NCBI RefSeq assembly: GCF_001638985.1
Contig: NW_017265161.1
Coordinates: 545,544-609,543 of the forward strand
Origin: Phycomyces blakesleeanus NRRL 1555(-)
Lineage: Eukaryota > Mucoromycota > Mucoromycetes > Mucorales > Phycomycetaceae
Direction of reading: 5' to 3'
DNA length: 64,000 nucleotides
The position numbers and the translations under genes were made by a program. Below the pieces are notes generated by a model, which saw only the letters and a program-made list of their open reading frames with translations, was not told where the DNA came from and searched no databases. Every line of letters begins with the position of its first letter. Position 1 is the first letter of the stretch. This document shows, one piece after another, positions 1 to 64,000 of this stretch.

Positions 1-157
1 GCAGAGATATAGAACCAAAATAATAACATATTAAGATAGCCAAGAATACAGCTTAAATTTATACTTACATATATTTCTAAATATACAATATTAAGAAGGT
101 AATAGGAATAGTTATATATTGTGAGAACAATTGTAAATAAAGCAGAAGATTTTTTTA
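1..157. other. AT-rich edge sequence, nothing recognised
   Basis: No coding signal or repeat was recognised. It is probably downstream flank of the MULE remnant that follows. Confidence 0.4.
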
Positions 158-690
158 TTAATGACATTGTATATTTAAAATTCTAAAATGAGCTTCATAT
201 TTAGCTTTGATTTCTTGAAAAGCCTTTATGGGAGCAGCATATGCTGCTCTGATAATCTCTGCTTCCTCTTCTGTAGCATACTGCATCAGCTGATACAAGT
301 CTTGCTCATTATGTCTAGTTGTTAATGAACAATTCTTTGCATACTCAAATGCCTCTATGGCATACTCATGCTCAGTGCTCTCCCTTGTGCTATCAATTGA
401 CATAGTGTTGTCATAAACAAACTGCTCACCAGAAATTGTGATTGGCAGCACATTATTTGCAGGAGCCACAGACAAGAAAGCAAAGCCTGACATATGGATA
501 TGGAGCAAATGCATATGTTTATAAGGCTTCATGTACCTAGCCCAAGAATAACACGTACAAGAAAGAATAATATTGTTGTTAACTTCAACTTGATAGGTAA
601 TGTCATCTTTGGTAAACGAGTTGATGAACTAAAACCCATCTTCAAGAATATCATCAGTGTCATCAATGTGGTATTTCAGGTACAAAACAA
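158..690 (-). pseudogene. MULE transposase C-terminus with degenerate SWIM zinc finger
   Basis: Minus-strand reading gives DDITYQVEVNNN, ILSCTCV, and after a frame change KHMHLLHIHM, followed by about 100 codons ending near 158. This is the layout of a SWIM zinc finger (CxC...CxH), the C-terminal module of Mutator-like (MULE) transposases. The first two Cys are near 550-566. The expected third Cys before KHMHLL is Tyr. A frame change and a stop separate the two halves of the finger. The conserved tail includes YATEEEAEIIRAAYAAPIKA. Seen: motif order and disruption. Known: SWIM follows the DDE domain in MULEs. Inferred: it is the end of the same gene whose upstream part lies at 1117-1468, so a dead element. 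Confidence 0.6.
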
Positions 691-1104
691 TAGAAAAATA
701 AAATATTTGATAATAGAGACGTATAGAAATACTTTGAGACTGTATATAAGTTGTCTTTATTTATAAATAAAAAGTGTCCCTTTTTATAAGAAAACACAAT
801 CTGCTCTTGTCATTACGTCTTAGTTTCTTAAGGCTTTCTTCCTTTACTATATTTGGTTATTAGAGTGTATTTACTGCTTAACTAGTGTCGGTGTTACAAT
901 TATGACATCAAGTCATAAATTGTACTTCTTTAGCTCTTAGCTATTCTTTTCTCTTTTATACTAGAGCTTTAGGACTTCCTACTAAGTTAGCTCCATATCG
1001 ATCTGACACAGTTTACCCGGCAGTATGATATAATTATATTAACAATCTTTAAGATATTATCTACAGTACTAACTGTAATAATTATTGGGCTGATTACTTA
1101 ATCA
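691..1104. other. Non-coding insert between MULE blocks
   Basis: AT-rich, with no open frame matching MULE. A stretch from a TGTCCC near 776 to a TGACA near 1008 has LTR-like ends, but no second copy is present in the window, so its identity is open. Confidence 0.3.
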
Positions 1105-1468
1105 TTTATATAAATTTTATACTGACAAGATGATAGCTACTACGCTATCCCAATATGAATATGTTCTTATATGTGATAAATCCAACATCTGAGTGTCTGG
1201 ATCACCACAATCAAGAGTGGCGTTCAGAGACATTGCTTTTGACGGTCTAATAATCATATTAGCATGCATGTATGCTGGAACAGCTTCAGCAGACATCTCT
1301 ATCTTCCTTTGTTGTCTTTGGGTAGCTGTCATTGGGCCACAGCGCATATTGATTCTGATACTCTCCTCTTTGAAGTAGAACTCTACTTCGTTTGTCAGTA
1401 TGAAAATCAGTCAATCAAATCTTTTGTTGCGACTGCGGCCTAAAAAATGAGTTTTTAGCTGGTTGTGC
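1105..1468 (-). pseudogene. MULE transposase fragment, end of the DDE region
   Basis: Minus-strand translation reads QWHNQLKTHFLGRSRNKRFD, one stop, then LIFILTNEVEFYFKEESIRI and about 70 further codons. The same blocks (ESWHNQLK and LIFILTN.EFYF) occur in the better preserved MULE at 8473-10032, so the assignment rests on an internal match. The WHNQLK block follows the catalytic Glu of MULE DDE domains. The reading frame ends abruptly at the terminus of CACTA element A, so the N-terminal and catalytic part is missing here. Remnant only. Confidence 0.65.
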
Positions 1469-1900
1469 CACTGGAGAAATGACCCTGAATACCCTTGTGT
1501 GAAGGTTCATGGTTACATGTGGATATTTAGAGCAATTTTTCATCTCAGCATGTTTTTTGGTGTACATGTTTATAAAGTCATGTTGTAATTTTTTATTGGC
1601 TTGGATATAATAACCATCCAAGTTATTTTATCATTATTATTATTATTATTATAAAGTTTGAACAAATAAAGTAAATGTAACACTCACTGGAGAAATGACC
1701 CTGAATACCCTTGTGTGAAAGTTCATGGTTACATGTGGATATTTAGAGCAATTTTTCATCTCAGCATGTTTTTTGGTGTACATGTTTATAAAGTCATGTT
1801 GTAATTTTCTATTGGCTCGGATATAATAACCATCCAAGTTATTTTATCATTATTATTATTATTATTATAAAGTTTGAACAAATAAAGTAAATGTAACACT
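1469..1900 (+). repeat. 216-bp tandem duplication at the 5' end of CACTA A
   Basis: Units 1469-1684 and 1685-1900 are nearly identical and both begin CACTGGAGAAATGACC. Each holds an ATT trinucleotide run near its end. The element therefore carries two successive terminus-like sequences. Confidence 0.85.
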
Positions 1901-1941
1901 TGTTTCCCTTTTATCTTAACATTTATAACAAAATAAACACC

Positions 1942-4900
1942 ATGTCCTCTACTTCTGAACTTTATAATAAGAAGTGCTATTGCACAAAATGCAGCGATAA
2001 TCAACAAGGCTACAGCTTTGTTTCTACACGAACCCTCCAGTGTCACAATAAAAGAGCAAGATATGAAGACATGGAAAGAAGTGAAAGAAGTATGTTTTGT
2101 TTTTCATTTTCATTTTCATTTTGGTTATTTTATATAATGTTTTATTTCAATAGATGTATCTGTTCAAAGAAATCTCATGGATATTGATTTTGAAAGTAAG
2201 AAATGTTAATTGTGATAAAAAGAGAAGTAAACTAAAAATTGAATTCTATATGTAGCTACATCAAACCAACAAACCGGACCCATAGAAGCAATGAACGGTC
2301 AGACCAACTCGCCTGTTTGGGAAGGAGCCCCAATTTCTGACGATGAGGTTGCTTTTAGCAATGAGTCGAATGGCGAAAGCAGTGATGGTGATGAAAATGA
2401 CAATGACGAAGAAAGCAATGGCGGTGAAGAAAGTGAAGACAATGAAGAGAATATTGTTGAGATTGAAGTCAAAGAATTCGATACTGAAGGTCAGTCCGTG
2501 TTAATTAACTAATAAAAAAAGACCCAAAAAAAATTCAAGGAAAAGAACCAAAAAAGAAAAATCTGAAAAAAGGGGGGGTGTTAATTTTTTTTGTTTTTTT
2601 TTACAATAGATCCTTTTGCCACCCCAAATATGCCTGAAAATCCGGTACACAGGTTCATTGCTACTTTTGTGGTAATGTTTGCTTCCCGCTATGTGGTCAA
2701 TAAGGGCGCTGTTGTGTTGATCGAATTCATCAACAAGCTCTTGTCGATTTACGAGCAGGATTTCCAATTGCCCGTGAGTCTTTCTGGTCTCCAAAGCATG
2801 ACAGGATTCTCAGCCATGACAAAAGGGATTAAGAGATTTGTTGTTTGTCAGGATTGCCACAAGGTGTATGAGGAAAGTGTACCTGCTCCTTTGAATTGTG
2901 ATTTCGTAAAGCTTGGTGCACATACCGCCTGTAATTGCAAATTAATGGTCCAATCATTTTCTGGTGGTTTGGTCGCAAAGAAGTCTTATGTATATCAGTC
3001 TCTCACACGTGCTCTTAAAATTCTTTTCCTCCGTCCCGATTTCGAGCAAAAGATCATGCACTGGAACCAAGAATTCAAGATCACTGATACATTGTGTGAT
3101 GTTTACGATGGTGAAGCCTGGACTGATTTGAAGGACAATGACAATGAAATTTTTGTTGAGCATCCTCGTTCATTGATGCTGACATTAAACATCGACTGGT
3201 TCCAGCCTTTCAATGGTACTAGCTATTCCTGCGGTGCTATCTACCTGGTGATTAACAACCTGCCTAGAAGTGAGCGGTTTAAAGCAGAAAATACAATCCT
3301 TGTTGGCCTCATGCCCGGACCAAAAGAGCCAAAATCAGAAGAGATCAATCATTATCTCAAGCCATTAGTCGATGAAATGATACAGCTCTATCTTGGAATA
3401 CAGATACCCACCTACCAGCAAACAGATGGTGCAACAGTTCGTGCAGCCTTATTGATGGTTGCATGCGATATACCTGCTGCCAGAAAGACTAGTGGGTTCA
3501 CCACGCACAACAGCACATGCGCCTGTTACAAATGCGACAATCAATTTTCTTGTCTAACAGGCACTTCTTCTATCGATTTCCGTGGATTTGATTGTGACCA
3601 GTGGCGCCATCGAAGTGATAGAGCAAACCATGTGCATGCTGAGGAGTGGAATAGTGCGAGTACACCCTCAGAAAGGCAGCAGCTGGAGGTCGAATATGGT
3701 GTTCGATGGTCGCAGTTGTATCGCCTTGGATACTTTGATCTAGTACGTGGAACAATCATTGATCCCATGCATAATCTTTTTCTGGGAACACCAAAGAGAA
3801 TGATTGAAACATGGACAACAATGAAAAACAATGAAAAACAATGATCTGCTTGCAATGCAGACAGTTGCAGCAATGATGATATTGCCCAGCGACTATACCA
3901 AGCTAAAACCGAAGATAGGAAAGGGCTTTTCCCACATGAAAGCAGATGAGTGGAAGTCTTGGGTATTGGTGTACTCTCCCATGCTTCTAAAACCAGTTCT
4001 TCCATCCAATATGTTCAATGGCTGGATGCACTATGTAAAAGCATGCCGTATACTTGTAAAGCCGTCAATCAGTTTCATCGAAATAGACCAAGCACACAGA
4101 TATCTACAAGAATTCTGTCAATCTTGTGAAGATACATATGAACCAAAAGTCCTCACCTGCAACATGCACCTGCACCTCCATCTTCATGACACAATTCGTG
4201 ATTTTGGACCTGTGTATGGCTATTGGCTCTTTGGTTTTGAGAGATACAATGGTTTGTTAAAGAATAATAAGACAAACAGAAAAGACGGGTTTGAAACAAC
4301 CTATATGACAAAATTCACTGCAGATGCATACAAAGCTGATTACGTACGAAATACGTTATCATGTCCAAGCCTCATTCCATTCCTTCCTCTTTTCGAAAAA
4401 CTTACCTCTACGACCGCACCTATAACGACCTATGCCACTTATGCTCCAACCAACCAACAACCTTTCCGACTGCAACAATTTGTAGACTCATCCTTAAGTC
4501 GAGCAGCACCTATCAAAGGCAATGAACCACTCCCCCCATCCACCTTTCCTTTACAGTCCTTAAAAGAATCAACAATGAGTGATATTGATTATCCTCAATT
4601 GTTAGATTATTATAAAATCGCCTATGCCATGCCCAATCTCATTTCTTACCACGATGCCAGATTGTCACAATAATTTGTAAATAACCGAATCACAAAATTG
4701 AAATCAATTGATCTCCTTGGCCAAACATATATTGGGAACAACAGTTCTGGTAAGTGCGGGTCACTCGTTCAAGCTTTCTTCCGTAGCAGCAATGGCCGAA
4801 CTTCAAGCCTATATACCGGACAAATTCAGTATCTTTTTATATATTCATTTACTCTGCCTCCTCATCCAAACCACCGAGCATCAACATTACATCAAGACCA

Positions 4901-5120
4901 GCATGTTTTTGCATACATCTGATGGTATAATTTGACAAATGACAATGAACACAGAGATGAAGGTATTGCAATCTGCTTGCCAGAATTCTCTGCTGATAAT
5001 TATCACAGCATCTTGCCTGTACATCGCATACACTTAGAGGTTGCAACTGCTGTAGATGTAACTGATATGAACGAAGAAAGAATGCTGGTCATTCCTATGC
5101 CAAAAAAATACTATGCCTGA
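1942..5120 (+). pseudogene. tnp2-type (CACTA/EnSpm) transposase, copy A
   Basis: Cut-and-paste transposase gene. Model: exon 1 1942-2089 with the Cys motif CYCTKCSDN and a late His; exon 2 2154-2195; exon 3 2256-2489, Asp/Glu-rich; exon 4 from 2610. All junctions are GT-AG and the frame continues across them. Catalytic-domain landmarks: NIDWFQPF (first Asp), VACDIPAARK (second Asp), CACYKC and DPMHNLFLGT, then MHLHLHLHDT and GFERYNGLLK (Glu). Known: these match the tnp2 landmarks of CACTA transposases. Breaks: an 11-bp repeat unit around 3823-3844 is present in excess and shifts the frame, a TAA lies at 4671-4673, and a TGA at 4920-4922. The C-terminal blocks SILPVHRI and PMPKKYYA still match copies B and D. 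Probably not functional as annotated. Confidence 0.85.
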
Positions 5121-5272
5121 AGCCTTTATGAATAATTATGCACTATAATTTTTTATGAGAATAATTAAATAAAAAACAAAGAACAAGTAATGCCTCTTTA
5201 TGTATTTTTTTGGTTATTTAAAGTATAAGACGTTATGAATGAAGAAAAAAGAACAAAAAATATAAACTTTAT

Positions 5273-6443
5273 TTAGGGCCCGTTTCTAAGAGCCCACTGA
5301 GGAAACTGTGATGCAATTGCATCAGGGACTGGTCCTTCAACGGTTTCGCCAAAAGCACGTGACAGCAATTGATGGCTATTTAAGCCTAAATCAGCTACCA
5401 CTTTGTTGTCAACAAGTGTGATGAAGTGGTTGTACTATATTAAAGACATTAATATTTTATTCAGTATAATACAATATAATATATTAACTAAATTAAATAT
5501 TTCAACTTTCAAAAAACTAAGTACCTCATCACTTCTCCAACCTGAACGACGAAGACAAAGCCCACTATAAGAAACATGAGGCAAAGTGCCATCGTCTGAC
5601 TCACCAACAGACATAGCCTCTTCTATAATGAGACCAGAGCAATCTCTTTTCATCTCGTCATCAATAGCAGACTTGTTAGACTGGTACGCTGTTTTGCGAC
5701 GTTTCAAGTGCTGTTGAAAATATTAAATTAGTTTTCTTTTTTTGCTTTACATTAATGACTTAGATAAGAATTATTCAAATAATAAATAAATAAAGTATAA
5801 CTTACCTCCTTTTCGCGGCTACTCCTTCTGTTGCGAGCATTGTCTGACTTCTTTTTAGCCTGAGACTTATTAGCTGCACGCTTTCTGCTAGTGAAGTTCG
5901 TATAGACAAAGTCACGAACATCACTTTTTCTCAGTCCTGCTCCTACGAAATTTCTTTCCAAGTAGGCAACGAGGTTTTCTGTCAGCTCAGTGTTTGGCGA
6001 CTGGTTGAAGTTGACAGCCGTGTTCTACCTTGGCTTGCCATTGTTGGCTTGAATTTCAGCCAAATGTTTTGACTTGAACTTAGGGTCCCACAAATGCTCC
6101 CGAAGAAGTCTCTATTGAATCTTGGTAAGTTATTAAAGATATAATTTACTATATGTATGATACATACATAGGCTTTTGTTTTGTTGACTGATTTTGCATC
6201 AGAAGCCATGGTGGAAAAATCAGCTACATTCATTTCCATGCTCACAGGAGCAACAGCATGCACTAAAGCCATTGGCTGACTCTGCAAAACAGCAGACACA
6301 GGAGTGTTCGAAGTTTTTGCTTTGATATCAGCAACGTCTTTCATGACAGTGGTCATGTCACGATGCAAGATGGCAAGAGAGTTTGTCATCTCTCTCTCAG
6401 CAGGAGTGCGTCGAGTGGGATAGCTTTCATTTTGGTTAGACAT
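5273..6443 (-). pseudogene. CACTA accessory protein (TNPA-like by position), copy A
   Basis: Converges with the transposase gene, about 150 bp between stop codons. Exon 1 (start at 6443) has a heptad-like region, LAILHRDMTTVMKDVADIKA, suggesting a coiled coil. Exon 2 (about 6113-5803) runs from LREHLWDPKFKSK to basic KKKSDNARNRRSSREKE before a GTAAGT donor, with one in-frame TAG near KPR. Exon 3 holds MSVGESDDG and RRSGWRSDE. Exon 4 ends FPQWALRNGP. The same exon order and motifs (SDGE.D, W/P-RSDE, basic cluster) recur in copies B and D. Known: plant En/Spm elements carry a second gene, tnpA, whose product binds subterminal repeats. No sequence similarity to TNPA is claimed. Inferred role: a DNA-binding partner of the transposase. 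Confidence 0.55.
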
Positions 6444-6449
6444 ATTCTA

Positions 6450-7223
6450 TTAATTTAAAAATATAAGTTCAAATATGTATTAACTGTTAATGCTTTTATA
6501 TTCTTTGAATAAATTTCTATTATACACTACAATTATATTTATTATCAAACATACCAAAATAAAAGACAGAAAAAGATGGGGAGAGAGAGAGAGAAAGTGT
6601 GAGTATAAGTAAGAATAATTGTAAGAGTGCGTGAGCAAGAGTGAGTAAGATTGTAGCAAAAATGTATATTTATATTTCCAAAAAAAAAAGGATGTCTAGT
6701 CTTGATTCATCTTGGTTAAAAAAATATATCTAAAGTAACTTCTTGTACACACACTGTGTAAATTGATACAAAGATTGCTTTTAGATACTACACCATTATA
6801 TCTATTATGCTTTTTGGATATTTTTTTTGAGTTTCATTTTTTTTAATTACCTATTTTGTTTTTTGTATTTTATTTACTTATTTTTTTTATTTTTCCATAT
6901 TTTTCCATATTTTTCCTTATCGACCATTTTCTTTTCTTTTTTTTCTCTTTCTGATTTTTGTTATAACTGTGAATTTTACTGGTAAGATACATTCTTCTTA
7001 AAAATACTTCTGTACAGACAACAACAAGATTAACACATTCTGTTGTCATAGATACATATATACTCTCTTAGTGTTTTACTATATTCGCAAACTTTTTTGG
7101 TAACATATCTTCTTTTTTTTTAAAGCAATTCTTTTCTTCAAATATAACTAAATAATAATTATTATTTCAGTTGTCATAGATACTAGCGTGTTTTTTCCTT
7201 CTGATGTATTCTCTTTACAATAG
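6450..7223. other. T-rich, no clear gene
   Basis: Holds a GAGA/GTGAG-rich stretch at 6575-6650 and long T tracts at 6825-6960. Lies between the divergent accessory gene and the micro-exon gene, so probably their shared promoter and leader. A donor-like TACTGGTAAGA occurs near 6980. Confidence 0.35.
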
Positions 7224-7487
7224 CCATCTGGATTAGTCCAGGTTAGTAACTATACTTCATGTCATCATCATATAAAATTATTCTGACTTTTCTCCTTCTT
7301 TTTTATAGACAATATTGCCAAAAATATTCCCTACAATTAAACAAGACCATCAACACGGTAATATTTTATTTTTTATTTACTTTTAATATTTATCTGACAG
7401 AATATAATTTTTATTACAGATGAATGTTCATCTGCCAAACACGCAATGAATCAAGAACCTCTATCTCTTGGTGCCATCATTGACATG
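7224..7487 (+). CDS. Micro-exon gene near the 3' end of CACTA A (partial model)
   Basis: Three short exons bounded by AG and GT: 7224-7241 (PSGLVQ), 7309-7357 (49 nt) and 7420-7487 (68 nt). Spliced, they read TILPKIFPTIKQDHQH, then DECSSAKHAMNQEPLS and LGAIIDM. A minus-strand homologue in element G has exons of exactly 49 and 68 nt, in the same phase, with PKIF.T.K.DHQ, KHAM.Q and IDM conserved. That argues for real coding sequence rather than chance. Start and 3' end are not determined. No domain recognised and no function assigned. Confidence 0.5.
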
Positions 7488-8448
7488 GTAAGACTTCTTC
7501 TTTTATTCTCTTAATATGTATGATAGTATTATTTATACTGTATATTAATATATGTTTTTTACTAAAGGTTATATCAACTCTTGACAAGTACTATCTAGGT
7601 CTACAAATAAATTGACTTTCTTTGGGTACGTTCATTACATATTCTGTCACCCAATTCACTCAAACTAACTTCTCTATATTATTTTCATTGTTAAAGAAAT
7701 TATACTTGACGCCATGCCTCGAACTCTCAAAGTTTTATTTTTATCTTCTTCAGTCATTATATTGTATGTATCCTCAAATTAATATATCACTCACAACATG
7801 TAAATATTTAAATACACATCTAACTTCTCTTCTATTATGTTAAATAGTATCTGTGCCAAAGATAACTACTGAATATGAGGGTTTACAAACATTATATATA
7901 AAGCACTGCTTGATTTGAGTCATATGAAGAATACTAGTGAAGACGGCCCGAGGCATATAATATTATTCCAATACTATCAACCTAGAATCATTCTATTTTT
8001 TCTAATAAATACAAAAATAAACTATAATTCAAACCAATAATAATTGAATATCAAGTAATTGGGGGAGCAGATAATCTATGACCTCATAATAAAGAGTGTT
8101 AATGATTGGCTTATAAGCAATAAAATGTCCATGGTTCTAACTATTTACTCAGGGATAGTTCAACAATACACATGCGACGTAGTCTCTGATTATTAACCTT
8201 TAACATGGAAACAGATTGTATTACAGCAAAAAAACAAAGTTTGAAATAAAGTTTTCTTGGTACTCTATTATATACAAAGATATAAAATTACTATTGACCC
8301 CAACTTCACTAGTGCTATCGAACTTTACACTTGTAGATAGCAGGTCTGTGCACATGTAACCAGATCAGCTTTGGTACCAGTGGAAATAGGCAAAACCCCA
8401 CTGTAAAATGCGGAATATTCACAATAGTATGCCTGAATTTCCCCGTGT
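7488..8448. other. 3' subterminal region of CACTA A
   Basis: AT-rich and without a supported exon after 7487. By position it is the untranslated and subterminal part of element A. Confidence 0.4.
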
Positions 8449-8472
8449 GTATTTATTGTTATTTTTCCAGTG

Positions 8473-10032
8473 TTACCATTGTTGAAGTGAATACGCTCAA
8501 CCTCTTGTTCAAAATAGAACTCCATGTCATTTGTCAAGATAAAAATCAGTCGATCCAATCTTCTGATGCGTGCTCAACCAAAGTAGATTATCTTGAGTTG
8601 ATTGTGCCATGATTCTACATAGTTGTTTGTCATATATCTCTAATGTTGTTGGCTAACATATGGGTGCCCCCATCTTTGCAACAATTCTTTGTTCTCAGTC
8701 TATTTCTTCTCAAAATATTTCAAAAACTGAGGTTGATCCTGAACCATCAGTTTAAAATCTTCAATTGCTCTTAGGAACATGTCTTCATTGGACTCAATGA
8801 GAATGTGTCTCAGGTAGTTCTTCAGTGCAGTCTTATAATTCCTAAGTTGTTCTGATGTATAAGAGGCATTAAGTTTAATCTTGCTGTCAAGGTTGTGCTG
8901 CCAAGCATAAAGAACATGAAAATCACAGTAGTGATTTGTAGCATGAGGTAATGCTTCTTTGATTGCATTAACCTCCATAATGCTACAGTCAATGGTGATA
9001 TTCATTAGTACGAAGCTGCTCTTGATTCGAAGGTGGTCAAGCCAAAGTTTGATAGGTATGGCTGTCTGGTTGTTTGTCACCATGTATGCAACAGGGAATC
9101 CCTTTCCTGTTTGAGGATGGCGAGTGACCGAAGTATATAATACTTTGTTGCTTTTGGACGAAATGGAATGGGTGGCATCAAGACAAAAAGATTGCAAGAT
9201 TCTCATGATTAACACTTGTATTAGTGATTGAAATCCAAAGACAACTTTTTTTTACCGTCATTATAAACAGAAAGATTGATTTCAAAAATGCAATAGTTTT
9301 GTTCTGCTAGCTTTACATTTAACCAGATGGAAATAGATGCATTTTCATCAGAAGCAAACATATATAACAAAGTAGTCATCTATTTTATATACAAGTATTT
9401 ATTTGATATATAAATATTAATTTAATACGAAAGCTCTGTTATATTCATTGACAAACCTTTCTCATTCTGTTATAAATTTCTTCATAATTAGGCTTTCTAA
9501 CGCCAACTCCCCAACTATCAATCTGTCTAAGAACTGAAATTCTTGTACTTATACAGCTGCTGCCACTTTTTAACTGATCTTCAATAATCTTTATGGCTTC
9601 AGAAGGCAAAGGAAGAGTTCTGACTTCGTCCCAGTCTCTAGAAACATGGTTTACATATGCCCTTGTTTGGCAAAATGTAACAACATTGGGGTTGTTGAGA
9701 TGCTGTATGATTTTTAAGGCAGCTGTATAAGAGCATGCCTTCGTATCTTTCTGGGCAAGACGTAATTGGCAGTTTGTTATATATTGGCCAGCATGGTGGC
9801 ATTTTTTAGTCTCTTCAAAAACTAAACCTTTTCCAGAATATTTATGCTTTTTATTCCATTTTGTTGAGCATAAGACATTTATTTGCTCCAGACACTTTTC
9901 CCATTCACTAGCTTTTACTAATATTGTCGAATTCAAAGGAAGCATCTTGATTCCTTCCAAAGGTGAGTTGATCAAGACTTGTTGAATGGTGGAAATATCA
10001 TAAATAGTGTTGTTTATATTGTTGTTAGACAT
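8473..10032 (-). pseudogene. MULE (Mutator-like) transposase, copy 2
   Basis: Cut-and-paste transposase. The N-terminal part (10032-9445, 195 codons, start ATG) has HKYSGKGLVFEETKKCHHAG and the block ACSYTAALKIIQHL, resembling the N-terminal DNA-binding region of MULEs. A second block from about 9400 reads SDENASISIWLNVKLAEQNY and is joined after one frame disruption near 9215 to the DDE domain: QSFCLDATHSIS (Asp 1), TSVTRHPQTGKGFPVAYM, ITIDCSIMEVNAIKEALP (Asp 2), YCDFHVLYAWQHNL, and NNYVESWHNQLK (Glu) near 8600. The motif order is typical of MULEs. The C-terminal part with the SWIM finger is missing because CACTA A begins within it. The region 9216-9444 may hold an intron. Non-functional. 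Confidence 0.8.
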
Positions 10033-10039
10033 AATTGAA

Positions 10040-10509
10040 GTTTGTTTTTAAGAAAGAGGGAAGGGATTATTTGTCACAAAAAAATGCCATGTGTGGGATG
10101 CAAAAGTCACTGTCTGTCATTATAGTTAGAAAGCTACAGGACTAAATTAAATACTAATTCAAACTCTCCATAGGATAAAATAAGGAGATACCCTGATATA
10201 GACTATCTTACAATTCACTGTAAACGTAGCCAAATTGATCAAGCTTTAATAACACAGGAGTAAGCAAATAAGACAGAGGATAAAAAAATGATTTTTATTA
10301 TTTGATTTGGGTTATCTTATATAGTTTTTGAAATGATTATTCATCTTTGACTACACTTAAGTAGTGTCTAGTAATAGTACAAATTATTATAAACTGATTA
10401 CAAATTTCTAAAATTACAAACTGATGAATAATCATTCTAATTCCTGCTTCTTTTGTAATGACAAGTCACTAGAACTTGTATTACAAAAATTAAGCATGAC
10501 AAATGTCAG
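10040..10509. other. Intergenic, no gene recognised
   Basis: AT-rich. A short segment near 10150-10185 (AATTCAAACTCTCCATAGGA) resembles one just left of tRNA-Gly at about 50267-50300, suggesting another low-copy repeat fragment. Confidence 0.35.
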
Positions 10510-10739
10510 TGTAATAATCTAAATAAAAGAAGAGACTTGGAAAGTATAGTGAAACTTCTTTTATTATGAAAATTGAGAGAGAATCAAAACATTGTGATCT
10601 TTTGCTCCCTTTATATACATTTTGATCTAAGGACTGTCTTATTTGTTTCAATAATTTAATTGTGTGCCTTCAGGTCCAGTCACACTCTTTTTTATAACAT
10701 TGATATTCTGCCTACTCAGGAGTACTTGTGGACTTCACA
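10510..10739 (-). mobile_element. Solo LTR gamma, copy 1 (230 bp)
   Basis: Read on the minus strand it runs TGTGAAGTCC...TTATTACA and matches 52060-52288 along its length. It holds a TATA-like TGTATATAAAG and an AATAAAAG motif. Flanks are GTCAG and GTCGG, a 5-bp target duplication with one mismatch. TG...CA ends, a 5-bp duplication and no internal coding region indicate an LTR retrotransposon reduced by LTR recombination. Confidence 0.75.
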
Positions 10740-11410
10740 GTCGGACATTATTTTGATGAATCCGTAAAATCTGAAAATAGTTAACCGCAGTCACTATGAA
10801 CGAAATTGGTGTGACTGCCACTAATGGTAGTGGATATGCCACTAATTTATTTTAATTAACCAATCAAATTGGTTTTAGAGTTTGGTAAAAATATTAAAAA
10901 AAGGTGAAAAAGATAAAGTTGTATTTAAGAGCGAAATAACATAATATAAACGTTTTTTTTTTACATTTATATCATATAGAGAGTATAGCAATTTGATTTA
11001 TTTATTTTTTATTTGAAATCATAAAACTTTTTTTTGTCTCATTGTCAAGATTGTTGTATTTTGACAATATCACTAATCAATGTGGCAGACCTACTATCTT
11101 TTCCACTAATTTACCGAAAGTGCAGGATTTAAATTAATTTTTTTATATTTTATTTTACTCAAATTTTTACTTTGCATTTTTCTCTTTTTCAACATAAATG
11201 AACATCATCTTGAAGTTATTTTTTAAGATGATAGTGAATCTATATAGCTACTTTATACATCTAATTTACATGACTTGCTCTCTATTTTATTATTACCTGT
11301 TTTAATTTATTAAAGTAAAAGTATATTTTAATTATCAAAAAAACAAAAAGTTATTTTTTATTGCTTGTGAAAATATCAAGGGAAAAAGAATAAGAAAAAT
11401 GGGTATAAGG
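10740..11410. other. Degenerate repeat region with LTR beta start
   Basis: Begins GTCGGACATTATTTTGATGA, the start of LTR beta, then diverges. At 10790-10825 it carries the reverse complement of the end of the 125-bp repeat at 16936-17185 (CACTATGAACGAAATTGG). The rest to 11410 is AT-rich without features I recognise. Confidence 0.45.
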
Positions 11411-11415
11411 GGTAT

Positions 11416-14400
11416 TTACAGTTTGATATATCTCAATTTTCCAGCAGTACTTTTCATGTCTTCATTAAATATATAGTATGGTGTGACAACTTTATATTTG
11501 GTTGAGTCCACAGCAGTTTGGACTAAACCAACTTGGTTTTGGATATCATTAAGACTGATGACTACTAATCTTTGATATATAGAGGCTGTCTCTAGAGTTC
11601 CGACTGGAATGAAATAGTCATAGTCCATGGCCGAGTGATCATTCATAACACTTACCAACACAAGAAACTGCCTGCAGCTTTTATTATGAGGTAAGATGTT
11701 ATGGGTAAAATAAAAAATCACAGAGCCAACAAACTAGTGAATTTTACTAAGATTTGAATTAAAGTAATTAGAAGCTTCATTCTATATAGCTTTTGTTATG
11801 AAAAACTTACTTTTGGTATATGGCATGGAATTGTATGTAGTGGTTGCCTCGACGGAATTCAGATCTTTTTCTTCTATACATTTCAGAGCCATAGACATGG
11901 CTACCAATTAAAGCACAAGCTGCAATTTCGATTGTATTCATAGTATATTGTGGGTCAGTTTGATGGGAATTAGATTTGGTATAATAGGTTTGTAGTTCCT
12001 TGGTAAACGTGAGTAAATTGGTGAATTCTTTTATATAGGGTATTGATTCAAATAGACTCCATAGCCGGTGGTTTTGTTCGTGTGGTGAAGGGAGAGGAAG
12101 TTTCAGGTAATCGTCGAGTGATGTTCGATATGGCTTTATAAGGTTCAGCTGTTGTTCTATGTTGAATGCACAATTCAGATAACCACGTATTGCAAGTCTT
12201 TCGACCAAGTTCCCAGCATATTCACCAGAGAATACTCTACTTTTGATCAGTTTTGAGTATCTCCCAATCGTTCTCTCCATGGATCTAGTGTTATAGACCC
12301 TGAGATTCCTCATTTTTCTTGTTATATAACCAATGTGAGTCAAGTAGTGGTTTACTAGAGAAAATACACTTATGGACAAGCTGTTTTTGCTGATCTCGAC
12401 TTGCAAAAACTGGTGCCAAATGCTAAAGTGACTACAGGTAAAGAAAGGTAAGCATCAGTATTATTCTTATTTTAAAAAATAAAAACTAAAGAATACATTA
12501 AAACTTACTTTTCCATTTCAACAATTAGCTCCTCATTCAAGCTCTATTGCAGTGAAATATAACAACCTTTCACCAAAGCGAGAAGTGCTTTTCGAGTAGC
12601 AGCTTTTGAGAAAAGAGGTACAAGGAGAGTAGGGATTGCATATAATAAAAAATCAATATAATTGATTGCTCTCACACCTTCAGTCTTAAGGATCAGATTA
12701 TCTCAGCTGCCTTGAAATGATACAGGGATTCTTGATTGTAACAGTTTGATGCATTGACCAGCTGATAATACATCCTTTTTTGGCAATGAGAAGGTGTATC
12801 AATCTTTTAGCAAATGAGATCCTTCAGCATTTTTCGAGTAGTAGTTCTTGGTAGCTGTAGTAGTATTTGATAGTACTATTAGCTTGTGGATAAGCTTCCC
12901 TATACCATGACCAATTAAATGCATCTCATCCAGGCTGTAGAATGAAGACCCAGTAAAGGTAGGGAGCTGAGCAAAGATGTTGGACTCTTGAATGCTAGTA
13001 TTCTATATATGTATATATAAAGTAATTATCAGTACAATGGGTTTTTTTTTTAAATATTTCTCTCTTTTTCTTACAGTGATTTACTTACAGGGTTGCCATT
13101 AACAAAGTCAATCATTGGCCTTAGAGGAGCACAACAGTTTTTAAAGTACATGTCTCTACCTCTTAAGGGGGCTTCACCTAATACTTCACATATGTAACAT
13201 CCATATCTGTAATTATGATCTTTATGATGACAATACTTTGTAACCTATTTTGCCAATTTTGTAAGTCACCCTTTTTTGTTTTTTTTTCTTCTTCCACTTA
13301 CTTGAGGAATGTCTCCAGATGCCATTACAATGTGGACTTTTGCTGCAATCCTTTCACCGTCAAATTTTTTTATAATCAGTTCATATTTGCCTAAGCTAAT
13401 GACTTCAGCTATTATGGATAATAAGAAAGAATCAAGATCTACAGACTTTCTGGGTATAATGACAAGTTGAATAAGGTATTCATTGATATATCTTAAAAAG
13501 AGGAAAAATATGTAAGTTTCTTTTATGGAAATAATAATAATAAAACATCTTAAATGAAAGAAGCTAATTCTATTACCTTATCAATGGATCGTAATTTAAA
13601 ATCATGGCATGTACAATTGTCAATTGCTGTTTTGATTTTTTCTGGTTTACAAAACCATCTAAGAACAAGGCAACAGCAACATTGTCAGGAGACTGGAAAA
13701 GGTGTTGGGTTTTGAGGGCTCTATACTCTTCTCCATCAAAGTAATCAGACAAATCACTAGATATAAGTTGTCTGTTTGCTCTGTAATGGAGTTTCTTCCT
13801 TGTGTCACTGTTGCTGAGGAGTCTAGCCAGTTGATTGCCTAGTGACATCATCTTCATTGTCTTCACCAGGACCAAATGGGCAAGGGTATCATCTGTGGCC
13901 TCCATGAACCTCTTACTGTCACAGTGAGGGCATTCTTCTTTGTTTTGGGTATTATTATACAACTTACAGGCATTCACGCATATGTCATATGCGTGAGGCT
14001 TTATTGCTGCTTTGTTCTTTAGTAAGGTATTTACAGGTCCAGCCCGAAGTATTTCTGGAGAATACTCTATGGATTTATCACAATAGTTAGTTTTTTGAGA
14101 TAATTAAAAAGAATTTGGTTGAGTATATTGTACCTTTTGAAAGTTTATCATGATCCTAAAATACTATGTTCATTAGGTTGGCAAGCTGATGATGACACTC
14201 TGTAGATACATTGAATGAAGTGACAATATCATACAGCTCAATACTCAACAATTGTGAAGTAGTGAAGGTATTCTCAGTAAAGATATTATCATTGTATATA
14301 TGTCCTTCATCACCAGCCTTAAAATTACAGGAGGCTTTATAGGTTCTTGGTTTGAATGGGTCAAAAGATATGTCTGTTAAACACAATTAGTATTCAAAAG

Positions 14401-14654
14401 ATTGTTTTTTTTCTGGTAGATTAATATAAATGTTTACCTTCTGTCATATAGTCATCTACTGGAGTTGACAAGTCTTCATTTTCCAAATGAACGTGAGTAG
14501 AAGAACTAGCAGAAAATGTTGAGCCAGTATTTTATTTATGGATTTGCTTATGGTTCCGGAGCTGTTTACTTGTAAAACAATCTAAGTTGCAAACGTCACA
14601 AATGTATGAAGAAATGTTATTGAGACTTCTTGCTCTTTTGTTTGATGGATTCAT
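11416..14654 (-). pseudogene. Second type of tnp2-like transposase, multi-exon, degraded
   Basis: ATG at 14654 starts a C2H2-like finger (CDVCNLDCFTSKQLRNHKQIH) with an in-frame TAA soon after. The next exon (about 14378-14156) has SQLLSIELYDIVTSFNVSTE. The 13977-13573 exon has CPHCDSKRF, LLSNSDTRKKLHYRA, SDYFDGEEYRAL and ALFLDGFVNQ (first Asp region). About 13500-13318 reads KFDGERIAAKVHIVMASGDI (second Asp region). About 13200-13090 has Cys/His pairs. 12406-11807 has RNLRVYNTRSMERTIG and SKLIKSRVFSGEYAGNLVER (Glu region). A last block is 11721-11416. Known: CPYC...MRYR, DGF, GD.P and YS.RSMER are tnp2 landmarks of fungal CACTA relatives. The family differs clearly from copies A-G. Exon borders are approximate. 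Confidence 0.65.
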
Positions 14655-14659
14655 TTTTA

Positions 14660-14900
14660 TAAAAAGTTGGTGCTTGTGATGTGGATGGTTTGTATACAAT
14701 AATAAATGGTATTATCTAAAGCTTCAAATAAATCATATATTTCTCTTTTTATACTTTTTTTTACAAACCGAGCAGAGAAGCTATTACTGGTCAGCAACAT
14801 AATTTTATTGGTCTTGTAATTGCATGAATTTCTCTCAGTTTGCAATCTTTTGTTCTTTTGTTATTTTTTCCATAAGTAAATGCCTTTCTTTCTGCTATTT
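14660..14900. other. Intergenic between divergent genes
   Basis: Short region between the tnp2-like gene (minus) and its divergent neighbour (plus). Probably holds both promoters. No motif is certain. Confidence 0.35.
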
Positions 14901-14905
14901 TTTCT

Positions 14906-15747
14906 TAACTTTATTTTATCTACGCGAACATATACAACATAAACAACATCTCTGAAAACATAAATCTGAGCACAGTGAGAACTGTAGTTCGTGAAGAACT
15001 TTCTGATATTTGGGCTTCTGTTGCCAAAATTGCAGAAACTGTTACCAGTCAGCAACAGTTTGTAAGAGAAGACATATTACACAGTTTTCATGCAGGTAAT
15101 GCAAGCATAATATTTTATCTTTTATATAATAACATTTACTTATAAAATCACTTTATTAAAAGGTGAACAAAGTGCTACACAAGCCAGAATATCTTACTTA
15201 GTAAATCATCCAGATGATAGAGGAGTAAGACATATTCCTGCTACAATGACTGAGGCCTGTGTTGGTTTTATACCAACAAGAACCAACAAGATGCCAAGTG
15301 CAACTTCCAGAATTAATGCACTCATAAATTTTCTGTGGAAGAAGCAACAGAGAACAGATGTTAACATATCCGCAGAAGAGCAGAAGCTCATTAGACTCTA
15401 GTTCCATATGTATACAAGGCAATGCCGACATATCATGCATGAAGATGGCATTGTAGAGACAAACTGGGGAAGATTGAGTAGTCAACAAAAGTTGTACTAC
15501 TCCTTGAGACTCAAGGAGTTAATCTTCTTGAACTACCAGTTCGCTCTACACAAATGCAGAGATCAATGGGCTGCTGCTCTTCTCCTTCAAGAAGTGATGA
15601 AGGCTGAACGCCAAACAGAGAAGTGGCGAATTGTATATATTACATTTAGTCTCATGCAAGATATTGCATTAATACTTTTCTTTATAAAAAAATATGCAGG
15701 CAAAGTTGAGCGGAGAAGTTCAAGAAGAAGAGTTGAGATATGTATAG
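14906..15747 (+). pseudogene. Divergent partner gene of the second tnp2-like element, unknown family
   Basis: Open reading joins exon 1 (to 15095; LSTVRTVVREELSDIWASVA, KIAETVTSQQQFVRED) to exon 2 (from 15163; GEQSATQARISYLVNHPDD, MPSATSRINALINFLWKK) across a 67-bp GT-AG intron that keeps the frame. A TAG at 15399-15401 interrupts it. The same frame then continues as YTRQCRHIMHEDGIVETNWG and KCRDQWAAALLLQEVMKAER. A possible last intron (about 15635-15699) leads to AKLSGEVQEEELRYV and a stop at 15745-15747. The start is unclear: the in-frame stop at about 14903 comes before any ATG. Family not recognised. Position suggests an accessory protein of the neighbouring transposon. It is unlike the accessory genes of copies A, B and D. 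Confidence 0.45.
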
Positions 15748-16935
15748 ATTATTCAAACGTAAAACTTAATACACTGACTAAACTATATTTTATAAGTAGC
15801 CTTGGTGGGCAGAAAGTAGTGTGGCATCCTCACCACCAAGAAGAAACATGCTGAGCCATTGTGTTTAATTTTTTTTGAACTCCTTATTGTTTCTGTCCTC
15901 CACAACAATAAAAAAAATTTTCTCTTTACAATTACCCTTTTTTTTAATAAATGACAAATCAACTCATTTCCTCTACTTTCTTCCATTGCTTTTCCTGTAA
16001 TCACATTCAAACAACATGCACCACTCAAACTTCAAGACACTCTTGATATAAAATTACTACAATTGTGCTTTGATTAAAAAAAGACTAATGCAACTAGAAA
16101 AACACATTTTTTGCAGTTTTTTTTCTTTCAAGCAGCTACAATATAATATGCTCTTGACTTACTTTCACAAAATACAGCTAATGTAAGTTACTGTCTTGTT
16201 AAACTGATAATGTATAGGGCATACTAAACAATCTGATCAGTTATTAATAAGTAGGTACTTCTAATTATCTGAGGCATATACTGCAGTATAATAGCTACCA
16301 GAAAATCTTCAAATGCAAACAAATTATAAGGGTAAGCTTACTAGGCTATGTGTATTTACTTTGTATATTAACTTATTTTTGTAGATTTCGTCTTTATTCA
16401 CAATTACTTGAGGCTGTTAATGAACATACTTGAGATAATTACAAAAAAATACTTTTAAGTATGTATATTTATAGTATTCTTTACTTTAACTTTACACAAC
16501 ACTAGAATAGAAATGCTTAAACATTCTTTCAATAGAAAAGTATCAACAATTATAATTCATAACAAAGAATCCCATCATCCATAGCTAATATATCTAAAGG
16601 TATGTATTACTCATATAACTAATATATGAGTTAGTATATGTGCAAGATATATTGCTAGTATTATTATTAAGCTTGCATATGAATATGTATCATTATATGC
16701 CATATTAAAGACATAGTATACTATATTATATTATATAGTCCATCGTATAGTCCATTGTATATTTCTATTGTATATTCTGTTATATATTCTACTGCACAGC
16801 AAGCATATGAATAAAAATAAAATCTACCAAATTTACTACCAATTTTTCCATATATGGATTTACTACCATACTTTTACTACCAATCTATTTGAAACTAAGC
16901 CAATCAAACATACTGCTTTACTATTCAGTAAATTA
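15748..16935. other. AT-rich intergenic sequence, no gene recognised
   Basis: No supported coding region. Contains T-rich and TATAGTCCAT-type simple sequence around 16725-16790. Confidence 0.4.
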
Positions 16936-17185
16936 GTGGCAATACCACTATGATTAGTGACAAGCATAGCTCATTTACCACTAATTTTTTCAATTAAGCA
17001 TAGTGTGGTCAGCTACCAAAATTTCTAAAAATTAGTGGCAGAACCACACACAAAGGTGATGTGGCAATACCACTATGATTAGTGGCAAGCATAGCTCATT
17101 TACCACCAATTTCCTCTGCTTTAGCATAGTGTGGCCAGCCACCAAATTTCATGCAAATTAGTAGTATTGCCACATCAATTTCATT
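16936..17185 (+). repeat. 125-bp tandem repeat, two units
   Basis: Units begin GTGGCAATACCACTATGATT at 16936 and 17061, and share AGCATAGCTCATTTACCAC and AGCATAGTGTGG with scattered differences. The unit is rich in the inverted pair CCACTAAT/ATTAGTGG, so it could fold as a MITE-like hairpin. A related piece lies reversed at 10790-10870. It adjoins LTR beta and tRNA-Asp. Confidence 0.7.
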
Positions 17186-17453
17186 CATAGTGAGTACTTC
17201 TTTATGCACAGTAATATCTTTCTGAGCATTAACTGTAGTATAATGAATATTTCTTTAATTAAATATAAATAATAACTACTGTGGATAATGTGCAGTATTA
17301 GTTTAGAAAACTATATAAGACAATTTAATTCATATCAATAAAAAGTAACTTTTATCCTCTCTTTCATTTTACATATACTCCTTGATCCCCAGTGGGTTTG
17401 ACCTTTTGACTTTGCTATAGTAAAAGGAAGACCATTCCAGATCAGGAACAACA
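17186..17453 (+). mobile_element. Solo LTR beta (5'-altered) beside tRNA-Asp
   Basis: Matches 20985-21194 closely: GGATAATGTGCAGTATTAG, CTATATAAGACAATTTAATT, GATCCCCAGTGGGTTTGACC and GATCAGGAACAACA. TATA-like and AATAAAAAG signals sit in the order expected of an LTR. It ends 43 bp before the tRNA-Asp 3' end. The 5' portion is replaced by the tandem repeat, so the true left end is lost. Confidence 0.7.
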
Positions 17454-17496
17454 CAAAAATGATAATAGGAAACTATACAAGAATGTAAAATGTATT

Positions 17497-17568
17497 CTCT
17501 CCGACCGGGAATTGAACCCGGGTCTCCCGCGTGACAGGCGGGGATACTTACCACTATACTATCGAAGA
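17497..17568 (-). tRNA. tRNA-Asp (GTC)
   Basis: Minus-strand cloverleaf: acceptor TCTTCGA pairs with TCGGAGA (one G-T), anticodon loop CTGTCAC gives GTC, T-arm GGGTTCAATTCCC serves as B box. A box TAGTATAGTGG. No intron and no encoded CCA. It decodes Asp GAY codons. The A box lacks CTCAG, and no LINE is inserted here. Confidence 0.95.
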
Positions 17569-17569
17569 C

Positions 17570-19178
17570 ATATATATTATGTCATGACGCAAATGTAAAA
17601 AATGTTTAGCATTAACCAAAAACGTATATTTGTTTGATGTGACATCAACTTATGGACAGATTATTAAGTTATGGACAGTGCAAAGTCGTGACTCCATCTC
17701 CGGACACAACAAAATCCGATTTCTTGGATTTATTTTCTCTCCACCTCTTTTTCCTTTTTTCTTGCTATTGACATTTAAATTCCCACTAGACTTTAAATGC
17801 TTTTCCCTTTTTTCTATTTCTTCCTTAATTTTTATTTCCTTTTTAGCTTATTTCCTTTTGCATTGCACTTATTCCTTTACACTTCTTGATATTACTTCTT
17901 TAGTATACTTCCCGAGAGTTCATATTTTTTTAATAGTTTAATTATTTTTATTTTTTATTATTTTTGATTATTTTCTTTTGTGATTATGCCTAAAGACCTA
18001 TATACTCTTCTAAATAATCATCATTTAGCATAAGATGTATCTAGATTGTCACCTTGTATGCAGTTGTCAATTAATATAAAAGAGAGACGTTTTTATTCCA
18101 ATAAAATTTATTCACTTTTTCTCTATATTTCTTTTAAACATTGTCACTGAGCTTGAGCTATTGTTCTGCAAGAAATACTAAGTTACACACTGTTAGGATC
18201 TACAAGTACTGTCTCACTATTTGTCTGTTTGCCTACTTGTTCATTGTCTATTTGTCTGTTTGTCTATTCGTCCATTTGTCTGTTTATCTGTTTACCTATC
18301 TATCTGTTATCCATATATCTGCTTCCATCTATTTCAAGTTCCATTCATTATCTAAATCCCTTCTTATTGGATTGTCTTGAGCAAAATCACAAGAATATAA
18401 CTATACATATAATATATATTATACTTCTGATCATTTGCACTACACACCATAACTCAACACGCATCAGTTACATGTGTTGTGAACAAGTCAGGCATTGGTC
18501 AGTTTCTGGTGATGGACACCAGATGGTGAGTTTCTTCTGTGGTTTGGTCTGGTGGTGAGCCGTGATGGATAATACCGGATTTGTAGATGTTGATCTCAAT
18601 GGTGAGTTGACCGAGTGACATGTCTTGAGGGACAGGAGTGGTCCCCCAGGTTTCTTGGAAAATCTTGTTGCCAATACCTCTTATACCCAAACACCCAATT
18701 TCATTCTGTTCCTTAAATAATTAGAATAACCATTTACATCATCATCTCAGAAACACCTGCCACCCACTAAAAAAATTATATCTTTTTCCCCTAATTTTAT
18801 ACACTTCTTTATTGCCAATATTTATTTACACTATTTTTTATTACATTTTTATTAGACTTCATTATTATACTATTATTATACTTTTTTATTTTACTTTACT
18901 ACATTTTTATTATATTATTACTTTACCTTTATTCAACTACTATATTTTTACTATACTTTTATTTTACTTTCTATATTTTTCTATTCCACTTCTACTATCA
19001 ACACTAGTTGCATGTAGTAAAATTTTCACTTGACTTTTTTTTCTTTTTCTCAAAAAATTATATTAACTAAACATTTTTGTTTATAAAAGAAACAACCTTT
19101 TCAATCAATAAAATCATCATTCTATCCTTGATCTTATTTATTTTTGTCTGTTATTATTATTATTTTTCATTTATACAC
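17570..19178. other. AT- and pyrimidine-rich region, no certain gene
   Basis: Holds TGTCTRTT-type simple repeats (18220-18310), long T/C-rich tracts (17720-17900, 18780-18990) and a more GC-rich block at 18490-18690. That block is open on the minus strand (IRGIGNKIFQETWGTTPVPQ) and may be a retroelement or gene relic. I could not assign it. Confidence 0.4.
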
Positions 19179-19711
19179 TGTTGTAAATGAGTATTAACTA
19201 CTGCTGTAATTGAGAATAAGTCTGAAGAAAATAATATAAGGCCTCAGCTATTCCAGTCAAAGGTGTCTACCGATTACTTTATTATTTAACACACAGGTTT
19301 AGCATGCATGATAGTGATTATATTTCATATGATGATATCACCATAATATGGGATACATCAGTGGATTATTATAAGCATAATTATAACTCATAAACACATT
19401 TACTTTCGATGTTAATACTTCATTGGGACTACATACATTTATATAATTAATCATATATTAATTATCCCAAGATCACGTTGCTCTGATTAAGGCTCAGATA
19501 GGATCGATTATCTGACCCCAGTCATATAATTTTCCCAATCCAAAACAATATAAATAGCAGTAGTAGTTCAGTGTAGAAACCTGGTCAAACTTTGATACAA
19601 AATCCTTTCTCAATAAACAAAACCTACACAAGTTCTCACGAATCTTCGTTTCTAATTTCAAATCTTCAATTCTTCCTCTTAAAAACTTCTTCAACTTCAA
19701 CCACCACAACA
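19179..19711 (-). mobile_element. Solo LTR delta, copy 1 (533 bp)
   Basis: On the minus strand runs TGTTGTGGTGG...TTTACAACA with 6-bp inverted ends TGTTGT/ACAACA. The same 533-bp unit lies at 45191-45723 on the plus strand. Equal length of two separate copies with TG...CA ends supports an LTR. No clear 5-bp duplication is seen. It cuts off the C-terminal side of MULE copy 3. Confidence 0.75.
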
Positions 19712-20255
19712 AATACGTATCTGGCTAGCAGATTTAGATGGCTGTTCTAATTGTTGGGACAGCTCAAGGAGGTATTTCTTTGCAAGAGGAAGAGTACAGA
19801 TATCTTCATGAACATCACCAGAAGTATGCTCAGTATGATCTTTTATTAAAGTTATCTCATACCACTCTGGTGTCTTAAAGAATCCTCTGACATGAAGAAA
19901 AGCAGAACACTTATTTTTCTTAGTTTGTTTCTGAACTACTCTCATGGCTGCCTTGGATTCATAAGTGCTAGCACAATGACACATATACTCCTGGGAAAAG
20001 TATATCCTAATATCACTGTTTTGGCTTCTTCAGCAGTAATATCAGTAGGTTGCTTGTTAGAATTACGGATAATCCATTTGACTACACAGGATTCACCAAT
20101 TTCTAGCAAGCAATCTCTCCACTCAGATGTTCTAACTTTTATAGTAGTATCAAGTCTAAGAGTCATCACTCCAGGAACAGATGTACACTCCAATGCTTCA
20201 GAGATTGTTGCAAAGTATAAATGTTTTCATTGAATTGAATGTTGTTTGTTGACAT
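19712..20255 (-). pseudogene. MULE transposase N-terminal fragment, copy 3
   Basis: ATG at 20255 (MSTNNIQFNENIYTLQQSL), then after a frameshift TLRLDTTIKVRTSEWRDCLL, and after another ACGTATGAATCC-type block SKAAMRVVQKQTKKNKCSAF and SGDVHEDICTLPLAKKYLLE. It parallels the N-terminus of the MULE at 8473-10032 (MSNNNIN.., VKASEWEKCL, AALKIIQ, RTLPLPSEA). Two frameshifts and loss of the DDE domain make it a relic. Confidence 0.65.
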
Positions 20256-20394
20256 ATTTAGTGAATAGTTATTTGAAAATAAAAACATGTGATTTAAAGG
20301 ATATAGAACCTTTGTTTCAAATAAACAATTCAAAAACAAAAGAAAGTATTAACAGTTACTATATTGGTTAATAATTTTCCATCTACCAGGAAAT

Positions 20395-20465
20395 ATATAC
20401 TTTTGTTACTGCACATAATAAGGTACTGTGGTTAACTATCTTCAGATTTTATGGATTCATCAAAA
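20395..20465 (-). repeat. LTR beta fragment, left part, split by nested insertions
   Basis: Reverse complement reads TTTTGATGAATCCATAAAAT then CTGAAGATAGTTAACCACAG, matching the beta-type start at 10740. The missing terminal piece, AAATAATGTCCGACA, lies at 21195-21209 on the far side of two full LTRs. CAAAA occurs at both junctions. Confidence 0.5.
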
Positions 20466-20827
20466 TGTCAAGTCTCGATCTGGTATTTCTTTTCTGGCAC
20501 TTGTAACTAAGTTGCAGAATCAATACCACTGGGGATTGTCAAGTTTATGAATAGTTTTTAGATAAGAATAAAGATGCTTTTTATTAAATATATTTCTTGA
20601 CTATTTATACAAAATGATAATTGATTTCTGGCTAAAAGAATAGCTATGATAATATATCTTAGATGCCTGTTGTCCAGTAATATCTTCTACAAGTATATCT
20701 CCCATCTTAAACATCTAAAACATATATGAAAGTCCAATCGGCAAAGTCAAGATCTTTTATCCTAAAAAGTCAACTCTTACTGGTTGCTTATAACTACCAA
20801 TTTTGTTCACTAATGTCAACTCTGACA
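20466..20827 (-). mobile_element. Solo LTR alpha, reversed copy (362 bp)
   Basis: Minus-strand TGTCAGAGTTGACATT...GAGACTTGACA. Matches 38556-38920 (plus) and 49949-50266 (plus), including TTTTAGCCAGAAATCA and CCCCAGTGGTATTGATTCTG. Ends TGTCA/TGACA are inverted. Confidence 0.75.
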
Positions 20828-20832
20828 AAAAT

Positions 20833-21194
20833 TGTCGGACATTATTTTGATGAATCCGAGAAATCGGGATAATTGACCACAGCAGTTCTGTATGTCAAAG
20901 ATACCTCATAGATAACGAACCGCAGTAATGTCTTGTAAAGATCAACCACAGTAACATCTTCTGAGCATCAACCGCAGTAAAAGGACTTCTCTTGTAATTA
21001 AATAGAGTATAATAGTTTACTGCGGATAATGCGCAGTATTAGTTTAGAAAACTATATAAGACAATTCAATTCCTATCAATAAAAAGCACCTTTTATCCTC
21101 TCTTCGATTTTACATATACTCTCCGATCCCCAGTGGGTTTGACCTTTTGACTTTGCTATAGTAAAAGGAAGACCATCCCAGATCAGGAATGACA
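20833..21194 (+). mobile_element. Solo LTR beta beside tRNA-Ile (362 bp)
   Basis: TGTCGGACATTATTTTGATG...GATCAGGAATGACA. The 3' half matches the LTR beside tRNA-Asp. Between 20870 and 20990 the motif AACCRCAGTAA recurs about four times at 25-35-bp spacing, which could be an upstream regulatory array. TATA-like CTATATAAG is near 21050. Ends 48 bp from the tRNA-Ile 3' end. Confidence 0.75.
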
Positions 21195-21209
21195 AAATAA
21201 TGTCCGACA
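21195..21209 (-). repeat. LTR beta fragment, terminal part
   Basis: AAATAATGTCCGACA is the reverse complement of the LTR beta start. With the preceding CA it forms a perfect 17-bp inverted repeat with 20833-20849, which can mimic a terminal inverted repeat. Nesting explains it better. Confidence 0.5.
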
Positions 21210-21242
21210 CAATCCAGAACAAAAACAAAACGTTAGTGTTGC

Positions 21243-21316
21243 TGCCCACTACAGGGGTCGAACCTGTGACCTTGGCGTTATTAGCACCACGCTCTAACCA
21301 ACTGAGCTAAGCGGGC
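21243..21316 (-). tRNA. tRNA-Ile (AAT)
   Basis: Acceptor GCCCGCT pairs with AGTGGGC, anticodon loop CTAATAA gives AAT, T-arm CAGGTTCGACCCCTG. A box TTAGCTCAGTTGG. No intron and no CCA. LINE insertion lies directly at its 5' end, yet the gene and its internal promoter boxes are complete. Confidence 0.95.
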
Positions 21317-21317
21317 A
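21302..21317. repeat. LINE target duplication, tRNA-side copy
   Basis: CTGAGCTAAGCGGGCA, i.e. tRNA-Ile positions 15 to -1. Repeated at 26115-26130 after the LINE. Confidence 0.9.
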
Positions 21318-21552
21318 CTGCTCTTTCACTTAAGCATTTATTTATCTAGTTCCAAAATTTTATTTTTGACGAATCCACATATAAAGTGTATCCATCCATC
21401 AACATCTTTACGCAAAACGATCCATCCATCACGAAAAACGTACCTCCCATTGCCAAAAGTAATGCAGTCCTTGTCCTTGGTATCCCAGCTGTCAGCAAAA
21501 AAAAATTTCAGCTCAATCAGACAACATCACGCCATCTGCATTCTCAATCCCA

Positions 21553-22459
21553 ATGGCCAATTTGCAAATCGGCAACATGCAGGGATTGCCAACTGAGCTT
21601 ACCTCATTCCTGACAACATTGCAGGCACAAATCATGAATGTGCAAAACAGAACCGACCAGTTGGAGCGACTTGCAGCAGAGAATGCAAGATTAACCACTG
21701 AATTGGATCAAGCTAGAACAACAATTGCTAATCTGCAGAAGCAATTAGGATTCCAGAGTGCACCTGAAAAAAAACTTTTCACAAATTTCACTTTCGAACC
21801 CAGCCAGCGCAGTAGGTGCTCCTGACAAAAACAAAGAACCAGGTCTGGAAGCCTCCACTTGGGCTAGTAAAGCCAGTGTTTCTCTTTCTGTAACTGCATC
21901 AAAAATGTCTGCTGTTCCCTCTGCTCGCCATATTGCAGCTTCTGTTCGTATGTTTGCTCTTCCTTCTGGTCCTTCAGGTTATGAATATGTTTATATTCCA
22001 AGATCAAGACGCCTTAAGCACAAAGAAGTCCGTTCCTCTCTCCGCACTCTTGGGGTAGATTCTTCTCGACTTTTGGACATTAACTTCCCAGCCAGAGGTG
22101 TCATTGGCATCCTTGTTCATGTCCAGTATGCTGATACATTTAAGGCCAAACTGACAACTGCTTCTGTTGAGATTTTGGACGCATTTGATCCACTTGATCC
22201 TGATAATGTTGCTGATTCTAAGTATGCATCTCTGTACACTCATGAACTTGCCAACACTGCTGCCATGCTTCACCATGATAGATGTCTCCAAGCCCTACAG
22301 TTCTTGCGCCCACACGTTGCTATCCCAGTTGGTCACTTCTTTTTTGAGGAAGGGTGGATCAGTGAAGATGAAATACCAACACGTACTACTCTTACCAATG
22401 CTACTGGCGGGTCTTTGTTCAAATGTCAGCGCAGCTCATCAGTCACTATGTCTGAATGA
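21553..22459 (+). pseudogene. LINE L1a ORF1 (coiled-coil nucleic-acid-binding type), frameshifted
   Basis: Starts MANLQIGNMQGLPTELTSFL, followed by a leucine-rich heptad region (RTDQLERLAAENARLTTELD), a likely coiled coil for trimer formation. Then comes a globular part with YEYVYIPRSRRLKHKEVRSS and FPARGVIGILVHVQY. Eight A residues near 21766-21774, against seven in the copy at 39687, shift the frame by one, so the intact product would need correction or slippage. The last codons MSE-TGA overlap the ORF2 start (ATGA, 22456-22459). Known: LINE ORF1 proteins package the RNA. The start at 21553 is chosen because the homologous ATG exists in both copies and upstream frames differ. Confidence 0.75.
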
Positions 22460-25400
22460 GTAATCTCAATATCGGATTATGGAATGCCAATGGCCTGCAA
22501 CCCAGAGCCATTCAAGATACCCTTCAACACTGTCAGTCCTTACATATGCTCTTCATTACAGAAACATGGCTTCTCTCTCCCTCACATCTTCCCACATCAT
22601 GGTCACAAATTCACTTGTATGGGTCTCCTGTAGCTGGCACCTATAGGGGCTCTATGGGTGTTTCTGTTCTCATATCATCTCACTGTCCTTATGCCGTCAC
22701 TCAAATACCTATGCCCTCCAAATATGCTCTGGCTGTCAAAATTGGCTCACTCAGAATTGTATGCTTATATCTTCCACCAAATATGCCCACTCATGATGTC
22801 CTACATGTACTCTCTTCCATTCCTTTAACACATGATACCATTCTTTGTGGAGACTTCAATGCAAGACTTGGCTCTGTTACTGGTGACTATGCATCAAATT
22901 CTCATGGACTGGCACTATGTTCTTGGATAGAAGAGAGATCTCTATCAGTTGTAAATGCAGATCTTGCACCTTGCATACCAACATATATTTCTTTCCGCAA
23001 CAATTATGAAATCAGCAGTATTATTGACCTCTTTATAACTAATATGCCACTCATCAATCCTTCTCTTCATATTGCTACTGACTTGTCTCTTGGATCAGAT
23101 CATTGCCTTTTATCACTTTCCTTTACCTATGATCTACAGCACTCTACCAATATGCCACCACCATTACGCAAGACATGGAACCTCTCACGCCTCAATGAAC
23201 CTGATGTCCATGCTCTTTATGCTCATACCTTCAATCAAAACTCGACCTCCCTCCTTTCCACCTTGCAAGACATTGTACAGAATCCACCACTCACTAGACC
23301 CAACATTGATGCTATCACTGATGAGTTCAATTCACTCATTTATGACTCATTAAATAGCTCAATTGGACATCGACCCTCTCGCCCAAATCATTGGAAATCC
23401 TTCTGGAATGCAGCTTTGCAAACAGCAGCAGATCGTCGTAACCAATGTTACAAAAAATGGCGCCTAGCAATAGGTATTGACAAAGTTGTTTGGTGGACTA
23501 AACACAAGCATGCACAGGCCGAATTCCGATCTCAGGTTCAGCAAGCAAAACGTCAGTCTTGGCATGTCTTTTGTCAGTCTATGGAACGTGACTTCAGCAA
23601 AGCAACATCAAAGATAAAGCAGTTAAAACGCCGTAGACAGCCGCAACATACTTTCCAGCATGATGATGGACCAGCCGTAGCAGCAGCAACAATGTGTGAC
23701 TATTTGGCAACAGTATATAGTGGACATATACTTCCAGCAACCCGACCACCAGCACCAATGACCACTTGTAACAGTGTGCCTTTTGCCTCTGATGACTCTC
23801 CCTTTACCTCACCAATTGTAGAGGAATTCATGCAATTTATGCCTAACCGCAAGGCACCAGGACCAGACCATATCAGAGCTGAAATGCTAAAACCTGTAAA
23901 AACATATGTCTCACTCATTCTTACTTTATTATTTACAGTTTGCTGGCAATGGTCATATGTTCCAAGTTTGTGGCGCCAAGCCCAGGTCTTCCCAATCTTC
24001 AAGAAGGGTAGTCCAACTGACCCGGCAAACTACCGACCAATCTCCTTGACTTCTGTACTGCGTAAGCTTTTTGAGATGTGTATAGCCCCCCAGTTACACA
24101 AGTACTCTCCTCCTTTGGATGTGGCTCAAGGTGGTTTTCGTCCTCGCCGTGGTGCTTTGGATCAAGCTCTCTGTCTCCATGATCTGATGAAAGCCTATTA
24201 TCACCATCATAAGCACTACCCTGTTGTTGCATTTCTGGATATCAAGGCTGCCTATGATACAGTAGATCGACGAATCATCTGGCACGCTTCACAACAACGT
24301 GGCACTCCACCAGCCCTTTTGGGCCTCTTAGTTAACATGTTTGACAATGTCTCCATCTCTGTCCTTCTGGATAACTTTTCTTCACACTCGTTCTCACCTG
24401 CCACTGGGGTTCTCCAAGGTTCTGTCCTCAGTCCACATCTGTATTCAATATATATCAACTCCCTGCCCCCATTGCTCTGCACAGTTGCTCACTCACAAAC
24501 TACAACCCATGTTCCATCACCCTCTCCTACCTCATTGGATGCATATAATGCTCTTCTTGCTCCTTCAGGTGTAGATGGCTTTGGACATATTCATTTCTCA
24601 ACACCCATCAATTCTCTGCTCTTTGCCGACGATGTAGCTATTTTTGGTTCTCTTTCAGACGTTCAGGCCATGCTAGACCTTGCTGCAGACCACTCTTTTA
24701 CTCTTGGATATCGATGGAGCCCCACCAAATGTGAAGTTATATATCCCAAAACACGTGCAAGCTCGCCAGTTTCTCTTCTTTTATATGGTCAAGTTCTCCC
24801 TGCCACTGACCTGTTTATTTATCTGGGTGTTCCTTTTGCCAATAAGGGTATTTCTTCCAAGTCCATTGCCACTCATAGACGTTCTGGTACACTTGCTACA
24901 ATGGCAACCCTAAACTCTGTTGGTGCTTGTTGTTCTGGTTTTTCTCTGCTGCTCAGTTCACGATTGTATAAGACCTTTGTCCGCCCAAAGTTTGAATATG
25001 GTTTGGCAATCTCCACTCTACTGAAACAAGATATCAAAGTGCTGGAGTCCATTCAAGATAAGTGTCTTTGCATGATTGTTGGGGGGCATGCCACGTCCTC
25101 TACAATTGTGTTAAAGCACATCTGCAATCTGCCAAGTATGAAGTTTCGTGCCGATGCTCTTATGGCCAAGTTCTGTATAAGATCACGCTTTTTGCCAGCC
25201 CAGTGCCTTCTGTCTCTTTTGCACCATCATCATACTGTCTATTCTTCACTTGTCTCCTTGGGAAAAACCCATCTTCTGTCCAATCTCCCTCCAACACTCA
25301 AACTTCGAAGCCCTAGTGCTGTAAAAAATCATTTTGAAAGCATTAGAGAAGCTGGATTTGCAACCTTTCTCCAGTCCAATACGCAAGTTCTCATTCAAGC

Positions 25401-25779
25401 ATGCCGCCCAGTTCTTGGAGTTGATCCAATCTTGTTTTTGCCAGCCTCACGTGTGGAACGTAGCCATTTGATTCGTTGGAGAATGGGGCAGTTACCAGGC
25501 AAACCAAAGGAATGTCCTTGTGGATCAGATCACACCTCACGCCGCCATTTGTTGGATTGCCCACTTGTTCCTATGGCACTATTTGAACAGTTGCCTCAAC
25601 CTGACCAAGATCAGATAAACAGAATTGATTTTGCCATCACATCCTTGCCTTTGTCATCTCAAGAACCGCGACCTGCTTACTGGATACCACTGCTGACTAT
25701 TCTCTGGCACATAGATGTTATATGTAATCCTGATGGTGACTATTCACATGAGACTGAACATGGTGCTCTTTGGATATAA
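22456..25779 (+). CDS. LINE L1a ORF2: AP endonuclease and reverse transcriptase
   Basis: 1107 codons, open throughout. The N-terminal APE-type endonuclease (about 1-235) has LWNANGLQ, FITETWL, GDFNARLGS, IDLFIT and LGSDHCLL, the expected Asn, Glu, Asp-Asn and Ser-Asp-His catalytic landmarks. The reverse transcriptase (about 460-760) has KAPGPDHI, FPIFKKGSPTDPANYRPISL, GFRPRRG, FLDIKAAYDTVDR, GVLQGSVLSPHLY and the catalytic LLFADDVAIFG. The C-terminus has a zinc knuckle, CPCGSDHTSRRHLLDCP. No RNase H is seen. It should nick the tRNA gene and prime reverse transcription there. The start overlaps the ORF1 stop as ATGA, implying coupled termination-reinitiation. Confidence 0.95.
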   Translation: MSNLNIGLWNANGLQPRAIQDTLQHCQSLHMLFITETWLLSPSHLPTSWSQIHLYGSPVAGTYRGSMGVSVLISSHCPYAVTQIPMPSKYALAVKIGSLRIVCLYLPPNMPTHDVLHVLSSIPLTHDTILCGDFNARLGSVTGDYASNSHGLALCSWIEERSLSVVNADLAPCIPTYISFRNNYEISSIIDLFITNMPLINPSLHIATDLSLGSDHCLLSLSFTYDLQHSTNMPPPLRKTWNLSRLNEPDVHALYAHTFNQNSTSLLSTLQDIVQNPPLTRPNIDAITDEFNSLIYDSLNSSIGHRPSRPNHWKSFWNAALQTAADRRNQCYKKWRLAIGIDKVVWWTKHKHAQAEFRSQVQQAKRQSWHVFCQSMERDFSKATSKIKQLKRRRQPQHTFQHDDGPAVAAATMCDYLATVYSGHILPATRPPAPMTTCNSVPFASDDSPFTSPIVEEFMQFMPNRKAPGPDHIRAEMLKPVKTYVSLILTLLFTVCWQWSYVPSLWRQAQVFPIFKKGSPTDPANYRPISLTSVLRKLFEMCIAPQLHKYSPPLDVAQGGFRPRRGALDQALCLHDLMKAYYHHHKHYPVVAFLDIKAAYDTVDRRIIWHASQQRGTPPALLGLLVNMFDNVSISVLLDNFSSHSFSPATGVLQGSVLSPHLYSIYINSLPPLLCTVAHSQTTTHVPSPSPTSLDAYNALLAPSGVDGFGHIHFSTPINSLLFADDVAIFGSLSDVQAMLDLAADHSFTLGYRWSPTKCEVIYPKTRASSPVSLLLYGQVLPATDLFIYLGVPFANKGISSKSIATHRRSGTLATMATLNSVGACCSGFSLLLSSRLYKTFVRPKFEYGLAISTLLKQDIKVLESIQDKCLCMIVGGHATSSTIVLKHICNLPSMKFRADALMAKFCIRSRFLPAQCLLSLLHHHHTVYSSLVSLGKTHLLSNLPPTLKLRSPSAVKNHFESIREAGFATFLQSNTQVLIQACRPVLGVDPILFLPASRVERSHLIRWRMGQLPGKPKECPCGSDHTSRRHLLDCPLVPMALFEQLPQPDQDQINRIDFAITSLPLSSQEPRPAYWIPLLTILWHIDVICNPDGDYSHETEHGALWI

Positions 25780-26114
25780 TTTAGACTTTTTCTTTTCTTT
25801 CATAGCTCTTCACTTTTCATTGTTCTTTACTCCCTTTATCTCTCTTCTTTCTCTTTTGTCCTTTGCTGTCTGAAAAGTTCTTTGTTCTGCAATTCTGTCT
25901 CCTCCCTTTCACTGTTACAACTATTTTCACAGCTGCAAAGTGGAGAGCAGATTCAGCCATTGAAGCTAGTAAGATTTGATCTTCTTTTTCCCCTCTCTTT
26001 TTTTTGTCTTTTGTGATCTCTTGAGACTTTTTTATATATTCTTTTTATACTTTGGAGGCTATATGATCTATAGATCGCCAGCATTATCTCCTTTAATAAA
26101 ATATAATCTTTAAC
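25780..26114 (+). other. LINE L1a 3' untranslated region
   Basis: Pyrimidine-rich, with CTGCAAAGTGGAGAGCAG and GGAGGCTATATGATCTATAG, both repeated in the copy ending at 39670. Presumably the template recognised by the reverse transcriptase. Confidence 0.7.
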
Positions 26115-26130
26115 CTGAGCTAAGCGGGCA
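26115..26130. repeat. LINE target duplication, distal copy (tRNA-Ile)
   Basis: CTGAGCTAAGCGGGCA, identical to 21302-21317. It is also the left flank of the next LINE, as expected if the new LINE inserted between the tRNA and an older one. Confidence 0.9.
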
Positions 26131-26377
26131 GTTCTCTTTCACATAAGCTTTACTTTTTTAAATTTTGGGTTTTTCAAAGTTTATATCCATACAATTCTAT
26201 CATCAATCCATCCAAAATATTGCTTCAACCATTGCATCCATTGTCAAACACGATGTATCTACCCTTCTCACCACCGCATCCATTGTCAAAAAAATTTTTC
26301 CTATCATTCCTGCCATTTTATCACCAATTTTCACTTTTTCTCTGCTGATTGCTGCCCTCTCAAGATCATCGCCAAAC

Positions 26378-27256
26378 ATGTTGCAATTGTTGCCTGCTAA
26401 TTGCATGCAAAGTCTGCCAGCCAAACTTGTGACGTTTTTAACCAGTATGCAGTCACAGTTCAATGCACTTAACAAATGTACAGCACATTTGGAATCTTTT
26501 GCTGTCAAAAATGTCCAACTACATGCTCAATTAGCTAATGTCTGGCAGGAGAATGCCAATCTCTGATCTCAATTGTTGCAAAACAATGTGACTGGTTCTG
26601 TTCCCAGCTCTGCTTCTCTTCCTGCACCCCAGTCAACTGCAGATCTTAGAACTGCAGCCTCCACTTGGGCCACCAAAACAAGCTTGATTCTGCCAGCCAA
26701 GACACCTCGAGTTCCTTCTGCCCACCAGGTTGCTGCCTCTCAAAGACTGTTCTCTGACAAAACTGGTCCTGATGGTTTTAAATATGTTTATATTCCTCGC
26801 TCACGTTGTATTACACACGGTGAAGTGTGCCGCTCTCTCCGCACTCTTGGTGTTGACACCAGTCACCTGTTATATATTAACTTTTCTGCTTGTGGAGTTA
26901 TTAGAATTCTTGTTCATGTGCAGTATCTTGAGGAATTTAATTCCCAATTAGCTAGTGCTAAGGTCTCTCTTGTCAACAACTTTGATCCACTTGACCCTAA
27001 AAATGTTGCTGATCCCAAGTTTGCCAACTTGTCTGTCTCTGGTCTTGAAACCCAGGCTTTGGCTCTCCAAAATGCCCGCTGTATCCAAGCTCTCAAGTTT
27101 TTGCGTTCTCACTTAGTTCTGCCAGTTGCTCACTTCTTTGTCCAGTCAGAATGGATTGGACTTGAGGAAATTCCTGCCCGACCAGTAGCTGAGCACTTTG
27201 GTGATGCTCCAAACAAAAAACGTGCCCTTGATGCTCTCACTGCTATGATTGAATGA
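26378..27256 (+). pseudogene. LINE L1b ORF1, degraded
   Basis: MLQLLPANCMQSLPAKLVTF matches the L1a ORF1 N-terminus and keeps the coiled coil. One TGA at 26564-26566, probably from CGA, interrupts it. The same frame continues through FKYVYIPRSRCITHGEVCRS and EEFNSQLASAKVSLVNNFDP to an ATGA overlap with ORF2. Confidence 0.75.
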
Positions 27257-28806
27257 GTGACCTTTCAATAGGATTGTGGAATGCTAATGGACTTCAACCT
27301 TGTGCAATTAAAGACGTGCTCAACCACTGTCAATCTCTTCATATGCTTTTTATAACGGAAACATGGCTCTTATCCCCAGCCTGTCTTCCAACCTCATGGT
27401 CTCAGTTTCATCTCTATGGATCTCCTGTTGCTGGCAACTACCGTGGATCAATGGGGGTGTCATTGTTAGTCTCTCCTTTCTGTCCTTATGCTGTCACACA
27501 AATACCTATGCCCAACAACTATGCTCTTGCTGTCAAGATTGGTATCCTTCGACTTATATGCCTTTACTTACCACCCTCTATGCCCACTCATGAAGCTCTT
27601 GATATCCTCTCAGCCATTCCTTTAACTGATGATACCATTATATGTGGAGATTTTAATGCACGCCTTGGTTCAGTAACTGGTGACTATGCATCTAACCCTT
27701 GTGGTATAGCTTTAGAGCAATGGCTTGAAGAATGATCTTTAACTGTCCTCAATGGAGCTCTCTCACCATGCACACCTACATACATTTCCTTTTGTAACGA
27801 AGTTGAAATCAGCAGCATCATTGATCTTTTCATCACCAACACCAACTTCACTAACCCTTCTTTACACATTGCAACCGAACTATCTTTAGGCTCTGATCAC
27901 TGACTTCTCTCACTTTCCTTTACTTATGACCTGCAACACTCACCACCAGCACCTCCACCTATGCACCAAACTTGGAATCTGTCACATCTTTATGAAGATA
28001 ATGTCAGATCATTATATGTCACTACCTTTGTCACCAAATCCACCTCCCTTCTCACCACACTGCAAGACCTTGTTCAGAATCCGCCAACTATATGTCCACC
28101 CATTGATGCTCTTACTAACTCTTTTAATATACTCATTTATGACTCTCTTAGTAGCTCGATTGGTTCTTGCTCCCCTAGCCCCTCACATTGGAAATTGTAT
28201 TGGACCCCTGTATTGCAAGCTGCAGCCGACCATAGAGATGGTTATTACAAGCAATGGCGTCAAGCTTGTGGCATTGACAAGATCAATTGGTGGAGCTGGC
28301 ACCAGCATGCACACAAGGAGTTTCGTCAGCAAGTTCAGACAGCAAAGCATTTGTCTTGGCATGCTTTTTGCCACTCAATGAACTTGGATTTCAACAAGGC
28401 CACGTCCAAGATAAAGCAGTTGAAACAGCGCAGGCAACCACAGCACTCATTTCAGCATGATGATGGCCCAGCAGTTGCGACAACAGTTATGTGTGACCAT
28501 CTCGCATCAGCCTATAGTGGACACATACTTCCTGACATTCGACCTTCACCACCACTACTCAACACCTCTCTCATGCCTTTTTCCTCTGTTGACTCGCTAT
28601 TCACCTCACCAGTGGTGGAGACCTGTATACAATTTATGCCTAACTGCAAGGCGCTGGGTTCTGACCACATCCATGCAGAAATGCTAAAGCCCATTTGGTC
28701 TCACATCTCACTTCTTCTTGCCTGTCTTTTTACTATTTGCTGGCAATGGTCATACACCCCTTCTCTCTGGTGCAATGCCCAAGTGTTTCCAATCTTTAAG
28801 AAGGGA
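27253..28806 (+). pseudogene. LINE L1b ORF2, degraded and truncated
   Basis: Endonuclease with LWNANGLQ, FITETWLL and GDFNARLGSVTGDY. Stops at 27733-27735 (L1a has Arg) and at 27901-27903 in the SDHxLLSL motif. The reverse-transcriptase start is present up to WCNAQVFPIFKKG, then CACTA B interrupts it. The catalytic FADD is absent. Confidence 0.85.
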
Positions 28807-28829
28807 CACTGGAAAAATAGGGTAATTTT

Positions 28830-29389
28830 ATCTATGGTGTAGGATACTATTATTTGTGGAGTGGTAGCTTAAATTTCCATCACTTTTGTCTTTTTTATTT
28901 TCGATGGCGATGATAATGCTCAGACTGTTTTATTGGATAAAAAAACGAGTTTACTCTTTTTTGTAAAAAATGTCTGCGAGATTTCGTTTTGGGACTTGTA
29001 ACCATGTCACAGAGTCAATAGTTGTAGAGAACTTAAACCAAATGATATCTTTTTGAGTGAGATAATAAAGCTTTTTATTATTATAATATTTATTTATAAG
29101 TATGATGAGGTTAATGGTCGTGATATTACTACAAATATTTTTGTTGTATATGCTCTACAGCTAATAAAATGTACATGACAACATGTTTTAACAAAAGTGT
29201 GTATTATTGTATTTTAGGATGAGGTAATCAATTACTGTTTAGAGAACTGCCCATTTTAACAACCGGAATAAACTATGTCATTTTGGAAGCTGGTGTAATT
29301 TGGAAAGATATATATTAAATTGTGTTTCTGAACAATTTTCTATTCTTGTCAATTCTAAAGACTTAAAAAATAAAATATACACACACAAT
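28830..29389. other. CACTA B 5' subterminal region with LTR-like relic
   Basis: Around 28975-29100, TGGGACTTGTAACCATGTCA and AATAAAGCTTTTTATT resemble the reversed alpha LTR at 20500-20590 at low identity. Possibly an old LTR inside the element. Otherwise AT-rich. Confidence 0.35.
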
Positions 29390-32300
29390 ATGTTAAACAA
29401 CAACAACAATTCAGAATGCAAGTGCTCTAAATGCTTTTCCAATAGCATGGGATTTGTTTTGGTGTCTACCCAAACACTCAGAAGACATGCACAATAGGAT
29501 ATTGTGAGACAATATCAGTCAGGATCTTCTTGTAAGTTCAAATTTAAGAAAATTATTATTGAGACAATTTTAATTAAATATTTATTTTCATATAATATAG
29601 CCTCAGTTGTAGAAGTAATGTCAAATGACAATGACATGGAGATTAACTTTGAAGACAATGTTGATACCAAAGATCAAGTTGAAGGTATGCATAGTATTTT
29701 TATTAAAGTTTTATAATCGTTTATAATATCTAATAATTTGATTCTTCTTTACTTAACAAAACAGCCGAAGACTTACCTCTTTTTGACATCGATTCCTTGT
29801 TTGATTCTGAAAGCGAAGATGAGGGTGTCATTGAAGCAACCATTTTGGATATTTCTGACAATGAATCTGATGATGTTAGAGGTTAGTACAAAAAGCACAT
29901 ATAAATCAATAAAGTCAACAAGTATTGATTTTTTTTTCAAATAGAACACTTTTCTTCATCCAATATACCAGTCGATCCTACTCATGCTTTCATTGCTTCT
30001 TTTGCTGCCTTCTTCATATCCAAATATGTTGTCAATTCTGGTGGTGCTGTTCTGTTAAAGTTTCTTAACGAAGTATTGGCACACTTTGGACAGTCTTTCC
30101 GTCTTCCCCTCAGTATAAACGGTGTCAACTCTATGACCAGTCTCAGCGACGTGACTCGAGGTGTCCAGCGGTTTGTTGCATGTGGCGATTGTAACAAAGT
30201 ATATGAAGAGTCCGATGTTGTTCCAGAGTGCTGTAATTTTGAGAGACTCTCTGGTAGAGAATGTGGAAACGCTCTTTTCTTTGCAACATCAAGAGCCTTG
30301 ACTATCCCCAAAAAGATCTACATGTATAACTCCATAATCAAAACATTGTCTATCCTTTTTTGCCGCCCTGGATTCGAAGACACCATCAACCATTGGAGAA
30401 TCAGAGTGCAAGTTCCAGGCATGATGTTTGACATTTACGACGGTACGAAGTGGAACAGTCTGAAGGATAGCAATGGTTTACCGTTTGTGAATCATGAGCG
30501 CTCCATAATGCTTACCATGAACATTGATTGGTTTCAACCTTTCGATGAGGTCACTTACTCCTGTGGTGCAATATACCTTTGCATCAATAACTTGCCAAGA
30601 TCGGAATGATACAAGAAGGAGAATGTTGTTCTCGTTGGTCTCATGCCAGGGCCCAAGGAAGCAAAGACAAGTGAGATCAATCACTACCTCTATCCCCTTG
30701 TCATGGAACACAACCAGTTGTATGGTGGTGTAGTGATGCCTACCATACAGTGCTCATCTGGTGCTCTTGTCCGTGCTGCCCTTCTTCTTGTTGCCTGCAA
30801 CATCCCTGCTGCCCATAAGACTTGTGGGTTCATCTCTCATTCAAGCACTTGTGCATGCAATAAGTGCAACCAACAGTTCCCTCGCCTTCCAGACTCCAAT
30901 GCTGTGGACTACTCTGGGTTTGTGTTTTCTGAGTGGGTGTCTCGCACTGATGCTGAAAACCGCTGTGATGCCAAGTTGTGGAGAATGGCCAGCAGTGATG
31001 CACAGAGAAAGAGATTGGAGAGGGAAAATGGTGTCCGATGGTCAGAATTGCATGATCTAGTTTACTTTAACCTCATGGAGTGCACTGTCATCAATCCGAT
31101 GCACAACCTGTACCTTGGAACAGCAAAGAGGATAATAGAGAAATGGAGATCTTCAGGTCTCATCACAGATGCACACTTGGCCAAAATGCAGTTGGATGCT
31201 GACAAGCTTGTATTGCCAGAGGACTACATGCCATTAGAGACAAAGATCGGGCGTGGCTTCCCATTCATGAAGGCTGACAAGTGAAAGTCTTGATGCTTGG
31301 TGTACTCTTCTGTTCTCCTGCGTGGTTGTCTACCTGAAGCTCATCTTGGTAACTGGACAACATTTGTCAATGCATGTCAGTACCTCTCAATGCCAAGCAT
31401 ATTTATGGCTCACCTTGATGAAGCCCATCAATCTTTGGAGGCTTTCTGCAGAAAGTGCAAGAAATTGTATAAAGCCCCATTCCTTTTGCCAAACATGCAT
31501 CTCCATCTTCATCTGTGAGAGACTGTACTGAACTTTGGCCCGGTTTATGGCTATTGGCTTTTTAGTTTCGAAAGATGCAATGGTATCTTGAAAAACTATG
31601 CAACAAATAGAAAACACGGGTTTGAGGAAATCTATATGAAGAAGTACCTTGAAGAAGCATATCAGGGAGATTTTATTCACCAAACTTTGCCAATAATTCG
31701 ACCTGAGCATTCGGCAATCATCCTTGAACTCACTGCATCCACTGCCAATTCCATAGCCACTTCCACTTCCACTGCCATCTCAATTCAATTTGATATCAAT
31801 GCTTTTCTTGATTCTCCTGAGATCAACTTTGATATCTTCAAGAGAAACGAGCCTTTGCCCCCTTCTGCACTTCCTTTAGCTCTAAAGGGGGAGATTTCTA
31901 TGGATGAATCCGAGTATGAGCATTTGTTGGAATACTATTGCAAGACATACAATGATCAAACTCTTGTTCATTATTGTCAGGCTGGTCATTCCAATAATTT
32001 TGTTACCAATCTGATACAGAAGTTTGAATCAATCGATCTTTTCGGGCAAATCTACAAGAGCAAAATGAAGAATCAGCATGGGTCGTTCATGCAAGCCTTG
32101 TTTGAGACAAGTGATGGTAGAAGTATCAAGTCATATGCAGGCCAAATTCAGTACTTCTTTGTCAATACTGCTGCAAACTCGTTTGCTGGTTATGCGAGCC
32201 AGCATGTATTTGCATATATATGATGGTACAAGGAAGTTTTACTTCAGCCTAGAGCAGGAGAAGGAGTTGAGGTGAATGAGGTGGGGTTCGAAGATGACAG

Positions 32301-32406
32301 CATGAACAGCATTCTTCCAGTGCATAGAATCTGCTATCCAGTCGCAGCAGGTGACCACCTTGGTCTAGAAAGCAAAGTTCAGATGTGTGTAGTTCCTTTG
32401 CCATGA
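29390..32406 (+). pseudogene. tnp2-type (CACTA) transposase, copy B
   Basis: Exons 29390-29531 (Cys motif CKCSKCFSNSMG, late His; TAG at 29495-29497), 29603-29684, 29765-29881 (acidic) and from 29945, with GT-AG introns at the same places as copy A. Catalytic landmarks: NIDWFQPF, VACNIPAAHK (the Asp expected in CDIPAAR is Asn, so a lost catalytic residue), NPMHNLYLGT and SFERCNGILK (Glu kept). Stops at 30607-30609, 31282-31284, 31291-31293, 31516-31518 and 32221-32223 are all TGA. Length and landmark order fit tnp2 transposases. This copy is dead as a protein, but its ends are intact, so it could move in trans. Confidence 0.85.
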
Positions 32407-32628
32407 AAAATATATATTTAGATTCAAATACAAAAATAAAACACATATAAAAAAGAAATATTAATTAATACAGACTAATATATATAGCTGCACGTTTATT
32501 TTTTATTATTTCTATAAATTTTTGTTTGTACTTGGCATGCTATACATGCATCTGTATACATCATGCTAATCTATAAACATAAGCAAATAGAAAAAAGACT
32601 CTAAAATAGTTGGCAAGAAAAAAATAAT

Positions 32629-33901
32629 TTATTTTGAAAAGCACCAATCTGGTAAAGTGACTGCCAAATTCTCGGGAATGCTTACTTCTTTCTCATAAGG
32701 GATGTGCTTTTTCAAGCTTTCTGAATTTTTCTTCAAACGGATAAGAGTAAGTTTATCAATAGTACTAATAAACGTCTGGAGCTAGTTTAAAGAATAAATA
32801 ATATTAATAAAGTATTATTATTTTCTTTAAAACATAAATAGATATTTAACATTATCTCATCAGTTCTCTAGCTGGGACGATATGCCCGCACTTTGTTATC
32901 TCCATCCAACTCGCCATCAGATATCACATCAATAGAACGAATATTTCTGCAATCATATTGATTCATGCCCTCATGAATAGCCTCTGTGTATGTCTGGTAC
33001 GTGATAATATGACGGTCAAGAAGCTACCAAAGAATATTATATTAAAATATTAAATCAATAGTAAATTAACTTTATTTTAAAACTTATGGTCTTCTTTCTG
33101 TTGCATCTTCTTCCAGCTTTATTTCTAGCCATAATCTTCTCTGCTGAGGTCCAGAAGACTCGCACTTGATTTTGGTAGTGATTCTTTATTATATTCATAA
33201 TGACACTCTTTGACACATTTGTGCAACATCTTTGAGATCTCAGGTACTTGAAGAGAGCCAGTGCAAGTGGCTTGTTGTACTTATTACCATACGTTCCAGT
33301 CATTGACCATGCTGATCTATTATTATTTTCAGCAACTTTGAGTGGGTCTGTGCTAACAAAGTTTGGTTTCTTGATATAACTATTGATAAGTTGCTATAAA
33401 AATAGTATTAGATATATTAATCAGTAATGTTATTATTATCAATTTACTTACAGAAATCAAGAGATGATGTTTTGCTTCAAGGTCAAGATCATCATCCATA
33501 GAAGAAGAAGAATCCACTGGTACAGCAGAAGGCATCACGGAATTTTGGCTGGTCATTGCCTTTTTAATTTTGGCATTTGCAGTCATGAGCTGAAGGACCA
33601 AGTTCTTCAAAAATTCATTTGTCTTGTTGGACAAATCCAGGCCATTCTTCAAATGAGTTATTGCATCAGTCATTCCTTTTGCATTTTCTTGCAAGGATTG
33701 CATCGACACATTGTTGGCTGCCAACAAGATAAGGACGTGATCCATTGGGGTAACAGCGACTTGAACTTCAGGGGCTGTGTCAACTGCTACTTCTGGAGTT
33801 AGTGTATCAATTGGAGCAACAATACCTGCAATTGTGCTATTAAGAACAGCATTCATGCGTAGGTTGGGTTGGTGGGGAGCAGTAGGAATACACTTTGTCA
33901 T
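32629..33901 (-). CDS. CACTA accessory protein (TNPA-like by position), copy B
   Basis: ATG at 33901. Exon 1 (to about 33450) has a Val/Pro-rich start and a long helical, probably coiled-coil part (NAKGMTDAITHLKNGLDLSN, KTNEFLKNLVLQLMTANAKI). Exon 2 (about 33390-33085) has VAENNNRSAWSMTGTYGNKY, VSKSVIMNIIKNHYQN and basic ARNKAGRRCNRKK. Exon 3 (about 33025-32865) has LLDRHIITYQTYTEAIHE, VISDGELDGD and YRPS, then a TAG before RTDE. Exon 4 ends NLAVTLPDWCFSK. Shared with copies A and D: exon count, heptads, A.N....W, basic tail, SDGE.D and RSDE/RTDE. The exon 3 TAG aligns with the Trp of copies A and D. Splice sites are approximate. Inferred to bind element ends. Confidence 0.5.
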
Positions 33902-34311
33902 TTTCTGTTAATAAAATAAATATTAATAATTTTCAACTAATATTGTACAATTCACTACACTCGTTATATCATATTTAAAATTCACATACTAGTAAAGAGG
34001 ATAAGCGGTGCAGATTAACTCTCTACCTTTCATTTGATATTTAAGCACATCTCTCAACTGCTTAATCCACATTTAGACAACTTCTTTTCTAACTCAATGA
34101 GGCACAAAGTAGTATTTCAAGATGATGGTGGTCATCTTCTTTTGGAGTATTACTTTTTACAGCCCACATTTTGTCAGGGTCAAACTGGATTTTAAGACAA
34201 GTCTTTTTTTTTCCTTTTTTTCTTTTAACAACATTTATTATTGATATTTTCTTCGTTTCTCTTTTGCTTATTTTTTACAATTTCACTTATAATTTTTTCT
34301 TTCTTTTATAG

Positions 34312-34860
34312 CTCAATACCAAATATGTGTCTCTTTGTTTGGCTATACTCTGTCTGATATATCAAGGTAAGATATAATTCTCTTACAGATCTTTGTTACT
34401 CATTATATTGTTTGTCTAGCCATTGCTACTCATTTCCATTGAGTCTCATCATCTCTTAATCAAACATGATGGTAAGTTTTTTTCTTAAAAAATTCAAATT
34501 ATTCGTTTGTCTTCCTCATAAATATATATTTATTTCTATTACGATTTATTAATTATGTCTGATATTATGCAGGAAGATGTATAATCAGTAATATTTGGTA
34601 AGTTAACTACAATATATTTAATAAATATGCCTTTACTACACACAATATTAATAATTATTCATTTTTAGAATATATCTCTATTCAAAGACTACTGGTATTG
34701 TCTTGATAATTCTGAAGAACATGTTTATATCAATTTTATGTCAAGTCTTCTCTGTCTTGTAAGTATTTATGAAGAAATTTCAATTTAAATCATTTGCTAA
34801 TTCTTCTTTTCTATTAATCATTTTTTAATAGCATTCCTGCTATTAAAGTATGTATTCCAT
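34312..34860 (+). other. Candidate micro-exons in CACTA B 3' region
   Basis: AG...GTAAG-bounded short segments (34312-34366, 34419-34472 and others to about 34860) lie where copy A has its micro-exon gene. I see no protein similarity to that gene, so coding status is unsure. Confidence 0.25.
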
Positions 34861-35112
34861 GTCTACTTCCAGAAGGCTTTAAATTATATATAGCAAGCAA
34901 GAAGTATTAGCAATTATAATAGCTATAGTATCAAAACTGTTGCGAAATTAGGATTTTTATCTAGAAAAGATTTTCCTGTCAAATAAACCAAAATTGAACA
35001 AAAAATGTATAATTCAATGTTTTTCTAAAAAAATAAATAAAAGTAAAATAAATAAACAAACCAAAGAGGCTTGTTTATAAAAATCTACCCATGCTTTGTT
35101 TCTCTTTTCCAT

Positions 35113-35285
35113 TATAAAAAAACCTAGTTTCATTGCTTTTGTATATATAAAAAACCTAGTTTCATCACTTTGAACATGTATAAAAAACCAACTATCATCA
35201 TTTCTTTATATTGTAAAAAACCTACAATCATCTCTTTGATAGTTTTTAAAGCATTTTTGCAGCCAATAAAAAAACCTGGTAAAAA
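35113..35285 (+). repeat. Subterminal repeat array in CACTA B
   Basis: Four to five units of about 33-36 bp with core AAAAAACCTAGTTTCATC (AAAAAACCTAGTTTCATT, AAAAAACCAACTATCATC and AAAAAACCTACAATCATC), lying 300-470 bp from the 3' terminus. Known: CACTA elements carry subterminal repeats bound by their own proteins. Binding here is inferred. Confidence 0.6.
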
Positions 35286-35580
35286 TAATAATATGGGACG
35301 CTAGCTCTTTATAGACCTCAAAATATAACACATAAAGAGATATACTCAATAGGAGTAAAGCGTAACTACAATATTTATTCAGTTTCCATAGTTTGCAGAC
35401 TGATAATCGTTCTACATTGGGTTTTCATGTACCCATTGTTATGATGATACGCATCAGCACCATAGATGATATCGTATCATTGCTCAAAATGATATATCAC
35501 AAAAATTGTGATGATATTGACTCAATCATCTACATTTTTGGTACATTTGATCCAGATGAAATTACCCTATTTTTCCAGTG

Positions 35581-36096
35581 CCAGAACGTTGCAGATGCAA
35601 CCAATGGCTTGCAAAGAAGTATCAGCTTGGGTGTTGGCAGAAGCATCCATTCTGCTCAAGTTGGTCTGAGCAGACAAAACCGGAGATTTGCCATTGAAGT
35701 GTTTGGAAGACATGGTGGTGTTTTTGTTATAGGGTGTAAAAGAAAAAGAGTTCACTGTAAAAAATGTTATATTTTTAGAAAAACAAAGAAAAACAAAGTG
35801 CAGACAAGAAGTATGGTGAGACTTTGTTTATTCATGAAAAAAGAGATCACCTTCTATTGCTATTTGCTATGTAAGTTTATATAGATGTTGCGTGTATATT
35901 TAGGATAATGATATGAGTATATCATGTGATGTCTGTTTTCTTATATCATAGATAATATATTGTTAAGTTATTACCCATGCTCTTGTTTGAGTGATTAGTG
36001 ATGTTGACTAAGGTGTGTGACCTTGTTATTGGTATATTCTTTATTTAATGATAGTGTGAGAAATAATGTATAATTTATACTGGTCGCTTATTTAAT
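35581..36096 (+). other. Unassigned sequence right of CACTA B
   Basis: An open frame from 35393 to 35884 crosses the element's end, reading TFDPDEITLFFQCQNVADAT, SISLGVGRSIHSAQVGLSRQ. It may be a chimeric ORF or accidental. No family recognised. The rest is AT-rich. Confidence 0.3.
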
Positions 36097-36528
36097 ATGT
36101 CTTTGTCTTATTGTTTGTGCGCTCTATTTGAATCCATGATTATGTTGGATACAACAGTCAGCAATGAGATCAGTTCTCAGAGAGAGGTCGTTGTCCAAAG
36201 CAATAGTGAAAGCAGCACCTCCGAGCACTCTGACGCCAGTGCGTACAGTGGCAAAAGACAGTCTAAATTCTTTGGCAAAATTGTGAAGAACATGGCAAAA
36301 AGATCAGTTAAGAGCATAGAGGATATTGGGCATGGTATAAAAGAGTTTAATGATGCCCAGATATCGCTCTTAGAATCAAAGTATGAGGAAGAGCTCAAGA
36401 ACCTGAAGGAGAAAATGCAAAAAGAGTTTCAATGCAAGCAGCAGGTAAAAAGAGTGATCCTTATGGCAAAAATATTTGACTGGTCTGAGGAGAAGACTAA
36501 GAATGAATTAGAAGAGGTATATAATTAA
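36097..36528 (+). CDS. Hypothetical coiled-coil protein next to the HARBI1-like element
   Basis: 143 codons from ATG 36097, possibly the last exon of a longer gene. Ser/Glu-rich N-terminus (SNSESSTSEHSDASAYSGKR), then basic KFFGKIVKNMAKRSVKS and a charged helix, ISLLESKYEEELKNLKEKMQ, likely a coiled coil. Convergent with the HARBI1-like transposase that starts at about 38000. Harbinger-type elements usually carry a second DNA-binding protein gene, but no Myb/SANT signature is visible, so that role is only a guess. Confidence 0.4.
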   Translation: MSLSYCLCALFESMIMLDTTVSNEISSQREVVVQSNSESSTSEHSDASAYSGKRQSKFFGKIVKNMAKRSVKSIEDIGHGIKEFNDAQISLLESKYEEELKNLKEKMQKEFQCKQQVKRVILMAKIFDWSEEKTKNELEEVYN

Positions 36529-36877
36529 TACCTTAATTAATAAATTGTATTTCTTCTATTTATACTATGCATTTAATTTATATATATATTTATATACAAA
36601 TTCTCAGAACTAATATTATTTTATTTAAAAAAATGTAAATGCATGTAGACTATATAAAAATACTATCATTAAAGCAGACAAAATTGATCTTCTACTTACG
36701 TCTTCAAAATAGTTCAGTAATAAAATATTAAAGAAAGAGAAGAGCATAAATAATAACAAAATATCTATTTACTTACAGCTGTCAAATGCCAAAAAGTGAG
36801 ATCTATCTAATAGATATAAAAGCTAATATGTCTGTTTTTTTAATGTATTTAGAATGATCAAAGTTTATTTTCTTTAT

Positions 36878-38000
36878 TCAAGAAGATTTATTCTTCTCTT
36901 TTGACATTACAACATGTTGTGTCTGGATCCATCTTGTATTTCCGTCTATAATCTGGGATCCATCTACTACACCAGACTCCTCTGAATATTCTGTCTTCCG
37001 CAGGCGTGCAACTTCAGATTTCTCTCTATCTTCCCATCGACGTTTGGCTTTCTGAGACCATTTGTCATCATCTTGACATATCAGAAAATTGTTCAAGACT
37101 ACGCAAACCCAAATTTATGCATTAACCTTTACAATGTCTTTCTTTCTTTTTATCCTTACAGGGATTGATTTGAGATAGTAGAATCTCTCTTTCAAGATTC
37201 CAAATGCATGCTCAATTTTTACTTGCATGCTTGAGATCTTGGTGTTGAACTCTTGGTCTGCTAATGAGAGTTCACTGTTTCTTGGCTTCTTTTTAATTGG
37301 AACAATATAGTTTGTAGCCTTGTACCCCACGTCTGCCAACACGTACTCGTCATCAGAAAAGAATTGCTCTGGGAATTTTCCAAGCTCACACTCAGACAAA
37401 GTACACATATCATGCGAACTTCCAAAGAAACCGGTTGACATGTATCAGATTATGTATCTATGATCACACACTGCGACATTGTTTACACAGTAAGCAGATC
37501 TGTGACTGAAAAACTGCTCTGGCTTCCATGATAGTGCTTTTGCCAACTTAAATAAGCATCCATCAAGATATCTAACAAGGTTTGGAAATCCTAATAGATA
37601 TTCATTTGCTCGTTTTATCTCTGCTTTCTCAGATTTGGTTGGCCAATAAATGAATTTGTGCTCCAAAGAGAGAATTACTTTAAAGAATCTGATTGTTATA
37701 TTCTCGATAGAGCCCTCTATTTGTTTTTATTGTAGGAAACAGATGAATAAATTTGCTTTTGTATATGTGGGTAAACAGTTATAGAATATTATTCTGAGTC
37801 ACTTACTTCCTATTCCAGAATGTCTTGCCAAATGGTCACTTGACAAAGAATTACCATTTGATCCTAATCGGTCAAGAACAATGGAAATCTGTAGTCTAAC
37901 ATCGATCGAGTAAAATCCTGACAATTGTTGGTAAAGTTCATGGATTTTTACAAGATCATACAGCTTATAAAAAGAGCTCTTCCTCACAAGCAATGCCATT
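36878..38000 (-). pseudogene. HARBI1-like (DDE_Tnp_4) transposase
   Basis: The N-terminal block (37999-37799) includes LQISIVLDRLGSNGNSLSSD, a helix-turn-helix region typical of HARBI1-type nucleases. After an intron of about 100 bp comes FIYWPTKSEKAEIKRANEYL, then the catalytic core: YLDGCLFKLA (Asp 1), FGSSHDMCTL (Asp 2), VLADVGYKATNYIVPIKKK and KIEHAFGILKERF (Glu). The tail 37096-36878 is basic (WSQKAKRRWEDREKSEVARL). Breaks: a TGA between RYII and YMST near 37442, and a TAA near 37113. It is a different lineage from the PIF/Harbinger at 47066-49742. Probably inactive. Confidence 0.75.
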
Positions 38001-38050
38001 AGAGTCAGATAACATCTTGATCATCTTCTTCAGTGTGTGTTGAGTGATAG

Positions 38051-38555
38051 CTGCAGATGCACCAAAAGTTGATTTTGCAAGTATATTTATTAGAGTATGC
38101 GGCATTTTTTTAAGATAATAAGTAAAAGAGTAATATATTTCTCACTTTTATATATGCTAGTATTTAATTATAGCAAGTATATATGCTTTAAATTGTCATT
38201 TGCTATTTAAGTGTAATGCAACCAGAAGGGATGCATGATATTATCATGCAAGTAGCATCAGACAAAAACTGGCCAATCATAGTCATTGATTAATTTTGCC
38301 CTTTTTTTGCTCTTTTTTTGAACTTTTAGTCTGTCCACACCAACTATTCAAAACATATTGGATCAATTGTCTTTCACTTATATCTTTTGACAAAAACATG
38401 GTATTAAATATAAAATAATTATTTTTTTAATAATCTTAAAAAAAAATTCAAAGTACTTTTTAATACTGCTTTTTTTTGTTTGACCCAGATATAATAAAGT
38501 TTGACTATCCAGGTGACTGCTCTCAGTTTTGAGATTTTAAAGGTTTTCACAGTCA
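38051..38555. other. AT-rich flank, no gene recognised
   Basis: Nothing supported. A short LTR-like TTGACCCAGATATAATAAAGTT occurs near 38480. Confidence 0.35.
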
Positions 38556-38920
38556 TGTCAGAGTTGACATCGATAACCAAAATTGGGATTTATAAGCAAC
38601 CAGTAATAGTTGACTTTTTAGGATAAAAGATCTTGACTTTGCTAATTGGTCTTTCACATATGTTTTAGATGTTTAAGACGGTGAATATACTTGTAGAAGA
38701 TATTACTAGACAACAAGCATCTAAGACATATTATTGTAGCTATTCTTTTAGCCAGAAATCAATTATCATTTTGTATAAATAGACAAGAAATACATTTAAT
38801 AAAAAGACATCTTTATTCTTATCTAAAAACTATTCCTAAAAACTTAATGATTCCCAGTGGTATTGATTCTGCGACTTAGTTATAAGTGCCAGAAAAGAAA
38901 TGTCAGATCAGGACTTGACA
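38556..38920 (+). mobile_element. Solo LTR alpha beside tRNA-Thr (365 bp)
   Basis: TGTCAGAGTTGACATC...GGACTTGACA. High similarity to the copies at 20466-20827 (reversed) and 49949-50266. TATA-like TATAAATAG and AATAAAAAG motifs. Ends 50 bp from the tRNA-Thr 3' end. Confidence 0.8.
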
Positions 38921-38970
38921 ATAATAATATTATAACAAAATAATACTTCTTTTCAAAAAAAACTACTTAT

Positions 38971-39043
38971 TGCCTTCTGCCAGAATTGAACTGGCGACCT
39001 TCTGCTTACTAGGCAGACGCTCTGCCAACTGAGCCAAGAAGGC
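38971..39043 (-). tRNA. tRNA-Thr (AGT)
   Basis: Acceptor GCCTTCT pairs with AGAAGGC perfectly, anticodon loop CTAGTAA gives AGT, T-arm CCAGTTCAATTCTGG. A box TTGGCTCAGTTGG. No intron and no CCA. LINE copies are inserted at its 5' end. Confidence 0.95.
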
Positions 39044-39044
39044 A
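39029..39044. repeat. LINE target duplication, tRNA-side copy (tRNA-Thr)
   Basis: CTGAGCCAAGAAGGCA, tRNA positions 15 to -1. Repeated at 39671-39686. Confidence 0.9.
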
Positions 39045-39670
39045 TGGTTGCCAGGCAAACCAAAAAAATGTCCTTGTGGATCAAATCACACCTCACGCCG
39101 CCATTTGTTGAATTGCCCACTTGTTCCTGCAACACTATTTGAACAGTTGCCTCAATCTGACCATGACCAGATACACAGAATTGATTTTGCCATCACATCC
39201 TTACCTTTGTCATCTCAAGAACCGCGACCTGCATACTGGATACCACTGATGACTATTCTCTGGCACATGGATGTTATATGTAATCCTGATGGTGACTATT
39301 CACATGAGACTGAACATGGTGCTCTTTGGATATAATTTAGAATTTTTCTTTTCTTTCATAGCTCTCCACTTTTCATTGTTCTTTACTCTCTTTATCTCTC
39401 TTCTATCTCTTTTGTTCTTTGCTGTCTGAAAAGTTCTTTGTTCTGCAATTCTGTCTCCTCCCTTTCACTGTTACAACTATTTTCACAGCTGCAAAGTGGA
39501 GAGCAGGTTCAGCCATTGAAGCTAGTATGATTTGATCTTCTCTTTTCCCTCTCTTTTTTTTGTCTTTTGTGATCCCTTGGGACTTTTTTATATCTTTTTT
39601 TTGTACTTTGGAGGCTATATGATCTATAGATCGCCAGCAATATCTCCTTTAATAAAATATAATCTTTAAC
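39045..39670 (+). mobile_element. 5'-truncated LINE copy L2a at tRNA-Thr
   Basis: 626 bp starting in the ORF2 C-terminus (CCAGGCAAACC; zinc knuckle CPCGSNHTSRRHLLNCP) and running to the standard 3' end AATCTTTAAC. Flanked by the 16-bp tRNA duplication. 5' truncation is typical of incomplete target-primed reverse transcription. Over 90% identical to the end of L1a. Confidence 0.93.
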
Positions 39671-39686
39671 CTGAGCCAAGAAGGCA
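39671..39686. repeat. LINE target duplication, distal copy (tRNA-Thr)
   Basis: CTGAGCCAAGAAGGCA, identical to 39029-39044. Left flank of the next LINE. Confidence 0.9.
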
Positions 39687-39920
39687 AGGCTCTTTCGCTT
39701 AAGCATTTTATTTGCCTGGTTCCACAATTTTATTTTTGACGAATCCACATATAAAGTGTATCCATCCATCAACATCTTTACGCAAAATGATCCATCCATC
39801 ACGAAAAACATACCCCCATTGCCAAAAGTAGTGCAGTCCTTGTCCTTGGTATCTCAGCTGTCAGCAAAAAAAAATTCAGCTCAATCAGACAACATCATGC
39901 CATCTGCATTCTCAATCCCA

Positions 39921-40826
39921 ATGGCCAATTTGCAAATCGGCAACATGCAGGGATTACCAACCGAGCTTACCTCATTCCTGACGACATTGCAGGCACAAAT
40001 CATGAATGTGCAAAACAGAACCGACCAGTTGGAGCGACTTGCAGCAGAGAATGCAAGACTAACCACTGAATTAGACTATGCTAGAACAACAATTGCTAAT
40101 CTGCAGAAGCAATTAGGATCTCAGAGTGCACCTGAAAAAAACTTTTCAGAAATTTCACTTTCGAACTCAGCCGGCGTGGTAGATCCTCATATCAACAACA
40201 AAGAATCAGGTCTGGAAGCCTCCACTTGGGCTAGTAAAGCCAGTGTTTCTCTTCCTGCAATTGCACCAAAAGTGCCTACTGTTCCCTCTGCTCGCCGAAT
40301 TGCAGCTTCTGTCCGTATGTTTGCTCTTCCCTCTGGTCCTTCGGGTTATGAATATGTTTATATTCCAAGATCAAGACGCCTTAAGCACAAAGAAGTCCGT
40401 TCCTCTCTCCGCACTCTTGGTGTGGATTCTTCTCGACTTTTGGACATTAACTTCCCAGCCAGAGGTGTCATTGGCATCCTTGTTCATGTCCAGTATGCTG
40501 ATACATTTAAGGCCAAACTGACAACTGCTTCCGTTGAGATTTTGGACGCATTTGATCCACTTGACCCTGATAATGTTGCTGATCCCAAGTATGCATCTCT
40601 GTCCACTCATGAACTTGCCAACACTGCTGCCATGCTTCACTATGATAGATGTCTTCAGGCCCTCCAGTTCTTGCGCCCTCATGTTGCTATCCCAGTTGGT
40701 CACTTCTTTTGTGAGGAAGGGTGGATCAGTGAAGATGAAATACCCACATGCATCACTCTTACCAATGCCACTGGTGGGTCATTGTTCAAATGTCAGTGCA
40801 GCTCATCAGTCACTATGTCTGAATGA
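39921..40826 (+). CDS. LINE L2b ORF1, intact
   Basis: Open from MANLQIGNMQGLPTELTSFL to MSE-TGA (302 codons; the frame also stays open upstream to 39756). Coiled coil at about residues 30-75 (RTDQLERLAAENARLTTELD). Then a Ser/Ala-rich linker and a conserved domain (GYEYVYIPRSRRLKHKEVRS, ARGVIGILVHVQYADTFKAK) probably for RNA binding. Ends by ATGA overlap with ORF2. It serves as reference for the frameshift in the L1a copy. Confidence 0.8.
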   Translation: MANLQIGNMQGLPTELTSFLTTLQAQIMNVQNRTDQLERLAAENARLTTELDYARTTIANLQKQLGSQSAPEKNFSEISLSNSAGVVDPHINNKESGLEASTWASKASVSLPAIAPKVPTVPSARRIAASVRMFALPSGPSGYEYVYIPRSRRLKHKEVRSSLRTLGVDSSRLLDINFPARGVIGILVHVQYADTFKAKLTTASVEILDAFDPLDPDNVADPKYASLSTHELANTAAMLHYDRCLQALQFLRPHVAIPVGHFFCEEGWISEDEIPTCITLTNATGGSLFKCQCSSSVTMSE

Positions 40827-43734
40827 GTAATCTCAATATCGGATTATGGAATGCCAATGGCCTGCAACCCAGAGCCATTCATGATACCCTTCAACACTGT
40901 CAATCCTTACATATGCTCTTCATTACAGAAACATGGCTTCTCTCTCCCTCACATCTTCCCACATCATGGTCACAAATCCACTTGTATGGTTCTCCTGTAG
41001 CTGGCACCTATAGGGGCTCTATGGGTGTTTCTGTTCTCATATCACCTCACTGTCCTTATGCTGTCACTCAAATACCTATGCCCTCCAAATATGCTCTGGC
41101 TGTCAAAATTGGCTCACTCAGAATTGTATGCTTATATCTTCCACCAAATATGCCCACTCATGATGTCCTACATGTACTCTCTTCCATTCCTTTAACACAT
41201 GATACCATTCTTTGTGGAGACTTCAATGCAAGACTTGGCTCTGTTACTGGTGACTATGCATCAAATTCTCGTGGACTGGCACTATGTTCTTGGATAGAAG
41301 AGAGATCTCTATCAGTTGTAAATGCAGATCTTGCACCTTGCATACCAACATATATTTCTTTCCGCAACAATTATGAAATCAGCAGTATTATTGACCTCTT
41401 TATAACTAATATGCCACTCATCAATCCTTCTCTTCATATTGCTACTGACTTGTCTCTTGGATCAGATCATTGCCTTTTATCACTTTCCTTTACCTATGAT
41501 CTACAGCACTCTACCAATATGCCACCACCATTACGCAAGACATGGAACCTCTCACGCCTTAATGAACCTGATGTCCATGCTCTTTATGCTCATACCTTCA
41601 ATCAAAACTCGACCTCCCTACTTTCTACCTTGCAAGACATTGTACAGAATCCACCACTCACTAGACCCAACATTGATGCTATCACTGATGAGTTCAATTC
41701 ACTCATTTATGACTCATTAAATAGCTCAATTGGACATCGACCCTCTCGCCCAAATCATTGGAAATCCTTCTGGAATGTAGCTTTGCAAACAGCAGCAGAT
41801 CGTCGTAACCAATGTTACAAAAAATGGCGCCTAGCAATAGGTATTGACAAAGTTGTTTGGTGGACTAAACACAAGCATGCACAGGCCGAATTCCAATCTC
41901 ACGTCCAGCAAGCAAAACGTCAGTCTTGGCATGTCTTTTGTCAGTCTATGGAACGTGACTTCAGCAAAGCAACATCAAAGATAAAGCAGTTAAAACGCCG
42001 TAGACAGCCACAACATACTTTCCAGCATAATAATGGACCAGCCGTAGCAGCAGCAACAATGTGTGACTATTTGGCAACAGTATATAGTGGACATATACTT
42101 CCAGCAACCCGACCACCAGCACCAATGACCACTTGTAACAGTGTGCCTTTTGCCTCTGATGACTCTCCATTTAACTCATCAATTGTGGAGGAATTCATGC
42201 AATTTATGCCTAACCGCAAAGCACCAGGGCCTGATCATATCAGAGCTGAAATACTAAAACCTATCAAATCACTTATCTCATCTGTTCTTGCTTTGTTATT
42301 TACAGTTTGCTGGCAATGGTCATATGTCCCAAGTCTTTGGCGCCAAGCACAAGTTTTCCCCATATTCAAGAAGGGTAGTCCAACAGACCCAGCTAACTAC
42401 TGGCCAATCTCCTTGACTTCTGTACTGCGTAAGCTTTTTGAAATGTGTATAGCCCCCCAGTTGCACAAGTACTCTCCTCCATTAGATGTGGCTCAAGGTG
42501 GTTTTCGTCCTTGCTGTGATGCTTTGGATCAAGTTCTCTGTCTCCATGATCTGATGAAAGCCTATTATCACCATCATAAGCACTATCCTGTTGTTGCATT
42601 TCTAGATATTAAGGCTGTCTATGATACAGTAGATCAACGAATCATCTGGCATGCTTTACAATAACGTTGCACTCTGCCGGCCCTTTTGGGTCTCTTTATT
42701 AACATGTTTAACAATGTCTTTATCTCTGTCCTTCTGGATAACTTTTCTTCACACTCGTTCTCACCTGCCACTGGGGCTCTCCAAGATTCTGTCCTCAGTC
42801 TACATCTTTATTCAATATATATCAACTCTCTGCCCCCATTGCTCTGCACAGTTACCCAATCCCACACTACAACACATGTTCCATCACTCTCTCCTACCTC
42901 ATTGGATGCATATAATGCTCTTCTTGCTCCTTCAAGTGTGGATGGCTTTGAACATATTCATTTCTCAACACCCATCAATTCTCTGCTCTTTGCCGACGAT
43001 GTAGCTATTTTTGGTTCTCTTTCAGACGTTCAGGCCATGCTAGACCTTGCTGCAGACCACTCTCTTACTCTTGGATATCGATGGAGCCCCACCAAATGTG
43101 AAGTTATATATCCCAAAACACGTGCAAGCTTGCCAGTTCCTCTTCTTCTATATGGTCAAGTTCTCTCTGCCACTGACCAGTTCATTTATCTGGGTGTTCC
43201 TTTTGCCAATAAGGGCATTTCTTCCAAGTCTATTACCACTCATAGACGTTCTGGTACACTTGCTACAATGGCAACCCTAAACTCTGTTGGTGCTTGTTGT
43301 TCTGCTTTTTCTCTGCTACTCAGTTCACGACTGTATAAGACTTTTGTTTGCCCAAAGTTTGAATATGGTGTAGCTATTTTCACTCTGCTGAAGCAAGATA
43401 TTAAAGTTCTGGAGTCCATTCAAGATAAGTGTCTTCGCATGATTGTTGGGGGGCATGCCACGTCCTCCACAATTGTGTTAAAGCATATCTGCAATCTACC
43501 AAGTATGAAGTTCCGTGCCAATGCTCTTATTAGCAAGTTCTGTATAAGATCACGCTTTTTGCCAGCCCAGTGCCTCCTGTCTCTTTTGCACCATCATCAT
43601 ATTATCTACTCTTCACTAGTCTCCTTGAGAAAAACTCATCTTCTGTCCAATCTCCCTCCAACACTCAAACTTCGAAGCCCTAGTTCCATAAAAAATCATT
43701 TTGAAAGCATTAGAGAAGCTGGATTTGCAATCTT
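40823..43734 (+). pseudogene. LINE L2b ORF2, one nonsense codon and lost 3' end
   Basis: Same domains as L1a ORF2. A TAA at 42662-42664 replaces the CAA (Gln) of L1a, and the same frame then continues through LLFADDVAIFG to FAIF, where CACTA F begins. Other losses: GGFRPCC for GFRPRR and LQDSVLS for LQGSVLS in conserved reverse-transcriptase motifs. The zinc knuckle is missing. Confidence 0.9.
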
Positions 43735-45190
43735 CACTGCAAAATGAGGGTGGATTTGGTCGAATTTTATTTTTTGAATTTTGGTAAAATTTGGAAAAAT
43801 ATTTCAAACACCATCATTTTTCAATATATTTTTTTCTTGAGATGTGAATTCGCAATTTTTTTTGATTATATTAAACAAACACAGATACAAACATAAATAT
43901 TTATTAATTAGGCAATAAATCACACAATTGTCTTAAAAAATATATGTTTCGATTGACTTGGCAGAAAAATAAAAAATAAAAATAAAATATTAAATGCTAA
44001 ATGTAGTATTTAATTATTTTTCTGGAAGGAAAAACTTGTTGTTACAGATACACCTAATTTAGATTCAATAATATTTTTATTACATCACAAAAAATACCGA
44101 TTTCTTTTAGAATATAATAAGTTACAATATATGACTTATTTTTAATAAGAAAGTATATCAAAAAAAATTGAAAAAAAAGCAAGAATTGATGTCATAAAAA
44201 AATACAAGAAAAAGAAAATCCAAAACAGACCACTTGCCAAAATGAGCGAGAATTGATGTCATGTTAAAAAAACGCAAAAGAGAAAAACTACGCCATTATA
44301 TCAGTGATTATTAAATTGAAACCCCATTAATAATCAGGCACACTTTTTTTAAGAAAAGATTGCTATATCAAAATCCATTTGTAATTCTTACTAATAGGAA
44401 TAGTAAGCTCAATGCAGTCAATGAAATAGTGAATAAGATATATCAACTCATTATTAATGACAAAAATAAAAGACATATAAAAGATAAAAACAAAATATAG
44501 TATACACTTCTTTATTATTTTATTATTATTAATATTATTCTTACTGTTATGAATTCTACAACTAAAATCTACACTGTTATATGTACATGTTCATCATGTA
44601 CCAAAAATGCAATTGGTGGAATTTTGCAAAATGCACAGACCTTTAAGCGTCATAACGATGCTAATAAGTTATTAGACATTGGCTCAAAAAATCGAGGTAA
44701 ATGACATTTGAGTAGTATGCACATTACTGGATAAATTGTAATCTGATATTCTTTTTCTGTTAATTATCAGTTAATACAGAAGTTGTCAAATAAGAAACAC
44801 ACATTGAGATGGGAGATGTATCTGATACATTGATTGACTGTAAGTATAAAATGTATTTTTAATAAATCATAATTTAGATAGCTAATAGTCTGTTTCTACT
44901 ATAGATGAAGACAATTATTCTATTATATCAGCCGAAACTACTGTACAGAGTGTATCTTTTTTGAGAGAAGACGAGATTTTTCAATTCGAAGAGTCTGATG
45001 TCAAGACAACATCATTGGCTTCTGACAATGGCAATCCTGATTCAAGCGATGAGTCTGAAGATGAGAGTGAAGTCGAGGTTGCTGGTGTTGAAAATTTTGG
45101 ACATAGTTGCTTCCAGTATGCATACATTTAAAAAAGAAATATACATAAATTGTGTTACAAATAATTAACAGAAATACTTGCCTTTGTAGT
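43735..45190 (+). mobile_element. CACTA copy F, 5' part only
   Basis: Starts CACTGCAAAATGAGGGTGG inside LINE L2b. 44036-45190 is nearly identical to 59595-60745 of copy E. It ends at LTR delta just before the main transposase exon. No right terminus found. Confidence 0.7.
44549..45175 (+). pseudogene. CACTA transposase N-terminal exons, copy F
   Basis: Exon 1 MNSTTKIYTVICTCSSCTKN with QTFKRHND (Cys/His motif), ending at a GTAAATG donor. Exon 2 from about 44772 has a TAA after TEVVK. The acidic exon 3 (44905-45110) encodes EESDVKTTSLASDN and SSDESEDESEVEVAGV. The catalytic exon is absent, replaced by LTR delta. A shift near ENFGHS distinguishes it from copy E. Confidence 0.7.
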
Positions 45191-45723
45191 TGTTGTGGTG
45201 GTTGAAGTTGAAGAAGTTTTTAAGAGGAAGAATTGAAGATTTGAGATTAGGAACGAAGATTTGTGAGAACTTGTGTAGGTTTTGTTTATTGAGAAAAGGT
45301 TTTGTATCAAAGTTTTACCAGGTTCTTACACTGAACTACTACTGCTATTTATATTATTTTGGATCAGGAAAATTATATGACTGGGGTCAGGTAATCGATC
45401 CTATCTGAGCCTTAATCAGAGCAATGTGATCTTGGGATAATTAATATATGATTAATTATATAAATGTATGTAGTCTCAATGAAATATTAACATCGAAAGT
45501 AAATATGTTTATGAGTTATAATTATGCTTATAATAATCCACTGATGTATCTCATATTATGGTGATATCATTATATGAAATATAATCACTATTATGCATGC
45601 TAAACCTGTGTATTAAATAATAAAGTAATTGGTAGACACTTTTGACTGGAATAGCCAAGGCCTTATATTATTTCCTTCAGACTTATTCTCAATAACAGGA
45701 GTAGTCAATACTCACTTACAACA
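45191..45723 (+). mobile_element. Solo LTR delta, copy 2 (533 bp)
   Basis: TGTTGTGGTGGTTGAAG...ACTTACAACA. Same length as the reversed copy at 19179-19711 and about 90% identical by eye. No matching flanking duplication, so the insertion site was altered afterwards. Confidence 0.75.
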
Positions 45724-45856
45724 AACATTATAGATAATGTAATCGACTTTTAGGGTCAGGAACATTACATGTAGTGTTACATTATAAATCAATATTAATT
45801 TTTTTAAATTTTTTCTTTCACTCTTCCACAAAAGAAATATAAAAAAAAGCTATAAT

Positions 45857-46931
45857 GAGCAACCTTCCCAACACTGTTAACCTTGAAGCCAACACTTCTG
45901 GCAAAAGTAATGTTGCAATTGCAATGTATATGACTATAATACTAATGTTAAGAGTTATGATTATATAATTCTGGCTATAAATATTGTCTATATATATGTA
46001 GAAGACCCAAGAAAAAACTTCACTATTGCTGAAGATAAACAGCTCTGTCATTCATACCTTTGCATTGCCTTGAATGCAATTCAAGATGTTGAACAAAGGG
46101 AGATACTTTTTGGGAAAAATAACTAACCATTACCATGAGTATGCTCCTGAGGGCTGCATTCCGCATAATGAATATTCTTTGCCTGCTTGCTGGCAAATTA
46201 TAAACAAGGGTGTAAACAAGTATGTCAGTATCTTGTTGGCTATAGTGCACTCAAATTCCAGTGGCACCAACAACGAATGGAATGTAAGTTATTGAAATAT
46301 AGATAATACATATTATGCTGTCCACAGTAGTTAAATAAAAGTTTAGGAGGCAAAGGCAGATGAGATGTACTTCGTTGAGACAAAAACGAAGTTCAACCTT
46401 TGTCACTGCTTCAGAATCTTGGCTAGACACCCAAAATGAAAGCTAAGTGCTCCAGCCAAAAATAAGGGAAGAAATCTTAAAGTGGCAGCCTCTGCCCCTA
46501 ACCCAATTGGTGAGGGTATAGACGAAGAGGAGTTTCTAGCTCGCTCAGCTGGAAGAAAGTTTGCCAAGGAGCAAGAGGCGACTAAAAGAAAGTGGGAGAA
46601 GAACATTGAGAGACTGATTGTGTTGCATTCAGAAAGTATTGCAAAGGGTAATGAGCGCAAGAAGCTCCTAAAAAAGACTATGGAGTCTAATGTTTTGGTG
46701 GCAAAGGCCATAAGAGAGAAAAATGCCATCCTTCAAAGGACTCAGGACATAAAGGTTCTGTTGATTGATACTTCTTTGATTGCAGATCCTGTCAGCTGTC
46801 AGATGATGTTGGACTTGAAGAAGAAAGTTCAGGAAAGAGGTATAGTGAATACTCCTATCAGTAATAATGACAGTATGAGCAGCAATCTCTTTGATATTAG
46901 TAGCAAAGGAGAGGATTGTGATGGCAATTAG
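45857..46931 (+). pseudogene. PIF/Harbinger accessory protein (Myb/SANT and NAM-associated type)
   Basis: Short first exon MSNLPNTVNLEANTSG. The next block has NFTIAEDKQLCHSYLCIALN, which resembles the Myb/SANT-like start of Harbinger partner proteins, then after a one-base shift TFWEKITNHYHEYAPEG and LPACWQIINKGVNKYVSIL. A further exon reads EAKADEMYFVETKTKFNLCH. The C-terminal part (46482-46931) has IDEEEFLARSAGRKFAKEQE and long charged helices, like NAM-associated C-terminal domains. Known: such proteins bind element ends and help the transposase. The frameshift near 46090 suggests inactivity. Convergent with the transposase. Confidence 0.65.
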
Positions 46932-47656
46932 TTTGCACAAAGGAAAAGTAAAAATAATAAATATATCTGATTTTAATTTTTATTTTATTTTATTAATGAA
47001 TTTCCTTTTCTTTGCTACAGGCTTTCTATAAGATCGTGTCTCAACTGAAAGTACTGCTCACAGTTTCAAATTGCCATATATCTTTGGATGAAACTTGCAA
47101 AGCTTCCATCTGGGAGCACTATCTCTGATCTGGATATCAAGGACGTCATTCCAGTCAAGGAAGTATCCACCTCAGATCTTTCTCCCACAACTTCTCTTTC
47201 TACTCCATTACTTTCACCAACATCTTCTTTCTCTCCTCTACTATTCTCTACAATCATATTGTGTAAGATTATGCAAGTAGTTGTAATGTCATGCAGAGTT
47301 TCCTGACTTCACATTCTTGCTAGCTCAACAACTATTGCAAAATGTGCCTGCAATATACCAAATGCACACTCTACATCCTTTCTGACTGCCTCTTGTGCCT
47401 TTGCAAAGTTCTTAAAGAAGATAAGTGCTTAGTGAATATAATAAATAACAATACAATATAAATGCAAGTACCTTGTGTTTTGCAGACTGAGGGTCATTAA
47501 AGCTTTTAACAAATGCAGCGTAGGTTGGGTATATGTCATCCATCAAGTAATATCCCTGGCTATAAGTATTGCTATTGATGGTGAAGTTAACTTCAGGGCC
47601 TTTTCTATCAGTTATATTCTCCGACAAGATAAAACATTGTTACTTCCTCAGAAATA

Positions 47657-48961
47657 CACCTCTTTTTAGAGCACACCATTTTTTTTCCTTTTGCAGAACC
47701 TTTTCTTAAAACTAAATCACTCATGTCATCAAGAAATAAAAGAACCAGAAGCCTTTCAAAAAGATGTGAATTGTCAGAGTTTGAGCATGGTGGCATTATT
47801 TGGCTATATAAAACCAAAAATATCCCAACTGAGATTGCAAACCACATGGGTATCCCTAGAACAGCAATCAACACCACTATCAAACATTGGGAAGAAACTG
47901 GTACTGCAAAACCAAAGACCAGATCTGGGAGATCTAAGAAACTTAGTGTCATGAATGTTACAAGCCTTTGCTTGAGCGTGAGCCATAACCCTTTCGAGAG
48001 TTATGTATATCATCAAAGAAATATGACAGCTGCAGGTATCATCATCTGTAGAGACACAGTTATCCAATACCTTAAGGTCAAAGGCTTTGGTTCTTACACC
48101 CCTGTTTCTAAGCCAAACTTAACCCATAAACAGAAGAAGAATCAGTTGCGTTGGGCCAAAGCTAGAGCCAACTTTGGATTGAGGACTGTAGTAGGGTGGT
48201 GTGGTCAGATCAGTCGAGATTTATGCTGAAGAGCAATGATTCTGATCCAGCCATGATTTGTAAGCGAGGGAAGAGACACCAGAAACGTCATACACTAACA
48301 ACAGAGAAGTATGGAAAGGGTTCCATAATGGTGTGGGGTTGTTTCTGAGCTGGTGATCTCAGACCATTATCATTTCTTGAAGAGTCAGTAGACCAAGACG
48401 CATGTGTCAATTGTTTATCTAAGGACTTAAATCTCTGTTATAAGAAATTGAATGATGAACAGGACACTATGTTTACATTCTAAGAAGATGGTGCTAGTTG
48501 ACATACTGGGTCTTATATGACGTGGTAGAAAAACCATTGGGAAATTAAACGTTTTGACTACTGGCCATCACAAAGTTCAGATTTGAACCCCATTGAGCAC
48601 GTCTGGCATGCCCTAAAAGCCAATGTTCAAGAGAGAAAGGCCTCTATAAACAATGTTGAAGAGCTCAAGACTTGTATTCTTCAGGAGTGGGAGAGACTTG
48701 ACCCAGAACTTCTTTGTACTCTTGTAGCAAGTATGCTGGATAGAGTTCAAGCAGTTATAAAAGCTTGTGGTGACCACACAAACATATTAGACCCTATCTT
48801 ATTTTTTTATTTCTATAATATATATATTTATATCTATAATAAAACGAAGTTTCATTTTATTTAGTTGAGTTCTTTAGAAGATATAATGTAAAGAAGCTGA
48901 TATGTAGTTTATTTGGGACTAGAAATCAAGGAATCTGACTGTGATTTATTTGGCACAAGTG
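47657..48961 (+). mobile_element. Tc1/mariner element nested in the Harbinger transposase
   Basis: About 1.3 kb between TA dinucleotides. TACACCTCTTT on the left and AAGTGTA on the right are weakly inverted. Removing it joins SHLFED to the following Harbinger block in a plausible order. Ends approximate. Confidence 0.6.
47723..48820 (+). pseudogene. Tc1/mariner transposase
   Basis: Start MSSRNKRTRSLSKRCELSEF, helix-turn-helix region (GGIIWLYKTKNIPTEIANHM, PRTAINTTIKHWEETG), then TAAGIIICRDTVIQYLKVKG and KKNQLRWAKARANFG. Catalytic part after a frame change near 48200: VWSDQSRFML (Asp 1), GKGSIMVWGCF, a TAA where QEDGAS is expected with the Asp kept (Asp 2), QSSDLNPIEHVWHALK (Glu). Asp 2 and Glu are about 35 residues apart, fitting Tc1-type DD34E. 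Several stops (48346, 48481, 48499, 48526) make it inactive. Confidence 0.8.
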
Positions 48962-49948
48962 TATCCTCAAAAAGGTGAGACTGGTTCAAGACATTGATAT
49001 CATTCAAGGATCCAGACAAGCCAAAGAAAGAATATCAGATCCAGAGGTCATATGAAGCAGCAGCTTTCAAAATGATGGGAAGAGTCTTCTTCTTTCCACC
49101 GTATTGCCCATGCCAAGCAGTGAGACAGTTCTTCCACTTCCAGTACATGCAATCGAGAGAACCTAGCATTTCGGAAAACTCTCTTGATTCCTCTTCTTGA
49201 AGAAGTCGTTTTAAATCCTCTTTATTTGGTGCTCTCAAATACCCATCATCAAAAACAGATACAGCTGCAGCACAGAAACGCTTCAGACACTTAAGAGCAG
49301 TTGACTCTGTCATTCTGAACAATTTGTTCATGGAATTGGCAGGAAGTCCATATGCTAGCTAGCAGATAGCTACGATTACCTTCTGGATAGGAGAGAATCC
49401 AGGTCTATGAGCAGCATCTAACTTTTGCTCAAAGTATCTGTCATAGTCTTTGACAGCCTTCAGAACTCGCATAAACAATGATCTGTTCATTCTAAAATGC
49501 CTACAGAATTGTTTGTCAGTATAGATTATACTTTCATCAAAATAATTCTTGAACAGCTGATTGTGGTCTTGCTGTCTATCACGGAAGATCATAGTATGGC
49601 GCTTCTTTGGGATATATTTTTTAATATCATTGTCAGAGTAGTTGTGGGTAAGCTCGTCCAATAGGAAGCTGCTGATGGTAATACATAATTCTTTATCACG
49701 TTCTTCTTCTTCAAAAAATGCAGTAATAAGGTTGTTGTTCATTTTTATTGGTGTACATAAAAGTGTAGAAGTAAAAAGAAAGTAGTAGTAAAGAAAGAAA
49801 TAAAAAAAACAGCAATAAAAAATAATAACTGGCCATGTAACATTTATAATGTTCCTTGATAATATAACCACAATTTGGCAATCTGTTTTTAACTGGTATT
49901 AAATCCCCAATGTGACTGAATTACACTATATATAATATTTTCAATAAT

Positions 49949-50266
49949 GTAACTACTGTTAATGCTCTAAGAGTTGACTTTTTAGGGTAAAAGATCTTGA
50001 CTTTGCTGATTGGTCTTTCACATATGTTTTAGATGTTTGAGATAGTGAATATACTTGTAGAAGATATTACTGGACAACAAGCATCTAAGATATATTATCA
50101 TAGCTATTCTTTTAGCCAGAAATCAATTATTATTTTATATAAATAGTCAAGAAATACATTTACTACAAAGAATCTTTGTTCTTAAAAAGTTAACAATCCC
50201 CAGTGGTATTGATTCTGCGACTTAGTTACAAGTGCCAGAAAAGAAATATCAGATTGAGACTTGACA
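49949..50266 (+). mobile_element. Solo LTR alpha beside tRNA-Gly (about 318 bp)
   Basis: TGTAACTACTGTTAATGC at the left is shorter than other alpha copies. From GAGTTGACTTTTTAGGGTAA on it matches 38600-38920 closely, ending GAGACTTGACA. It lies 58 bp from the tRNA-Gly 3' end. Confidence 0.75.
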
Positions 50267-50324
50267 AATTCAAACTCTCTATAGGAGAAAATAAGAGGCT
50301 TCCTCAAGTTGGCACATTAAAATG

Positions 50325-50395
50325 TGCGTCAACGGGGAATCGAACCCCGACCTTCAGCTTGGAAGGCTGAAATTCTACCATTGAACTATTAACGC
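50325..50395 (-). tRNA. tRNA-Gly (TCC)
   Basis: Acceptor GCGTTAA pairs with TTGACGC (one T-G), anticodon loop CTTCCAA gives TCC, T-arm CGGGGTTCGATTCCCCG. A box TAGTTCAATGG. No intron and no CCA. No LINE at its 5' end. Confidence 0.95.
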
Positions 50396-50439
50396 GTAGT
50401 TGTAAACTTTGTACAATAAGTGTACATGTTGTATGTGTT

Positions 50440-50470
50440 ACAAAAAGATCGCTGGTTCAACTCTCAGAAG
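50440..50470 (+). other. tRNA B-box-like fragment
   Basis: GATCGCTGGTTCAACTCTCA resembles the 3' half of a tRNA (GGTTCAA core). No matching 5' half is found, so it may be a broken tRNA or SINE piece. Confidence 0.25.
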
Positions 50471-50725
50471 CTATCACTGGAAAAGTGTCTACTTTCACAT
50501 ATGTTAAGCAAATCTAATTTCGAGTGAAAGAAAACATAAAATTGCGTCTCAACTGGTTTTTATGAATTAAATATTTGACAAGAGAAGTGGTCGATTTAAT
50601 TGTCTATACCAATTTGTGTAGCATCTGAGAAAAATACTAAGCCTAAATAAATAAAAAATAAACTACTTTATATTTCTCTTCTTTACTTTTCAACTCATAA
50701 ACATATTTATCTTTTTTTTATTAAA

Positions 50726-53084
50726 ATGTCTCCCAGCCATATCTCAACCAAAAAGTTTAAATGCTACTGTCTAGTATGCAGAATTAAAGCAGGAGAATAT
50801 AATATCATATTTTCTCAAACGCTTAAATGTCATAAAAGAGATGAACAAATTGCAATCAGGGGGCAAACCAACAGATGTAGAAAAAATATTTTTTTTTTAC
50901 TTTTATTTTTAATATGATAATAATTGATACAATTTATTAATTGAAATACAGAAAGTAATGTAGTTGAAGAAATACCTGAGGTTGTCAGCCATAATGAAAT
51001 TCATTTTGAATATGAAAATAATGAATATGATATAGTTTATGTTTTTAGTAAAATAAAACTTTTTTTTATTCTTTAAAATTGTTTTTATCTAATATTCCCA
51101 TTTTGATAGGATTGAATGATAGCATAGAAGAGATAGAAATGTCTGCTCAGATAAAAGACTTATCTCTTTCTGAATCTAATGCTGTATTTGGTATTAAAGG
51201 CAATGAGTATGCAGCAAGCAATAATTTTGATGGTAAAGAAGATGAGAGTGATGATAATATGAGTGATGATAAAGGTTTGCATAGTAAATTTTAAGTAATG
51301 CTGTCCATGAGAAATAAAAAGAAAATTAATTGATTGTTCTTTTTTTTTTTAAAAAAAAATTCTTTCAAGTTCATCTCAGAATTGAGTTTGATCTACCATT
51401 TCATTGTAATTGCTACTGTCTTATTTGTATTCTTATACGTTGCCAATGAAGGCACAGTAATCTTTATTTCTATTGTCAATAAGATTCTTGAATTGTTTAA
51501 CAATTCATTCCATCTTCCATTAAGCATTTTTGGGCTCAAGCAACTTTCAGAATTAAGTGCATTAATAAAAAAAATTAAGAAGTATATAGCTTGTGGTAAA
51601 TGTCATATAGTCTACAGCAACAATGAATCTGTCACAGTATATTGCATGTCTCCTGTTTTTGGTAGTAACCTATTGTGTAAAACACCCTTATTCAAAAGTA
51701 GATCTGAGTCAAGAATTCCAAAAAAGACATATATATCATTCAATTGTATCGTCATTGAAAATGTTTTTTTGTTGCCCTCGCTTTAAAAGTGCTATCAACT
51801 CTTGGAATTGTGGTCCAAAAATAGATAGAATGATGTTTGACATATACAATAACGCTATGTAAAACAGCTTGTTGGATGTCAATAGTGTCCCTTTTGTAAA
51901 CAATGACCACTCTATAATGTTTACTTTTAATATCGATCAGTTCCAACCATTTGATGGAAAAACATATTCATGTGGGGTGATTTATCTTGTTATAAACAAT
52001 CTTTCTTGTAACATGCATTTTAAGAAGAAAAATATCATCCTTGTTGGATTAATTCCAGATGTGAAGTCCACAGGTACTCCTGAGTAGGCGGAATATCAAT
52101 GTTATAAAAAAGAGTGTGACTGGACCCAAAGACACACAATTAAATTATTGAAACAAATAAGACAGTCCTTAGATTAAAATGTATATAAAGAGAGCAAAAG
52201 ATCACAATGTTTTGATCCTCTCTCAATTTTCATAAAAAAGAAGTTTCATTGTACTTTCCAAGTCTCTTCTTTTATTTAGATTATTACACCAAAATCTAAA
52301 GAATCAAGTAAATCAGATATTAACAACTATCTGAAACCTCTTGTCGATGAATTGGAGTTGTTGTACAAAGGTATGAAAATCAGAACTCATCAACACCTAG
52401 AAGATATCTCTATTCATGATGCTCTTTTCATGGTCGCATGTGATATCCCTGCCACAAGAAAAGTATGTGGGTTCACATCTCACATCAGCACCAATGCATA
52501 CCATAAATGCAACCGTAAATTTATTTAGTTAAATGGAACAAGCTCTGTCAATTATTCCGGATTTGATTTCTCCAAGTGACTTCTTTGCACTAAGAATGAT
52601 AATTGTAAGAATGCAGAGATCTGGAGAAATGCAACCAAATCATCTGAGAGACAGTGTCTTGAAGTTGAAAATGATATTCACTGGTCCGAACTGCATTGTC
52701 TCTAGTACTTTGACATTGTCTAGTACACAATCGTCAACCTTATGCATAATCTGTTCCTTAGAACTACCAAGATAATGATGGATAGATGGGTTGCAGATGG
52801 AATAATTAACAACAAGAAACTTGCTGCCATGCAGAAATCTGTCAAGAAAATTGTGCTGCCTCCAGATTACATGATGTTACAAAACAAGATTGGCAAGTGA
52901 TTTCCTTATATGAAGGCTGATAAGTGGAAGTCGTAGTGCTTGGTATACTCTCCTGTTGTACTCAAGGGTGTGTTACCAAAAAAGAAATTTGGCAACTGAA
53001 TACTTTTTGTGAAGGCCTGCCAAATCCTGGTAGTGCCTAGTATTTGCAAAGGAGGCATTGAATCAGCATACACACATGTACAAC
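50726..53084 (+). pseudogene. tnp2-type (CACTA) transposase, copy C
   Basis: Exon 1 from ATG 50726 with CYCLVCRIKAG and QTLKCHKR. An acidic region lies at 51118-51275 (DGKEDESDDNMSDD). The catalytic part from about 51370 reads FVFLYVANEGTVIFISIVNK, FNIDQFQPFDGKTYSC (Asp 1 kept, Trp replaced by Gln), then solo LTR gamma, then DINNYLKPLVDELELLYKG, VACDIPATRKVCGF (Asp 2). At least seven stops, mostly TGA or TAG at positions that are Trp or Arg in relatives. Reading runs to SICKGGIESAYTH and ends at element D, so the Glu region is missing. Confidence 0.8.
52060..52288 (+). mobile_element. Solo LTR gamma, copy 2 (229 bp), inside CACTA C
   Basis: TGTGAAGTCCACAGG...TTATTACA, matching 10510-10739. 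Flanks CCAGA and CCAAA form a 5-bp duplication with one mismatch. Removing it restores the transposase reading IP-PKSKESSKSDINNYL. Confidence 0.85.
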
Positions 53085-53339
53085 ACACTGCAAAAACAGA
53101 TCAATTTCACATATGTAAAGTATACCTAAGTTCTGATAAACAGAATAGGTAAAATTGTAGTTCAGCTCACTTTTGTGAGTAAAGTATTTGAATAGTATTT
53201 TAAGCTACTCTATTGGCTACTGGCAGCTGTGTAGCATTAGAATGCAACATCAAACTCAAATGAAATAAAAGTGTGTTTTCTTTGAAGTCTCTTTCTTTAC
53301 TATTAAATACTATTGTAAACCTTTCTTTTCATTTTAAAA

Positions 53340-53567
53340 TGGCTTCTATTCGCAAACCAACTGTTAGAAAAGAGTGTCAATGCTCTATCTGTAAAAGCAA
53401 GACACTAGGATTCAATCATGTATCTGTTAAAACATTTAAACATCATCAAGAAAAAGATAATCATGATATTACACATGTTTAAACGCGTACGGTTAATACA
53501 TTTGCTTTACTTCACTTTATTTTATTTTATTTTATTTTATTTTATATCATTTCCTTTTTTATTATTT

Positions 53568-53605
<38 letters not shown>

Positions 53606-56509
53606 AACACTAATAATAATAAATGTGTAGCCCATGAAGACACATGCAATACAATTAGTAGTGCTGTTTCTGAGCCTGTAAATCAAGAGGAAGATAGTTT
53701 TGAATTTGAACAGGAAGATGTTGAAATCAATTCTGAGCTTAGAAGTAAGAAAACTTATTTTATTAAATTGATTTATTTGGGTCTAACATTCTGCTTTTGT
53801 AGACCTAAATGACACAAATGACATTTTAGATATACCGACAAGAAACTAACCTTTCTCTGAAACGGATTGCGTGTTTGGCCCTAAAGATAATGTCCAGTAT
53901 ACAAGTGACACTTACGAAGAAGAAGAAGAATATGAAGATAAATCCAATGTTGAGATGGACAATGATGAAGGTAGGTACACAGCTTTAGATAATATTATAT
54001 TCTAGAAAATAGAGAGTTAATCAACATTCTTTAAAAAAATCAAATTAAAGATTCTTCATTAGAATCAATCTCAGAATTGAATTTGATTCACTGATTCATT
54101 ATTATTTTGGTTGCTCTTTTTGTCTCACTATATGTTGTGGATGAAAAATCTGTAAACCTGATTCCCATAATCAACAAGATCCTGCAGTTTTTGTTTGACT
54201 CATTCCACCTTCCTGTGAGTGTTGCTGGCCTCAAACGTTTGGCCAGATTTGAAGCGTTAACAAGTGGTGTCAAGAAGTATATTGCATATAGCAAATGCCA
54301 TGCCATATATGATAATGAAGCCGCCCCTTTGCATTGTACATTACCCAATTTTGGTAAAACCTCCTTGTGTGGCAACTACTTGTTCAAGTCTGGTCCCAGA
54401 TCAAAAGCACCCAAAAAGACATATGTATTTCACTCTGTTAAGAAAGCCTTAAAGACGTTTTTTCAATGCCCAGATTTTGAAAACAAGATCAACTCATGGA
54501 ACCGCAGCCCAAAAATGTATAGCACTTTGTTTGACATATATAATGGTGCGATGTGGAATGAGATAGTAGATGTAGATGTTATATCTTTTGTTGATACCAA
54601 GCAATCACTTATGCACATGCTGAATATTGACTGGTTTCAGCCATTCGATGATGTTACCTACTCCTGTGGTGCCATATATCTTGCAATCAACAATATTCCA
54701 CACAGTGAGCAGTTCAAGAAGGAGAACATGATTCTTGTTAGGTTAATGTCAGGGCTTAAAGAAGCGAGCACTTCTGACATAAATAATTATCTGAAATCAT
54801 TTGTGGATGAGTTGATGGAGCTGTACAAAGGTATTAAGATTAAGACTCACCAATGTCCAAATGGTACTTCTATCAAAGCAGCCCTTCTCATAGTTGCCTG
54901 TGATATACCTGCTGCAAGGAAAGTATGTGGGTTCACATCCCATACAAGTACAAATGCATGCCACAAGTGTAAGTGTCAATTTTTGAGATTGGCTGAAACG
55001 AGTTCCATTGATTATTCTGGATTCAATTTCTCAAAGTGGCTCCTTTGCACTAAAAATGACAATTGTAAGAATGCAGAGATCTAGAGAAATGCAACCAAAC
55101 CAGCTGAGAGACAGCGTCTTGAAGTTGCACATGATGTTTGCTGGTCCAAACTGCATTGTCTTCAGTACTTTGATATTGTCTGCTGCACAATCATCGATCC
55201 CATGCACAATCTATTCTTAGGCACTACCAAAAGAATGCTGGAGAGATGAGTTGCGGATGGATTAATTGACAATAAAAAACTTGTTGCCATGCAAAAGGCT
55301 GATGAGAAGGTAGTGTTGCCACCTGATTACATATTACTTGGGACAAAGATTGCCAAGAAATTTCCCTATATGAAGGCTGATGAGTGGAAGTCTGGGTGCC
55401 TTGTATACTCTTCTGTAGTTCTAAGGGATGTGTTGTTATTGTCAGAGTTCAATAACTGGATAGAGTTTGTTAATGCATGTAGATACTTCACCAAGCCTAG
55501 TGTTTCCAAAGAAGACATTGAGAAAGGACACAAATGCTTAGAAGAATTCTGTAAAGGGTGTGAGACATTGTACGACCTGGACCTTCTCTCTCCTAATATG
55601 CACTTGCATCTGCACTTACACCAAACAATGATTGAATTTGGACCCATCTATGGCTATTAGCTTTTCAGCTTTGAAAGGTACAATAGTGTCCTGAAAAATA
55701 TCAAGACCAATCGAAGAAATAGGTTTGAACTGACATTTATGAGACAGTTCATTGAAGAGTCATGGAAGAGAGATTTTGTTTGTCCACTTCTGAAACCTAT
55801 GCATGCACTTGCATGTTTTGAAATTTTTGATAAGTTTACTATCAACAACAACAACACCTACCTCTTCCACTCTTTCTCAATTTCTGAATATCTTGAAGCT
55901 TCATGGGATCTTTCAATGACAATTCATGGAAAGGAGCCCCTGCCATTGAAAACAAAACCATTATCATTTATGCCAAAACATGAATATGATTGTCTTGTAA
56001 GATACTATCAAGCTGCATACAAGAATTAACAGATCTCAGGTTGCAAAGATGTAATTGATAACTCATCTTTTGTCAATGACTGAATCGAAATGGTGAAGTC
56101 CATTGATCTTCTTGGGCAAAGCTACAAAGGGTGCATTGGAACGAATAGCCACGGATCATACATACAATCATATTTCACTGAACGAACTGGGTCAGAACAT
56201 GTGTATGTTGGAGAGATTCAATACCTTTTCATTCACAATTTTAGGCCAACTGTTTCTTCTCTAACATACAGAAATTCCCATAGTAGTCAGCATGTATTTG
56301 CATTTGTCAAATGGTTCAAATCCACTTCTGACAAAACAAGAGAATTAGAAGGAGTTGAGTTGTTACAGAATGAATTCTATAAGCAAGGTTTTCAAAGCAT
56401 TCTGCTTGTACATCGGATTCTCCTAACAGTTGCAATAGTAGATTATAAAACTACAAAAAACGTTAACAAAAAACTTGCAATTCCTTTACCAAAAAAAATT
56501 TACTATTAA
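53340..56509 (+). pseudogene. tnp2-type (CACTA) transposase, copy D
   Basis: Exon 1 MASIRKPTVRKECQCSICKS with TFKHHQ. Acidic exons lie between 53630 and 53970. The catalytic exon starts from about 54053: FVSLYVVDEKSVNLIPIINK, LNIDWFQPFDDVTYSCGAIY (Asp 1), VACDIPAARKVCGF (Asp 2), NACHKCKCQF, a TAG after NAEI (55082), DPMHNLFLGTTK, a TGA at MLER (55247), MHLHLHLHQTMIEFGPIYGY, a TAG (55658), FSFERYNSVLKNI (Glu). Then a TAA at 56027, and the C-terminal block HVFAFVKWF to PLPKKIYY. All catalytic acids are present. Four stops, three of them TGG to TAG or TGA. It has the clearest C-terminus of the family. Confidence 0.85.
53515..53605. repeat. Microsatellites TTTTA and AAT in the first intron of copy D
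   Basis: A TTTTA pentamer run (about 53518-53545) and an AAT/AATA trinucleotide run (about 53570-53603). Confidence 0.9.
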
Positions 56510-56645
56510 TTCTCATACACATACTTACTTATATATTTATCCTCTATTATTATTATTTTCTTTAATCAATTCAATTTCAATTATTACTATTTGGCACTAC
56601 AACAGAACATAGTAAAAAAGAAAATGTTTATTTATCGTTGATTGC

Positions 56646-57940
56646 CTAGCGAGACAATGACTGGGACAGGGTGGCAGAAACAGAGCAAGGCGACAATGTT
56701 GCTGAATATCTGTTCATTCTTAGCTTTGTTCCCACGCCTGCATTTGACACGTGATGGGTACGATTAATGTTGTCAACCATTGTCAACAATCTGTTGAACT
56801 GTATTTATTTTTATTAGTTCTTTATTTTTCTTGTTATAAAACTTATTTATTTATTCTAAATATTATTTACCTCTTCACTTCTCCAAGTGGGGCAAGCCAC
56901 ATGCAAACACCGTCATAGAAGATTGTCCACAATCTCAATATCCGACTCACCATCAGACATGGCATCCTTCTGAAAGAGTTTGAGATAGGTCTTCTCAACA
57001 GAGTTTCCAGTCTTATATCCTATTGCAGCATCAATGGCTACCCAGTTGTCCATGTATGTCGACTTGCGTTGGATAGACATCTGGCTATATAGATTGTAGC
57101 TTGAGAAAATAGTAATATATCAATTAATTTTTATATAGTATATACAAACCTGAAGAGTACGACTGTTTGCTCCCCCCTTGCTGTTTTTCTTGGCCTTCTG
57201 CTCAGGAGACTCGTGAAAAGTACGATGACTGTGCTTGTACCTGTTCTTTATTTTATCACTTATCACCCGTGGGTGAGTACCAGCTAGACGAGTTAGGGCG
57301 CTAATGTAGCTCTTCAAGTAATTGATAACAGCTACGTTATCGCAGTGGTTAATCTTCTCGTTCAAGTTCCACTTCTTCTTACTCTCGTTCTCAGCAACAA
57401 GAGCAGGGTCGTCAGACTCAAACTTCCAGTCCCACAACTTTTCTGCGAAGATTTCCTAAATACAGGTTGTTTAATAAGTTGTTGATACTAACATATATTA
57501 ATATTAATTACCGAGATAATGACAGAAACCTCAACATCACTGAGGGAGGTCTGGGGAACATAGGATGACATCAGAGATGGTCCTAGACTAGCCATACGAG
57601 TCTGATCGTTGGCATAGACAGTTGCAAAGTCTGCAAATGCCGTATGTGTCTTTCCAGACATGTCAACAACAACGCCCATCCTGTTTTTAAAGGCTGCCAT
57701 GTTGCTATTGACAGCAGCAATGTCATCCTTGACACCGTTGATATTATTGTTTACTTTGTTAAACATTTCAACAATTTTTGCGTATTGCTGATCTTGGATA
57801 GTTGCAGATGAGAAACTGGAGGCAATTTCTTGAGGTCCAACATGGCCAGCCAAAACACGGTTTGCAGAGGTAGATATACTTGCAGATGCTTTTCCTTTTC
57901 CTTTACGGTCTGTTTTTCTGCTGCTATTGGAAGGTATTTT
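56646..57940 (-). pseudogene. CACTA accessory protein (TNPA-like by position), copy D
   Basis: Convergent with the transposase. Exon 1 (upper end about 57940, no clear ATG) has basic RKTDRKGKGKASAS and then heptad-rich DQQYAKIVEMFNKVNNNING, VKDDIAAVNSNMAAFKNRMG, a coiled coil. Exon 2 (57440-57150) has KLWDWKFESDDPALVAENES, INHCDNVAVINYLKSYISAL, VISDKIKNRYKHSHR and the basic end KAKKNSKGGANSRTLQ. Exon 3 has DAMSDGESDIEIVD, a TGA, then PTWRSEE before a GTAAAT donor. Exon 4 ends LSQSLSR. The same motifs appear in copies A and B. One stop and the missing ATG suggest decay. Confidence 0.55.
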
Positions 57941-58349
57941 TTCTTTATTGTATTTTTATTAAAGTTTTATACATTAATAAATTATTAAAATAAAATAAAT
58001 GTATGGGTTGAAATATATTTATTTTTGTTTAATCAAAGATATACATACAAAATAAGTTAATATAAAGTAGATTTATGAAATAGCTGAGAAAAAGAAGGGA
58101 TTATATATTATTTTCTATGAAATCCTTTATAACCTTGAACAACTTCTTTAATATTCAACATAGAACTTAGTGTTACAATATAATTTCGGACTATTCATTT
58201 TATTACTATTGTATTTTACTAGAGTCAATTCTCATCTAAACTGCCTTCTGTTTGAAAGCCTACTTTTTTTTCTTCTTTTTCTTTATTTTTTTCTTATTTC
58301 TTTTTTTCCTGTTTCTTTTCCGCTTTATTTACTTTTATTCTGGTTGATG

Positions 58350-58860
58350 TATTTGAGTTCACACCCTGGTAAGCAATTTGTTTTTATTATTCTACTGTTA
58401 TATTTATTCTTAATGTTTTTTCTTTTATTATTATTGTGGTTGCTGATAGTATTACAAGTCTTTGCCATGTTGATTAATGGACAAGAACAAAAAGGTAAAA
58501 CGCGGTTATTGTGTATGTGCTTCTTTATTAATTATTTTCTTTTTCTCTTCTCAGCTCATCATAAAGATATACCAACAGCAGAAATTTATCTGGTAAGTCT
58601 GAATAATGTATTTATTTATTTTATTCTTATATCTAATTTTGTTTATTTTCTATCTTTGTTAGTACTGCCAACATTTCTATGTACCTGATTGAATGGCTTG
58701 TCTTTGAAAACCGGTTTTCTTTGGTAAGTAATAAAGCCAAACTTTATTCCATGATCTTTACTAATGCGTTTTATTAAACCTTCCAGAACAACAGTCAATG
58801 TGCACTATGCCTGGTTCTGACGAAAGTACTGGTAAGTAAACATATTATTTAAATTAAAGA
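58350..58860 (+). other. Candidate micro-exons in CACTA D 3' region
   Basis: Several short AG...GTAAG segments, e.g. 58556-58592 and 58800-58850, ending in GTAAG donors. Same position as the micro-exon gene of copy A, but no sequence match. Coding status unsure. Confidence 0.25.
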
Positions 58861-59565
58861 AAAATAAATATTTATATAATCTAATATAATTGAATAATTT
58901 TTTAGCCTTCTCTAACTAGTGAAATACCGTAAACACGCGTTTCTTTTTAGGATTCTATCGTATTGGAAGTATTTATATATTATAATATATGAAAGGGTTT
59001 GTTATTATATTAATTATGTAGTAGCTTATATATTAGATTAGACTATATATTGTCAAGCCGTACATATTATAAGCAAGAAGCTTTTTTTTTAAATAAAAAC
59101 AATTTTTCCAAAACAATCCCTATAAAAATATTTGAAATGAAGTGCAAGAAGTATTGCGGTAGTATGGCATGTGTGAATCCTATAGTTTAGCCATGCATAA
59201 TTGTCCAATAAAAGTGTTTAGATTCAGAAGACAGTATACATAAATCCTGTTTCTTTTGTTAAATGATCTAATAGAATATCATTATTTCAGTAGACAGTTT
59301 TCTATCAAAAATAGATTTTTTATTGGAATCTCTGTTTCAAATCAAGTTTAATTTAATGTAACATCCAAAAAAAAAGATGCCATAATTTGATTATTCTCTC
59401 TGCGATTAAATAGTTTAAAAGAACCTTACATCTCTATATGGATCATTATAAGTTCAGAAGTTATATGGACAACTCACAGGTAACATAACATATTGCGAAC
59501 AGAATCTATAAATGCCAAATTCCAGAATTTAATTATTCTGTCACTCAGAATTTCCCATACTATCG
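58861..59565. other. CACTA D 3' subterminal region
   Basis: AT-rich, no gene seen. Lies between the candidate micro-exons and the right terminus. Confidence 0.4.
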
Positions 59566-59594
59566 CATATGTGTAGAAATCTAATTCCCCAGTG

Positions 59595-62201
59595 GTTGTT
59601 ATAGATGCACCTAATTTAGATTCAATAATATTTTTATTGCATCACAAAACATACCAATTTCTATTAGAATGTAATAAGGTACGATATATGACTTATTTTT
59701 AAAAAGAAAGTATATCAAAAAAATTGAAAAAAAAGAGCAAGAATTGATATCATAAAAAAATACAAGAAAAAGAAAATCCAAAACAGACCACTTGCCATAA
59801 TGAGCGAGAATTGATGTCATGTTAAAAAAATGCGAAAGAGAAAAACTATGCCATTATATCAGTGATTATTAAATTGAAACCCCATTAATAATCAGGCACA
59901 CTTTTTTTAAGAAAAGATTGCTGTATCAAAATCCATTTGTAATTCTTACTAATAGGGACGGTAAGCTCAATGTAGTCAATGAAATAGTGAATAAGATATA
60001 TCAACTCATTATTAATGACAAAAATAAAAGACATATAAAAGATAAAAACAAAATATAGTATACACTTCTTTATTATTTTATTATTATTAATATTATTCTT
60101 ACTGTTATGAATTCTACAACTAAAACCTACACTGTTATATGTACATGTTCATCATGTACCAAAAATGCAATCGGTGGAATTTTGCAAAATGCACAGACCT
60201 TTAAGCGTCATAACTATGCTGATAAGTTATTAGACGTTGGCCCAAAAAATTGAGGTAATGACATTTGAGTAGTATGCGCATTACTGGATAAATTGTAATC
60301 TGATATTTTTTTCTATTAATTATCAGTTAATACAGAAGTTGTCAAAGAAGAGACAGACGTTGAGATGAGAGATGTATCTGATACATCAATTGACTGTGAG
60401 TATAAAATGTATTTTTAATAAATCATAATTTAGATAGCTAATAGTCTGTTTTTACTATAGATGAAGACAATTATTCTATTGTATCAACCAAAACTACTGT
60501 ACAGAGTGTACCTTTTTTGAGAGAAGACAAGATTTTTCAATTCGAAGAGTCTGATGTTGAGGCAACATCATTGGCTTCTGACAATGACAATCCTGATTCA
60601 AGTGATGAGTCTGAAGATGAGAGTGAAGTCGAGGTTGCCGGTGTTGAAAATTTTGAAGACATAGTTGCTTCCAATATGCATACATTTAAAAAAGAAATAT
60701 ACATAAATTATGTTACAAATAATTAACAGAAATACTTACCTTTTTAGTTGCTTCTTTGAAAATTCAGGACATGTCTCAAACAAGTCAATTCATGGCTTTA
60801 TTTGGCATTATCTTTCAGGCGTTTTACTTGGTTCAAGCAGGTGGAACTGCTATGCTGAAATTCTTCTACCATCTTCTTGTTACCTTTGATAAGGATACCG
60901 ATCTCCTGCTCACTGTTGATGCGTTAAAGACTATGACTGGGTTCAATTTTATGACAAAAAGCATCGTCAAATACACTGTCTGCAACAAGTGTTTTGCAAT
61001 TTACTTACCAGGCAATCACCAACCAAATTGCACATTCAAAAAATACACAACTACATCACCAACATACTGCGGAAATCCTCTTTTCTTTGAACCAGAAGTT
61101 GATCACCCCATCCCTCTCATGGTTTTCCTATATAACTCCCTCAAGAATTCTATTGCATAGCATTTCGCCAAATCTGGGTTCGAGCATCAAATCGTTCAAT
61201 AGAGATCAAGGGAGACAATTAACAGTACCTTGTTGGACATATACGATGGTGCAATGTGGAGTGAGCAACTTGACAAAGACAACGAGCCTTTTGTTAATCA
61301 TGACCATTCCTTGATGCTGACATTGAATGTGGATTGGTTTTAACCATTTGAAGGCCATACACATGCAAGTAGGGCATTGTATCTGTCAATGAACAACCTG
61401 CTCAGGGAAGAAAGAATGAAGCCGGAGAACATTATCCTTGTTGATGTCATGTCTGGTTCAAAGGAAGCAAAGATCGACCAGATGGATAACTTTCTGGAAC
61501 CTCTGGTAGACGAGCTGGTAGAGTTGTATGGCGGTATAACTGTAAAGTCTGCCGCATTCCCCAATGGTACTATTGTCCACGCTGCCCTTATGTATGTAGC
61601 TTGCGACATACCTGCTGCAAGAAAAACCGCTGGATTTACAGGGCATGCAAGCACTAATGCCTGTCATAAATGCGAGCGTCACTTCTCTGTGATTGCCAGA
61701 TCAAGTAAGATCGATTACTCTGGGTTTGACGATGAAAGCTGGGTGCCAAGAACAAAGGAGATGAACGCCATATACACTGATATGTGGGCTTGTGCAGAAT
61801 CAAATGCAGAAAGAACAGATTTGGAGAAGCAAAATGGCACGCAGTTTTCCGAGTTGCATCATTTGCATTACTTTGATCCCATTTGGTGCACGATTGTTGA
61901 TCCCATGCACAATTTGTTTCTTGGGACAGCAAAGCATATGATCAGTGTTTGGAAAGACCTTGGCTATCTCCCTGCTGCTGTTCTCGTCCGCATGCAACGC
62001 CTTGCTGATGGTATTATTGTTCCTCCTGGGTATACTGTTTTGTCTGCAAAAATCGAATTGGGCTTCCCATACATGAAGGCAGACGAGTGGCAATCGTGGC
62101 ATCTTATATATTCACTGGTAATACTCAAAGACGCTTTGCCTGAAAAAGACTTCAAATACTGGACTCTTTTTGTCAAGGCATGCCAAAAGTTGACAAGTCC
62201 A
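59595..62201 (+). mobile_element. CACTA copy E, truncated at both ends
   Basis: Starts directly at the end of D, at a point matching 44036 of copy F, so about 300 bp of its 5' end is missing. Stops at 62201 where the terminus of element G begins. Confidence 0.75.
60107..62201 (+). pseudogene. tnp2-type (CACTA) transposase, copy E
   Basis: Exon 1 MNSTTKTYTVICTCSSCTKN, QTFKRHNY. Exon 2 TEVVKEETDVEMRDVSDTSI. Acidic exon 3 (60520-60690) with SSDESEDESEVEVAGV. Catalytic exon from about 60760: QFMALFGIIFQAFYLVQAGG, VKYTVCNKCFAIY, stops near 61158 and 61200, LTLNVDWF-stop-PF (61341-61343; the Gln codon of relatives became TAA; Asp kept), VACDIPAARKTAGF (Asp 2), NACHKCERHF, DPMHNLFLGTAK, YMKADEWQSW. 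Ends at KACQKLTS, before the Glu region, because of element G. Sequence from 61377 to 62201 is open. Confidence 0.8.
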
Positions 62202-62219
62202 CACTGGAAAAATTAAGAA

Positions 62220-63190
62220 AATAAGATAGTTTAAATATGGGGTATAGTGTAGTGTAATTTCCATATTTAAATTAGTTGATTTTTTTTCCACTTGTGCTGA
62301 AGGTGACCTTCACAGATAGTGGAATGACTAGAGTCAACTAGCGGAATTGTGGGTGGGGGGTGCTGCAGGTAAGGTTTGTTAGCACTTTAGATATACTTAT
62401 CTGACTTGATATATAAAAAGAAAGTTTTTTAAAACTGCATATCTATTTTGATATTCTTTATATGGAACCATAAAGGTCAGGTACCAACATATTATGAAGA
62501 TTAAAAGTAGCCTAAAGGTGACCTTTAAGCTAGTTTATTGTTAAGAAGTTTGGTCATCAGCAGCAAAAAAAGGCGTCTTTAAAATTATGAACCAGTAATA
62601 TGTTCTTTATTTATTTGGTTTCCCGTTCTTATTAGGTTGGTTATGGTTTATGCTTTTATTTTTATTGGAAAGAATAGAATGTTTCTAGGTTTCAGATCTG
62701 ATAATACTATTCTATATCTCTAGCTACTTCTTGCTCGGTCGGTTTGTTATATTTGGGATGAAAAATTTTCTACAAAAAAGAAATACCTAAAAAAAAAATG
62801 AGCTGCTCAATACGTTTTTTTGGGGTATGAGCAGTACTCTTTGAGAATAGATAAATCATTAGTGATGGGTGTGCGTGTGTGTTAGATATTTCAATTCTTA
62901 TAAACCATTAATACTTATATTGGAATTATCCAATACAAAGACCAAACAATAAAATATTACAAGTAAAGCTATGGAATTTTGATTCCTTTGACTATGAAAA
63001 TGATTGGAAAAAATTAATTTTTGTGAATTGGGCGATATAATTATTAATTTACATACCCAAAGCAAACGGATTTATTTGTAGATATAGATAATACTTATCA
63101 AAAGTCGATATAGTATCTGGTAGTTTTTTTATTAATAAACACCATAAGTAATATAATGATACATATAAGGATAGTAAAAGAACAAAAAAG
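62220..63190. other. Subterminal region of CACTA G
   Basis: AT-rich, no gene recognised. AAGGTGACCTT occurs twice (about 62302 and 62515), and a G-rich GGGTGGGGGGTG is near 62350. Confidence 0.35.
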
Positions 63191-63196
63191 TCTTAC

Positions 63197-63500
63197 CATG
63201 TCAATGACAGCAGCATGAGATAGAAGCTTTTGATCCATAGCATGTTTTGGAGAGGGTTGTTCATCTATAGTAAAAATTAGATTCAGTTTGATTAATATTA
63301 AAGAGAAATATAATAAATAAATAGATAAAAATATTACCGTTTTGGTGGTCATGTTTAGCTGTAGAAAATATTTTTGGTGATATGTCCTATTAAAAAGAAA
63401 GGAAAAAATCAGAATACTTTTACGAGATAATGGTATGAAATATATTTACTAACCTTGGCTAATCCGAATGGCCATTGTGAAGAGAATGCATCAGAAGAAA
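63197..63500 (-). CDS. Micro-exon gene of CACTA G (partial)
   Basis: Exons on the minus strand: 63386-63338 (49 nt) and 63264-63197 (68 nt), flanked by AG and GT. Spliced reading DISPKIFSTAKHDHQN, then DEQPSPKHAMDQKLLS and HAAVIDM. Same exon lengths and phase as copy A. An upstream exon with CATTCGGATTAGCCAAG before GTTAG (near 63475) corresponds to the 18-nt exon there, although its acceptor AG is GG here. Function unknown. Confidence 0.5.
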
Positions 63501-64000
63501 ACTATACGCAAGTGACTATAGTAGCAGAAACACTTGTTATTACTCAGCTATATTTGAAGAAATTACTAATAAAGAAAAATAAAGAAAAAAAGCGCCTTAT
63601 CAGGAACATTTGCAAGTATAAGAGTAAAAGAGGAAGAAAGAAGTAAAAAGAAAAGAGAGGGCAAGTGTCTATGGCAACTGAAACAACTAATTCTTTTTAG
63701 TTATATAAAAAAAAGTACTTTAAAAAAGCAGATTAAAAAAAAAGACTAATAAAAAAATAAAAAAAATGGGTAGAGACAGCAACAAAGAGTGTGTCTATGG
63801 CAACAGAATAAATAAATTCTTTTATTTTCTATAAAGAAGACTTTTTAGAAAGAACATGTCTTACACAAATAGTTCGCAAATATAATAGAAGTTGCAGAGA
63901 TAGAGAAACAAAGAAAAGACCAATAGCAAATATAAAGAGCAAAAAAAAGAGAAACAGGAACAACAACAAAAAAAGAAAAAAAAGAAAAAAGAAAAGTGCG
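63500..64000. other. A-rich region, interior of CACTA G
   Basis: Strongly A/G-rich on the plus strand. Its complement is T/C-rich like the leader of the micro-exon gene in copy A (6825-6960). No reliable gene. Confidence 0.35.

Follow-up and report, generated by a model that had tools for sequence, protein, structure and literature searches.

An APE-type LINE of Phycomyces blakesleeanus that very probably has the tRNA-gene A box for a site-specific target

The window analysed here, i.e. the whole stretch of 64,000 nt, stems from Phycomyces blakesleeanus (Mucorales). It contains two intact tRNA genes that are adjoined by LINE copies and by 14-bp duplications:

21243–21316, minus strand: tRNA-Ile (anticodon AAT), intact target gene (ARAGORN 21241–21317; numbered by hand from the acceptor pairing, +1 at 21316)
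21303–21316, plus strand: 14-bp target duplication at tRNA-Ile, inner copy (tRNA positions 14 to 1)
21317–26115, plus strand: LINE copy 1, a full-length element of 4799 bp from the A subfamily, sharing 96–98% identity with copies found elsewhere at tRNA-Thr and tRNA-Ala
21321–21335, plus strand: 5'-terminal 15-nt motif of copy 1, here CTCTTTCACTTAAGC
22456–25779, plus strand: ORF2 of copy 1, 1107 aa
26095–26115, plus strand: 3' tail of copy 1, AATAAAATATAATCTTTAACC, without poly(A); its last C occupies tRNA position 15
26116–26129, plus strand: outer copy of the 14-bp duplication at tRNA-Ile
26130–28806 (end approximate), plus strand: LINE copy 2, 5' end kept, 3' part missing from near ORF2 residue 518
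38971–39043, minus strand: tRNA-Thr (anticodon AGT), second target in the window, intact (ARAGORN 38970–39044; numbered by hand)
39030–39043, plus strand: inner copy of the 14-bp duplication at tRNA-Thr
39044–39671, plus strand: LINE copy 3, 5'-truncated to the final ~0.63 kb, 3' end as in copy 1, to whose 3' end the copy is 94.9% identical
39672–39685, plus strand: outer copy of the 14-bp duplication at tRNA-Thr
39686–43735, plus strand: LINE copy 4, lying outward of copy 3, 5' end kept, 3' end lost, 94.9% identical to copy 1
39897–40826, plus strand: ORF1 of copy 4, with a putative coiled coil and RRM-like domain (likely ATG at 39897)

The range given by the sequence-only reading, 21243–28806, contains two elements, the inserted one at 21317–26115 and a 3'-deleted one (26130 to about 28806). 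The latter, copy 2, shares 69% DNA identity with copy 1 across the aligned part, and is an older insertion lying outward of it. The two 16-mers from which the duplication had been deduced each occur exactly twice, at the places described (chance expectations with 2 mismatches, 0.01 and 0.06), and ARAGORN confirmed that they coincide with the 5' ends of tRNA-Ile and tRNA-Thr, both on the minus strand.

Judged by its predicted domains, the element is an APE-type non-LTR retrotransposon (LINE), with an APE-like endonuclease (about aa 1–226; Pfam PF14529, E 1.6e-12) and a non-LTR reverse transcriptase (aa 516–792; Pfam PF00078, E 3.7e-22) in one ORF. The start ATG of ORF2 overlaps the stop codon of ORF1 (ATGA). 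The AlphaFold2 model of ORF2 has a mean pLDDT of 88 and is almost wholly helical from about residue 801; the helical C-terminus contains a Cys/His motif at about aa 1020–1035, for which a by-eye reading of the translation gave conserved C1020, C1022, H1031, and C1035. The best Foldseek match was human L1 ORF2p, while R2 and L1 tied in VIA-align. For RNase H, no Pfam match to ORF2 was listed up to E 10, in a search whose filters lose weak matches. The endonuclease found is N-terminal and APE-type rather than restriction-like and C-terminal to the reverse transcriptase, and the element encodes EN-RT, not a DDE transposase. The ORF1 model consists of a long helix and an RRM-like fold with weak matches only, none at E 0.001 or better in the fold search. 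The signature of target-primed reverse transcription (TPRT) is present, i.e. a target duplication, a constant 3' end, and 5' truncation. Protein relatives occur in several Mucoromycota, among them Rhizopus, Mucor, and Umbelopsis; scans of genome and viral contig collections gave no relatives.

The 3' ends were collected genome-wide with a "flank-blind" pattern, i.e. one for the LINE 3' tail without any condition on the downstream bases. It was found at 72 places, compared with 1 for the control; AATCTTTAACCTGAGC occurred 55 times, compared with 0 for the reversed pattern. These 72 are the unbiased set, because most of a wider set of 77 tails came from CTGAGC-containing patterns or from loci fetched for CTGAGC. 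One tail, C3:622028, is included in the 72 and absent from the 77, and three regex matches in unrelated sequence (C7:1630111, C28:578353, and C28:579481) were excluded from the latter. Tandem repeats that contain TTTAACCTGAGCC, with a 72-bp spacing on C20 and similar sequence on C18, C7, and C4, were rejected as LINE ends on reading, as were lone matches on C11, C15, and at C20:19900, which lack a LINE tail.

The sequence-only reading had asked what follows the genomic 3' ends. Directly after 65 of the 72 flank-blind tails stands a tRNA 14-mer (up to 3 mismatches), exact in 49 cases. The dinucleotide preceding it is CC in 53, TC in 10, TG in 1, and AC in 1. In the wider set the values are 71 of 77, with 54 exact, compared with 2 of 20,000 random 14-mers from the window. 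The 5' motif has 57 matches genome-wide, and an exact tRNA 14-mer lies upstream of 51, 17 of them beside a tRNA gene and the other 34 behind a tail. Between the mature tRNA +1 and the element there are 0, 1, 2, or 12 extra nucleotides in 33, 14, 3, and 1 of these 51 cases. The remaining six matches comprise two with degenerate tRNA 14-mers (C18, C46), three that look chance-like by eye, and one exception, the C-subfamily 5' end at C4:2966633, which has no adjoining tRNA 14-mer. A DNA search yielded 31 5' ends, i.e. 14 that adjoin a listed tRNA gene (at distance 1 in 13 and 2 in 1), 13 directly after one tail and one 14-mer, and 4 with neither. The position-specific insertion next to an intact tRNA that had been proposed is thus borne out at both ends.

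The orientation is uniform: the element is antisense to the tRNA, and its 3' end, ...TTTAAYC, directly meets tRNA position 14; further copies lie in tandem on the outer side. Tails up to 6 kb from tRNA genes were found on the upstream side of 29 of 94 genes and on the mirrored side of 1 of 94. Six different tRNA 14-mers are in use, and several tRNA species are targeted by one subfamily. The subfamilies are 65–68% identical, yet they share the target. Elements of 99.5% identity are carried by tRNA-Thr and tRNA-Ala, showing that the target is the common A-box region. The 15-nt 5'-terminal motif, which ends up as the immediate upstream region of the target tRNA gene, is 80–87% alike between subfamilies, while the adjacent 60 nt are unalike.

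The duplication was originally put at 16 bp, from tRNA position −1 to 15. Its extent at tRNA genes is indeed constant, but this is one base too long at each end, the target duplication being 14 bp, positions 1–14. The longer version is literally true of both cases in the window, in which G stands at tRNA position 15 and A past +1. However, position 15 is A in all 15 matched Ala genes, while the outer Ala copies have C in 30 of 31 cases, G in 1, and T in 0, which argues that this base comes from the element. Read in element sense, position −1 of two empty Ala genes is T, whereas 27 Ala junctions show 14 A, 7 C, 5 G, and 1 T. On these two positions the 16-bp duplication was rejected as highly improbable; the outer C (position 15) and the outer A (position −1) are best read as element bases.

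Among tRNA genes with TRGCTCA, 33 of 94 are occupied, compared with none in a sample of 33 that lack it. Occupancy was defined by proximity, without proof for each gene, as a 5' end within 3 nt or an antisense tail at up to 6 kb upstream. The tRNA census omits C5:2364376, by eye not tRNA-like, and the 33 motif-less genes are a sample from an RF00005 scan that scored 63 of 2452 candidates. Genes with W16-T17 are occupied in 29 of 55 cases and others in 4 of 39 (p = 2e-5, for a grouping chosen after the data were seen). The short sequence was considered too little for recognition by itself, since TRGCTCARNYGG has 280 occurrences in the genome (122 for the reversed control), about 89 of them tRNA genes in a count by class.

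The seven of 72 tails without a recognised tRNA 5' end comprise an apparent chance match (C3:622028), very short copies at non-tRNA sites (C4:2574740 and C3:2459980), and C1:3190199, C9:822500, C44:139837, and C46:10225. The two off-target copies are 45 and 49 bp long, with direct repeats of about 16–17 and 14–15 bp, and sit at TGGCTCA^G and CACTCA^A, where ARAGORN calls no tRNA. Neither the tRNA context nor the exact 14 bp is therefore absolute, and CTCA sites outside tRNA genes are apparently used occasionally. The two observations that would have spoken against the original proposal, mostly non-tRNA flanks and varying extents, were not made: most copies are at tRNA genes, where the extent is constant; the two off-target copies have repeats of about 14–17 bp.

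Taken together, we conclude that this is very probably an APE-type LINE with the tRNA-gene A box as its site-specific target. In the tRNA-sense strand, ORF2p would make the first nick, which separates positions 14 and 15 of the tRNA in TRGCTCA^R, i.e. within the A box as had been suggested, and the 3'-OH of A14 would prime reverse transcription of an RNA ending in ...UUUAACC. The cut in the opposite strand would fall at a distance of 14 bp, between −1 and +1, so that the whole tRNA gene would be restored and thus be reusable as a target. CTCA^R would be the preference of the endonuclease itself, with most of the selectivity coming from the setting in a tRNA gene, through Pol III factors or additional sequence of the gene.

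Target choice could instead be mainly a matter of protein tethering, with ORF1p or ORF2p binding TFIIIC/TFIIIB on active tRNA genes and an endonuclease with little preference of its own. The surplus of TRGCTCARNYGG over tRNA genes is compatible with this, as is the finding that a non-tRNA 14-mer starting with TGAGC follows only 2 of the 77 tails. Use of the LINE-internal TAGCTCAATTGG site would yield TGAGCTATTTAATG, seen at none of the 77. Tethering of this kind has been proposed for TRE5-A, which requires the B box and whose ORF1 binds TFIIIB (parts of PMC5391098 and PMC5911963). In contrast, the junctions at tRNA genes are base-exact, whereas TRE5-A uses a window, with 80% within 47 ± 3 bp (part of PMC5391098). 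Furthermore, none of the sampled motif-less genes is occupied, occupancy goes with bases 16–17, and the off-target copies suggest that CTCA^R is read by itself, so we regard tethering as a possible but rather unlikely main determinant. Passive spread, in which segmental duplication or unequal exchange multiplied a single tRNA-plus-LINE unit or a few of them, would fit the frequent tandem copies and the identical unusual junctions at C24:876–887 kb and C35:345–351 kb. This explanation is scarcely credible, given the six tRNA 14-mers in use and the near-identical elements at different tRNAs; element identity without flank identity already contradicts it. In addition, 5'-truncated copies keep the 14-bp duplication (39044–39671 in the window, and a copy between C24:52320 and C24:52011), and the two non-tRNA copies have direct repeats of their own.

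In 15 hand-assembled clusters, the copy nearer the tRNA was less diverged in 11, more diverged in 2, and tied in 2 (p = 0.022; the C46 cluster is absent from this test), which moderately supports an age order within clusters. A Thr 14-mer occurs in one Ala-anchored cluster and an Ala remnant in one Thr cluster, indicating that recombination or transduction also occurs. At C1:62312, the 5' end of a copy in a tRNA-Thr cluster includes 11 nt from tRNA-Ala, which may be a direct trace of an Ala-to-Thr jump. More speculatively, and on balance we doubt it, the element could be a self-regenerating A-box occupant for which its own 14-nt tRNA scar serves again. Read-through RNA with UGAGC... at its end would pair with the nicked tRNA strand and guide the next priming, while the conserved 5'-terminal motif would substitute for the native upstream region and sustain transcription of the host tRNA. 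If so, the clusters would be a record of successive waves of LINE subfamilies, and the system would be common to related Mucoromycota LINEs. The clusters may date LINE waves.

In searches of an open-access library of papers, this site, this tRNA range, and a fungal APE-type element of this kind were not found. The element would represent a fungal APE-type LINE with a single base position as its target across different kinds of tRNA gene, which remain intact. With it, the question whether an APE endonuclease acquires strict specificity from DNA sequence or from Pol III factors becomes testable, and it is a natural candidate for studying insertion into a harmless multicopy target.

The L1-type elements TRE5-A and TRE3 of Dictyostelium resemble it in having APE, RT, a zinc-finger-like C-terminus, and two ORFs, in targeting many tRNA genes, in extra nucleotides at the 5' junction, and in a possible tandem position beside an older copy (parts of PMC5391098 and PMC5911963). 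The APE-RT-zinc finger order of TRE5 is also found here, with the Cys/His motif read by eye. However, the portions of the literature drawn on describe for TRE5 a window about 40–54 bp upstream and an oligo(A) 3' end, whereas, for 50 of the 51 matches with an exact 14-mer, the Phycomyces 5' end lies 0–2 nt from +1, and the element has no poly(A) and a base-exact cut inside the A box. NLTR-A of Dictyostelium purpureum likewise lies upstream and almost touches the mature tRNA (2–6 bp), but it encodes RNase H, of which neither Pfam nor the model gave a sign here, and sections 9 and 11 of PMC5006619 describe no intra-tRNA duplication. Strict site specificity in or beside tRNA genes is shared with the non-LTR elements NeSL-1_TV (tRNA-Pro), LIN15_SM (tRNA-Arg), LIN25_SM (tRNA-Glu), and Dewa (tRNA-Leu spacer). 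NeSL and its relatives, however, are classed there as elements with a restriction-like endonuclease, and have one tRNA target per family, as opposed to an APE-type enzyme and several tRNA species per subfamily in Phycomyces (parts of PMC4640811 and PMC3706591). Some families of Dada DNA transposons duplicate TAGCTC, nucleotides 8–13, inside the A box (parts of PMC3706591 and PMC8869645); these are DDE transposons within tRNA, with machinery unrelated to that of the Phycomyces LINE. The LTR elements Ty3, DGLT-A, and Tj1 also insert just upstream of tRNA genes (parts of PMC5006619 and PMC5911963), but, as described there, they are integrase-based and act at or near the Pol III start, about 10–15 bp upstream, unlike the Phycomyces LINE.

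In the window, which is C28:545544-609543 of the 53.5-Mb assembly (60 contigs, C1 etc.), each of the two 16-mers that a sequence-only reading had described as duplicated tRNA 5′ ends occurs exactly twice, once at the tRNA gene and once after a LINE copy, where that reading had placed them. ARAGORN put tRNA-Ile and tRNA-Thr on the minus strand, with their 5′ ends at these places. The window also contains two ORFs with Transposase_21 / tnp2 domains:

2591-3844: ORF with Transposase_21 / tnp2 domain
54107-55084: ORF with Transposase_21 / tnp2 domain

The sequence AATCTTTAACCTGAGC has 55 genomic occurrences, and its reversed control has 0. The tail, i.e. the LINE 3′ end, was also searched alone, with the pattern AATAAAAN{0,3}TAATCTTTAA and no condition on the flank. 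This gave 72 places genome-wide versus 1 for the control, and the flanks of all 72 were read and counted. Sixty-five of the 72 run into a tRNA 14-mer (tRNA positions 1-14, reverse-complemented) with at most three mismatches: 49 have no mismatch, 9 a single one, 5 two, and 2 three. The two bases between tail and 14-mer are CC in 53, TC in 10, TG in 1, and AC in 1. Seven tails have no such 14-mer (C3:622028, C4:2574740, C3:2459980, C1:3190199, C9:822500, C44:139837, and C46:10225); the match at C3:622028 looks like chance, and those at C4:2574740 and C3:2459980 are the off-target copies described below. A wider set of 77 tails, biased to tRNA flanks through the way many of them were found, contains 54 exact 14-mers, 10 with one mismatch, 5 with two, 2 with three, and 6 with more than three, while 20,000 random 14-mers of the window gave 1 exact match and 1 with three mismatches. 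The nearest tRNA type in this set is Ala (31), Thr (18), Ile (8), a CCGG type (8), Lys (3), or a GCCGCAA type (3). The Lys and GCCGCAA genes were called as tRNA-Lys(CTT) and tRNA-Phe(GAA); the CCGG gene was called only with introns allowed, as Asn(GTT), and may, judged by eye, be an intron-bearing tRNA-Tyr. A tandem repeat with TTTAACCTGAGCC in it, which probably has no relation to the LINE, occurs at C20:1600-2050 (72-bp spacing), C18:2150, C7:315-323 kb (further copies spaced 3,614 bp), and C4:577 kb.

The extent of the duplication was deduced from tRNA-Ala. All 15 tRNA-Ala genes matched with a pattern having N at position 15 carry A there, so that T would be expected in element sense if position 15 were part of the duplication. 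The 31 Ala copies have C in 30 cases, G in 1, and T in 0. At -1, two unoccupied Ala genes show T when read in element sense, but at the 27 filled Ala junctions the 14-mer is followed by A in 14 cases, by C in 7, by G in 5, and by T in one. These bases indicate that the duplication at tRNA genes comprises positions 1-14, with a first nick presumably separating positions 14 and 15 on the tRNA-sense strand and a second one separating -1 from +1. Of the 16-bp extent proposed earlier (-1 to 15), positions 1-14 thus stand, while -1 and 15 disagree with the Ala junctions; both belong to the element, and their agreement in Ile and Thr is a coincidence.

A DNA search with the LINE 5′ end found 31 places. 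Fourteen adjoin a listed tRNA gene (at distance 1 in 13 cases and 2 in one), 13 are preceded by exactly one tail with one 14-mer, and four show neither arrangement, among them C1:78055, which follows a variant tail. A motif scan of the fetched loci gave 57 matches, 51 of which have an exact tRNA 14-mer on the left (17 adjoin a tRNA gene, 34 a preceding tail); 0, 1, 2, and 12 extra bases separate tRNA +1 from the element in 33, 14, 3, and 1 of them, respectively. A C-subfamily 5′ end without an adjoining tRNA 14-mer, at C4:2966633 (position 7031 of fetched stretch L047), is possibly a rearranged or off-target copy. As a directional control, 29/94 tRNA genes have a tail less than 6 kb away on their upstream side, versus 1/94 on the mirrored side. 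A 15-nt motif near the element's 5′ end (window 21321-21335 and the 51 ends) is 80-87% alike between subfamilies; the following 60 nt, compared without gaps, only 27-30%. Its location next to the tRNA gene, on the upstream side, suggests a possible role in transcribing the tRNA or in starting the element RNA.

Insertion restores the complete tRNA, which can then serve as a target again. At the tRNA-Thr at C1:34671, six tails of the same orientation, all with the Thr 14-mer, lie within 55 kb (intervening stretches partly read). In 15 hand-assembled clusters on a tRNA, the nearest copy is less diverged than the farthest in 11, more diverged in 2, and tied in 2 (p = 0.022; divergence to each copy's nearest relative, a rough measure), which is consistent with clusters that grow next to the tRNA. 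There are two exceptions. At C44:84083, a Thr 14-mer lies within an Ala-anchored cluster. At C1:62312 (L041 6010-6060), a Thr 14-mer is followed by A, by GCTACATCCCC (positions 11 to 1 of tRNA-Ala), and then by an element 5′ end. This remnant may reflect 5′ transduction, with an RNA that started inside a tRNA-Ala gene upstream of the parent element; alternatively, it could stem from template switching or recombination. C24:876-887 kb and C35:345-351 kb share the unusual junctions GCACTGCTC and TTATTGTG in identical form, suggesting segmental duplication of a cluster.

The subfamily with the 5′ end ACTGCTCTTTC has 99.5% identical copies at tRNA-Thr and tRNA-Ala, and therefore one element type serves several tRNA species; two further subfamilies, which share 65-68% identity with it, insert at the same position. 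A pattern census gave 81 TAGCTCA and 14 TGGCTCA sites, and 94 of these were accepted as tRNA genes. With occupancy defined by proximity (a 5′ end at most 3 nt away or a tail at most 6 kb upstream), 33/94 are occupied: Ala 13/15, Thr 8/13, Ile 5/14, Lys class 2/22, TAGCTCAGTTGGTAGAGC 3/10, TAGCTCAGCTGGG 1/11, TAGCTCAGCGG 1/5, and others 0/4. Occupancy is 29/55 where position 16 is A/T and position 17 is T, versus 4/39 for the remaining genes (p = 2e-5, grouping post hoc). None of 33 motif-less tRNA genes is occupied (sample of 63 scored by RF00005). In line with a motif requirement, no matching LINE copy adjoins the tRNA-Asp and tRNA-Gly of the window (17497-17568 and 50324-50395). The 12-mer TRGCTCARNYGG occurs 280 times versus 122 for the reversed pattern, about 89 of the 280 being tRNA genes (by class), yet only 2/77 tails have a non-tRNA 14-mer starting with TGAGC. 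The short sequence is thus read, but is insufficient alone, because it is common outside tRNA genes and rarely used there.

Two tiny 5′-truncated 3′-end copies, of 45 bp (C4:2574740) and 49 bp (C3:2459980), lie between direct repeats, and ARAGORN, with introns allowed, found no tRNA at either site:

L045 5985-6056 (C4): off-target copy, direct repeats of about 16-17 bp
L116 21-97 (C3): off-target copy, direct repeats of 14-15 bp

The C4 repeat begins TGAGCCATGTACAA and is extendable by CA and, on the other side, one C, to a length of about 16-17 bp; on the nicked strand the site is TGGCTCA^G. The C3 repeat reads TGAGTGTAGAACAG, to which one further T may belong (14-15 bp), and the site on the nicked strand is CACTCA^A. 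As read from these two sites, CTCA^R is therefore used now and then outside tRNA genes, with a similar but not identical repeat length. The tRNA preference may derive from TFIIIC/TFIIIB or from additional DNA contacts; the evidence speaks for one component of sequence (use of CTCA^R off target, bases 16-17) and another of context (non-tRNA 12-mers are rarely used). That the preference stems purely from tethering to TFIIIC/TFIIIB, doubtful before, became slightly less probable with the off-target copies and is now rather unlikely. Orientation, junctions, duplication, range of tRNA species, and tandem copies are legible directly in the DNA, while nicking and priming are modeled on general TPRT: the first nick would occur in the A box at TRGCTCA^R, A14 would prime on RNA ending in ...UUUAACC, and the second cut would fall 14 bp off, at +1.

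No description of this LINE was found in searches of an open-access library; a Repbase entry may exist. We file it as a form of tRNA-targeted LINE, apparently new. Passages of a 2018 review name TRE5, TRE3, NLTR-A, and NLTR-B as non-LTR elements at tRNA genes and regard fungal target specificities as not yet fully elucidated (PMC5911963). NeSL/LIN elements specific to tRNA-Pro, -Arg, and -Glu appear in an excerpt from Kojima and Jurka (PMC4640811), a position in the tRNA-Leu spacer is quoted for Dewa (cited in PMC3706591), and a section of the paper on the Rhizopus genome describes Ty3-like elements as co-localised with tRNAs (PMC2699053). The Phycomyces LINE is distinguished by its APE endonuclease, by the base-precise A-box cut with a duplication starting exactly at +1, and by several tRNAs being served by one subfamily.
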